Under the pieces are notes generated by a model, which worked only from the letters and a program-made list of their open reading frames with translations, searched no databases and had not been told where the DNA came from. From Planctomycetaceae bacterium (GTDB taxonomy: Bacteria > Planctomycetota > UBA8742 > UBA2392 > JABWBM01): a DNA stretch of 41,665 bases. Below are positions 1 to 41,665 of the stretch, one piece after another. Position 1 is the first letter of the stretch. The number at the start of each line of letters is the position of its first letter. The translations under genes and the position numbers were made by a program. The DNA is taken from the NCBI GenBank assembly GCA_013360495.1, contig JABWBM010000003.1, positions 1 to 41,665 on the forward strand. The letters are read 5' to 3'.

Positions 1-324
1 GACGCCGCCGGGCCTGAGATTCTGACCTTCGCTGAATACGTGCGGCTTGTTGCCCGCGCATGCTCGGTGCGCCGTGCGTTTGTGTCTGTTCCCGATTGGG
101 CCGCGCTCGGTGCGCTGCACTTTGCGGGCATGTTCCTGCGCGACGTTATTCTCACGCGCGAGGAGTTACTTGGCCTCAAGCAGGAATTGCTGGTGTCGAA
201 GTCGCCGCCCTTGGGGAAGGAATCGGTGAGCGATTGGCTGTTGGCCCACGGCGCGGACTTCGGCAGGCGCTATGTCAACGACTTGGACCGGCACTTTCGT
301 GGCGGGAAAGCAAAAGCGATATGA
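1..324 (+). CDS. NAD-dependent epimerase/dehydratase (SDR, NDUFA9-like), C-terminal part
   Basis: The reading frame is open from the first base and ends with TGA at 322-324, so only the last 107 residues are present. The visible part starts with GPEILTFAEYVRLVAR and continues through LRDVILTREEL, LLVSKSPP and VSDWLLAHG to a final GRRYVNDLDRHF. This order matches the C-terminal substrate-side region of the extended SDR family related to the complex I NDUFA9 subunit, which typically ends in LTRDEL...LLVS...SDWL...GRRYASEL. The Rossmann nucleotide-binding half lies outside the window, so the cofactor and substrate cannot be read. It converges on the minus-strand gene ending at 337 with only 12 bp between. 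Family assignment is fairly secure; the substrate is unknown. Confidence 0.7.
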   Translation, partial: DAAGPEILTFAEYVRLVARACSVRRAFVSVPDWAALGALHFAGMFLRDVILTREELLGLKQELLVSKSPPLGKESVSDWLLAHGADFGRRYVNDLDRHFRGGKAKAI

Positions 325-336
325 GGTAGCATCTTG

Positions 337-2238
337 TCATCGCTGTTCGCTTTTGAGTTTCGCCGTATAGCTTCGCCTGCCGCGCTCGATAAAACAGTGG
401 GGCCACAACGAGTTTTCCGAAATGTGATCGCCATAGGCGACGACAAAGGCCATGCCGTGATGGGGGCTATCGATCGTCAACCTCCCCTTGGAATCAGTCA
501 CGCCGGTCATGTCAAGGTCGACGAGGTTGGTGAAACGCGCAGGTGTCGGTTGCAAGGCGACAAGTGTGTTGGCAAGCGGTTTGCCCTTCCGGTCCTGCAC
601 TTCGATTGTGACCGGAAGACGATAAGCAATGGAAAGTTGCACCGGTTCAGGCTCGATACCCCTGCGTTTACGCGCTTCCTTCATTGCCATGTCCATCGCT
701 TTGCCGCGGTTATCGCTCTGGTAGTCCTTCAGATAATCCCGCTCCATCACGTAAACCCCGCCGTTGACCGCGATATCCGTGCGCGTGAAATGTTCGCCAT
801 AGAATGCGATCAGCGCGTAGGTTCCCATGCCAACGCCATCGATTGAGTAAGGGCCGTCGATCTTCGGCCCGGGCGTCGCTTTCAAGTAGGCATTAGACGA
901 ATCGAGTTCGGCATTGACAAACGCGGCCCGGTCCTTGCGGCTGGTGAGACACCAAAGATCCCAATACGTTTCATCGAAAGGAATGAGCGCTACTCGAACA
1001 TCCAAAACACCTCCTCTCAGCTTTGGGTCGTCCTTGTCAATGAACTTCGCTTCAACTTCTACCCATCCCTTAATCGTGACCAACGGCTTGAGCTCGACGA
1101 GAAGCCATCGGCTATGATAGGGCAATCTGAGTTTCATGACTGATTGCCCGTACCCTTCCTTTTCCACGAGAAGCGTATAGTCCCCTCTGGGCAGGAGAGT
1201 GAAATCGAATTCTCCATTGGCGCCAGACATGACTTCCATCGGCCCATAGCAATCTTTGGTATAGACGCCGGGGAATGTCGGCGTGAGCTTGACGGTCGCG
1301 CCAGCCACCGCCTCGCCCGTCAAACTCTTGACGTTGCCGTGCAACTCTTCATTGGCTAATTCCAGTTGAATGCGTCCCAAATCGAGATCTTTGCCCGGCT
1401 CCGGCCCGATCTCCACGAGTTTCGCTCCGTAACCCTTAGCAAGAATCAATACGTGTGTGTGGGCAGCATTCAAACCTTCGACCTTGAACCTGTCCCGGTG
1501 CGGCGGCTTAAAATCATGGGGCTTACGGTCCATTGCGCCAAGGAGGTAAACGCGCACGTCATCGAGCGGCACAGGCATCAGGTCGAAGCGGAGCGTTGCG
1601 GGCGTGAAAGGCGTCAGCAGTTCGATCTCTGTGACGGTATCGCCCTCGTTGACTGTCACCACGCGGCTGGTGCCGTCGAGCAGATCGGTGCTTGCATAGG
1701 CCGACAAATCGGGAGAGATCGAATTAAAGTCCAGCATGACGAGATACACGCCGGGTGCGATCTCGTCGAATATGAACGCGCCCTTGTTGTCCGTCTGCGC
1801 CGTTGCGACGCCAGAGGCCATGGCAGACTTTGTCCCCGCCTTTGACTTCTCAGCATCGCTCTTTGACGTCTCGGCGCCACTTTTTGTCGTAAACGACCTG
1901 AGCTTCACCGTGGCGCCCGCGAGCGGCTTGCGATCTTCCGACTTCAGCACCACGCCGCTGATGGACTGCGCCTGTTTCGTAACGGGCGGCTCTTGCGGCT
2001 TCGGTGGTTCGGGCTTTGGTTCGGGCTGCGTGACCGTAGGCGCTGGCGGCTGCTCTGGCGTCGGCTGCTCGGGCAGCGGCTCTTCCGTAGTTGCCTTGAC
2101 CGGACTCGACGGTAGTTCGTCCGCGAGGATGGGGTCGTCCTCCTCCGGCAGCAGTGCCATCTCCGGTTCGTGGAGAATCCAAGCAACCCCGCCAATCAGG
2201 AGTAACGCCACGAGCAGCGGTAAAAGCGTTCGTTTCAT
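337..2238 (-). CDS. Membrane-anchored or secreted protein with carboxypeptidase-regulatory-like domains
   Basis: The 633-residue protein begins with KR and a hydrophobic stretch (LLPLLVALLLIGGVAWIL), a signal anchor or signal peptide. A Pro/Glu/Gln-rich linker follows at about residues 45-88. Beta-sandwich modules come next: one starting SISGVVLKSEDRKPLAGATV, one starting LHGNVKSLTGEAVAGATV with GEFDFTLLPRGDYTLLVEKEGY, and a C-terminal one with IEVQDRKGKPLANTLVALQP and TDSKGRLTI. These are typical CarboxypepD_reg/CnaB-like folds found in surface proteins; there is no catalytic domain. The ATG at 2238 is chosen over ATG 2244 and an upstream start because GGAGGT (minus strand, 2250-2245) is well spaced from it. 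Role inferred: an envelope or surface structural protein. Confidence 0.75.
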   Translation of the reverse strand: MKRTLLPLLVALLLIGGVAWILHEPEMALLPEEDDPILADELPSSPVKATTEEPLPEQPTPEQPPAPTVTQPEPKPEPPKPQEPPVTKQAQSISGVVLKSEDRKPLAGATVKLRSFTTKSGAETSKSDAEKSKAGTKSAMASGVATAQTDNKGAFIFDEIAPGVYLVMLDFNSISPDLSAYASTDLLDGTSRVVTVNEGDTVTEIELLTPFTPATLRFDLMPVPLDDVRVYLLGAMDRKPHDFKPPHRDRFKVEGLNAAHTHVLILAKGYGAKLVEIGPEPGKDLDLGRIQLELANEELHGNVKSLTGEAVAGATVKLTPTFPGVYTKDCYGPMEVMSGANGEFDFTLLPRGDYTLLVEKEGYGQSVMKLRLPYHSRWLLVELKPLVTIKGWVEVEAKFIDKDDPKLRGGVLDVRVALIPFDETYWDLWCLTSRKDRAAFVNAELDSSNAYLKATPGPKIDGPYSIDGVGMGTYALIAFYGEHFTRTDIAVNGGVYVMERDYLKDYQSDNRGKAMDMAMKEARKRRGIEPEPVQLSIAYRLPVTIEVQDRKGKPLANTLVALQPTPARFTNLVDLDMTGVTDSKGRLTIDSPHHGMAFVVAYGDHISENSLWPHCFIERGRRSYTAKLKSEQR

Positions 2239-2295
2239 CGTCATACCTCCCACCGAAGGAGCCATGCGTTCCTGCACGGCGTCTTACCCATGTCA

Positions 2296-2309
2296 TTCGG
2301 TATACCGAA
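2296..2309. promoter_or_regulatory. Perfect 14-bp palindrome, possible operator
   Basis: TTCGGTATACCGAA is a perfect inverted repeat 58 bp upstream of the minus-strand gene starting at 2238. It contains TATACC, a possible -10 on either strand. Its size and symmetry fit a dimeric repressor site, but there is one copy, no neighbouring regulator, and no test of significance. Confidence 0.3.
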
Positions 2310-2378
2310 CGGTTGAAGAAACGTTTGTCCCCTACAGTGTTCGGCCTGCCTCGTCGCATAGCGACTCGACTGACCGGC

Positions 2379-2400
2379 CTCACAGGGCGCGTGACGCTAC
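2379..2400. repeat. Degenerate copy of the GTGACGCTAC-ended palindromic repeat
   Basis: The stretch ends in GCGTGACGCTAC, the same tail seen at 29453-29464 and 35311-35320. The left arm (CTCAC) is decayed here. It sits in the 396-bp gap between 2238 and 2635, which otherwise holds the 14-bp palindrome, the tldD promoter and no gene I can support. Confidence 0.45.
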
Positions 2401-2575
2401 AGAAAACCGCTCGCTTGGGAACGGCAACCGTTAATGAGAGACTTGAGGGGCGCCGGATATTTCATGTATCCGTAGCCGCATTGTCTCCCTTTAAGAGGGC
2501 ATGAGGGTTATGGGCAGCCCGTCAGACGCCGCATTCGAACGCTTCTTTGGAATGCACCCCTCTTCGCATATGCCT

Positions 2576-2603
2576 TTGACTCGCAGCCAATCAAAGCCAT
2601 AAT
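2576..2603 (+). promoter_or_regulatory. Sigma-70-like promoter of the tldD homologue
   Basis: TTGACT (2576-2581) is followed after 16 bp by CATAAT (2598-2603), each matching five of six consensus bases. Transcription would start near 2610, leaving a 25-nt leader that holds the AAGGAG ribosome binding site (2624-2629). Confidence 0.55.
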
Positions 2604-2634
2604 TCCCGCTTCACTCATCGGGCAAGGAGTTTAC

Positions 2635-4083
2635 GTGAAGCAGGAAGCGCGCAATGCCATCGACACCGCACAATCACTCGGAGCCTCGTTCGCCGACGCG
2701 CGCGTGATGGTGCTGCGCAACGAGCAGATCACGCTGCGCAATGGCCGCGTGAGCAACCTCGTGCAGAGCGAGATCGCCGGCATCGGCATCCGCGTGCTCA
2801 AAAACGGCGCATGGGGCTTCGCCTGCACCAGCTCTCTCAATGCCGAAGACATCAAAAAGACCGCCAAACGCGCGGTGGACGTGGCGGCTGCTTCCGCCCT
2901 CTGCAAGTCCGAGGATGTGCGCCTCGCGCCCGAGCCCGTCTACGAAGATTTTTGGGCCACGCCCTTCGCCATCGATCCCTTCAGTGTTCCGATCGAGGAG
3001 AAAATCGGCTTCATGCAGAAAGTCGACGAGATCCTGCGCAAGAAGCCGCAAATCAAGGTCGCGACCTTCAACATGCAATTCCAGCGCGAGCATCAGGTTC
3101 ATGCCACCACCGAAGGCAGCATGATCGAGCAGATTCTCACGCGCTCTGGCGCGGGCTATAGCGCGCTCGCCGCCGACAAGGGCGAATCGCAGATCCGCAG
3201 CTTCCCGCAAAGCTGGGGCGGGAACCACAAGTGCGTCGGCTACGAAATTCTCGGCCACTACGACTTCCTCGGCAATGCCGAGCGTATCCGCGACGAAGCG
3301 ATCGCGCTGCTCACTGCGCCCGAATGCCCGTCTGGACGCACGACGCTGATCCTCGACGGCCCGCAGATGGCGCTGCAGATCCACGAATCCGTGGGCCACG
3401 CCAACGAGCTTGACCGTGTACTCGGCTTTGAGGCGAACTTCGCGGGCCGAAGCTTCATGCTGCCTGAGTTGCACAAGAAGACCTTCCGCTACGGCAGCGA
3501 CCTCGTCAACCTCGTTGGCGATTCGACGCTGCCCGGCGGCCTCGCCACCTTCGGCTACGACGACGACGGCGTGAAGGCCCAGCGCTTTCATGTGGTGCAG
3601 AACGGCATTCACAAGAACTGGTTCACGACCCGCGAGACCGCGCCCTTCGTGAAGAAAGAATGCAGTAACGCCTGCAACCGGGCTTTTGGTTTCTGGAACC
3701 TCCCGATCACCCGCATCCCGAACCTCTCGCTCATGCCGGGAACGTCGACTCTCGACGAGATGATCGGCGGGACCGACGACGGCATCATGATGGAAGTCAA
3801 CCGTTCCTGGTCCATCGATCAAATGCGTCTGAACTTCCAGTTCGGCGCGGAGATCGGCCGCATCATCAAGAAAGGTAAGATCACGGGCATTTGCAAGAAC
3901 CCGACCTATCAGGGCATTACGCCCGAGTTCTGGGGGAGTTGCGACGCCATCGGCGACCAGAACCACTTTGACATCTGGGGCGTTATCAACTGCGGCAAGG
4001 GCCAGCCTATGCAGGTGGCCGAGATGTCCCACGGTGCAAGCCCGACCCGCTTCCGCAATATCGTATGCGGGGTAAGGGCGTAG
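2635..4083 (+). CDS. tldD: TldD/PmbA-family metalloprotease, TldD type
   Basis: The 482-residue length matches E. coli TldD. The zinc-binding HExxxH motif reads HESVGH at residues 250-255 and runs on as ANELDRVLGFEANFAG, the family signature. The C-terminal beta-rich domain ends with an NPTYQG region and a MSHGASPTRFRN segment. TldD normally works with TldE/PmbA as a cytosolic heterodimer that cleaves unfolded peptides, matures modified peptides and clears antitoxins; no TldE gene is in this window. GTG 2635 is chosen because AAGGAG lies 5 bp upstream and a good promoter precedes it. A 599-codon minus-strand frame over this gene is only a shadow of high-GC codon use. The family is certain; assignment to TldD rather than another TldD-like protein is slightly less so. 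Confidence 0.88.
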   Translation: MKQEARNAIDTAQSLGASFADARVMVLRNEQITLRNGRVSNLVQSEIAGIGIRVLKNGAWGFACTSSLNAEDIKKTAKRAVDVAAASALCKSEDVRLAPEPVYEDFWATPFAIDPFSVPIEEKIGFMQKVDEILRKKPQIKVATFNMQFQREHQVHATTEGSMIEQILTRSGAGYSALAADKGESQIRSFPQSWGGNHKCVGYEILGHYDFLGNAERIRDEAIALLTAPECPSGRTTLILDGPQMALQIHESVGHANELDRVLGFEANFAGRSFMLPELHKKTFRYGSDLVNLVGDSTLPGGLATFGYDDDGVKAQRFHVVQNGIHKNWFTTRETAPFVKKECSNACNRAFGFWNLPITRIPNLSLMPGTSTLDEMIGGTDDGIMMEVNRSWSIDQMRLNFQFGAEIGRIIKKGKITGICKNPTYQGITPEFWGSCDAIGDQNHFDIWGVINCGKGQPMQVAEMSHGASPTRFRNIVCGVRA

Positions 4084-4101
4084 AGCACTGTATCTACGCT
4101 T

Positions 4102-4213
4102 GTCATTCCCGCGACGTGAGGCAAGCGCAAAGCGCGTTACGCCGAGCGCCCAGGAATCCAGGCGCACGAAGTATCGGTGATAGGCTCTGGATGCCCGCCT
4201 TCGCGGGCATGAC
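4102..4213. repeat. 112-bp imperfect inverted-repeat element (MITE/REP-like)
   Basis: The outer arms are GTCATTCCCGCGA (4102-4114) and TCGCGGGCATGAC (4201-4213), complementary except for one base. Inside are GGAATCCAGG and CTGGATGCCCG, which extend the pairing. The attcccgcga/tcgcggga(a)tgac core resembles a palindromic repeat known between genes in many unrelated bacterial genomes. It fills most of the 225-bp gap between tldD and alr. No transposase gene is present. Confidence 0.7.
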
Positions 4214-4308
4214 GAGCGGTGGGAACAGCCTCTGCTATTACCGATTTCCCGTCGTTTCCTCTCGAAAATATCGCCCAATCTGCCGATACATGGCGCGGAG
4301 TGGACGCC

Positions 4309-5460
4309 ATGCACCATCATCGTGTCTGGGCAGAGATTGATTGCGACGCCATCGCGCACAACTATCGGGCGCTTCGGGGGCATGTTGCGCCGGCAACGAA
4401 AATTATGGCTGTGTTGAAGGCCGACGCGTACGGCCACGGTGCCGTGATGGTCGCCAAACTGCTCGAAGCGCAAAAGCTCGACGCCATCGGCGTGGGCGAC
4501 AGTCAGGAAGCCCTCGAACTACGGGATTCCGGCATCAACCTGCCCATCCTGATCCTCGGCACCATCGTTCCCGGTGAAATCGATCTTGTGATCGGCGCTG
4601 GTGTGCAGGCGAACCTGCATTCGCTCGAGATGGCACGGGAAATCGCCGCGGTTGCGCGCCGCATGGGCAAGGTCGCCGAAGTCCAGCTCAAGATCGATAC
4701 CGGCATGGGGCGGCTCGGGGCGGACCCTTATCAGGCCGTGCGCATCCTTCGGGCGTTGCGCACAATGCCCAACCTCAAACTCAGAGGGATCAATACGCAT
4801 TTTTCGAGCGCGGGCGAAGCGTCGCGCACGTTCACAGAGCGCCAGCTTTCGCGTTTTTTGCCCGTAGTTGAGCTTGCCAAAACGCTCGGCTACCACGACC
4901 TCACCATTCACGCCGCCAACCACGCGGCGGCGATTTCCATGCCTCACGCTCACTTCGATATGGTGCGGCCGGGTTTGGCGCTCTATGGGTTGAGCGGCGC
5001 GGCGCCTGAATTCGTCACACCCCTCGATCTCAAGCGGGTGCTGACACTTAAAACCCAAGTCGCGTTCATCAAGGACGTGGCCGAGGGGACGCCCGTAAGC
5101 TACGACCGCAAGTGGTACGCCCAGGCACCCACGCGCATCGCGACGCTCCCCGTTGGCTATAACGACGGGTTGCCAGTGCAGCTCACCAATCGCGCGCAGG
5201 TCTTGATCCACGGGCGGCGCGCGCCCATGGTCGGGCGTATCGCCATGGATTATGTGATGGTCGATGTCGGAGCTATTCCGGGTGTGAAGCGTGGCGACAT
5301 CGTGACGCTGATCGGTCGCGATGGCAACGAAGAGATCAAGATCGAGGAACTGGCGAACCTGCTCGGGACGGTTCCCTATGCCGTGAGTTGCGGGCTTGGC
5401 CGCCGCGTCAGGCGCGTATATACCGGCCGCAGTATGGCGTCCCTCTCGAACGCAGCCTGA
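4309..5460 (+). CDS. alr: Alanine racemase
   Basis: This is a PLP enzyme that interconverts L- and D-alanine for peptidoglycan; fold-type III TIM barrel plus beta domain. From ATG 4309 the protein has 383 residues, as expected. The PLP-binding lysine is K37 in AVLKADAYGHGA. Other family landmarks are QLKIDTGMGRLG, GINTHFSSA, HAANHAAAI, MVRPGLALYG, the catalytic-tyrosine region GTPVSYDRKWYA, LPVGYNDG and GRIAMDYVMVDV. ATG 4309 has a weak GCGGAG 8 bp upstream; the frame stays open upstream to 4219, but that stretch does not look like alanine racemase. Its last 85 bp overlap the 3' end of the minus-strand gene ending at 5376. D-alanine synthesis implies a peptidoglycan wall. Confidence 0.95.
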   Translation: MHHHRVWAEIDCDAIAHNYRALRGHVAPATKIMAVLKADAYGHGAVMVAKLLEAQKLDAIGVGDSQEALELRDSGINLPILILGTIVPGEIDLVIGAGVQANLHSLEMAREIAAVARRMGKVAEVQLKIDTGMGRLGADPYQAVRILRALRTMPNLKLRGINTHFSSAGEASRTFTERQLSRFLPVVELAKTLGYHDLTIHAANHAAAISMPHAHFDMVRPGLALYGLSGAAPEFVTPLDLKRVLTLKTQVAFIKDVAEGTPVSYDRKWYAQAPTRIATLPVGYNDGLPVQLTNRAQVLIHGRRAPMVGRIAMDYVMVDVGAIPGVKRGDIVTLIGRDGNEEIKIEELANLLGTVPYAVSCGLGRRVRRVYTGRSMASLSNAA

Positions 5461-8279
5461 GGCAGCTCGAACGGGGCATGGCGCCGGTTTGTCTGGCCCG
5501 ATTCCTTGAATGATTGAGCCTGAGGCGGTACTACCGTTGGAATTTTGAGCGGCGGGAAGGCGATGCCGCCAAAGGAATAGCTCCGCGCATCGTTGAATCC
5601 GTCCTCGTTGCCATTGCCACCGTCCTTGTTGAGGTCGTCCACCTCGAATCCCTTGCCGATGTCTACCGGCTCAAGCTTCATCATCCAGTCGAGGAATTCG
5701 TCGGTCATTTCGTGCCACTTCGGGTCGTCCCAGCCGTTCAGGCCGAAAATTTTGCAGAACGAGGTGAACCCCGGTAACGATGTGAAATGCTCGTGATTGA
5801 CGTCGATCTCGCCGTTGTAGTACTTGATGATGAATTTGCCGATATTCTTGTCGATCCGGTCGTGGTAGTCGTCGCAGCACCATTGATAGAACTTGTCGCG
5901 ATATTTGTCGTTCATATGGAAGAAATACGAGGTGAGGCATCCGGCGGCATAATACATGCCTGTGGCGGCGGAACGGCAGCCGTATGAGATCGGGTGGCGA
6001 TCCATGCCCCACCGCCTTAAAGATAAAAGCGTCGCATGTTGGCAGAAGGGGTATGCGTTCGGGATGACAACGCCCCGCATGTCGAAGCACGAGGCCCATT
6101 TGCCTTCCTGATATTCCTCGCCGGTATATTTTTGTGAGGCGCTGGCATGTTGTTCTGTAAAAGTCTTCCACGCAGCAGTGATCGCGCGTGTGGCTTCCTG
6201 AAGATTGTCGAGACGGGCGTGGTTCTGCTTGCGGAAGGTGTAGTTCTCGCCGTCGGTCTCGAAGCCGGCCACCATGTCGGTAAGCCCTTCCTGAATGAGC
6301 AGCGAACTGTAACCGGGCAGTCCCTCGTTCTTGCCGGATTTCGGGTCCTTGAACGTTTTGCGCTCATCCATGTAGATGCTTGAGATGAAGTGCCACGCCT
6401 CGTGGATGATCACCGAACGGTCGAACCACTGGGTCTCTTTGTTGAACTCTGACTGCGGGTCGTCCCAAGTGATGACCTGACGGTAAGTCGGCGAATAGTG
6501 TGCACGTGCGCCGGGGGGGAGCGCCCCGCCCATGGCGTCTTTGCCGTACGCCTGATAGCGCTCGTCGTCCATCAATACAATGATTTCGAGCGGCCATTTA
6601 TCCTGCTCTTCTTCGGAGACACCGAGCGGATACTTGCGCTTGAGCTTCCACGGATCGCGGAAGTTCTGATTGAAGAACTCGACCAGGTCGCGGAGGATTT
6701 TGTATTTCGTCTGGAGGCTTTCGGTGATCTGCTCCGTCGTCCGCTGGTTGTCACGTTCTCCGTCGCTGAGTTCGAGGAAAAAGATGAAGGGCTTGGCATA
6801 GTAATACGTCCACTTCCCCGGAAAGTGCGGGGGTTTACCATAGCGGTTTCTGAACGACGTGAACGCCCTGGCGGCGTAGATGGCGAAGCCACCGTCTTTC
6901 TCGGCGGCTGCCTTGATCTCGTCGATCTTCGCGATGACTGGCTTTTCGGCTTCCTGCATTTCCTTGATGGCCTTTTCCGGCCAGGCGCCCTCGCCATATT
7001 CTTCCCGCATTTCCGATTGCTTCTTCTGATACTCGAGGTACTCCTCGAATTGATAAATATACGTGGCTTCGGTGATTTCGTCGGGCTGCTGGTATGACTT
7101 GAGGCCCGCGAGCCCTTCGAGCCAGATGTAGTCCTGATCGTCGATGCTTTCGTATGCGCCATCAGGACGCTTCTTTTCGATGGAGCGTTTGTACTGCGAG
7201 GTCTGGCACACCATCAAAGCGATTTTCCGCGCGGTTTCCTCGAACCCGTCGTTCTTGAGCGTTTCGGCTATCGTGCGCTGATCTTTCGTTTTAAATTCAC
7301 CGGGTTTCGGCTCTTTGCCCATGAGGTCGGCGAGCATTTTGAGCGAATCCCGGTACTGGATGGTCAACTCGGCGGGTATTTTCTCCTGAAGCCCCTTGAC
7401 TTCTTTATACTTGGTCCATTGACTCGAATAGTTGCTCTGGTTGATCTCGCTCGCGGCCCAGGTGGATACCGCGTCGAGCTTCTTCTTCACCTCTGCGAGT
7501 TCCGCGAGACGCGCCTTCTCTACCGCGTCCGTGCCGAGCGTGCTGCCCGAAGGGGCGGTTGTTCCGCTTCCACCCGTGTCCGGCGGGCTGGACGAGAACA
7601 CAACGATGAGCACGATCACGAGCAGCAGTGCGCAGCCGCCGCAACTCAAGCTGATCACCAATCCCTTGCTCTTCTTCTTATTACGCGGCGCCGTAGCCAT
7701 GCGCTCGGGTGGAGCCGCGCGGCGGGAAAGTCCGGCGGCTCCCGCACGGTTTTGGCGTTGTACCGGAGCAACTGGGCCGCGCTGCATTTGCATGGGTGGT
7801 GGTGGAGGCGGGGGCATGACCGGCCCGGTAACCGGGCGGGCACCGAACGCGGTGTCGCCTTTGCGCAGCACCGGAGCGCCGCCATTCATGTCGAGTCCCT
7901 GCGTCGTGTGGCGCTGCTGCAATTGCGCGCGGTTGATGACCTTGGTGGGCGCTACGCCGCCCGGCATGGGCTGGTTGACGCGTTGCGTCGGACGGCCGGG
8001 ACCCATGGGTTGAAACTGCTGGGGTGGCTGTTGCGGCGCCATCTGCTGGAGCGGTTGGGTTGGGCGGCGTGGGCCTTGCGGGCGTGGCTGCATCGGCTGC
8101 TGCATGGGTTGCTGATACATCTGCTGCTGATGCATTACGGGCGGGGGTTGCAATGGTGGCGCCATCATCATTGGCACCTGCATGGGGGATCCACACTTTT
8201 TGCACGTGGTCGACCTTCCGGCAAGCTCTGGCTTGACGTTATAGCCCTGACCACACGCGCCACACTGGAAAGCGATCAT
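5376..8279 (-). CDS. Membrane protein with zinc ribbon and extracytoplasmic gluzincin-type peptidase domain
   Basis: The N-terminus is a CxxC...CxxC zinc ribbon (C6, C9, C26, C29) of the kind that opens many planctomycete proteins. A Pro/Gln/Met-rich low-complexity stretch (about 30-190), a basic KKKSKG and one membrane helix (GLVISLSCGGCALLLVIVLIVVF) follow. The rest is presumably outside the membrane. It carries HEAWH (H626, E627, H630) and, 34 residues on, E664 in LIQEGLTDM, the spacing of gluzincin peptidases such as the DUF1570/peptidase MA-like families. The sequence therefore supports an active zinc peptidase; the substrate is unknown. ATG 8279 (MIAFQC) is preferred over GTG 8300 by analogy with similar proteins; neither has a strong SD. 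The C-terminal tail of about 28 residues is antisense to alr. Confidence 0.75.
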   Translation of the reverse strand: MIAFQCGACGQGYNVKPELAGRSTTCKKCGSPMQVPMMMAPPLQPPPVMHQQQMYQQPMQQPMQPRPQGPRRPTQPLQQMAPQQPPQQFQPMGPGRPTQRVNQPMPGGVAPTKVINRAQLQQRHTTQGLDMNGGAPVLRKGDTAFGARPVTGPVMPPPPPPPMQMQRGPVAPVQRQNRAGAAGLSRRAAPPERMATAPRNKKKSKGLVISLSCGGCALLLVIVLIVVFSSSPPDTGGSGTTAPSGSTLGTDAVEKARLAELAEVKKKLDAVSTWAASEINQSNYSSQWTKYKEVKGLQEKIPAELTIQYRDSLKMLADLMGKEPKPGEFKTKDQRTIAETLKNDGFEETARKIALMVCQTSQYKRSIEKKRPDGAYESIDDQDYIWLEGLAGLKSYQQPDEITEATYIYQFEEYLEYQKKQSEMREEYGEGAWPEKAIKEMQEAEKPVIAKIDEIKAAAEKDGGFAIYAARAFTSFRNRYGKPPHFPGKWTYYYAKPFIFFLELSDGERDNQRTTEQITESLQTKYKILRDLVEFFNQNFRDPWKLKRKYPLGVSEEEQDKWPLEIIVLMDDERYQAYGKDAMGGALPPGARAHYSPTYRQVITWDDPQSEFNKETQWFDRSVIIHEAWHFISSIYMDERKTFKDPKSGKNEGLPGYSSLLIQEGLTDMVAGFETDGENYTFRKQNHARLDNLQEATRAITAAWKTFTEQHASASQKYTGEEYQEGKWASCFDMRGVVIPNAYPFCQHATLLSLRRWGMDRHPISYGCRSAATGMYYAAGCLTSYFFHMNDKYRDKFYQWCCDDYHDRIDKNIGKFIIKYYNGEIDVNHEHFTSLPGFTSFCKIFGLNGWDDPKWHEMTDEFLDWMMKLEPVDIGKGFEVDDLNKDGGNGNEDGFNDARSYSFGGIAFPPLKIPTVVPPQAQSFKESGQTNRRHAPFELPQAAFERDAILRPVYTRLTRRPSPQLTA

Positions 8280-8313
8280 TTGCTGTTGCCCTAAAGCCAC
8301 TGGTATTGTCCCG

Positions 8314-8343
8314 AGTTTAGATGATTTTCGCGTCTTTTGTCAC
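8314..8343 (-). promoter_or_regulatory. Promoter of the zinc-ribbon peptidase gene
   Basis: On the minus strand GTGACA (8343-8338) and TAAACT (8319-8314) are separated by 18 bp, matching five and four of six consensus bases. The start would be near 8307. The surrounding 8301-8507 is AT-richer than the genes beside it and holds no ORF I can support. Confidence 0.4.
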
Positions 8344-8507
8344 TGAAATGCAATACGATTTAGCGCTCTTAAAAGCGAAGCCTATGGGAAGATACTTTCC
8401 CACTCGTTAAAGGGCGTGAAAGCCCCATTGGAGTTTCAAAAATCCTGTATTTTTCGCATTTTTGCGCTGATTCCCAGACGAATCCTTAACAGACGCACGA
8501 AAAGCAC

Positions 8508-8533
8508 AAAGGCCCCTGCGATTCGGGGCCTTT
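8508..8533 (-). terminator. Intrinsic terminator of the coiled-coil protein gene
   Basis: A perfect 9-bp stem (AAAGGCCCC / GGGGCCTTT) with an 8-nt loop lies 27 bp after the minus-strand stop at 8560. On that strand it is followed by TTTGTGCTTTT, a moderate U-tract. On the plus strand TTTGATGCATTTTT follows, so it might work both ways. Confidence 0.75.
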
Positions 8534-8559
8534 GATGCATTTTTCCGGAACCCATCCCG

Positions 8560-9366
8560 TTATTGCACGGGCGAGGGCAGGATTTCGCCTGAGCGGGCGC
8601 GGCTGTCATAGTCGAGAGCCGGGGTTTCGAGAGCTTTGATCTGCTCCTCTTGCTCTGTGCGCTTGCGTTCCAGTTCCTTGCGGATGCGCTCGAGCGAGGG
8701 TTGGGGATCGATGCCAGCTGTTTGCTCAACCCGGCGTTTGTTGCGCTCGATCAGCCGCTGGTTGCGTTCGAGGCGTTCCACTTCGCGCAGGATAGTGTCG
8801 CGTTCGGTCTCGAACGCCTGCTGTTCCTTCTTGATGCTTTCAAGTTCCTTTTCCAGCGAAGCCACCTGCTTCTGCGCGGCCACCAGTTCCGCGTTCAGAT
8901 TCGAGTGCTGGGTAAGATATGTATCGCGCGTGCGGATGGCGCGGTCACGGAGCTTGCGTGCCTCGTCAAGGCCATAGACCGTGCCGCGGAAGGTGACGAT
9001 TCCCTCTACTCCGGCCTGTTCGATCAATGCGTCAAGCTCGGCGATATCCTTGGCGCAGAGCGCGATCACCGCGTCTTTGTGTTCCAGCTCGCGTTCAATG
9101 TACGACGCTTGGGTCTGCGCTTCCTTCAGCGTCGAGCGGACGTCGGCGATGCGTTTCGGATAGCTTTCCGCGAGGCTTTCAAGCTCGTCCTGCACATTTG
9201 CGCGCTCGCCGGTCAACTCATCGGCTTTTTGCTGGGCTGCCGTGCGCAACGATGTGGCGATGTTCTTCACCCGCTCGCGCCCGAGCACCAGCGTGGCGAG
9301 GAACACGACGAGCGCCGCGACGACGGCGATAACGACGACAGCTTTGATGATCTTGAAGAGAAACAT
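8560..9366 (-). CDS. Membrane-anchored coiled-coil protein of unknown function
   Basis: The 268-residue protein starts with one N-terminal membrane helix (residues about 4-29: [20 protein letters not shown]). From about residue 45 to 250 it is almost entirely Glu/Lys/Arg/Gln-rich heptad-like sequence, with [20 protein letters not shown] and [18 protein letters not shown] as examples. This predicts a long coiled coil. A short [21 protein letters not shown] segment interrupts it near residue 120. The architecture resembles anchored scaffold or chaperone-like proteins, but no named family is recognised. The start is firm: AGGAGGT lies 7 bp upstream of ATG 9366. It is divergent from the acyltransferase gene and ends at a clear terminator. 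Confidence 0.7.
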
Positions 9367-9458
9367 GGCATAACCTCCTGCGACACGAACCAGATGACTA
9401 TGGATTCTTGTGCCGTTATTCGCTGTTTTCCCGCGGAAATTTCAGCCGGGAAGGATTT

Positions 9459-9487
9459 TTGGAAAACGCGCAACTTCTTGATATGGT
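9459..9487 (+). promoter_or_regulatory. Promoter placing the transcript start at the acyltransferase start codon
   Basis: TTGGAA (9459-9464), a 17-bp spacer, and an extended -10 TGATATGGT (9479-9487). The hexamer ends 7 bp before ATG 9495, so the mRNA would begin at or next to the AUG (leaderless). No SD precedes that ATG. Confidence 0.45.
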
Positions 9488-9494
9488 GGCGCTT

Positions 9495-10061
9495 ATGGCT
9501 GAACCTATGATCCATCAAAGCGCGATTGTCGATGCGGGAGCGGTGATCGGGGCAGGCGCGCGCGTCTGGCACTTTGCCCATGTGATGCCCGGCGCGAGCA
9601 TCGGCGCAGGCACGATCGTCGGCCAGAACTGCTACATCGACCGCGACGTAAACATCGGCGCGCGTTGCAAAATCCAGAATAATGTATCGGTTTATGCCGG
9701 TGTGACACTCGAAGACGAGGTTTTCTGCGGGCCGTCGATGGTGTTTACAAACGTCATCAACCCGCGCGCCTTCATCGAGCGTAAAAGCGAATTCAAGCCA
9801 ACGCTTGTCAAGCGAGGCGCGACTATCGGCGCCAACGCCACCATCGTGTGCGGCGTGACCATCGGGCAGTACGCCATGATCGGCGCGGGCGCGGTCGTGA
9901 CGTGCGACGTGCCGGACTATGCGTTGATGCTCGGCGTTCCCGCGCGCAGGGCGGCGTGGGTCTCGCGGGCTGGCCATACTCTGCCAAGCAGTCTCGTTTG
10001 CCCGCAGACGGGCGAGCGCTATCGCATCGAGGCGGGGTTGCTGGTGTTCGCGGGAAAGTAA
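9495..10061 (+). CDS. Left-handed beta-helix (hexapeptide) acyltransferase, WbpD/WlbB-like
   Basis: The protein has 188 residues, the usual size for UDP-2-acetamido-3-amino-glucuronate N-acetyltransferases (WbpD/WlbB). Hexapeptide repeats start at once ([44 protein letters not shown]), followed by [22 protein letters not shown] and [20 protein letters not shown]. The HFAH segment, the NVINPRA loop and the final [14 protein letters not shown] are characteristic of this subgroup. The inferred role is cytosolic acetylation of an amino-sugar nucleotide for surface polysaccharide. Usual partners (WbpA, WbpB, WbpE) are absent here, so the exact substrate is uncertain. ATG 9495 fits the promoter and the family better than ATG 9483. 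Confidence 0.82.
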
Positions 10062-10142
10062 GGGCGTGCAATCGGTCTTTTCCCGTGGTAGGCTTCGCGT
10101 ATTCTTATAGAGGGGAACGAAGAACAGGTCACGGAGCGTGCC

Positions 10143-10697
10143 ATGTTCGACGAAAGCGAAATCCGTTTTTTGACCCGCGCGGTCGAGCTTCGCCTGCTCA
10201 CGCCGAACCAGCGCCAGCGTTTGTTCGGCTTTCAGGGCCAGCTTCCGCCGGGAATGAAGGTCACCACCCTGTCCGTCGAGTCCGGGCTGATGGTGCAGGA
10301 GGAAGTGGCGCAAGTGCTCGCATCCCTCGCGTCAGGGATCGCATCGCCCGCGGGTCCTCAAGCCGTCACCGCGAACGGCATTTCCCAAGTGCTCGAAGAG
10401 GACGACCGGAACCCGGCGAAAGCGATCGCGGGCGCCATCCGCTCGGTGATGCACGGTGGAGAGCCCCCGCTCGATTCATCGTACAACACTATGCGCGAAA
10501 ATCGCGACGCTGCCGTGACGATGCAAAAATTCCCCCTGCCCGGGCAAGGGGGCATGGAGCAAGAGATGGCCACGGCCGCCGGAATGCAAGCGCCCCAGCC
10601 GGAACCGGCCATCGTTATTCCTGAAAGCCCGCTCAAGCAATTCGCCATGTCCGCGAGCGAGATCGATAGTCTGCTCAACGAGCCGGGTCAGGCATGA
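10143..10697 (+). CDS. Unknown protein co-translated with the M50 protease
   Basis: This 184-residue protein matches no family I recognise. The first 75 residues look folded: an acidic helix (ESEIRFLTRAVELRLLTPNQ) and a segment VTTLSVESGLMVQEEVAQVL, roughly a small helical domain. The remainder is rich in Gly, Ala, Pro and Gln and is probably disordered, ending in a helix-like MSASEIDSLL. There is no signal peptide or membrane helix. ACGGAG lies 7 bp upstream of ATG 10143. Its stop overlaps the next start as ATGA at 10694-10697, so it is probably coupled to the M50 protease and may be its regulator or substrate (inference from position only). A 21-bp near-palindrome lies inside the gene. Confidence 0.6.
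   Translation: MFDESEIRFLTRAVELRLLTPNQRQRLFGFQGQLPPGMKVTTLSVESGLMVQEEVAQVLASLASGIASPAGPQAVTANGISQVLEEDDRNPAKAIAGAIRSVMHGGEPPLDSSYNTMRENRDAAVTMQKFPLPGQGGMEQEMATAAGMQAPQPEPAIVIPESPLKQFAMSASEIDSLLNEPGQA
10532..10552. repeat. Strong near-palindrome inside a coding region
   Basis: CCCCC, GCCCGGGC and GGGGG are arranged symmetrically with one or two unpaired bases on each side of the centre, giving a very stable hairpin within the disordered part of the 184-residue protein. It encodes PLPGQGG. It could be an in-frame repeat insertion like the one in rlmN, but no second copy is seen here. Confidence 0.35.
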
Positions 10698-11485
10698 CCG
10701 CTCCGGGAGAAAACGCCTACCTTCCCGGTTTCTTTTCGCGAACGATTCCGCTCGCTACGTTGTTCGGGATCAAGCTACGGATCAGCATCAGCATTCTGGC
10801 GCTGTTTGCGGCGCTTGCCATCCACGCTGCCTATACGTCATTCAGCGCCGGGCGAGGTGGAATCTTCGAGCATATGGCGTTGCTGCTCCTGGTGCTGGCG
10901 CTCTTCGTCTGTATGTTTCTCCATGAACTCGGCCACGCGCTCTTGGCGGCGCTCCGGGGTTTTAGGCCGCACATGATCGCGCTGTCCTTCGTCGGTATGA
11001 CAAGTTTCGAAAGGAAAGACGCGCGCCCCGCGGACGAGTGGCTGATCGCCATGGGCGGACCGCTCGTCAACCTCCTGCTCGGCGCGGGGATTCTTTCATT
11101 CGTTCACGCGCCCGATTCGGGTCATGTGATCGATGGATGGTATGTCCCTACGCATACGACACCGGTTGGTCTGGCATGGTGGATCGGCGCCGCCAACCTC
11201 GCCATTGCCGTGTTCAACATGCTTCCGCTTTTCCCGCTCGATGGCAGCCGCGTGGCGCTCGGCATGTTGTCTGGAATGTTCGCGCGCCGGCAAGCGATGC
11301 GCGCCGTGCTCATCTGGAGCATCGTGTGCGGGGCGGGCATCGTGATCGCCGTGGCGGGCATGCTCTTCACAGGTGGGTTCGAAGCCAACGCGCTGCACAT
11401 CGTATTGCTCGTGCTTGCGTGGGTGACGATGTCGGCGAGCGTGCGGGCCTTCGCCGCGATGCGCGTAGATGGCCATTCCGCGTAA
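10694..11485 (+). CDS. M50-family (site-2-type) intramembrane zinc metalloprotease
   Basis: The 263-residue multi-pass protein has the HExxH zinc motif at H77, E78, H81 inside a membrane helix (MFLHELGHALLAAL). The third ligand motif is NMLPLFPLDGSRVA, with D183 in the expected LDG. About five or six hydrophobic helices are visible, and a GGPLVNLLLG loop also fits the family. Such enzymes cleave membrane-spanning helices, often to release regulators from anti-sigma-type anchors; the substrate here is unknown. There is no PDZ domain, so it is closer to compact SpoIVFB-like members than to RseP. The start overlaps the upstream stop (ATGA), indicating translational coupling. Confidence 0.85.
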   Translation: MTAPGENAYLPGFFSRTIPLATLFGIKLRISISILALFAALAIHAAYTSFSAGRGGIFEHMALLLLVLALFVCMFLHELGHALLAALRGFRPHMIALSFVGMTSFERKDARPADEWLIAMGGPLVNLLLGAGILSFVHAPDSGHVIDGWYVPTHTTPVGLAWWIGAANLAIAVFNMLPLFPLDGSRVALGMLSGMFARRQAMRAVLIWSIVCGAGIVIAVAGMLFTGGFEANALHIVLLVLAWVTMSASVRAFAAMRVDGHSA

Positions 11486-11487
11486 AA

Positions 11488-12246
11488 TTAACCGAAATAG
11501 GCGAGGCGGATGCCTTCAAGCGTCAATGCCGGCACGACCTCGTCAACCATGCCTATGCCGGAGGCGAGATATTCGCCGTCGCCGCCGGTGACGTAGATTT
11601 TTGGACGGGCGGGGAAGTTCGCCGACAGTTCCTGAATGATGTTCCGCGCAAGTCCGATGTATCCGTAGTACACGCCAGAGTTGATGGCGCTCTCCGTATC
11701 GCGGCCGATAGGATCGGGTTTCCCTTGCGGCTTGACGAGCGGTAGCAACGCCGTGTTATCGCTCAGGGCGCGCATGGCGAGACCGATGCCCGGCGTGATC
11801 ACGCCGCCGAGGTAGTCGCCCCTGTTGTCGACGACGTCAAAGGTAAGCGCGGTGCCGAAGTCGAGCACGATGGCCGCCCCTTTCGCGCGACGAAACGCCG
11901 CGAGCGCGTTGACGAGCCTGTCCATGCCGACCTGTTCGGGCTTTAACGCGCGATTGCCGATGGGGACGGGGCGGTCCAATCCGAGGATACAAGGTTTTTT
12001 CCCGAGCAGCCTTTCGCACAGGCGCACGGCGCGTTCGGCGCCTTTCGGGTTGACTGAGGCAATGGCCGCCTCGCACTTCGCGATCCCCTCGATGCGCGAA
12101 AGCTCCGTGCTGGCGAGGTCGGCTATTTCGGAGCCCTCGCCGCGGGTGCTTGGAATGTTGAGGAGTTTTGTGAGGTTCGTCCCCGCCATGACGCCGATGG
12201 TGACGTTGGTGTTTCCCACGTCGATGGCGAGGAAATCAGGCGTCAT
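11488..12246 (-). CDS. coaX: Type III pantothenate kinase
   Basis: The first step of coenzyme A synthesis: phosphorylates pantothenate with ATP. At 252 residues it has the normal CoaX length. The ASKHA-fold phosphate loop AIDVGNTNVTIGV (D9) is at the N-terminus. LDFGTALTFDVV and GGVITPGIGLAM follow, then YVTGGDGEYLASG near the end. CoaX is cytosolic and usually needs a monovalent cation. The gene overlaps the 3' end of the kinase-like gene by 11 bp and lies last in the minus-strand run MATE, fliD, kinase-like, coaX. It ends 2 bp from the convergent M50 gene, with no hairpin terminator visible. Confidence 0.92.
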   Translation of the reverse strand: MTPDFLAIDVGNTNVTIGVMAGTNLTKLLNIPSTRGEGSEIADLASTELSRIEGIAKCEAAIASVNPKGAERAVRLCERLLGKKPCILGLDRPVPIGNRALKPEQVGMDRLVNALAAFRRAKGAAIVLDFGTALTFDVVDNRGDYLGGVITPGIGLAMRALSDNTALLPLVKPQGKPDPIGRDTESAINSGVYYGYIGLARNIIQELSANFPARPKIYVTGGDGEYLASGIGMVDEVVPALTLEGIRLAYFG

Positions 12247-13432
12247 GGTTTTGCTGCAATCGTTTGATGTGGTGCAGGATTTTTTCCTGTGGTATCACCG
12301 GCTCCTCCCCCGACGCCGCCGCCTTGCGGGCGCGGGCGAGATCGGCTGTCTGGCCAACCAGCTCCGCGCGTTTCATCGGCATGCGCACCCGGAAAGTGAC
12401 GCCACGCGTTTCGTTCGCCGCGACGGCGATGGAGCCGCCCATGCGCGCGACGATCTCGCGCGCGACAGCGAGGCCGAGGCCGAGGTGGTCGGGCTTGGTG
12501 GTGAAGAAGGGTTTGAAGATGTAGGGCATCACGTCGGAGTTGATGCCGCTTCCCCGGTCGATGATCTCAATTACGCCGCGCTCGCCGCGAAAGTCCGAAA
12601 TCGCGCGCACGGTAATCTTCGCCCCTGTGCCTGACGCTTCCGCTGCGTTGATCAAGACGTTGACGAGTGCCGACGTGAGCAATTCCATATCGAAGGCGCA
12701 AGGCACGCCGCCCTCTTCAATGTCGAATTCGACGGTAAGGCCGAGGCGCTCGAAGATATCATGTGTGCGTTCTACGGCGCGGCGCACGGCGTCGGCGAGT
12801 TGCGCTTCTTGTTGGACTTCGAAGCGCATGGCGCCGGCGAGCATGTCGAGCGCCGCGAGATCCCCCGATGCCGCGCGGAGAGCCGCCTCGAACTCGCGCG
12901 CTTCCCGCGTCTGCCGCAGTCCTTGAGGAAGTTTTGCGAGCAGGAAGCTTCCGTTGTCGACGATCTTTTTGAGTTCGACGCGCCACGCGGCGCTTGCGGC
13001 GCCAAGAACCTCTGCCACGCTGCCCGCTGTGCTGAGTGTTTCAAGCTGCGCGACGCGCGCGCGAAGCTCCTTGATCTCGCTGCCCGCGCCGGCCAATCGC
13101 CTGCGTTTCCAGCCTGAGAGAAAGCGCTGGGCCACGATTGCGCCAATAGCAACCCAGCCAGCGAGCGGGACCATTTGAAACGCCACCCGCATTCCCTCGT
13201 GATGGGCGGGACTGACGATGAAAAGCAACGCCGTCAGCAGAGCAGTCGCGACAGCGGCGCCGATTAAACCGAATATGATAGCGACGGCGGCAAGAACGGC
13301 GCATTCAATCGCGCCGAGAACCAGCGGGGAATCGATGAACTCAAGTTCGCGTTGTGCGACAAGAACGAGCGCGATGGCAACCGCCAGAAACGGCGCGAAT
13401 ATGCCAAGGAGTTCCGGAAGGGGGCGTTTCAT
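12236..13432 (-). CDS. Membrane histidine-kinase-like protein lacking the canonical phospho-acceptor His
   Basis: The 398-residue protein has three or four N-terminal membrane helices (about 7-26, 36-73, 85-103), then a short coiled coil (115-135), a DHp-like region and a clear HATPase_c domain. The ATP-site boxes are intact: N box LLTSALVNVLINAAEA (251-265), G1 DRGSGI (292-297), F box FKPFF (306-310) and G2 GLGLA (318-322). Where family members have (A)HELxNPL, this protein reads SAAWRVELKKIV (147-158) with no His. It may bind ATP as a pseudokinase, act like an anti-sigma-type Ser kinase, or phosphorylate elsewhere. No response regulator is adjacent. The start has no strong SD. Confidence 0.78.
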   Translation of the reverse strand: MKRPLPELLGIFAPFLAVAIALVLVAQRELEFIDSPLVLGAIECAVLAAVAIIFGLIGAAVATALLTALLFIVSPAHHEGMRVAFQMVPLAGWVAIGAIVAQRFLSGWKRRRLAGAGSEIKELRARVAQLETLSTAGSVAEVLGAASAAWRVELKKIVDNGSFLLAKLPQGLRQTREAREFEAALRAASGDLAALDMLAGAMRFEVQQEAQLADAVRRAVERTHDIFERLGLTVEFDIEEGGVPCAFDMELLTSALVNVLINAAEASGTGAKITVRAISDFRGERGVIEIIDRGSGINSDVMPYIFKPFFTTKPDHLGLGLAVAREIVARMGGSIAVAANETRGVTFRVRMPMKRAELVGQTADLARARKAAASGEEPVIPQEKILHHIKRLQQNHDA

Positions 13433-13477
13433 TGAAAGGGAGTTTGCCTCAAAAACGAGCCGCGGTCTACGCCGCGT

Positions 13478-16400
13478 TTATTTTTCGTTGTTCTTCGCGG
13501 AGGACTCGGCCTGTTGTTGGAGCACAGTGTTCATTTGTTGCGACTCGGCGAGTGTGGCTTCCATGGCGGCGAATTGCCTTTCGAGGCGTTCTCGCTCTCG
13601 TTCGATGCGTTCGTTGATCGTCTCGATCTGTTCGTTCAGACGTTTGATACGTTCGTCGATATTCTCGGTGGCCTGATCGATCAAGCCTTCGGATTCGATG
13701 TATTCCTGCGCTAGATTGTCGATCCGACGCGCGACGCCCAATTCCGTGTTGAGTGAGATTTTCTTTGTCTCGAGGAAATCCACGCCGGATTGGGCGATGG
13801 TTGAGGTCAAGCCAAGCGAAAGCGCTGTTCCCGAATTGTTTTCGTCGCGAATGCTGAACGTTCCGGTGGTCGGTACCGTGTTGTCGGTGAAGATCAGGCG
13901 CCTGCCGTCGGCGGAAATTTCTGCCGTGATGCGCGCGTCGGCGTTGATCGCGTCGAGCAATTCGTCGAGTGTTGTATAACTCGAAACGTCGATCAGCAGA
14001 TCCGCCGAAGCGTCAGCGAAGGTGATGCGCAAGTCGGCGCCACTGTCCGACGCCTTGATGCCATCGCCGTTATTCCAGTTCTTGAATTTTGTGTCGGGTG
14101 TGATCTTGCCGCTGTTGGCGAAGATATCCTGTACTTCCTGCGAGCGGTTTTCGAGCGCTTCCAGCAGGATTTCGTTATCGATGGTCAATCGTCCGTCGTT
14201 GTCAATTTCAATGCCGATGGACGCAAGCGTCGAAGCGCCGAGAGGCAAGCCTTCTACGAGATCGATATAAGCCCGGATCAAGCTGAACTCGAGACCGCGT
14301 AGCGTATTGTCTCCGAGCAGTGGACCGCCTTCGAGGGTTTCGATATTGAAGTCGGTCAGCTCGTCGATCCGGTCCTTCATAGCGTTGAAGGTGTCCACCA
14401 ATTCGTTGACGTCGTTCGAAACGGCTTCAAGGTCGCGTGTGACGGTCACGTTGATGGGCTCGTCGGACACGCCGAGCAGGTCGAGCGTCACTCCTTCGAG
14501 CACCTTCTTAAACGTATTGGTGATGCTGCGGACAACAACAGGGTCGGCGCTGCCGGTGGAATTACCGTAGAGCATGATCGAGTCAGAGGCAACCGACGTC
14601 TGATCAAATCGGAAGGAGTCGATGTCCGTACGCACGTTGATGTCGTTGCGCACGCCTGGTTCGGTGGCGGTGAGCGAGAGACGGTAAGGATTGGCGCCTG
14701 ACCCGTCATCCACGATCGACGCGATCACATCCACTTCGAGCGCCTTGATCTTCTCGACGATTTTGTTGAGCGAATCGCCGGCGTCGACCGCGATGTCATA
14801 CTCGAGCCTGCGGTCGATGGTGGCGGCAAAATCGAAGGTGCCGCGCAGCCCGAGCGCTTTGGCGAATTTTCCGGCTGAATCGCGGAATGTCAACGGACTG
14901 GTGCCGCCGCTCGAATCGACGATACGCAAGCCGTCTCCGTATGGGCCGATGCTGACGGACAACGTTGGCAGCGTATTGAGCGCGTCGATAACGTCGCCAA
15001 CTGTCTCCGCAAGCGAGATGTCGATGCGCTGTTGCGATCCATCGGCCAGTGTGACATCTATGGATCCGGTCTGCGGCCCGAAGTCGAAGCCGAATTCTGT
15101 CAGTTTGCGGTTGCCGTGGAAGTGCTTGAAGTTCAGATTGCCCGCGTCGGCCAGACCGTCGGCGTGAACGCCAGCGAGGCCCATGGCGGCCGCGAGCGTC
15201 CCCACGGTATCGGTGATCGTCAAGGAGCCTGCGCCACCCGCCTTGTCGACGATCTCAATGCCCGTACCGGCCTTGTCGATGCGAGCAAGCACGTTCGCAG
15301 CGGGGCCGATAGGGTTATTGATCTGATCGAGGATTTCGTAAATGTCTTCCCGGCCGCTGAAACTCACGGTGGTGATGCCACCCATGGAGTCGGTGATATC
15401 GAAGGAGGATGCCGCCGCGAGTGTTCCGGGAAGTCCGGTTCCACTCACGCCGGCCAACGAACTGGTCAGAACCGAGTTAAGCGACGCGATCACCGGACGC
15501 CCGAGAAAGTCTCCGCCGCCCATATTGAGCAGCATGGCGCTGTCGATGCCAAGCGAGTCCATGGTCGCGGACAGGCCCGAGACAGTGATCGACGCGGGCA
15601 TGCCTGCATCGCTGAGCTTGATGCTCGTTCCGCTGAGCGATGCGGTGACGGTGCCAGCCTGGGCGTTGATCAGCGTGACGACGTCTCCCATGGTCTTGGC
15701 GTCAGTCAGGTCAACGTTGATGGCGGCGCCCGAGCCGGTAATGGTGAGGATGCCGAGCGTCGACATGCCGTCGCCGACGCCGCGCCCGTCGTTGAGCGAC
15801 GCGAGCGAAGTCTGAACGCCTATGCTGTTGATGCGCGTGCCAACGATCACGCCCATGGCGTTCGTGCCTTCGATCCCAAGGCTGGTGGCCGTCGAACCGA
15901 AGCCGACGTTCTCGACCTTGATCGTTCCGGCGCCACTGGCGTTTTCGATGACCAGACCCTGACCGAGAAGGCCTGAGCCGATCATGTCGTTGACGCGCGC
16001 CTCGACTTGAACTGTGCCGTTGCTATTGATCTTGTCGATCACGTCGTCGATGGTCACGACGTTGGTGAGGTCGATCACCGTGGACGTTCCGGTATCGTCA
16101 GTAATGCGGATCTTGCCGCGGTCGATGCCGGTCGAGCCATTGAGCGCGTCGAGGTCCGTGGGGCGGTACAGGCGGGCATTGCCGATTTCAACCGTCATCG
16201 TGCCCGGGGTGTTCGTCACTTTCGCCGAGGCAGTATTGAAAAATCCGTTAGACACATACTGAGATACGGACGCGAGCGAATGGGCGAAGAAGGAGAACGT
16301 TCCTTCCAGGCTGGTCGTCGTGCCTGTGGCCAGCAGTTTCGAGGCGTTCGAGCTCTGGATAATTGACGCGTTGAACGCCGTGCCGTTATGGAGGCGACGC

Positions 16401-16585
16401 GCGATTTCCTGCATGTTCGCAAGGGACGACTGGACGGCGAGGTAGCCTTCCTTCTTGTCGTCTTCCTTGTTGATGCGTTCTTGAACAGAATCAATGGCCT
16501 GCTGGCGCGCGGCGAGAATCGCCTGGATCAGAGCCTCGGAGTCGAGGCCTGACGCATTCCCAAGGATGCCCGAAATGCCAGCCAT
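13478..16585 (-). CDS. fliD: Flagellar hook-associated protein 2 (filament cap), unusually large
   Basis: FliD caps the flagellar filament and guides flagellin assembly outside the cell. The N-terminus (GISGILGNASGLDSEALIQA, then QERINKEDDKKEGYLAVQSS) is the FliD_N domain. The C-terminus has the long helix (IDERIKRLNEQIETINERIE, then RQFAAMEATLAESQQMN) of FliD_C. At 1,035 residues it is about twice the length of enterobacterial FliD. The excess is a series of flagellin-hook IN-type modules: TIDDVIDKIN, TMGDVVTLIN, DIYEILDQIN, TVGDVIDALN, SLNKIVEKIK and TLDELLDAIN. No other flagellar gene is in the window, so it lies outside the usual cluster. TAGGAT (minus strand, 16599-16594) ends 8 bp before the ATG. 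Confidence 0.9.
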   Translation of the reverse strand: MAGISGILGNASGLDSEALIQAILAARQQAIDSVQERINKEDDKKEGYLAVQSSLANMQEIARRLHNGTAFNASIIQSSNASKLLATGTTTSLEGTFSFFAHSLASVSQYVSNGFFNTASAKVTNTPGTMTVEIGNARLYRPTDLDALNGSTGIDRGKIRITDDTGTSTVIDLTNVVTIDDVIDKINSNGTVQVEARVNDMIGSGLLGQGLVIENASGAGTIKVENVGFGSTATSLGIEGTNAMGVIVGTRINSIGVQTSLASLNDGRGVGDGMSTLGILTITGSGAAINVDLTDAKTMGDVVTLINAQAGTVTASLSGTSIKLSDAGMPASITVSGLSATMDSLGIDSAMLLNMGGGDFLGRPVIASLNSVLTSSLAGVSGTGLPGTLAAASSFDITDSMGGITTVSFSGREDIYEILDQINNPIGPAANVLARIDKAGTGIEIVDKAGGAGSLTITDTVGTLAAAMGLAGVHADGLADAGNLNFKHFHGNRKLTEFGFDFGPQTGSIDVTLADGSQQRIDISLAETVGDVIDALNTLPTLSVSIGPYGDGLRIVDSSGGTSPLTFRDSAGKFAKALGLRGTFDFAATIDRRLEYDIAVDAGDSLNKIVEKIKALEVDVIASIVDDGSGANPYRLSLTATEPGVRNDINVRTDIDSFRFDQTSVASDSIMLYGNSTGSADPVVVRSITNTFKKVLEGVTLDLLGVSDEPINVTVTRDLEAVSNDVNELVDTFNAMKDRIDELTDFNIETLEGGPLLGDNTLRGLEFSLIRAYIDLVEGLPLGASTLASIGIEIDNDGRLTIDNEILLEALENRSQEVQDIFANSGKITPDTKFKNWNNGDGIKASDSGADLRITFADASADLLIDVSSYTTLDELLDAINADARITAEISADGRRLIFTDNTVPTTGTFSIRDENNSGTALSLGLTSTIAQSGVDFLETKKISLNTELGVARRIDNLAQEYIESEGLIDQATENIDERIKRLNEQIETINERIERERERLERQFAAMEATLAESQQMNTVLQQQAESSAKNNEK

Positions 16586-16637
16586 GCTTGCCTATCCTAG
16601 CTTTCGTATGGGAAGAAATTTCTCCCCACAACGAAGC

Positions 16638-18041
16638 CTACAGAGCAATTCTGCGCCACCTTCCGCGCGTAAACCAAGCGACGTAAACCATTGCTAACAC
16701 AATATTTCCGCCACAAACGCAATACCACACCGCCTTCCGGTCGAGGCCCATGCCAACGACCAGAATTGCGGCTGCCGGAAGAATAAGCAAACCATAGACC
16801 AATCCATCGATAATTGCCGGAGCGCGGGTGCTTCCCGCCCCGTTGAGAGCGAGCGAAATCACCACTCCAACCCCCGCGAATGCATAGCTCAAACTGACGA
16901 TGCCGAGATACTCGACGCCGATCTCGATCACGCGAGGCTCGCCGGGAGCGAAAATGCCGACCAATGTTTCAGCCATCCCCTGCGCCACGCCGGTGACGAA
17001 AAGCAAGGTCATGAATGCGCACAGCGCCGCGATCCAGGCGGCATGCTGCGCGCGCCGAACCTTGCGCGCTCCGAGGTTTTGACCGACGTAGGTTGAAGCT
17101 GCGGCCCCCCAGCCCATGGCGATGAACATCGCGACCATATCGAAGCGGATGCCGAGACCAAAGGCGGCGACTTCTGACTGATCCTCCGGAGTGGTGAAGG
17201 TATGGTTCACCAGCGCCACCAGGCCGACGACCGCCAGTACGCGCACGATCATTTGCGCGGAATTCGGTATGCCGAGCGCTACAAGCTTGCGAAGCAACCC
17301 TCCGTCAATGTGCCACTCGCCGCGTTTCGGGAAAACCTGGAACCTCGAGCGTAGGCAGAGGATCAGCGCCAGCGCGCAGCCCACGAGTCGCGCCGCGATC
17401 GTCGCCCATCCGGCGCCCATCAACCCGAGTTCCGGCGCCCCCCAGAGCCCGTAAATCAGGATCGGATCCCAGATCACATTGAGCAGACTCGCCGTGATGA
17501 GGATAATCGTCGGCCCTCGGGCGTCGCCGGCGCCACGAAGGATCGACGTCAGTTGCAGCAGGACGATCATGGCGAAGGTTCCGGCGAACATCAGTTCGAG
17601 ATATTGCGCTGTCAGTTCGAGCACATTCCCGCGCGCGCCCATGGCATAGCCGATCTCGCGGGCGAAGACGGCTCCGCTTACCCCGAAGACAGCCGAGATG
17701 AGAAGCACCAGAACGATCGATTGGCCCGTGACGCGCCGCATGTCCGCTTCCCTGCCCGCCCCCTTGGCGCGGGCGATCATGGCGACAGTAGCGGTGGCGA
17801 TACCGTTGGCGAACACGACAACGATCATCAGCAACGGGTCGCAGTTGCCGACGGCGGCAAGCGGGTCGCGGGCATCGTCCATCCCGCCGATGAAAAATGC
17901 GTCCACAAGGTTGAACGAGCCGTGCAACAACATCGCCACGACCATGGGGAATCCGAAACGCGCCACCCCGCCGAAAAGCGGGCCGTCGACGACGCCGTTG
18001 GAGGCGATCATGACAGGTGTAGATGGAGCGGCCTTCTCCAC
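16638..18041 (-). CDS. MATE-family multidrug/toxin efflux transporter
   Basis: The 467-residue protein has about twelve hydrophobic helices in two related halves. FGFPMVVAMLLHGSFNLVDAFF in the first helix pair and the matching LGIPNSAQMIVRVLAVVGLV in the second half are typical of the MATE/NorM-MatE superfamily. Other landmarks are GAGDARGPTIILI and LNGAGSTRAPAIID at corresponding points. MATE proteins export organic cations or drugs using Na+ or H+ gradients, or flip lipid-linked molecules. The start is uncertain. GTG 18041 is preceded by TGATAAACC 6 bp upstream, as in other putative leaderless genes here; ATG 18011 is possible and would leave the first helix intact. It begins the minus-strand run ending in coaX and is divergent from the Ser/Thr kinase operon. 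Confidence 0.87.
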   Translation of the reverse strand: MEKAAPSTPVMIASNGVVDGPLFGGVARFGFPMVVAMLLHGSFNLVDAFFIGGMDDARDPLAAVGNCDPLLMIVVVFANGIATATVAMIARAKGAGREADMRRVTGQSIVLVLLISAVFGVSGAVFAREIGYAMGARGNVLELTAQYLELMFAGTFAMIVLLQLTSILRGAGDARGPTIILITASLLNVIWDPILIYGLWGAPELGLMGAGWATIAARLVGCALALILCLRSRFQVFPKRGEWHIDGGLLRKLVALGIPNSAQMIVRVLAVVGLVALVNHTFTTPEDQSEVAAFGLGIRFDMVAMFIAMGWGAAASTYVGQNLGARKVRRAQHAAWIAALCAFMTLLFVTGVAQGMAETLVGIFAPGEPRVIEIGVEYLGIVSLSYAFAGVGVVISLALNGAGSTRAPAIIDGLVYGLLILPAAAILVVGMGLDRKAVWYCVCGGNIVLAMVYVAWFTRGRWRRIAL

Positions 18042-18140
18042 GCGGGAGGTTTATCAACCCCTCTCCTTCGAGGAAAGCCGAATGTCGCGCGGCGCACAGA
18101 TGAGTTGGCGGAAATGATGGGCGATTCACGGGCTGTCCTC

Positions 18141-18149
18141 TGCTAAACT
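18141..18149 (+). promoter_or_regulatory. Extended -10 promoter of the kinase operon
   Basis: TGCTAAACT (extended -10) lies 21 bp before GTG 18171, giving a leader of about 15 nt that contains GGAGGG at 18161-18166. No convincing -35 is present, as is common with extended -10 promoters. The same CTCTGCTAA core occurs at 31835-31843. Confidence 0.45.
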
Positions 18150-18170
18150 GCCGCTACCCCGGAGGGACTG

Positions 18171-20918
18171 GTGCCACACGCGGCTCACAAGCTCGAACCT
18201 GACCCGTCGGAGATCGCTCCCGGACGCGGTATCGGCCACTTCGTCATTCAGGAACGCATCGGCCGCGGCGGGATGGGCCACGTCTACAAAGTTCGCGACA
18301 AGGTGCTCGGACGCACTCTGGCGCTCAAGCTGCTTTCACCCATTCATGCCATGGATAGCGAACAGCGCGAGCGCTTCGATCGCGAGATCGTCACGCTCGC
18401 ACGCCTGAACCACCCGAACGTCGTCCCGGTCTATGAAGCGGGTGCCCACGAGGGGTGTCCATTTTATGTGATGGAGTTGATCGAGGGCGAAGACCTCGAC
18501 CGGCGCGTGATGCGTAATGGCGCGTTCGATGAACGCGAAGCGGCGCGTATTATCTTGCAGGTCGCCCAAGGTGTGTCGCACATGCACGAGCGCGACGTGA
18601 TTCACCGTGATATCAAACCCGCCAACATCTTGCTGCGCAAAGACGGCAGCGCGGCACTCACCGACTTCGGCCTTGCGCGCGGGATGAAGCCCGAGCGCAA
18701 CCTGACCCAGACCGGAATGGCAATCGGCACTCCCGCTTACATGTCGCCAGAGCAAGCCAAGGGCGATGTCGCGCTGATCGGACCCGCCACGGATATCTAT
18801 CAATTGGGGGCGACGCTTTACACGCTTGTTACGGGCCTCGAACCTTACAAGGACGTTCCCGCGCACAAGCAGATGATGGCGGTGGTGGAGGGCGCAGGTC
18901 CCGCCTTCGGCGTTGGCGCGGTGAGCGCTCCGCTCCGCGCGATCATCCGCAAGGCCATGGCCCGCAACATCCGCAAGCGCTACCTCACCGTGAAGGCATT
19001 CGCCGATGATATCGAGCGTTTCCTTGCCCATGAGTGGGTTCTGGCGCGCGGTCGCAATCCTGTTGGCCGCGCGCTCTATTGGTTGCGGCGCTATGCGGCA
19101 GCGGTCATAGTTGCCGCTGTCGGTATTGTCATCATCACGTCGGTGATCCTTGTTGGGCTGAACGATCCGGGATATGGGCAAGAGCCGCGTTACGGGGGAA
19201 AGAAGACCTTTCGCGCTGATGCGCCCGCGCCGGAGCTTGAACTTCTCGTTCACGGCGCGACGTCCACGATCACGACGGTGGGGCATACCGTTACGCGCGA
19301 CGCTGCGGAATCGCAAATTGAAATCCTTGCGAAACCCGGGACCACGGCGTTCGGCTGGGGCGACTATCAGGCGGTTGTCGAAGTGCGGGACATTGAACCG
19401 GCGAAAGCGGTGGTGCATTGCTTTGTCGGCGGCGCGCCGGATACGCCGCAATCGGGATTGCGCGTTACCGTCGGGCGCGGCCGGTTTGCGGTCACGGATA
19501 AGGGCTATGAATTGGTGAATCTTCCCGTGGACGACGGCGAGGGCGCGCTCAGACTGACGCTCAACCGTCGCGCGGAATCAATAGAGCTGACTCTCGTCCG
19601 CGGCAACGTCACGGCCGGACAGGCGGTTCTGCGGGATCATTTCCGTCCCGCCGCGAATGAATGCGCTCAAGGCTTTGGAATTGTCAGCGAGGCATCGAGG
19701 TTGACCCTTGGCGAAGTGAGCTATCAACAACTTCCCGAACAGGGGAGCCGCATCCATCTTTTGATGGTGTCGGGAGCGTGGAGCGAGGCCTTGATGCGCA
19801 TCGACGCGTTGCTTGACAACGGCAGCGGCGGCGACGATTTAAAGTTTGCGCGCGGCATCTGCCTTTTGCGCCTGGCCGAGGCGAGCCCAGACGACGATCA
19901 GGCGCGGAAATATTGCGGGGATGCGGTGGCTGCTTTTGACGAGACCAGCGCATCAGCCAACGACACCGGCTTTCACGCCATGCTGATGTTGCTCGACGCA
20001 CAGGTGCTACGCCGCATGCGAGGCTGGAGCGATACAGTGCTCGCACCGTCGCAACTGCGCGCGCTCTTCGGCGCGACGAGAGGTGACGACGGGCGCCGCG
20101 CCGAGGTGGTCTGTGCTTTGCGTGAGGCAATGGTGCGTTTCTCCTTGGCAGCCGGATTTGAGAAGGACGTCCGCGATCTTGCGCGCATCACGGTCGAAGA
20201 AAGCCAGTGGGAGCCGTCGTTATGTCTGCGCGCCTATGAAGACCTGCTCAACAATTCGCCGCCTGAACAACACATGGAAATTCTGGAAGAGATGGCGGGC
20301 AGGCCATCGCTGCGTCACGAACCTCTGCGCTGCGCGCTTCTGCTCGCCCCGCTGGTCGATCAGGCCGCGAGGGGGGATGCCGGCGCAAGCGCGCACAACG
20401 GTTGGGCTAATGCGGTTGAACTTGCTACCCATATTCTTGAGGAATGGACTGTTCCGGAAGACTGGCTGCTGACCGGCAATGAATTGCGGGCCCTGACCTC
20501 CATCGAGAGCGTTCCCTATATAGAAGCCATTGCACGCGGCAGCGAGGACGCGGGACGATATTACGTGTCGCTTTCAGCGAATATCGATTCGCTCGTCGCG
20601 CGCCATCCGGAAATCGCCGAATGGCAGTCATGGCTCGATGCCGTTCACAACGCATTGTTTGCGGAAGAGGCCCCTGATGGGATCGCCGCCTGCAAAGCGG
20701 GAGAGCTGATTTCCCTTCGTGAGGGTGTTCCCGGCGCGTTGCGGGGCCACGTCGACGGACAGGTTTGGCGGGCTATATTCACCGCTCGTTCGTATCATCT
20801 CGAAGGCAACCACGAAGACGCGCGCAAGGCCTGGAAGAGCCTCGGCGCGCGAACGGACATTCTTCCCTGGGCCAGAGACCTCGCGCGGCGAATGGAGTTC
20901 AGCATTGAAACACGGTGA
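18171..20918 (+). CDS. Transmembrane Ser/Thr protein kinase (PknB-type) with large extracytoplasmic domain
   Basis: Residues 25-285 form a complete Hanks-type kinase. The Gly loop is GRGGMGHVY (31-39), with catalytic K53, alpha-C E72, HRDIKPAN (D147, N152), DFG at D165 and an SPE in MSPEQAKG. A single membrane helix follows at about 308-330 (AAAVIVAAVGIVIITSVILV). The remaining 580 or so residues are outside the membrane: a beta-rich part (about 345-520), then an alpha-helical TPR-like part. All catalytic residues are present, so it should be active, presumably sensing an envelope signal. GTG 18171 is supported by GGAGGG at 4 bp. It heads an overlapping operon with the next three genes, whose products are candidate partners or substrates (inference). 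Confidence 0.92.
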   Translation: MPHAAHKLEPDPSEIAPGRGIGHFVIQERIGRGGMGHVYKVRDKVLGRTLALKLLSPIHAMDSEQRERFDREIVTLARLNHPNVVPVYEAGAHEGCPFYVMELIEGEDLDRRVMRNGAFDEREAARIILQVAQGVSHMHERDVIHRDIKPANILLRKDGSAALTDFGLARGMKPERNLTQTGMAIGTPAYMSPEQAKGDVALIGPATDIYQLGATLYTLVTGLEPYKDVPAHKQMMAVVEGAGPAFGVGAVSAPLRAIIRKAMARNIRKRYLTVKAFADDIERFLAHEWVLARGRNPVGRALYWLRRYAAAVIVAAVGIVIITSVILVGLNDPGYGQEPRYGGKKTFRADAPAPELELLVHGATSTITTVGHTVTRDAAESQIEILAKPGTTAFGWGDYQAVVEVRDIEPAKAVVHCFVGGAPDTPQSGLRVTVGRGRFAVTDKGYELVNLPVDDGEGALRLTLNRRAESIELTLVRGNVTAGQAVLRDHFRPAANECAQGFGIVSEASRLTLGEVSYQQLPEQGSRIHLLMVSGAWSEALMRIDALLDNGSGGDDLKFARGICLLRLAEASPDDDQARKYCGDAVAAFDETSASANDTGFHAMLMLLDAQVLRRMRGWSDTVLAPSQLRALFGATRGDDGRRAEVVCALREAMVRFSLAAGFEKDVRDLARITVEESQWEPSLCLRAYEDLLNNSPPEQHMEILEEMAGRPSLRHEPLRCALLLAPLVDQAARGDAGASAHNGWANAVELATHILEEWTVPEDWLLTGNELRALTSIESVPYIEAIARGSEDAGRYYVSLSANIDSLVARHPEIAEWQSWLDAVHNALFAEEAPDGIAACKAGELISLREGVPGALRGHVDGQVWRAIFTARSYHLEGNHEDARKAWKSLGARTDILPWARDLARRMEFSIETR

Positions 20919-21480
20919 ACCAGTGTCGCAGTTGCAAATGATCCTGCTCAGGGAGGAGGCGCCCGCACATCTCAAGGCGCTTTGCAGGGCTATGCGCCGC
21001 GACCTTGACGACGTGCTCGCCGAATTTGGCCTCACCCCGGTGGAGATCGATACCCCGCCGGCGCCGGGGATCGTCAACGCGGGCGAGGCGACACTCGTGC
21101 TGCTTGACGATACGTTCAACCCTGTCCCCGTGCTGATCGAGGGAATGCTCGAAGCGATGGAGGAGTTCGACGTAGTGCTCGGGCCGTCCTTCGACGGACG
21201 GGTCTACGGCGCGGGCTTCGCGTCGGTGGGGGTGGATGTCGCGCAAGAGATTCTCGCGAACATGCCGCACGGAACGATCGATTCGCATCGTGAAATTATC
21301 GGGAAGCGGGGACTGCGAGCCTTTTGGCACGCGCCTTGGTACCGTGGCTGGGATTCCTCGACGCTGAAGTTCGCGCTTGCCCATATGCGCGCGCTCGAAG
21401 CAAGCGAAGATCCCGACTTCACGGCGATCCGCACGTTAAAGGAATTGGCGACGCTGGACACCGGACGGGAACAGGCATGA
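20905..21480 (+). CDS. DUF2064-type glycosyltransferase-like protein, degenerate
   Basis: About 191 residues resemble the DUF2064 / rSAM-selenodomain-associated transferase 1 family. ATLVLLDDTFNPVPVLIEGM stands where family members have the GSDxP motif, and EEFDVVLGPSFDGRVYGAGF matches the VLGPxxDGGYYLIG motif. The usual N-terminal nucleotide-binding segment (FxKxPxPGxVKTRL) is missing, and GSD and DGGYY are altered, so catalysis is doubtful; it may be a non-catalytic relative. The start is ambiguous: TTG 20905 has TGGAG 6 bp upstream and overlaps the kinase stop by 14 bp; GTG 20923 and ATG 20938 are in frame. Its stop overlaps the next gene as ATGA. Remote family match, moderate confidence. 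Confidence 0.55.
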   Translation: MKHGEPVSQLQMILLREEAPAHLKALCRAMRRDLDDVLAEFGLTPVEIDTPPAPGIVNAGEATLVLLDDTFNPVPVLIEGMLEAMEEFDVVLGPSFDGRVYGAGFASVGVDVAQEILANMPHGTIDSHREIIGKRGLRAFWHAPWYRGWDSSTLKFALAHMRALEASEDPDFTAIRTLKELATLDTGREQA

Positions 21481-24176
21481 GACAAAACGACCCGGAGCCG
21501 AAGAATGACCGTCAACAACCCGGCCAAGGCGCCGGCCCCTCGTTTGTTTTCGCTTCATTCATTTTTTTGGGCGTAATTTTTGTCATATCGATCGCCATGT
21601 TCTCGCTCGGCGGTGTCGTGGCCCAGAACTCTTTGCAACCCGACCCAAACCAGCAAAACCCTGACGCCTGGATCGACGACCTCAAGAAAAATACTCAGGA
21701 GCTTCCCGAGCAGGATCTCGCGCGCGCCCAAGCGCTCATCAAGCAGCTTGGGTCGTCCGTCTACCGTGAGAGAGAGCAGGCCACGAGGGAGTTGTTGCTT
21801 CTCCCGCGCCGCGTGGTCGCGCACCTTGCCGATCATCGCAAGCATGCCTCGCCGGAGGTGCGCCATCGCGCCTCGTGGGTCGTCGAGCAGTTTAGAATTT
21901 CGGGCGAAATGCCGCCTTTCGACAGCTATATCGGGCGCGTCGCTGGGCTTGACCAGCAGGTGGTGCGCGAACATCTCGAACCGAAACGCAATGCCATCGA
22001 CGAACTGCTGAACCGTCTACCGGCGGGCGAGATGACGGCCGAGCCGGGAATTTGGGCCCGTCTCTATCCTGCCTGCACGACGGCTGAGCAGCGCTCGAAA
22101 GTGACAGCCATGTTCGCCGCTACGCTTGGCTCTGACCCCACCGTCAAACTCTATCAGGCGCTCCTCGACAGTTATCCACAGCTTTCCCCCGCGCGCTCTG
22201 CGTTGATCGACAGCGTCGGCGACAGCGCTCCGCTCGAACTGGTGCTCGAGCTGGCGCAGGCCAGCGCGGGCGAGCAGGACCTCGGCGTGCGCAGCGCGCG
22301 TGATCGCGTGTTGCGCCGCTTGCGAAAAACGCTCGACGCCGCATCGATGCTCGAGCGTTTCAGCGCGGCTCCCGACGCTTCGATGCGCGTGCTGCTGCTC
22401 GAGCTGGTCAACCTCGCCGAAGCTCCGCCGGAACAGCGCGCCGCTTGGCTGGCGCTTGGAGAGCAGCAGACCGATCCCAAGGTGCGCGACAAATTTGTCG
22501 GTATGGCCGCGCGCGAGGGCCTGCACGAAGTGCTCGACTCGCCCTTGATGGCATCCGGTGGACGCGCGCGTTTCACGATGCTCGCGGCTGTCGGCCGCGA
22601 TGAACATTGGCGCCGTGAGCTCGCCCGCGTTGACAACGATGTGACGCAGGCGGTGACGTGGCTCCCGTGGAGCGGCCTTCCCGTGGCGTCGCAACGTGAC
22701 CTACTTGTGGGGTTACTGGAAAGCGCGAACGGCGACATCCGTCGCGCTGCCATTGGCATGCTTGCCGGGTATGGCGATCCGGCGCTGGTGGATCTAGCGC
22801 TTGGCTGGCTTGCAACGGCTCCGGACCGCACGCCGGTAGCCCTTGAACTACTGGTCGCGCACGCATGGCTTTTGCCCGAGCGCGCGCCTGACGCGCTCAA
22901 ACAACCATGGTTTTCGGGTGCCAGCGCCAGCGCGAAAGCCGCCATCGCCCGCTGGTATGACACCCCGGAATCCGATGCGCTTCTTGAAAAACTTGCCCAC
23001 AGCGACGATCCGGATGCCGCAGGCATTGCCGTGCGCGAAGTGGTTCTGCGGGCCAACACCTTCTTCGCGCGCCAGCTTGCGGTCGCGCACTGCATGAGGC
23101 CCTTCCCCCTGACCGCTTCGACGATCGCGGCGCTCGAACCGACCCCTGAGTCGGCCTTCGCCACACTCAAGCGCATCGTCGATCAGCGCCAGCCGAAAAT
23201 GCTGAGTCAGGAGCGTTCGTCGCCCGACTATCTGCTCGCCCTTTCGCTCGCACTGCACAACGATGACGCGCTGCGTGAGGCGCTCAAGCATGGAACCCTC
23301 GCCGGCGCGCAGGACCGCGCGGCGCTGCTCGCGCTCTACCGCGACGAAGAAGGAGCCAAGGCGCGCGCCGACGCGTTGAAAAGCTACTCCCAAGGACTCC
23401 TGCATCTTACCCCGCTGCTCGTTCATCTCGGTGACGAAGCGACAGTCATTGCCGCGTTGAAGACAGCCGCGGAGTCGAGATCGATTCCTGCCTCGATCGA
23501 CATCGTCGCGCTCACCCGGGCGCTCGCATCGGACGCTGCCCAGCCATCGATGCGGAGCCTGATCGATATCTGCACCAAACCAAACGATGACAAGCTTTTT
23601 GCCGCGTGCGCGCTGCCGCTCTCGCTCAATATCACGCGCGAGCCCTACCTCGACTTGCTCGCCTCCATCGCCATCCGGCGCGACACCGAATCGTTTCGCC
23701 GTTTGCTGGTGATGGCTGCCGCGGGGTCTCCCGCGCTCGACACGGCATGGATCAACGCGCGCCGCGAAGCGTGGGAGTCAAGCAAGCGGGAGAGCACAGA
23801 CCGCGTGTTCGCCCTGCTTGATGCCATCGCCGAGCGCAGCGAGAGTGCGTTGTTGGGTTTCGCTCTTGACGCCATGCGGGAAGGCGGAGACACGAATATG
23901 CGCCTTCCGTCCCTGTTCGCGGCCGCAAGGCTTGGCTCGCGTCATGCGTTGATCGCGGCCGTGAACGAAACGCTTGGCGTTGAATCCGCTCTGGGCGAGC
24001 CCTTGCGCTTTCCGTCGTCGCCGAACGCCGCTGCCTTCCGGCTGGGTGATTATTGCGCCGGTATTCCCGGCAGTGTCAAGGGAATGGACCGGCGGATCGC
24101 ATTCTGGCAATCGACGCGCCATTTGTGGGCATGGGACGTGACGAGTGGAATGTTTACGCGGAGAACCGGGCCATGA
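21477..24176 (+). CDS. Membrane-anchored HEAT-like repeat protein
   Basis: The 899-residue protein begins with a Gln/Pro/Asp-rich cytoplasmic tail (about 1-20) and a single membrane helix (PSFVFASFIFLGVIFVISIA). Everything after that looks like alpha-alpha repeats rich in Ala, Leu, Arg and Glu. HEAT-like examples are YREREQATRELLLLPRRVVA with SPEVRHRASWVVEQF, and GDIRRAAIGMLAGYGDPALV. No enzymatic motif is visible. The topology places the solenoid outside the membrane, on the same side as the kinase sensor domain, so it may be a binding scaffold. Both ends overlap neighbours by ATGA (21477-21480 and 24173-24176), indicating coupled translation. Confidence 0.75.
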   Translation: MRQNDPEPKNDRQQPGQGAGPSFVFASFIFLGVIFVISIAMFSLGGVVAQNSLQPDPNQQNPDAWIDDLKKNTQELPEQDLARAQALIKQLGSSVYREREQATRELLLLPRRVVAHLADHRKHASPEVRHRASWVVEQFRISGEMPPFDSYIGRVAGLDQQVVREHLEPKRNAIDELLNRLPAGEMTAEPGIWARLYPACTTAEQRSKVTAMFAATLGSDPTVKLYQALLDSYPQLSPARSALIDSVGDSAPLELVLELAQASAGEQDLGVRSARDRVLRRLRKTLDAASMLERFSAAPDASMRVLLLELVNLAEAPPEQRAAWLALGEQQTDPKVRDKFVGMAAREGLHEVLDSPLMASGGRARFTMLAAVGRDEHWRRELARVDNDVTQAVTWLPWSGLPVASQRDLLVGLLESANGDIRRAAIGMLAGYGDPALVDLALGWLATAPDRTPVALELLVAHAWLLPERAPDALKQPWFSGASASAKAAIARWYDTPESDALLEKLAHSDDPDAAGIAVREVVLRANTFFARQLAVAHCMRPFPLTASTIAALEPTPESAFATLKRIVDQRQPKMLSQERSSPDYLLALSLALHNDDALREALKHGTLAGAQDRAALLALYRDEEGAKARADALKSYSQGLLHLTPLLVHLGDEATVIAALKTAAESRSIPASIDIVALTRALASDAAQPSMRSLIDICTKPNDDKLFAACALPLSLNITREPYLDLLASIAIRRDTESFRRLLVMAAAGSPALDTAWINARREAWESSKRESTDRVFALLDAIAERSESALLGFALDAMREGGDTNMRLPSLFAAARLGSRHALIAAVNETLGVESALGEPLRFPSSPNAAAFRLGDYCAGIPGSVKGMDRRIAFWQSTRHLWAWDVTSGMFTRRTGP

Positions 24177-26884
24177 CGCGATACGCGCGCGGAGTCGTAA
24201 GCATCGTGTGCTTGCTCATCGCGGGCGGAACGCTCTGCCGCGCCGATGATCCAAGCCATGGCAACCGCGACGCAGAGGCCGAGGCGCTCATGCTGCGCCG
24301 TATCGCCGCGTACTTTCACGGCAACGACGACGACCCGGCATCGATCATGCGTTGCTGGTCGCGCGAGATGGAACAGCGTGAAGCCGTCAGATTCGACACT
24401 CTTTACCGTCTGCGTGTCGCTACTGCGGCGCTCGACAGCGGCGAGGAAGCCGCGCAGAAACTCGCAACCGAGAGCCTTGACTATCCAACCGCCATGCCGG
24501 TGCGCGGCCAGGGCTCCGAGTTGCATACACCCTACGCCGCCATAGGAACGCTCTGGAACGCTTTGATGGCGAACCGAAGGCCGGGGCTTGCGGCGTCAGT
24601 GGCCGATTCGCTCATGACGAAATTTCCGGCGTCACGCTACGCCAAGCGCCTTAAAGCGGTTGCGTTAATGATCGACGGCAAGCTCGCGCAAGCGGGCGAG
24701 CTGCTTGCCGATTTACTCCGTGGCGAATCGAAGCAGTTTGCGTGGGAATACACATACACTTTTCAGGAGAAGGACGCCGCGCAGGAATTTTGGCGTTCGC
24801 CCTTGAGTCTCAACGACGTTCCATTTTGTCAGGAAGTCAGGGGAGTTCCGCTTGCCTATACCGTCGCCCATGACCTGCCGGAAGTTGAGTTGTGGGCGCG
24901 TCTCGCCGCGGCGGACAGTGCGGCGTTAACTGGCGCGGGACAAGATAAGGCCTGGACATATCTGAAGGCGAGGGCGCAATTCGAACAGGCTGCCGCGACC
25001 CATAACGCTGAAGCCTGCCGTACCGCGCTTGCCTCGATTTCGGGCGCGCTTGGCACTGGCGAGAATCCTATCTATCAGTTCCTCGATTTTCGCGCCGATG
25101 TCGCGACCGGTAACGCCAAGGGCGCGTTGGGCAAGTTCGGCCCGATCAGTTCCCGGCTGTGGCCATCGCCGTCAGATTCGTTGGTGGTCGCGCGTCAGGG
25201 CATGAGCCCGGCGGCCCATGGATTGGTGTACTGGGCGCTTGCTCTTACACGCAACGTCCCCGTGGCTCAAGTGGCAGAACATCTGTCCTACATTCCGCAG
25301 TACTTCTTTCCCATGGGGAATCCAAACGACCCCCGCGCCGTTGATTTACAACGTGACGCCTTCATGGCGATGTACGCCCTCGAACTCGAGCGTACCGCGC
25401 CAGAACGCTTTACCGAACTACTGCCCGCGCTGCAGGAACATCTGCAGATGAAAGTGAGCGGCGCTGACACCGCGAGTCAATATCAGTTCTTTGTGCTCGA
25501 GCATATCTGCTCGAACGCCGTGGACCTCGACAAGGCAAAACAAGTGTTCGAGATATGTTGCCAGTGGGTGGCGCACCTCTTCGGACCGGAGGGGCTCGAC
25601 ATCCCCGCCAGCGACGAAGCGCGCGGTTGGTTACACCTCGTCCGTCTCGATCGTCAATCGCGCGTTATCCCGGGGCCGCGTACGATGCCGATGGGCTGGC
25701 TTTTTCCGAACCGGCCGGACGCGTTGAAGTGCGCAGCGCTCGCGGCCGAGCGGCTGGTCACGCTGAGCGCGAACGCTGGCAAGGACGAGCTCGCCAAGTT
25801 CAAGACGGATATCGAGGAACAGGCGGCGAAATCCTTCCTCCCGTTGATGGAAAAGCGCGAAGCTGAAAATGCGAACAACTACGCTGGCCAGCTTCAGCGT
25901 CTCGCCTCACTGCTGGAGCAGTTCGAGATTCTGCGTGATGCTGTCAGTCCCGCCGTCGCCTCCGAGGTTGGCGAACCGGACTTCAAGAATATTCCGAAGG
26001 GGTGGAACCGCCGCTCGCTGCGCGCCGCGCTTAGCGCTAGCTCCAACGCCGGGAACCGGGTCGCGTTCGTGCGCAACGCCGCCGATACTCTTCCGGCGAA
26101 GGGGCAGCTCATGCCCCTCGAAGCGCTTGTCTACACCTTCGCGCGCGAGTTTATACGCGACGACGCCACGCGCGAGGCGGCCGGAAAGCCCGCGCTTGAC
26201 AAGCTTGACGACGCAAAGCTGCGCCTGCCTTTGCTCGGCCCAGCGCTCTTGCGTTCTTTCGAATCGCTGGTTCCGGCATTCACGAAGGATGAGGCTCTCG
26301 CGCGCAGCGTGATCGCAGCACTGATGGAAGACGAACTGAAACGTGTAACGAAATCGGCGTTGCAGGGTACCGGGAATCCAGACAATTCGCGTTCGCCCGA
26401 GCGTGTGCTGTACTCCAACGTCACACCTGAGACGCATTGGAGCTTTCCACGTAACTGCATCGATATTCTTGGCGCGGAGCACCGGGCGGTGACGCTGTAT
26501 CAGCGTTCGATAGCCGAGCAGCAGGAGTCCCTGACTGCGGATGTCTTACTCAGCGCAAACGGGCTGAACGCGATCGCGTGGAACCTTCACGGCGCGTGGA
26601 CCGGCGAGGGCCGTATCCAGCGCATGGCGATGTTCGGCCTCGCGTTCGGGGCGGATGTTTTCTCCATTCCACAGGCGCAATTCGCAGCCCCTTCAGGCAG
26701 CGCGAACATCGAGAATGTCGCCCATACGCTCGACACGGCGGCGTGGGGGCACTTTGCGTCGGGGGACGTGGACAGGGCCGTCGAAGTGGAGAAGTATGCC
26801 CGCGCGCTCAACCCGGGCGACCGGAACTATGATCTCACGCTGGCGGAGTTCGAGAAGGAGCGCAAGCCGAAAGACTCCGGGTAG
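24173..26884 (+). CDS. Secreted helical-repeat (TPR-like) protein of unknown function
   Basis: The 903-residue protein has a signal peptide (RYARGVVSIVCLLIAGGT, probable cleavage after LCRA), then predominantly helical sequence. Some segments look TPR-like, such as RLKAVALMIDGKLAQAGELL early on and the final GDVDRAVEVEKYARALNPGD, which is a good TPR consensus. No catalytic motif is recognised. It is the last gene of the kinase operon, joined to the HEAT-like gene by an ATGA overlap, and its predicted periplasmic location matches that gene's solenoid and the kinase's outer domain. The three could form one envelope complex, which is inference from operon structure and topology alone. No terminator is visible before the convergent gene ending at 26912. 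Confidence 0.68.
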   Translation: MTRYARGVVSIVCLLIAGGTLCRADDPSHGNRDAEAEALMLRRIAAYFHGNDDDPASIMRCWSREMEQREAVRFDTLYRLRVATAALDSGEEAAQKLATESLDYPTAMPVRGQGSELHTPYAAIGTLWNALMANRRPGLAASVADSLMTKFPASRYAKRLKAVALMIDGKLAQAGELLADLLRGESKQFAWEYTYTFQEKDAAQEFWRSPLSLNDVPFCQEVRGVPLAYTVAHDLPEVELWARLAAADSAALTGAGQDKAWTYLKARAQFEQAAATHNAEACRTALASISGALGTGENPIYQFLDFRADVATGNAKGALGKFGPISSRLWPSPSDSLVVARQGMSPAAHGLVYWALALTRNVPVAQVAEHLSYIPQYFFPMGNPNDPRAVDLQRDAFMAMYALELERTAPERFTELLPALQEHLQMKVSGADTASQYQFFVLEHICSNAVDLDKAKQVFEICCQWVAHLFGPEGLDIPASDEARGWLHLVRLDRQSRVIPGPRTMPMGWLFPNRPDALKCAALAAERLVTLSANAGKDELAKFKTDIEEQAAKSFLPLMEKREAENANNYAGQLQRLASLLEQFEILRDAVSPAVASEVGEPDFKNIPKGWNRRSLRAALSASSNAGNRVAFVRNAADTLPAKGQLMPLEALVYTFAREFIRDDATREAAGKPALDKLDDAKLRLPLLGPALLRSFESLVPAFTKDEALARSVIAALMEDELKRVTKSALQGTGNPDNSRSPERVLYSNVTPETHWSFPRNCIDILGAEHRAVTLYQRSIAEQQESLTADVLLSANGLNAIAWNLHGAWTGEGRIQRMAMFGLAFGADVFSIPQAQFAAPSGSANIENVAHTLDTAAWGHFASGDVDRAVEVEKYARALNPGDRNYDLTLAEFEKERKPKDSG

Positions 26885-26911
26885 GCAGAGCTGTGCACTT
26901 CGAGCGCGCCA

Positions 26912-27343
26912 TCAGTTCTTTTTCGCCGCTTCCTGATCCTTCTTGACCGCTTCGAGGTGTTCTTTCTCCACTTCCGCGCGCATGGCGGCATAGAGCTTCG
27001 CGAAATGTTTCGCGTCCGCCTTGCGCTGGGCTTCGATCGCTTTGTCGAAGTCGGCTTGATCTTGAAAATCGCCTTTCTTCGCGGCGGCGTCCCAGGCGTC
27101 CTTGTCGTTGAACTTGTGCTGGTCGCGCAACGCGCGCTGGCGGAGTTCGTACCAGTGTTTCAAGACCTTGCGTGCGCGCTCCACCAGTTCGGTGCTTTCT
27201 TTGGGCGCGGCTGGCTTGGCCTTCTCCTTGGCGGAATCTGCTTTTGCCGGTTCTTCCTTCTTTGCGCCTTCCTGCGCGAAGATCACCGGCCAGGTGGCCA
27301 GCGCCGCGATCAGCACGATGATTCCGAGACATCCACCACGCAT
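26912..27343 (-). CDS. Small secreted Lys/Ala/Glu-rich protein
   Basis: The 143-residue protein has a signal peptide (GGCLGIIVLIAALATWPVIFA, probable cleavage before QEG). A charged low-complexity stretch (KKEEPAKADSAKEKAKPAAP) follows, then a long amphipathic helical region (ELVERARKVLKHWYELRQRA onward to AAMRAEVEKEHLEAVKKDQE). No known family is recognised; the tail could be a coiled coil. GGGAG lies about 6 bp upstream of ATG 27343, and a perfect TATAAT precedes it. The promoter overlaps the stop codon of the upstream C39 gene, so it can be transcribed separately. Confidence 0.65.
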   Translation of the reverse strand: MRGGCLGIIVLIAALATWPVIFAQEGAKKEEPAKADSAKEKAKPAAPKESTELVERARKVLKHWYELRQRALRDQHKFNDKDAWDAAAKKGDFQDQADFDKAIEAQRKADAKHFAKLYAAMRAEVEKEHLEAVKKDQEAAKKN

Positions 27344-27366
27344 AGTTTCTCCCGTCTTTCGCGACG

Positions 27367-27372
27367 ATTATA
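27367..27372 (-). promoter_or_regulatory. Consensus -10 (TATAAT) of the small secreted protein gene
   Basis: On the minus strand TATAAT reads 27372-27367, overlapping the TAA stop of the gene ending at 27368. It lies 23 bp before ATG 27343, leaving room for the SD. No clear -35 is seen. Confidence 0.5.
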
Positions 27373-29356
27373 GCTTCGCGGTGGCCGTTTTTCCGGCTTG
27401 CTTGAGGATATTCTCCGCCACAGGATTGCTCGGCGCCAGTTCCAAGGCAGCCTTCGCGTGATAGGCCGCGCGCCGCAAATCCCCGGAGTCGAGATAGTCT
27501 TTCGCAAGCCGGAGTCTTGGCCTGATGTCGCCCGGGCGGTCGTCGAGAGCGTGCATCAACTCTGCCCGTCCGCGCTTGCGGTCGCCCGCGGAAAACGCGA
27601 TTTCGCCGCGCAGATAGTGGAGCGTCGGGTCGTCCGGGAACAAGCGCACGGCCCGCGCGTAGAAATCGAGCGCGCCGGCGTAGTCTTTTTGAATCATCGC
27701 CACGTCGCCCGCGTAGCGCAGCGACCAGTAGCTGTGTTCCTCAAGCTCGAGCGCTTCGTCGATCAATTCCTTCGCGCGGTCGAAATCCCGGAGCATGATG
27801 GCGATTTCTATCAGCGTGCGTCGCGCGGAGCTATATTCCGGTTCGCGTTTGAGCAGTTCCTCAAGCGCGTTGACGGCGTCGTCGAAGTGGCCTTCCTCGC
27901 GGTGCTTGAGCGCCTCGAGCCAGTTCTGCACCAGTTCCTGGCCCTCCTTCTCCACGAGGTCGAGCATTCCCCCCTGACGCTCTGGCACGGTGATTACCAC
28001 GAGGTTGTCCGTGAACGCCCACGAGCGCTTGAATTCCGAATAGGTGATTTCGATGGGATCATGGAAGAGCGGATCCTGCGCGATGACCACACCCATCTGG
28101 TCGTCGTAGCCGATCAGCGCGATGCAGTGGCCGTCGACGCCCGAATACTCGCCGACAACGACGGGGATGTCATTGTTGAGGATTTCCTTGACCTGCCCGA
28201 GGTCGCTCAGGAACGCGAAGGTGCGAAAACCCTTGATGCGGCCAAGGAAAGTAACGAGGTCGTTCCAGCGTGTGCCTTCGGTGAACACTTCCTCGGCGAT
28301 GCGGTCTTGCGTCTGCTCGCTGCCGAAATAGGCGAGCACGTTGGCGAGCGTGTTCGGCGCGCAGTAGTTGCGTTTCTGGAGTTTGCGCGGAAAGTTGGCG
28401 ATGGTGTGCTTGTTGCGCGCGTCGGAACTGAGGGCCTTGAGCCGCTCGCGCGCCTCGCGCCGGTGGGTCGAGCGCGGATGACGTTGCAACAGCGCCTCAA
28501 GCTCGGCGATGGCGTTTTTCGTTCGGCCCGCGCCGTAGAAGCAGCGCGCGAAACTTAAACGCGTCGAGTCGGCATTCGCTCCAGCCGGTGAGATCTCCAG
28601 ACAGCGGCGATGGAAGGCTGCCGATTCGCGGTACTCGCCGATCGAGCTATGCACCTCGGCCATCAGCGCCATCAGTTTCAAAGAATGCGGCGAGTTCTCG
28701 ATGCCATAGGCAAGGATCTCCTTGGCCTCCTGACTACGGCCACCGATATGGAAGAGATTGGCCAGCAGTTCGAAGGCGTCGACACAACTGGTGTCGATCT
28801 GCAGGGCGCGGGCGAGCTGGGCCTGCGCTTCCTCGGATGCGCCGCCGATGGTGAGGTAGCGCGCCTCGTCGGCGAGGAGCTGCGCCGAGATCAGGCCGAA
28901 GCTCGCGGCTTTCCTGATTGCCTCCTCGGCGGACTTCATGCGCTCGAGTCCCGCGAAGCAGACGCACAGACCGGCCCAGGCATGAGTGCGGTAGGGGATC
29001 AGCGCGTGCTCGTCCTCGACCACGTCGAGGAAGGCGTCCACGGCGAGTTCGGTTCGCCCGGCTTCGAGCCAGACGCGGCCGATTTCATACATGCTTTCCG
29101 TATGGAAGGGTTTGTGTTGCGCTGCGCGGCGGAACCACTGGCGCGCTTCCTTGAAGCGCTCGCGCCAGCGTGCGATTTTGCCCGCGAGTAACTGGGCTTC
29201 CGGCAATTCCATCATGCCGCTGAAGTGTTTTTTCCCGTGTTCGATGGCGGCGAGCGCGCCCAGGATATTGCGTTCGCTGACGTAGTCGCGCACCCGTTCG
29301 ATGCAGCCTTCGGGGCCGGTGAACTCGAATGTCTGCGTCTCCGGCTGGGTCTTCAT
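27368..29356 (-). CDS. C39-like papain-fold peptidase flanked by TPR arrays
   Basis: The 662-residue protein has three parts. Residues about 20-300 are TPR repeats (FKEARQWFRRAAQHKPFHTE, and ...EAKEILAYGIENSP). Residues about 315-455 are a C39-type peptidase domain with nucleophile C332 in KRNYCAPNTLANVLAYFG, H410 in DGHCIALIGYDD and an Asp in IAQDPLFHDP. Residues about 470-660 are more TPRs (YAGALDFYARAVRLFPDDPT). C39 domains cleave double-glycine leaders in exporters; here there is no signal peptide, membrane helix or ABC domain, so the enzyme is predicted cytosolic, with its substrate set by the TPRs. ATG 29356 is chosen because the extra upstream frame to 29416 looks non-coding. Confidence 0.8.
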   Translation of the reverse strand: MKTQPETQTFEFTGPEGCIERVRDYVSERNILGALAAIEHGKKHFSGMMELPEAQLLAGKIARWRERFKEARQWFRRAAQHKPFHTESMYEIGRVWLEAGRTELAVDAFLDVVEDEHALIPYRTHAWAGLCVCFAGLERMKSAEEAIRKAASFGLISAQLLADEARYLTIGGASEEAQAQLARALQIDTSCVDAFELLANLFHIGGRSQEAKEILAYGIENSPHSLKLMALMAEVHSSIGEYRESAAFHRRCLEISPAGANADSTRLSFARCFYGAGRTKNAIAELEALLQRHPRSTHRREARERLKALSSDARNKHTIANFPRKLQKRNYCAPNTLANVLAYFGSEQTQDRIAEEVFTEGTRWNDLVTFLGRIKGFRTFAFLSDLGQVKEILNNDIPVVVGEYSGVDGHCIALIGYDDQMGVVIAQDPLFHDPIEITYSEFKRSWAFTDNLVVITVPERQGGMLDLVEKEGQELVQNWLEALKHREEGHFDDAVNALEELLKREPEYSSARRTLIEIAIMLRDFDRAKELIDEALELEEHSYWSLRYAGDVAMIQKDYAGALDFYARAVRLFPDDPTLHYLRGEIAFSAGDRKRGRAELMHALDDRPGDIRPRLRLAKDYLDSGDLRRAAYHAKAALELAPSNPVAENILKQAGKTATAKL

Positions 29357-29440
29357 CCACCGTCTCGTCTCTTCGCGTTCCGTATCTCGCTCTCGTAGCG
29401 CCATGCGCCCTCGCATGACGTTTCAGTCTTTGAGTCGTCC

Positions 29441-29464
29441 GTCACGCGGGGGCGCGTGACGCTA
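29441..29464. repeat. Palindromic repeat ending GTGACGCTAC
   Basis: GTCACGCG (29441-29448), loop GGGG, CGCGTGAC (29453-29460) form a perfect 8-bp stem, followed by GCTAC. It lies between two divergent genes. The tail is shared with the copies at 2391-2400 and 35311-35320. Confidence 0.65.
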
Positions 29465-29570
29465 CTTTTCGTGTCCCGCTCTAGGAGAAGCAAGTATACC
29501 CCGCCGAAGCTATTTTTCGACCCGCAAAGCCGAAGAGCTTGTCCTTGCGCGCGGGCCGCAAGGCTGCAAG

Positions 29571-30476
29571 ATGCCAGCCATGCAGTGTCTTGACGTGGAC
29601 ATGTCCGGCGTATTCGACCCCAACCGCGTACCGGCGCAAACGTTGCCCGATACAGCGACGCTATTGACCGTGACGGCGGTTGGTCTGGCCGTCGTCGGCG
29701 GCTTCTTCTATTGGCTTGTCCGAAGAACGCTGTCGCCTCGCGAAGACTTGTCCCAATCAACCAGTCCCGGTTCGCACGTTGCCGCAGGAGCATTGCTCCT
29801 CGTAGGAACCTATTTCGTGGCGCAAGTGATTGGCAGCTACGCGGGCATGGCCTTCGCCGGGTACACGCCTGTCGAAAATGGCCCGCTGCCAACACCAGAA
29901 CAGTACCACCAGATAGACATTATCCGCGCGTTGATCGTGCTGTTGACACCTATTCCCTATATCCTGTTTTTGAAAAGCGGCGGCGCCACCACGACACACA
30001 TCGGCTTGCGCGGGATGGGGAAGCGCGCTGCATGGATCCCGCTGCTTTGCGTGACATGGACGGCGTTGAGCATCGCCACGGGCTGGTTCGCTGTCGCCGT
30101 CAGCCAGTGCTTCGACCTTGGCCGGGATACCCAGGAAGTTCTCGCCCGCACGATGCAGCCAAGCGATTGGCGGCTTGTGGCGTCGATCCTCTCGCCCGTG
30201 ATGGCGGCTCCGCTCGCGGAGGAATTCGTGTTTCGCGTGGGTCTCTTCGGGCTTGCGCGCCGATACACGGGTTTTTGGCCGGCGGCAATCATCGTGACGC
30301 TCTTCTTCGCGTCGCTTCACGGACCAGTGGAACAGCCGCAGTATATCGTTCCGGTGTCGGTGCTGGGACTGAGTCTGTGCTGGGTGTACGAGCAGAGCCG
30401 CAACGTCTGGTTTCCGGTGGCATTGCATGCCTTTCACAACGCCTCGGTTCTGCTCCTAACAGGAATGCTTGAGTAA
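29571..30476 (+). CDS. CPBP-family intramembrane metalloprotease (CAAX protease-like)
   Basis: The 301-residue protein has about eight hydrophobic segments. The three active-site motifs of the CPBP/Abi family are present in order: EExxxR in PLAEEFVFRVGLFGL, FxxxH in FFASLHGP, and HxxxN in LHAFHNAS. Eukaryotic members cleave prenylated proteins; bacterial members act in bacteriocin self-immunity or membrane-protein processing, and the substrate here is unknown. The start is uncertain: ATG 29571, 29580 and 29601 are in frame, with no strong SD. It lies 7 bp upstream of the sulfotransferase ATG and is probably co-transcribed with it. This is the second intramembrane protease in the window after the M50 enzyme. 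Confidence 0.85.
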   Translation: MPAMQCLDVDMSGVFDPNRVPAQTLPDTATLLTVTAVGLAVVGGFFYWLVRRTLSPREDLSQSTSPGSHVAAGALLLVGTYFVAQVIGSYAGMAFAGYTPVENGPLPTPEQYHQIDIIRALIVLLTPIPYILFLKSGGATTTHIGLRGMGKRAAWIPLLCVTWTALSIATGWFAVAVSQCFDLGRDTQEVLARTMQPSDWRLVASILSPVMAAPLAEEFVFRVGLFGLARRYTGFWPAAIIVTLFFASLHGPVEQPQYIVPVSVLGLSLCWVYEQSRNVWFPVALHAFHNASVLLLTGMLE

Positions 30477-30483
30477 GGGGCCC

Positions 30484-31512
30484 ATGACAGCAAGCCCGGT
30501 CCAGACTAGCCATACCCGGCCGCGAACCATCGCCTATATCGTTGGCAGCGCGCGAAGCGGTTCGACCCTGCTTGGAATGCTGCTCGGTAATCACCCCGAG
30601 TGTTTCGCCATGGGCGAGATGGATAGCCTCGGCTCGTACCTCTCTCGCGCGAAAAGCCCAAACGCACTCTGCACTTGCGGAAGGATGCTCGACGAATGTC
30701 CATTCTGGAAAGCCGTTCTCGTTCGCGCGCAGGAACTTCTCAAGGAAACCGGGATTGCCCAGGATCTCGCAATGCTGCGCGAGCGGCCGCTGAATCGCCA
30801 GTACGGTACAGGATTGTTCGACACCAATATTCATGGTTTTCATCCATCATGGATTCACACGGCCATGCACCGGGCGGCGTTGCTTGCCGCGACATCGCTG
30901 CCGCACTGCGCTTCCCGCTTGACGCTTCGCCGGTTTGGCGGCCGCTACCGGAAAGCGGCGGAAAACTCGCTCTTTTGGTACGGCATCATCAGCCAAGTGA
31001 GCGAGAGACCGGTTGTGCTCGACTGTGGCAAGGGGGTTTTACGAATGCTCGCACTCGGCGCATGTGCGCCGGGGCCGTTGAAAGTGATCCACTTGATTCG
31101 CGACGGGCGGGGACAGGCGGCATCCATGAAGCGCGCGACGAGGCAGGATGTTGCAACGTCGGCTCGCAGGTGGGTCAGGGGAAACCGGAGAATCATGCGG
31201 ATGTACGGGAGAATGGACGCTTCTAACGTGTGTAGAGTGAGTTACGAGGCGCTCTGCCGTGACCCACGCGCGACACTTGAAGTGCTCTATGCGTTTCTTG
31301 GTTGCCGCGCGTTTCATGAAGGTGAATGGCAGCGCGCGTTGACGTTAGAGAAAACGTCGTCCCATATGCTCGGCGGAAATCCGATGCGCTTTCGAAACGA
31401 TGAACGGACGATCGCGCCCGATGAGCGCTGGCGGGACGAATTGAGCGAGGACGAACTGCGGCGTTTCCAAAATGTCAAAGGCGCGCGCGAGATGCTTGAA
31501 TTGTGCCGGTGA
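30484..31512 (+). CDS. Sulfotransferase-family protein
   Basis: The 342-residue protein carries both PAPS-binding signatures. The 5'-phosphosulfate loop is IVGSARSGSTLLGMLLGNHP near the N-terminus, and the 3'-phosphate region is KVIHLIRDGRGQAASM in the second half. The C-terminal part (ASNVCRVSYEALCRDPRATL, then a final DELRRFQNVKGAREML) follows the Sulfotransfer_3 family pattern. Such enzymes transfer sulfate from PAPS to carbohydrates, lipids or peptides; the acceptor cannot be read from sequence. Four Cys residues cluster in the first third (TCGRMLDECPFW region). ATG 30484 has AAGGGG only 3 bp upstream; a TTG at 30469 is in frame but inside the CPBP gene. Confidence 0.83.
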   Translation: MTASPVQTSHTRPRTIAYIVGSARSGSTLLGMLLGNHPECFAMGEMDSLGSYLSRAKSPNALCTCGRMLDECPFWKAVLVRAQELLKETGIAQDLAMLRERPLNRQYGTGLFDTNIHGFHPSWIHTAMHRAALLAATSLPHCASRLTLRRFGGRYRKAAENSLFWYGIISQVSERPVVLDCGKGVLRMLALGACAPGPLKVIHLIRDGRGQAASMKRATRQDVATSARRWVRGNRRIMRMYGRMDASNVCRVSYEALCRDPRATLEVLYAFLGCRAFHEGEWQRALTLEKTSSHMLGGNPMRFRNDERTIAPDERWRDELSEDELRRFQNVKGAREMLELCR

Positions 31513-31546
31513 CGTCATGAGCGGCGTTCCCCATCGCATGCGAACG

Positions 31547-31555
31547 TGATAGCAT
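31547..31555 (+). promoter_or_regulatory. Extended -10 placing a leaderless start for the 88-residue protein
   Basis: TGATAGCAT: the hexamer TAGCAT (31550-31555) ends exactly 7 bp before ATG 31563. No SD lies between. Confidence 0.4.
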
Positions 31556-31562
31556 ATGCGCC

Positions 31563-31829
31563 ATGAGCGAAGACCCAGCCCTGTCGCAGCCGCCGGTGAT
31601 ACTTCTCCAAAACCGAGAAGGCGGGAGCATCTTCTGGCGGGCAGCGATCTCGCTGAGCAACAAGACGCTGACGAAAACCGCGAAGCTCAACATCAAGAGC
31701 GGCACAGTGTCCGGTTCCGACGCCGAGAAGAACGCCACCGACCTCGCTTACAAGGCGATTTGCGATATGTGCGCGGAAAAGGGCGTCCCCCCGCCGAAGT
31801 TCAAATACTGCATCGTGCAGAAGGGGTGA
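31563..31829 (+). CDS. Small unknown protein (88 aa)
   Basis: No family is recognised. The protein is soluble and Lys/Ser/Thr-rich, with a likely beta segment (PPVILLQNREGGSIFWRAAI), a basic stretch (KTLTKTAKLNIKSGTVSG) and a helix (AEKNATDLAYKAICDMCAEK), ending in KFKYCIVQKG. The two C-terminal-half Cys plus the final one do not form an obvious metal site. It has no SD, but an extended -10 fits a leaderless transcript. The gene stands alone, 50 bp after the sulfotransferase. Coding status rests on length, start context and non-repetitive composition. Confidence 0.5.
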   Translation: MSEDPALSQPPVILLQNREGGSIFWRAAISLSNKTLTKTAKLNIKSGTVSGSDAEKNATDLAYKAICDMCAEKGVPPPKFKYCIVQKG

Positions 31830-31837
31830 TGAATCTC

Positions 31838-31846
31838 TGCTAAGAT
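31838..31846 (+). promoter_or_regulatory. Extended -10 placing a leaderless start for the 104-residue protein and rlmN
   Basis: TGCTAAGAT: the hexamer TAAGAT (31841-31846) ends exactly 7 bp before ATG 31854. No SD lies between. The CTCTGCTAA core is shared with the kinase-operon promoter. Confidence 0.45.
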
Positions 31847-31853
31847 CGTCGAA

Positions 31854-32168
31854 ATGGCGGCGCGGAAACATTGCTGTACTATGAGGAAAAGCCCTTTACT
31901 TAGACGTTATTGGATAACCTTTGAATCGGATCCTAACAATCCGCTCGGTTGTGGCGTAACCGCTTATTCGATAGAGGACGCACTTCGTCTTCTACAACAT
32001 GAATATTTGGACGAGATGGGATACCCCTTGAAGCCGGTAAAGAATGTTACAGAAGACGTTGACGTGAGAACGCTCGATCAAGGACATGTCGTACCCAATG
32101 TTGGACTTGTTTCTGAGCGAGGCGTTTGGTTCCCACGCTGTAATGTTCGAGACTTAAAGCGCCCATGA
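31854..32168 (+). CDS. Small unknown protein (104 aa) coupled to rlmN
   Basis: The function is not recognised. The core RYWITFESDPNNPLGCGVTA followed by YSIEDALRLLQHEYLDEMGY looks like a small alpha/beta domain; similar short hypothetical proteins with a W-I-x-F ... G-V-T-A-Y-S-x-E-D-A pattern are, from memory, widespread. Base composition is visibly more AT-rich than the neighbouring genes, which may indicate acquisition. ATG 31854 fits the leaderless promoter; ATG 31881 is an alternative. The stop overlaps the rlmN ATG as ATGA (32165-32168), so rlmN translation is probably coupled to it. Confidence 0.55.
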   Translation: MAARKHCCTMRKSPLLRRYWITFESDPNNPLGCGVTAYSIEDALRLLQHEYLDEMGYPLKPVKNVTEDVDVRTLDQGHVVPNVGLVSERGVWFPRCNVRDLKRP

Positions 32169-33355
32169 ACCTTAATATGTTTACGGTATTACCACTGACC
32201 AACCTCATCGGCCTCACGCCCGCCGCTATCGGCGAGCACTTGTCAGCCATGGGCGAGCAGAAATTTCGTGGCAAGCAGATTGCCCAATGGCTCTATACCA
32301 AGCGTGTCGCCGACTTCGACCAGATGACCGACCTCGGCAAAGAGCTGCGCGAAAAGCTCAAAGCCGGCTTCGCGCTTCGCACGGCCAAAGTCGTCGCCCG
32401 CGACCACAGCCCCACGTCCAACACGACCAAGCTCGCCCTGCGCTTTCCCGACGGCGTAGTGATCGAGAGCGTCTTGATGATCGAAAGCGACGATGACGAC
32501 CGCGCCGACATGCCCTTCGGTGAAGGATGGGGAAAGGAAAATCCCTCTCCCTGGCAGGGAGAGGGTGGCGAGCGGAGCGAGCCAGGTGAGGGTGGAAAAC
32601 GCAGAATCACGGCGTGCATCTCGACGCAGGCGGGCTGCGCCATGGGCTGCCGCTTCTGCGCCTCGGGCCAACTCGGCCTCAAGCGCCATCTCACGCCTGC
32701 CGAAATTCTCGAACAGTTCTACGCCATAGCCGCCGAGCTTGGACCGGAGCGCTGGCTGACCAACGTCGTCTATATGGGCATGGGAGAGCCGCTTCACAAT
32801 TGGGAGGGATTTACCGGATCGCTCACGGCGCTGACTTCGGAGTGGGGCTTCAACATGTCGCCGCGCAGGATCACGGTGTCGACTGTGGGCGTCGCCAAAC
32901 GCCTTGCGGAACTCGCCGACCTCGATATCCCGGTGAACCTCGCGGTCTCGCTGCACGCGCCCGACGATGTGATTCGCGAGAAACTCATCCCGACCAACGC
33001 GGCCTATGGCGGCGTCGCGACGATCCTCGCGGCGGCGAAGGAATACTACGCGCGCACGAAGCGGCAGGTGACCTTCGAGTATACGCTGGTGCGCGATGTG
33101 AACGACGGCGCGGAGCACGCGCGCGCGCTGGTGACGTTGCTCAGGGACGGATTCCGCGATTGCAACATCAACCTGATCCCGATGAATCCGGTGGAGGGCA
33201 GCGGCCTGAAAACGCCCGAGGAAGAAGTGGTTCGGCTTTTCGCGGGCGTGCTGAAAAGCTCAGGTTTCTCGGTCCACACGCGCAAGAAGAAGGGCCGCTC
33301 GGTCAACGCCGCCTGCGGCCAGTTGCGCCTTCGCGTGGAGCAGGGCAAGGCGTAG
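32165..33355 (+). CDS. rlmN: Dual-specificity 23S rRNA A2503 / tRNA A37 C2-methyltransferase (radical SAM)
   Basis: RlmN uses SAM radical chemistry and a [4Fe-4S] cluster to methylate C2 of A2503 in 23S rRNA and A37 in some tRNAs. The N-terminal helical domain (KFRGKQIAQWLYTKRVADFD) is present. The cluster motif CxxxCxxC is in GCAMGCRFCASGQLG, then NVVYMGMGEPLHNWEG, the LAVSLHAPDD strand, NLIPMNPVEGSGL and the C-terminal cysteine in GRSVNAACGQL. At 396 residues it is longer than the usual 350-380. The extra length is an in-frame insertion at about residues 120-145 derived from a palindromic repeat (32543-32593), just before the ITACISTQAGCAMGC segment. ATG 32165 overlaps the previous stop; ATG 32177 is an alternative. 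Confidence 0.93.
   Translation: MNLNMFTVLPLTNLIGLTPAAIGEHLSAMGEQKFRGKQIAQWLYTKRVADFDQMTDLGKELREKLKAGFALRTAKVVARDHSPTSNTTKLALRFPDGVVIESVLMIESDDDDRADMPFGEGWGKENPSPWQGEGGERSEPGEGGKRRITACISTQAGCAMGCRFCASGQLGLKRHLTPAEILEQFYAIAAELGPERWLTNVVYMGMGEPLHNWEGFTGSLTALTSEWGFNMSPRRITVSTVGVAKRLAELADLDIPVNLAVSLHAPDDVIREKLIPTNAAYGGVATILAAAKEYYARTKRQVTFEYTLVRDVNDGAEHARALVTLLRDGFRDCNINLIPMNPVEGSGLKTPEEEVVRLFAGVLKSSGFSVHTRKKKGRSVNAACGQLRLRVEQGKA
32543..32593 (+). repeat. Palindromic repeat inserted in frame in rlmN
   Basis: CCCTCTCCC (32543-32551), loop TGGCA, GGGAGAGGG (32557-32565) form a perfect 9-bp stem, followed by TGGCGAGCGGAGCGAGCCA and GGTGAGGGT. The same type of unit (ccctctccc...gggtggcgagcg...gagccgggtgaggg) is a familiar dispersed repeat in many bacterial genomes. 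Here it is read through and encodes a peptide of SPWQGEGGERSEPGEGG type. Confidence 0.75.
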
Positions 33356-33387
33356 TTTTCAGCGCGCTCTCTTGCCGGGCCTTCCAA

Positions 33388-34191
33388 TTACATTTCGCTC
33401 ATGCGGGGGTAAAGGTCGAAGCGAACGGTTTTGCCCGCGATGGCGGCTCCGGGTCTCGGGCCGTCGAGCGGTGGCGCATGGCGCGGGCGCTTGACTACGA
33501 CTCTGCGCTTCGCCTTTGCAAGCGCGGCTTCGAGCAATGCCGGGGAATCGGCGTCGTCCTTCACCAGCGCCTGCAGCACCCGCATTTCTTTCTTCACGAG
33601 CGCGGATTTCTGGCGCTCGGGAAACATCGGGTCGAGGTAGATGACGTCGGGCCGCTCGTCGCCCTCGAGGTGCCCGATGTAGCGGATGCTGTCTGCGACG
33701 ACCAGCGAGAAGCGTTCCTGAATCACCGGCGCGAGCAGATGGTCCATCGATGCCCGGAGCAAGCCGTCATGTACCAGCGCCGCGATAAATGGCGATCGTT
33801 CTATTCCGGTGACGTGACAGCCAAGCCACGTGAGCATGATGGCGTCACGTCCAAGCCCAAGTGTCGCATCCAATACTTTCGGCCGGTACGCCCCGCGAAT
33901 GCCGACCGCGCGCGCGACGGCCTGGCCGGTACCGCCGCCCTGTCTCCTGCGGTGGCCGATGACCCCTTCTATATAATCGACGGAGATGGCGAGGCGCGGC
34001 GTGTTGCGTGGCATCACCAGTTCGAGGCGGTCCGTTGTGAGCACGAGGTGGAACTCATGTTCCTTTGAGTTGAGCGGAACGAGATCGAGCCCTAGGTTGC
34101 GGGCGAGAAGCTGTGCCTCGGCGTGGCGCTCGGCGACGAATGTCACCGCGACGGAGGGTTCGGACGCTGGATCATCGGTATCGGCAGCCAT
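33388..34191 (-). CDS. rsmJ: 16S rRNA (guanine-1516-N2)-methyltransferase
   Basis: RsmJ methylates N2 of G1516 in 16S rRNA with SAM. The protein closely follows the E. coli RsmJ pattern. It has RRQGGGTGQAVARAVGI, the SAM-binding segment VLDATLGLGRDAIML and a second-strand GIERSPFIAALVHDGL. The catalytic-region signature is YLDPMFPERQKSALVKKEMR, followed by KRRVVVKRPRHAPPL and a closing KTVRFDLYPRM. Length (267 residues from ATG 34191; 270 from GTG 34200) is normal. It begins 10 bp after the HcrB-like gene stop and is probably co-transcribed with it, without functional relation. It converges on rlmN, another rRNA methyltransferase. Confidence 0.9.
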   Translation of the reverse strand: MAADTDDPASEPSVAVTFVAERHAEAQLLARNLGLDLVPLNSKEHEFHLVLTTDRLELVMPRNTPRLAISVDYIEGVIGHRRRQGGGTGQAVARAVGIRGAYRPKVLDATLGLGRDAIMLTWLGCHVTGIERSPFIAALVHDGLLRASMDHLLAPVIQERFSLVVADSIRYIGHLEGDERPDVIYLDPMFPERQKSALVKKEMRVLQALVKDDADSPALLEAALAKAKRRVVVKRPRHAPPLDGPRPGAAIAGKTVRFDLYPRMSEM

Positions 34192-34201
34192 GCGCCCCAC
34201 A

Positions 34202-35209
34202 TCACACCGCGAGTTCCTTCAGCAGGCGGCGCGTGAACACGGCCGCCATCTTTTTGCGGTAGCCCGGCTCCATCGGCACGGTGAGTTTTGGCTGCACCGT
34301 CGTTTTGACGTGTTCTGCGATGGCGTCGATGGCGCCGTCGTCAAGCTGCTTGCCGAGGTACTGGTTGACGTGGGTGTTGAAGACGATGGGGTAGGTGTCG
34401 ACGGCGTTGACCGAAAGCGCGAAGTGTTCGAGCTTGCCCTTGCCGTCACGGGCGATGGCGGCGGCGACGCCGAGGGAGGGGAAGTCCCAGCTTTCGCGCG
34501 GGCGGAGCTTCTTGTATCCGGCGGTCAGCGTTTTCGCGCGTTCGGGAAAGTGGATTGCGACGAGCATCTCGCCCGGTTCCTTGACGAAGCGCGCGCGGCC
34601 ATCGTGGTGGTAGAACTCTGACGCCTTCACCTTACGCGTTCCCTTCGGCCCGGCGAGTTCATATTCCGCGCCGAGCACGATCAGGACGGGCGCGAAGTCC
34701 GAGCAGTTCGTGGCGAAGCATTCGTTGCCATTCTCGACAAGCTGGCCGTCGCGTTTGATCTTCGGCACGACGTGGCAGCGCGTGCCGTCGGCCTTAAGGC
34801 AATAGCCGAGGCTCGTGCGCCAGAAATAGCTCTGGTTGAAAAAGTGGCAGCGGGTATCGAGGAGCGCGTTGCCGCCGATGGTTGCTTGCTCCTGAATCAG
34901 CACCGATGCGACCTTCTTCGCGACGTAGGCGAGGACGGGGAGACTGCGGGCGACGGTTTCACTCGATGCGATCTCGTGGAGCTTAACGCAGGCGCCGAGG
35001 CGTAGCGGTTCGATGGTGTGCAGGCTCGATATGCCATTGAGCGCGATGACGTTTGGCCGCGCGTTCAGGCCCCACTTGTAGTTGCAGAGCAGGTCGGAAC
35101 CGCCAGCAAGAAAATCCGATTTGTCCGAGCCGAATTTCTTCACCAGCGCGACGGCCTCTTCGACCGTCGTGGGCTTATGCAATTCGAACTGTGGCAGCAG
35201 CATGGTCAT
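34202..35209 (-). CDS. FAD-binding subunit of a xanthine-oxidase-family enzyme, HcrB-like with [4Fe-4S] insertion
   Basis: The 335-residue protein is the medium, FAD-binding subunit type of molybdenum hydroxylases. FAD sites are FLAGGSDLL (33-41) and ATIGGN (109-114), with a C-terminal CO dehydrogenase flavoprotein-like domain (YKKLRPRESWDFPSLGVAAA). Between them is the segment that in 4-hydroxybenzoyl-CoA reductase beta subunit (HcrB) binds an extra [4Fe-4S] cluster. It reads LLDTRCHFFNQSYFW, then GYCLKADGTRCHVVPK and NECFATNCSD, giving C121, C137, C145 and C164 or C169. That suggests low-potential electron transfer, as in anaerobic aromatic metabolism. The molybdenum and 2Fe-2S subunits are not in the window. 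ATG 35209 is chosen by homology; an extended -10 lies 18 bp upstream. Confidence 0.85.
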   Translation of the reverse strand: MTMLLPQFELHKPTTVEEAVALVKKFGSDKSDFLAGGSDLLCNYKWGLNARPNVIALNGISSLHTIEPLRLGACVKLHEIASSETVARSLPVLAYVAKKVASVLIQEQATIGGNALLDTRCHFFNQSYFWRTSLGYCLKADGTRCHVVPKIKRDGQLVENGNECFATNCSDFAPVLIVLGAEYELAGPKGTRKVKASEFYHHDGRARFVKEPGEMLVAIHFPERAKTLTAGYKKLRPRESWDFPSLGVAAAIARDGKGKLEHFALSVNAVDTYPIVFNTHVNQYLGKQLDDGAIDAIAEHVKTTVQPKLTVPMEPGYRKKMAAVFTRRLLKELAV

Positions 35210-35227
35210 CGGCGCACCCGTAACGGG

Positions 35228-35236
35228 TTTATACCA
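35228..35236 (-). promoter_or_regulatory. Extended -10 promoter of the HcrB-like gene
   Basis: On the minus strand TGGTATAAA reads 35236-35228 (TATAAA, five of six consensus bases), 18 bp before ATG 35209. A weak TTCACA lies 18 bp further upstream. The leader would be short, with no clear SD. Confidence 0.45.
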
Positions 35237-35295
35237 AAGCCGGGCGGGAAATGTGAATTGTCTTCGGGATGGAAGTTGGCACTGTGGGTTGAAGA

Positions 35296-35320
35296 CGTCA
35301 CGGCATAGCCGTGACGCTAC
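35296..35320. repeat. Palindromic repeat ending GTGACGCTAC, overlapping a stop codon
   Basis: CGTCACGGC (35296-35304), loop ATA, GCCGTGACG (35308-35316) form a perfect 9-bp stem, followed by CTAC. On the minus strand the conserved GTAG end supplies the TAG stop (35319-35317) of the beta-propeller gene. The position also suits a transcription terminator, but no U-tract follows. Confidence 0.7.
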
Positions 35321-38300
35321 CTCAAATTGGCAGTTCGCTGGCGGCGGATGGTGTGGGCCGTGGCGATGATGGCGAGCATGATCCCCGCGAGCGGCCACGT
35401 GGCGCCTGGCGAATGGTCGTTGTCGAGCGCGCAGCCGCCGACGCCGCTCGGGGCGATACCCGTGATGTTCAATGGCGGCGCGACGACGTTAATGGAGAAG
35501 GGACGGTTGACAGTATCGCCAAGAGTATCCTCAACTTGAGCCGCGAAGATGTATTGGCCCTTCGCGCTATCTCCCACAGTCCCGGTAATCTGCCCGCTGG
35601 TGGACAGACTCAGGCCCGGAGGCAGCACGCCGCCGATCTTCGTCCAGGTGTAGCTCGGGATGCCGCCGGATGCCGCGAGCGTGGTTGAGTACGCGGCGCC
35701 CGGATAGGTGGCGGTGAGTTCCGTTTCTGTGGTGATGGAAAGGGCGGATGGGGAGATGCCATCGCCGAGAATCTGGAAGATGAACACGCCATCGCCATCA
35801 GTCGGGTCGTCATGGGTGATGTGAATTTCCGCCGTCTTGGCGCCAGCGGAGGTCGGCGCGAAGGTGACGGTGAACTGAGTATTCTCGCTGAAATCAAGCG
35901 GCGTCGTATACCCCGTGGTATCGAGGGAAAATTGGTCCGGGTTGACACCGTCAAGGAAAGGTATCCCAACGGTCAATGTCGAAAGCCCTGAATTTCGCAC
36001 TTCCACGGTCATGACATCGACGGAGATTTCCCCAACGAACTCATCGGGGAATTGCGGGGCGGTATTGCCGTCTCCGATAGCGGCCCCATCCACAGCGACG
36101 ATCAACGCCGGCTCATCGCCGAAGCCGACAACTTCGAACGTGAAGGGCGAGGCGATGGCAGGGTCGTTGCAATCGAAAGAGACGTCCGCTCTCATGTAGG
36201 CATTGTCGGTGGGATTGAAATACACCGAAAATTGCGTGGTCGCGCCGGCAAGCACCGTGGTCGAAAAACCGCCAAGCCCGATCAGGAATTCGCCGGGATC
36301 GTTGCCCCCAAGGGACGGGATGCCGAGCGTCAGCGTGCCATCACCGGTGTTTTCGATATACACGACAAAAGGGTCGGAGATGCCCGCATCGACGCCAACG
36401 ATACCGAAGTCGCGCTCAGTAGGCTCCCCCGGCGCTCCCGAACCGTCGGTGATGACGAGTCCGTTTGCATCGGTTTCATACACGGTCATGGTGGCGGTGA
36501 GAGCGGTTCCTTCGACATCGAAGGTGAATGGCTGCGCGCCGGTATCGTCGTTGTGGTCGATTTGCACCGTGGCTGACTTGTTGCCTCCGGTCGCCGGGAT
36601 GAAATACACATCGAAGGTGGTGGATTCACTACCCGTGAGTGCCATATCCGTGTCCGACGTGTCGAGTTCAAACTCGGTGGGGTCGGTTCCGATGAGTGTG
36701 ATGGCGCTGATGTCGATGGTGCCACCGCCGGCATTGGAAAGAGTGATCGTCAGCGGCTGGGAACGCTTGTTGGTATCGAGATCGCCGAAGTCCGTGTCGA
36801 TGCCGTCCATGCTCGGTGATTCGCCGTTACCGATTGCTCCCCCGCTGCGATCGGCGACAGTGAGCGACGAGTAGAAGAACTCGCCAAGGTAATGGGCATC
36901 GTCGGTGCTGGAGGCGGAGAAATAACCGCCAGCAATGAGCCCTTGACTAGACTCGAATAACATCGGTATGGGCGGATCACCATAGTAGGCTTGGTCAGCC
37001 CAAACGCTTGTCGCGTACCCGGTGTCAATTGCGCCGGACAATGCGTCAAATTTGGCCATACCGCGGACGACGCCTGTCGCCTCTTCAATTATGAGTCCTG
37101 TGCAGTATAAAGCGCCGTTTTGGACAACAACGCCATCCATTTCCGTGTCGGCTCCACCTCCACCGAGCAGCCAATCGAGCACGCCGTCGGTTGAAAAAGA
37201 AGTGATGGCATTGCCGGCGGCTCCACCGGTTGCGTGTTCAATGAGCACGACATTATGGGAAATGTGTGTGACGCCTCCGTCTTTCGCATAATCAATCCTA
37301 CCGGCACAGTAAACGCCGGTTGAGTCGCTTGCAAAAGCGTATACTTCGCCATCTTGTGGGGCGAATATGTTGTCCCACTGAATCTGAGGGTCCCAAGCCA
37401 TGACCGAATCTGCCGTCAGGTCGATCGCCCCAGCCCCTGCCCGGTCGGTGCCGCCGAGCGCAGTCGCGCCACCTCCCGCAAGGCCAACATAAAGAATCGT
37501 GTTGTAGATATGTAAGGCTTTGACTCGAACGGCCGCGCTCGGGAACGCGGCGTTGACGACGCCTGCGTATGTTATTTCCGCGAGCCGAGGACCGCCCATT
37601 CCGCCAATATCGGTAAATGTTCCTCCAACGTAAAGATTGGTGCCATCGCCGGCCAAGGCGTCGCCCTCTTTCGTCGCTGCATCGAAACTGGGAAATCCTG
37701 CGTCGGCAGCGCCCGTTGTCCCGTCGGTTTTCGAAAGGCTGTTTTTCATGGTCGCGCCAATGGCATCAAAGAGTCCGGTGATGTAGGCATTGCCAGTGCT
37801 ATCGATGAAAATATCGTTGATTTTCGCGTTGGCGGCCACTCCGCCATTGGTGACATTGGGATTCCACGACGTGACCTGCCGGTAGTCGGCGTCGGCGTCG
37901 TCAACATCATCAAGCGCATACGCGTTGTTGCGGGTCATTTGACTGACACCCATGAACGACCCGCCGACGCAGACGACGCCAGCGGCGTCCGCGGCAAGTG
38001 CATAAACCTTTGTATCGAGGATTGCCGTTCCAGCCGAAAGTGCGTCGATATTCGTGTCTTCGTTGAGGGGGGGCAGTGCATTGCCCGTAAGCGCGACAAA
38101 ATTGACCGGGTTTGTCGTCACAGCAGCGCCGTCCACATCCTCGATGAACGTGTCAAACACGCCGCCAACATATACCGTTCCTGACACAGCCGTGATCGCG
38201 CGAACACCAATATTTTGGCCAGACGAATCCGAGAGTTGAGTGTCATAGTCGGCTACAGCGCCGGATGACGCGACAACCGCGCCTAACCAGCGGCAATTGT

Positions 38301-38790
38301 CCCCAGTTCCCGCAGCGCCACCTGCAATCGCTGTAAACGTTCCACCGATCACCGCTCTGTTGCTCGTCCCGCCTGTGATGCCTATTGCATACACCGTTCC
38401 GTTGGGCTGTGCCGCGGTCGCAAGCACGAGGCCGGTCGAGACTCTTACTCGCGCAAAATTCGGACTTGATGTTGTGTTCACTTCGGTGAAGTCACCGCCT
38501 AACAATATGTATGTTGCTCCGAGAACAGTTGTAGCGTTGATAGCGTAGCAGTTACCGCCGGCCGTCAACGAGAGTGATTCCGGAACCCATCCTGCGCCAG
38601 CGTAAAACATTCCGGTTGTCGTATCGATACCGGCGCATCCATCCACATCGCTATCGCCAAGAATCTCGCCGAATTCACCGCCAACAAGTAAAAGCGATCC
38701 GGTGAGTTTGATAGCATGTACGGTGTCGTCCGGCGCAGGATTGAATGGCAGCACCGATCCGCTCAGAGCATCGACGGCGGCGAGATACGC
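35317..38790 (-). CDS. Secreted beta-propeller / choice-of-anchor-D protein with Cys-type sorting tail, 5'-truncated at a junction
   Basis: About 1,157 residues remain. The first 720 or so are beta-propeller-like repeats of the DUF5122 type (YLAAVDALSGSVLPFNP, AIKLTGSLLLVGGEF, YVGGTFTDIGG, FDALSGAIDTG). Three HYDIN/choice-of-anchor-D-like Ig modules follow, with repeated features such as DFGDLDTNKRSQPLTITLSN and DFGIVGVDAGISDPFVVYIE. Then comes a putative Ig (He_PIG) domain (GGIPSYTWTKIGGVLPPGLS). The C-terminus is GGCALDND, a hydrophobic helix (WPLAGIMLAIIATAHTI) and RRQR, resembling MYXO-CTERM/Synerg-CTERM sorting signals. It is predicted to be cell-surface anchored. The signal peptide and N-terminus are missing: upstream of 38790 the open frame continues only as antisense of a different gene. 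The stop codon comes from a repeat. Confidence 0.8.
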   Translation of the reverse strand, partial: AYLAAVDALSGSVLPFNPAPDDTVHAIKLTGSLLLVGGEFGEILGDSDVDGCAGIDTTTGMFYAGAGWVPESLSLTAGGNCYAINATTVLGATYILLGGDFTEVNTTSSPNFARVRVSTGLVLATAAQPNGTVYAIGITGGTSNRAVIGGTFTAIAGGAAGTGDNCRWLGAVVASSGAVADYDTQLSDSSGQNIGVRAITAVSGTVYVGGVFDTFIEDVDGAAVTTNPVNFVALTGNALPPLNEDTNIDALSAGTAILDTKVYALAADAAGVVCVGGSFMGVSQMTRNNAYALDDVDDADADYRQVTSWNPNVTNGGVAANAKINDIFIDSTGNAYITGLFDAIGATMKNSLSKTDGTTGAADAGFPSFDAATKEGDALAGDGTNLYVGGTFTDIGGMGGPRLAEITYAGVVNAAFPSAAVRVKALHIYNTILYVGLAGGGATALGGTDRAGAGAIDLTADSVMAWDPQIQWDNIFAPQDGEVYAFASDSTGVYCAGRIDYAKDGGVTHISHNVVLIEHATGGAAGNAITSFSTDGVLDWLLGGGGADTEMDGVVVQNGALYCTGLIIEEATGVVRGMAKFDALSGAIDTGYATSVWADQAYYGDPPIPMLFESSQGLIAGGYFSASSTDDAHYLGEFFYSSLTVADRSGGAIGNGESPSMDGIDTDFGDLDTNKRSQPLTITLSNAGGGTIDISAITLIGTDPTEFELDTSDTDMALTGSESTTFDVYFIPATGGNKSATVQIDHNDDTGAQPFTFDVEGTALTATMTVYETDANGLVITDGSGAPGEPTERDFGIVGVDAGISDPFVVYIENTGDGTLTLGIPSLGGNDPGEFLIGLGGFSTTVLAGATTQFSVYFNPTDNAYMRADVSFDCNDPAIASPFTFEVVGFGDEPALIVAVDGAAIGDGNTAPQFPDEFVGEISVDVMTVEVRNSGLSTLTVGIPFLDGVNPDQFSLDTTGYTTPLDFSENTQFTVTFAPTSAGAKTAEIHITHDDPTDGDGVFIFQILGDGISPSALSITTETELTATYPGAAYSTTLAASGGIPSYTWTKIGGVLPPGLSLSTSGQITGTVGDSAKGQYIFAAQVEDTLGDTVNRPFSINVVAPPLNITGIAPSGVGGCALDNDHSPGATWPLAGIMLAIIATAHTIRRQRTANLR

Positions 38791-38800
38791 CCGGTCCGCG
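38785..38800. other. Chimera junction 1: beta-propeller gene / DrmA helicase
   Basis: On the minus strand coherent beta-propeller sequence runs up to RAYLAAVDAL (about 38790). On the plus strand coherent helicase sequence begins at VRARLLAALEADLVGPF (about 38794). The two genes meet within about 10 bp with no promoter, SD or intergenic DNA, and both lack their 5' ends. Composition and codon use change abruptly to still higher GC. Confidence 0.85.
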
Positions 38801-40968
38801 CGCGTCTCCTCGCTGCGCTCGAGGCCGATCTCGTCGGGCCGTTCGGAGCCGGCGACCCCTCCGCGGATCCCGACGATGTCGCGCGATCCAGCGAGACGCT
38901 CACGTTGCCGCCGTCGCGGTGGTACCTCACCGGGTTTCTCGCGCCGCAGGGGGCGCGGGCGCCCGAGGCGGATGATCTCGATTCGCACGGCGGCGAGCTC
39001 GCGGTCGGGAGCGAGAGCCAGGCGGATGATGCGGGGAGCGAGGAGCCGGAGCCGAAGAGGCCGGTCAGGTTCGCGGCTTCGATGGGGCTCAGCGTCTACT
39101 TGCCGGCGGGCAAGGGTGGGGCGGATGCCATCGAGGTCGAGGTCTCGTATGCGCGGTACGACAAGGTCGAGATCGCGCTCGATCGCGAGGACAAGAAGAC
39201 GCATGGGTGGAAGCGCGTTCCGCATGGGCCGGTAAGGGTCTCGGTGCCGCTCGATCAGGCGGTGCTCAGCAAGGGCGTCGGTGTCCCGTTGTCGGCGGGG
39301 CTCGTCGTCAAGGGGGAGCTCCGCACCACCGACATGGACGGCCTCGAGCCGGGCACGCGCGTGCTCAGCTTGTTTCTCGTCAACGACAGCGTCGCGCTCG
39401 AGAAAGACCGGGACCTCAACTACGTCTTTCAGGTTCGCTTCGCGCTCCATTACGCGCACGGCTTCTGCTGGCGGCCCAATCGCAAAGGCGAGGACGCGCC
39501 CGCCGACGATGATCAACGCGTGCTGGCGCTGCTCTTCCGCGATCGGAAGGAGTGGGCCGTCGGGCACAACACCAGTGTCCTCCAGCCCGTGCCGGATCCG
39601 GACGGCAAGGTCCGGTCCCTGCGCACCACGCAGATCCCTCGGTACGAGGTCCCGAGCGTCGCTCACCAACCGGTCGCGTCGCTCATGCTCGGCATGCGGG
39701 ACCTCGCCCAGCTCAAGGACGGCCACGCGCTGCAGCGCGCCCTCTCGCCGCTCGTCGAGGCGTACGAGAAGTGGCTCGGCCAGCAGCGACACGCGCCGCT
39801 CGATCGGAATGCGCTCGAAGAGACGCGCGACACGCTGGTCGTCAAAGCCGATCGCGTCAAAGCGCGGATCGCCGAGGGCATCGCGCTCCTCGCCAAGGAC
39901 GACACGGTTCGCGAGGCTTTCATCCAGGCCAACTCCGCCATGTTCGTCGCCGCGCTCCAGGCCGATCGCCAGCGCGAGGACCCCCGGTACAGCGAGACCC
40001 AACGACCCGAGTGGCGGCCGTTCCAGCTCGCGTTCGTCCTGATGAACCTGCCCTCCATCGCCGACCCATCGCACGCGGATCGCAAGCTCGCGGACTTGAT
40101 CTACTTCCCGACGGGCGGCGGAAAGACCGAGGCGTATCTCGGCCTGATTGCCTTCACGCTCCTCCTGCGGCGAATGCGCGGCAAGTCGCGCAAGGACGAG
40201 GGCCGCGGGGTCGCGGTCATCCTGCGCTACACGCTCCGCCTCCTGACGCTCGATCAGCTCGCGCGCGCGTCCACGCTGATCTGCGCGCTGGAAGAGATTC
40301 GCCGCCGCAACCCGGCAAAGCTCGGCAATGCGCGATTCACGATTGGCCTCTGGGTCGGGCGTTCCGCCACCGCCAATCGATTGAAAGAGGTGCACGCTGC
40401 GCTGAACGAGTTCGGGGTCGGCGCACGGGAATCGCCGTTCCCGCTCACCAAGTGCCCCTGGTGCGGAGAGGACCTCCGCATCGAGAACATCAAGCTCACA
40501 GACGATGCGGGCGCTGTCAGCAAGACCAAGTACACGCGCGCCGTCGTGTATTGCGACGGGGCCCAATGCCTGTTCACGGAGGCCAAGCGCGCAGGCCAGG
40601 GTCTACCCGTGTTGTTCGTCGACGAGCAGCTCTATCAGGAGCTCCCGGACTTCCTCGTCGCCACCGTCGACAAGTTCGCGATGATGCCTTGGCGCGGCGA
40701 AGCAGGCATGTTGTTCGGACGCGCCACCCATCTCGGTGACCTGCGCGCGTACGGCCCCATGCACCACGTGCCGAAGGACGCTCAGCCTCTTCCCGAGGGG
40801 CTCTTGCCGCCCGAGCTCGTCGTGCAGGACGAGCTCCACCTGATCAGCGGCCCGCTCGGCACCATGGTCGGGCTCTACGAGAGCGCCGTGGACTACCTGT
40901 CGGAGCGCGAGGTCGACGAGGTCCGCCGCGCGCCGAAGGTCGTCTGCTCCACCGCGACCGCCAGGCGC
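38797..40968 (+). CDS. drmA: DISARM-type helicase DrmA, truncated at both ends (foreign segment)
   Basis: About 724 residues of a superfamily 2 helicase remain; full DrmA proteins are about 1,100-1,300. The N-terminal region has RARLLAALEADLVGPF and LPPSRWYLTGFLAPQG, typical of DrmA. Walker A is YFPTGGGKTEAYLGL (near 40110). A Cys pair follows in CPWCGEDL, with a second Cys group in VVYCDGAQCLF. The DExH box is ELVVQDELHLISGPLGTMVG, the strongest family signature. The protein breaks off after VVCSTAT, motif III, so helicase domain 2 is gone. DrmA acts with DrmB and a methyltransferase or DrmC in DISARM anti-phage defence; none of these is present. Codon use and composition differ from the segment on the left. 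Confidence 0.83.
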
Positions 40969-40972
40969 GCGA
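40950..40972. other. Chimera junction 2: DrmA helicase / LysR regulator
   Basis: The helicase frame is meaningful up to VVCSTAT (about 40959). Past ARRA it becomes antisense of a LysR gene, whose own frame is meaningful from 41198 down to about DAFARLAVAVE. The bases gaccgccaggcgcgc fit both sides, so the join may use microhomology. Both genes lose their 3' parts here. Confidence 0.82.
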
Positions 40973-41198
40973 AGGCGTCCTTGGCATCGGCCAGCAGCAC
41001 CTGGCCGGCATCGGTCAGCAGCAGCTGGCGCGGCAGGCGGCGGAACAGCTTCACGCCCAGCGTGTCCTCGAGCAGACGGATCTGGTGGCTGATCGCGGTC
41101 GGCGTCACCGCCAGCTCGTCGCCGGCCTTGGTGAAGCTCAGATGCCTTCCGGCGGATTCGAAGGCGCGCAACGCGTTGAGCGGCGGCAGCTTGGCCAT
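40959..41198 (-). CDS. LysR-family (GcvA-like) transcriptional regulator, N-terminal fragment (foreign segment)
   Basis: About 80 residues are recognisable from ATG 41198: LPPLNALRAFESAGRHLSFT, the winged HTH with ELAVTPTAISHQIRLLEDTL, LFRRLPRQLLLTDAGQ and the start of the linker helix DAKDAFARLAVAVE. This is the LysR HTH of the GcvA-like subgroup. The effector-binding domain is lost at the junction near 40960; the frame continues to 40893 only as antisense of the helicase. It is divergent from the DUF1127 gene, with a 149-bp gap (41199-41347) that would hold both promoters. Confidence 0.82.
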
Positions 41199-41347
41199 GG
41201 CGTCCCGCGAATAGCTGAGATTTTCTCATCGACTCTATGCGGAGCGATCGTTTGCCGCAAGGGCGTCGCTGATCCTAAATGGTCGCCATGAAGGCCACCG
41301 GCGCGACGCTGGCCCGGCGGCTCGGATGAGGAAAATTGGAGGCCGAC

Positions 41348-41578
41348 ATGCTGCACCCCCTGCTCTCCCTGGGCCCCGCACCCGTGCCGGTCGCGCGGAC
41401 GCCCTCCCGCCGGCCGGGGTCGCTCGCCGTGCGCTTCTTCGATACGCTGTTCGACTGGATGGACCGCTACCGGTCGCGCCGGGCGCTCTTCGGCATGACC
41501 GACGCCCAGCTCAACGACGTCGGGCTGACCCGCGCGGACATCCATGCCGAGGCCGGGAAGCCGTTCTGGCGGCAGTAG
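41348..41578 (+). CDS. DUF1127 (YjiS-like) small protein
   Basis: The 76-residue protein has a variable N-terminus with Pro and Arg, then RFFDTLFDWMDRYRSRRALF and GMTDAQLNDVGLTRADIHAE. The LxxMTDxQLxDVGLTRxDI ending is the DUF1127 signature, found mostly in alpha- and gammaproteobacteria. Short family members of this Arg-rich type have been linked to RNA metabolism and phosphate or stress responses in Alphaproteobacteria. GGAGG (41338-41342) lies 5 bp before ATG 41348; a TTG at 41336 is less likely. Together with the LysR and GFA genes it indicates an alphaproteobacterial source for this last segment. Confidence 0.82.
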   Translation: MLHPLLSLGPAPVPVARTPSRRPGSLAVRFFDTLFDWMDRYRSRRALFGMTDAQLNDVGLTRADIHAEAGKPFWRQ

Positions 41579-41595
41579 ACGACCAAGGAGACCGG

Positions 41596-41665
41596 ATGTC
41601 GGGAGCGATCAGGAATGGCGGCTGCCTGTGCGGCGCGGTGCGCTTCGCGGCGCGCGGGCAGCCCA
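41596..41665 (+). CDS. GFA-family (glutathione-dependent formaldehyde-activating-like) protein, N-terminus only
   Basis: Only 23 codons are present before the window ends. The sequence includes GGCLCGAVRFAARG, the CxCGxVRF zinc-binding signature that opens GFA/CENP-V-like proteins. AAGGAG (41585-41590) lies 5 bp before ATG 41596. Named family members bind glutathione or S-hydroxymethylglutathione, but most are uncharacterised. It follows DUF1127 by 17 bp and may share its transcript. Confidence 0.7.
   Translation, partial: MSGAIRNGGCLCGAVRFAARGQP

Follow-up and report, generated by a model that had tools for sequence, protein, structure and literature searches.

The window analysed here, a stretch of 41,665 nucleotides, is an entire contig (C222) of a 3.4 Mb genome that is 92% complete and distributed over 256 contigs. 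Four consecutive genes are located on its forward strand. Gene 1 (18171-20918, 915 aa, GTG start) encodes a Hanks-type Ser/Thr kinase, gene 2 (20905-21480, 191 aa, TTG start) a relative of the DUF2064/TIGR04282-type GT-A proteins, gene 3 (21477-24176, 899 aa, ATG start) an exported HEAT-repeat protein, and gene 4 (24173-26884, 903 aa, ATG start) an exported all-alpha protein. An earlier note on this DNA had described four co-directional genes on this strand, and the reading of the open reading frames confirmed them at 18171-26884. However, the start at 18141 given there lies upstream of the coding region, as the frame of gene 1 contains a TAA at 18144 and its first start is the GTG at 18171, with GGAGG just 5' of it. 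The set is bordered on the left by a divergent MATE transporter gene (16638-18041, reverse strand) and on the right by a convergent gene of 143 aa (26912-27343, reverse strand). Thus, the co-directional run consists of exactly four genes.

All three junctions had been taken to overlap. The second and third are true ATGA overlaps in the sequence, in which the stop of gene 2 meets the start of gene 3 (21477..21480, forward strand) and the stop of gene 3 meets the start of gene 4 (24173..24176, forward strand). The 14 bp overlap at the first junction, however, depends on the use of TTG 20905 as the start of gene 2. GGAG is found just upstream of this TTG, and the alternative in-frame starts, GTG 20923 and ATG 20938, would give no overlap with gene 1. 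In relatives with an adjacent kinase and GT-A gene, the two are separated by gaps of 3-126 bp. No sigma-70-type promoter was found, which is uninformative here, and the promoter and terminator scans performed no better than shuffles.

The codon use or composition of gene 3 is unusual, and antisense ORFs within it (21555-23426, reverse strand) scored above gene 3 itself on a simple codon model. Since gene 3 was missed by simple codon-based gene calling, its reality rests on homology and not on codon statistics. Elsewhere in the window, a very long FliD gene (13478-16585, reverse strand) was observed, whose product has 1035 aa and includes a flagellin IN motif, and no further flagellar genes were identified among the window proteins scanned.

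Kinase and its outer part

The four proteins were compared with those of a second family in the same planctomycete order, represented by 16 genomes in a class of 20 genomes. Every named relative in the public collection is a metagenome-assembled member of the Planctomycetota. The kinase domain occupies residues ~25-272 of the gene 1 product (Pkinase PF00069, E 5.6e-49), and the VAIK-type Lys, HRDxKxxN and DFG are all conserved in the orthologue alignment. The protein thus has the Pkinase fold, beta3 Lys, HRD, DFG and activation segment of a Hanks-type kinase. Assignment to the Stk1/PASTA kinases (NF033483) was rejected, as the Pfam scan showed no PASTA and the score was 253 bits, where the cut-off is 450. 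A single TM helix at residues ~308-331 is followed by an outer part at residues ~333-915, which bears out the roughly 580 outer residues claimed previously. The orthologue profile matched the window kinase with an E of 1.5e-106, and the match extended to residue 622; the identity between the window kinase and those of the relatives was ~30%. The genome encodes ~21 kinases, of which only this one matches the orthologous outer-domain profile.

The AlphaFold2 model of the outer part was of low confidence overall (mean pLDDT 54.7), particularly beyond residue 377 in outer-part numbering, and contained strands at 34-181 of the outer part with pLDDT mostly 70-85 from residue 60. The beta-sandwich, encoded at 19188..19750 (forward strand), retrieved CBM66, legume lectins and galectins in Foldseek with a probability of 1.00; the TM-scores on the query were low because a single domain of the outer part matches. 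3keto-disac_hyd (PF06439) was found in one of 12 kinase orthologues (E 0.0021), and no PF06439/DUF1080 match was obtained in the Pfam scan of the window kinase itself. The remaining region (19751..20915, forward strand) was modelled as all-helical and matched TPR chains weakly in profile comparison (best E 0.008). In these models, the outer part of the kinase is predicted to be a ConA/lectin-like beta-sandwich joined to TPR-like helices.

GT-A relative

The gene 2 product, which has no export signal, did not reach the threshold for DUF2064 on its own (E 0.026). Its orthologues matched DUF2064 with an E of 1.4e-10 and TIGR04282 with an E of 2.7e-9; 15 of the 16 alignment members matched both families at E <= 0.01, and the orthologue profile matched the gene 2 ORF of the window with an E of 2.3e-14. 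Moreover, the group matched PDB 3cgx (E 8.9e-9). The window protein may accordingly be placed in TIGR04282/DUF2064 through its orthologues only, as it falls alone below the thresholds of both libraries. The N-terminal GxxKTRL stretch was absent in all five module proteins aligned; it was present, or replaced by a near variant, in all four canonical planctomycete members. The description of this protein as degenerate was therefore fair. The relatives' proteins keep the SDxPxLP and GPxxDGxxY core, and the window protein reads DDTFNPVP at the SDxPxLP core.

Exported proteins

Gene 3 is similar to the relatives' gene by local statistics. The match of its product to HEAT_2 was below the cut-off (E 7e-5), and comparison with the relatives gave an E of 2.4e-8 over residues 75-487 in tblastn, a probability of 96-97% in HHalign against their alignment and a local profile Z of 8.9, with a C-terminal end motif common to both. 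The identity of about 20% between the window and relatives' HEAT proteins comes from a forced multiple alignment and lies at shuffle level; the homology rests on the local statistics instead. When the genome collection was scanned with the window HEAT protein, no relative was found. The N-terminus carries a signal peptide or anchor at ~23-45, with a possible cleavage site, VVA|QN, after the hydrophobic stretch, and in most relatives the N-terminus reads as a cleavable signal peptide. Hence, the earlier description as a single-pass protein is uncertain.

The gene 4 product carries an SPase I-type signal (CRA|DD), and an export signal was predicted for this protein in both families, in agreement with the claim that it is secreted. 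It corresponds to the TPR protein of the relatives in position, length, export signal and the 4-bp ATGA junction with the HEAT gene, and its composition is helix-forming like that of the counterparts by a crude propensity count. The sequences themselves could not be matched. No family was found in the domain-library scans, and comparison with the relatives' last protein gave 0.1-0.2% in HHalign, a profile Z of -0.4 and conserved columns at shuffle level. A search against 149 relatives yielded one marginal match in another genome (E 8e-4, 72 residues), and a search of the 20 genomes of the class at E <= 10 yielded none outside its own genome. An identity of ~20% in forced alignment did not exceed the shuffle level and was given no weight.

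The relatives' last protein was predicted with confidence as a TPR superhelix (pLDDT 85.7, pTM 0.84), and the shapes nearest to this model include the scaffolds Ski3, Ctr9 and Naa15. A scan of the genome collection with this protein found 13 loci, all in Planctomycetota. Among the members of the related family, divergence of the HEAT protein proceeds at almost the same rate as that of the last protein, so that a loss of signal at the distance of the window would not be surprising. The window's last protein may be a diverged counterpart, or a replacement by an unrelated exported helical protein.

Conservation in the related family

The earlier note had proposed a search of related genomes for conserved gene order. 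The same order was found in this second family, and the scattering that would have spoken against a module was not seen there. The matches were identified with profiles for the outer part of the kinase and for the GT-A, HEAT and last proteins, each giving one full-length match per genome. The whole set is present in 15 of the 16 genomes, and the sixteenth (G010, 84% complete) is without all four; no genome of the family was found with only some of the genes. Eight genomes (G001, G003, G005, G006, G009, G011, G013 and G015) have the genes consecutively and in the order of the window. G002 has one inserted gene between the kinase and GT-A genes (L046, 7020-8612, forward strand), encoding an exported protein of 530 aa. 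In G016 the module is cut by a contig end and continues on a second contig, and in five genomes (G014, G004, G007, G008 and G012) it is split in two pieces, all of which are kept. Among the other members of the class, no profile matches were obtained except a partial outer-domain match in G019 (E 2.3e-7) and short HEAT N-terminal matches. In G014 the HEAT gene lies in two overlapping frames (L116, 7210-8109 and 7719-10004, forward strand), a frameshift that is either real or due to assembly.

The features of the window recur as well. A co-directional run of exactly four genes was found in G001, G005, G006, G009, G013 and G015, the start for the 4-bp overlap between the HEAT and last genes is available in 11 of 11 relatives checked and in the window, and genes 3 and 4 carry export signals in both families. 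Judged from sequence comparison, the kinase including its outer domain, the GT-A protein and the HEAT protein are homologous across the families, with the last protein as the exception. The earlier note had regarded lineage-specific solenoids that do not co-occur with the kinase as evidence against the module. Co-occurrence with the kinase was found for the HEAT protein. For the last protein, only its position could be compared because the window version has no detectable sequence similarity to that of the relatives.

Most flanking genes differ between the two families. However, orthologues of the window genes at 8560-9366 and 27368-29356 occur near module pieces in G001, G004, G008 and G012, and these common flanking genes leave room for simple inheritance of the locus order. 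The latter gene (reverse strand) encodes a TPR protein whose middle part holds a C39-like peptidase domain, and its close orthologues in G008 and G012 (E about 1e-123) are near the kinase/GT-A half. Divergent to the kinase gene, one to three genes for exported porin-like proteins are present on L040, L041, L042, L043, L045 and L048, and also on L145 and L146; the two that were tested are Porin_O_P (PF07396), and such genes still adjoin the kinase in G014 and G004, where it is separate from the other three genes. In several genomes, genes resembling exonuclease VII subunits are found just downstream of the module or of the split HEAT/last half (L040, L043, L045, L049, L118 and L119), and none was seen in the window.

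Co-retention alone is weak evidence, since the whole set belongs to the core genes of a small, vertically related clade. The strength of the case is that order, overlaps and boundaries were kept at about 20-30% protein identity, the lower value being that of the forced alignment, while most flanks changed. The recurrence of the order and junctions in a second family is more than chance.

Proposed function and alternatives

The best explanation, which we hold tentatively and at somewhat under even confidence, is that the four genes form one co-transcribed, order-specific envelope signalling module of planctomycetes, comprising a lectin-type receptor kinase, two solenoids and a cytoplasmic partner. 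The kinase would span the inner membrane; its active Hanks-type domain would face the cytoplasm, and a lectin-like sandwich followed by a TPR-like solenoid would lie outside. The HEAT and TPR-type proteins would be exported and made together through translational coupling, and would bind each other and the outer solenoid of the kinase, serving in the periplasm as scaffold or sensing subunits. The activity of the kinase would then change with a carbohydrate or glycan-linked state of the envelope, which the lectin-like domain and the solenoids would read. The cytoplasmic GT-A-derived protein, which is encoded next to the kinase, may be its partner or substrate and is probably no longer a normal transferase. 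The complex, its ligand, the direction of the signal and the GT-A role are what we infer in this scheme.

It is also conceivable, although unlikely, that one transcript, shared for ease of expression, carries two side-by-side units without physical signalling through each other, namely a regulatory kinase/GT-A pair and an exported HEAT/last-protein scaffold pair for envelope assembly. Two of the five splits (G008 and G012) fall exactly between the GT-A and HEAT genes, leaving the HEAT and last genes still adjacent to each other; moreover, these two genes are never apart where both are found, and their 4-bp overlap start is always available. However, it is the kinase gene alone that lies apart in G014, G004 and G007, where the GT-A gene is still grouped with the HEAT and last genes. 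The intact four-gene order is also the arrangement seen most often in the related family, and it is that of the window.

Slightly less likely still is an arrangement in which the kinase senses carbohydrate by its lectin-like domain alone, the solenoids are co-made envelope machinery, for example for surface-glycan or protein-layer assembly, and the GT-A protein keeps a residual nucleotide-sugar or regulatory role. The ConA/CBM66-like outer domain, the core motifs kept in the relatives' GT-A proteins and the envelope context of several related-family kinases, which are divergent from Porin_O_P genes, would agree with it. Nevertheless, no genes for glycan synthesis adjoin the module consistently, the GT-A protein is without its KTRL stretch and has an altered core in the window, and a cytoplasmic kinase domain cannot reach periplasmic proteins. 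Simple inheritance of four unrelated core genes at a slowly rearranging locus, with an unrelated replacement as the window's last gene, is improbable: the clade is small, some neighbourhood is common to both families and no sequence match links the window's last protein to that of the relatives, but the order, overlaps and boundaries of the four genes were kept while most flanks were not, the divergence is high (~30% identity for the kinase and, in forced alignment, ~20% for the HEAT protein), and both families have a length-matched, exported, helix-rich protein with the same 4-bp overlap in last position.

The preferred reading, a single signalling module, has a bolder form. The four genes could encode a new bacterial receptor-kinase complex, in which a lectin-like/TPR kinase cannot sense without its scaffolds, a HEAT and a TPR alpha-solenoid that are both giant and exported, and uses a catalytically retired GT-A protein as cytoplasmic effector; we consider this a speculative proposal that is probably not correct in full. 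In Planctomycetota, membrane kinases with extensive outer domains are numerous. The defined, conserved set described here links a kinase of this kind to putative partners, two of them exported and one cytoplasmic, which makes sensing by such kinases directly testable.

Comparison with known systems

In the PknG-GlnX-GlnH system of Actinobacteria, the exported GlnH controls the TPR-bearing kinase PknG via the membrane protein GlnX (PMC9769921, PMC6069109). The comparison with the present module is of the works-like kind only, in that an exported binding protein acts through a membrane protein on a TPR-bearing Ser/Thr kinase. That system differs in its separate membrane protein, soluble kinase and solute-binding-protein sensor, and has neither HEAT or large TPR exported proteins nor a GT-A relative. 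The Stk1/PknB PASTA kinases share with the window kinase a Hanks-type catalytic domain, a single TM helix and an outer sensor; however, the window kinase has no PASTA repeat and matches in the kinase domain only. In the case of the GT-A protein, the relatives' proteins have the SDxPxLP and GPxxDGxY core region in common with the TIGR04282/DUF2064 family (PDB 3cgx), whereas the GxxKTRL stretch of the canonical members is missing in all module proteins aligned.

The closest known kinases are the single-span Ser/Thr kinases of Planctomycetota with periplasmic DUF1080 or TPR, which have already been described (PMC11032199). They resemble the window kinase in the cytoplasmic kinase, the one TM helix and the phylum, and may resemble it in the periplasmic DUF1080-like (3-keto-disaccharide hydrolase/ConA-like) or TPR region. 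The terms "operon" and "gene order" are absent from that paper. The kinase architecture alone is already known, and of the earlier claim of a new module it is the four-gene set that appears to be undescribed, as no system of such composition was found in the literature searched (open-licence papers). Unlike the described kinases, the window kinase apparently combines both outer types in one protein, with weak likeness to DUF1080, and its gene is the first of a conserved four-gene unit that also encodes two exported solenoids and a GT-A relative.

Follow-up and report, generated by a model that had tools for sequence, protein, structure and literature searches.

The right end of a draft-genome contig is very probably a three-way chimera of unrelated bacterial DNA

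Shared k-mers in metagenome assembly graphs are a recognised cause of contigs that mix several genomes (PMC7299287). In such inter-genomic chimeric contigs (PMC7299287), unrelated genomes are joined, at least one short shared word is involved and genes are broken on both sides. They are also marked by a location at a contig end and by composition and taxonomy that differ from segment to segment. Contig C222 resembles them in all of these respects. It differs from the usual case in having two joins within 2.2 kb, that is, three sources, and in that one of the joins (join 1) is without a clearly resolvable shared word. The middle segment can also be compared with DrmA of the DISARM defence system (NF038325): it matches profile positions 1-775, yet it has no start codon, no C-terminus and no partner genes.

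The window, by which we mean the whole stretch of DNA analysed, is the entire contig C222 (41,665 bp), one of 256 contigs of a draft genome of 3.42 Mb that is 91.8% complete. Its right edge is the contig end. A tract of ~2.9 kb at this end contains three pieces, labeled A, B and C from left to right, and two gene-breaking joins, and piece C is the last DNA of the contig. We consider it almost certain, judging from sequence comparisons, that the right end of C222 is a three-way chimera created during assembly or library preparation, as the earlier note had proposed. This is the best explanation because three lineages meet within 2.9 kb, one piece copies a foreign chromosome letter for letter, genes are broken at the joins, one join has a shared word, and the whole tract lies at a contig end.

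Origins of the three pieces

Host DNA makes up piece A (1 to ~38,790). Its last gene, on the minus strand at 35,317-38,790, encodes a beta-propeller protein that contains an Ig-like domain besides its choice-of-anchor-D repeats (NF012200, E=1.3e-29; PF05345). Homology search found homologues of this gene to be plentiful both in its own genome and in genomes of the same order. Elsewhere in the window, positions 13,478-16,585 code for a FliD-like flagellar cap protein, unusually long at 1,035 aa. Positions 18,171-26,884 hold the gene of a large Ser/Thr kinase of 915 aa and, after it, two ORFs of ~950 aa without an NCBIfam match, the first of which has a weak match to HEAT repeats.

Piece B (38,794-40,975, plus strand) is a truncated DrmA helicase gene (NF038325, E=2e-192). 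Its extent at both joins was deduced from homologues, and its right limit may be placed at 40,950 or 40,975. The profile match, on 38,782-40,956, covers NF038325 positions 1-775 of 1165 with a score of 642, below the family cut-off of 950. The closest protein relatives belong to Myxococcales, Nannocystis, Polyangium and Sorangium (65-72% aa), the best being a Myxococcales protein (L002, 72% aa). The best DNA match (76% nt) lies on a 10.75-Mb contig of genome G763, whose class is also that of the best protein match; it was also the best among 318 genomes of the class of G001, in which the exact donor was not found. DrmA homologues occur in 8 of 60 sampled relatives of the host, where the best matches reach 42-44% aa. 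Since it is closest to Myxococcota both by sequence and by tetranucleotide composition, piece B is, on these comparisons, of Myxococcota type and unlike the host. The neighbouring ORFs encode LysR, DUF1127 and GFA-type proteins, and full-length DrmA accompanied by other DISARM genes was not observed. Neither drmB nor a methylase gene lies beside DrmA, and an intact defence system is absent.

Piece C (40,951-41,665) comes from an alphaproteobacterial chromosome, and the source could be identified as G153, a genome of the class of Salinarimonas ramus (Alphaproteobacteria). All 715 bp are identical to contig C13 of this genome (100% identity; the initial query was identical at 706 of 706 bases). 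Three genes are involved: that of a GcvA-like LysR regulator (40,951-41,198, minus strand; PF00126, E=9.9e-20), of which ~82 codons from the start are present and the rest is missing; an intact gene for a DUF1127 protein (41,351-41,578, plus strand; PF06568, E=1.4e-11); and the opening 23 codons of a gene for a GFA-type protein (41,597-41,665, plus strand), recognized by the motif GGCLCGAVR rather than by a profile hit. In G153 the three genes lie next to one another, none of them truncated, on a contig of 27 kb, with LysR of 321 aa (~82 of the 321 codons are in the window) and a GFA ORF of 139 aa (locus L090). The GFA gene of the window, reduced to 23 of 139 aa, is broken by the contig end and not by a join. 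LysR and DUF1127 both have mainly alphaproteobacterial relatives, the nearest in plasmid records being those of Azospirillum and Skermanella. The view of the earlier note that this gene set looks alphaproteobacterial and unlike the main segment is thus borne out by the 715 identical bp and by the intact locus in G153. When 20 kb of the G153 contig was compared with the host genome, nothing matched besides piece C; likewise, window positions 30,000-40,965 (host and DrmA DNA) gave only weak, unrelated matches in G153.

The assignment of best matches by segment, a check that the earlier note had suggested, consequently gives the same order and the host itself for A, Myxococcota for B and Alphaproteobacteria for C. 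Composition, the other suggested comparison, changes at the joins as well, between A and B by both GC and tetranucleotides and between A and C by GC only. The GC content of the host background is 0.595 (sd 0.022, 2.2-kb windows), compared with 0.68 for piece B and 0.69 for piece C; both values are above those of every host background window of the same length tested. The tetranucleotide distance of piece B is larger than those of all 168 host windows and falls inside the range of Myxococcota loci, although these loci include DrmA homologues, so that the fit is partly built in. For piece C (690 bp in this test), tetranucleotides fit the G153 locus, but so short a piece does not by this measure alone speak decisively against the host, and 21 of 581 host windows are equally extreme.

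Gene structure at the two joins

DrmA, LysR and the propeller gene are all cut at the joins, while their homologues are intact. Join 1 (A to B) had been placed at about 38,790, with both flanking genes lacking their 5' ends. Both genes are indeed cut there, but DrmA has lost only a few codons and the position is fuzzy (38,780-38,794). Position 38,794 is both the start of nucleotide similarity to DrmA and the limit up to which the propeller frame is plausible. The join is located to the interval 38,780-38,794 and not to a single base; any overlap is at most short, with no clear shared word. A search of viral contigs revealed no exact match to join 1. According to the comparison with homologues, piece B is without the start codon and ~4-6 further codons at its 5' end; the starts of most homologues lie about five codons ahead of the first conserved VR in this fragment. 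On the other side of the join, the nearest propeller paralogue in the same genome is an ORF of 1,678 residues in contig C56 (33%). Its alignment with the window begins at position ~38,784, and a further ~566 residues of the ORF lie upstream of the matching start. Because of this extension, the propeller gene of the window is probably cut as well, with a large N-terminal part missing. No match to the propeller could be found past 38,794 within C222. The argument of the earlier note against a single insertion, namely that the host gene does not resume on the far side, therefore stands.

Join 2 (B to C) had been described as a point at about 40,960 at which the helicase and LysR genes both lose their 3' ends. 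Both genes are truncated, DrmA by ~410 C-terminal residues, or its last third (homologues run 404-419 aa past the end of the fragment). The join, however, is not a point but a 25-bp overlap (40,951-40,975) that fits both DrmA and LysR. Homology to DrmA extends to 40,975, with the frame up to 40,974 reading STATARRAK, where most homologues have STAT[VA]RRA[RK]. Although the DrmA frame still fits up to that position, the LysR donor DNA is exact from 40,951 on. Just beyond 40,951, where identity with G153 ends, only 23 of 51 bases match. The corresponding word in the DrmA gene of G763 agrees with the LysR DNA at 20 of 25 positions, and nowhere else in the 20-kb locus of G153, with 39,977 positions tested, was a score of 20 reached. 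The dual fit of these 25 bp is most simply explained if a short word at join 2 was common to both source genomes, which were probably joined through it.

Assembly, library or cell

It is most likely that a short GC-rich word common to two genomes let a metagenome assembler, or template switching in the library, cross from one to the other. In such a sequence of events, host DNA would have been joined at ~38,790 to a DISARM drmA fragment from a Myxococcota-type bacterium, and this fragment in turn, at 40,951-40,975, to alphaproteobacterial chromosomal DNA (715 bp), after which the contig ended. The source DrmA would itself have carried the same 25-bp word, and the joining would have taken place in silico or in a library, not in a cell. 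Whether the assembler made the joins or merely copied them is a separate matter: a library-level event before sequencing (template switching during PCR or multiple displacement amplification, or fragment ligation) is a version of the chimera, an alternative to in-silico joining that leaves the verdict of an artefact untouched. Template switches, too, exploit short words common to both templates, and the 25 bp at join 2 are of this kind; join 1, without a clear long shared word, is rather ligation-like. However, molecules joined in a library are as a rule rare, and a pair of such joins within 2.2 kb would need to survive assembly. We regard a library origin as possible but the less likely course, with assembly favored roughly twofold, a figure that reflects judgement and not computation.

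A real event would require two successive foreign captures in the beta-propeller gene, of a Myxococcota drmA fragment and then of alphaproteobacterial DNA. DISARM genes are scattered over lineages, and the homologues found among the host relatives could be seen in this light. If true, such a double capture would represent illegitimate recombination across three bacterial lineages that left the alphaproteobacterial DNA unaltered. Against it, piece C is fully identical to the genome of another class, no gene at the joins is left unbroken, DrmA is without its C-terminal third or a partner gene, and the foreign tract continues to the contig end. Moreover, the end of C222 has neither of the marks of a horizontal insertion, an integrase or transposase or a host gene resuming beyond: neither enzyme is apparent among ORFs at 36.5-41.7 kb (by inspection, the main ORFs also by profile). 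Such a capture is therefore very improbable. Even less credible is the reading in which the entire contig derives from one unusual genome and the match to G153 reflects contamination of G153. G153 may be a draft, but its LysR, DUF1127 and GFA genes form an uninterrupted locus, the LysR and DUF1127 relatives place that locus among Alphaproteobacteria (Azospirillum and Skermanella first), and the DrmA relatives include, besides the 10.75-Mb contig, the complete genome of Sorangium cellulosum. Pieces B and C also differ in composition from piece A, contrary to a single genome.

Consequences for the contig and composition of other contig ends

The chimera holds no new biology, and its practical meaning is limited to quality control: the final 2.9 kb of C222 should be trimmed. 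Left untrimmed, the end of the contig would contribute a false DISARM helicase and a false fusion ORF of 832 aa (38,716-41,214), and would wrongly suggest gene transfer. As the fragments are unrelated and falsely joined, a gene spanning either join is not real, and no product across the joins is expected. We also considered whether the DrmA gene might be intact and begin at another start codon, at 38,716. This was rejected, as that position falls within propeller DNA read antisense and the C-terminal third would still be missing.

In a wider composition sample, comprising stretches of 55 host contigs, window positions 39,001 and 39,501 were among the strongest outliers. The sole host contig with higher GC in this sample was C80, at its left end (L121, 1-3,700; 0.71 vs 0.594 for the host). 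The ORFs there were read as an M20-type peptidase, as RdgB with the RNase PH region, and as a hypothetical protein for which a search of 16 genomes of the same order gave no match. The left end of C80 is possibly a second foreign contig end. An end of contig C33 (L114, 1-400), just upstream of a valyl-tRNA synthetase-like gene, has a GC content of 0.73.
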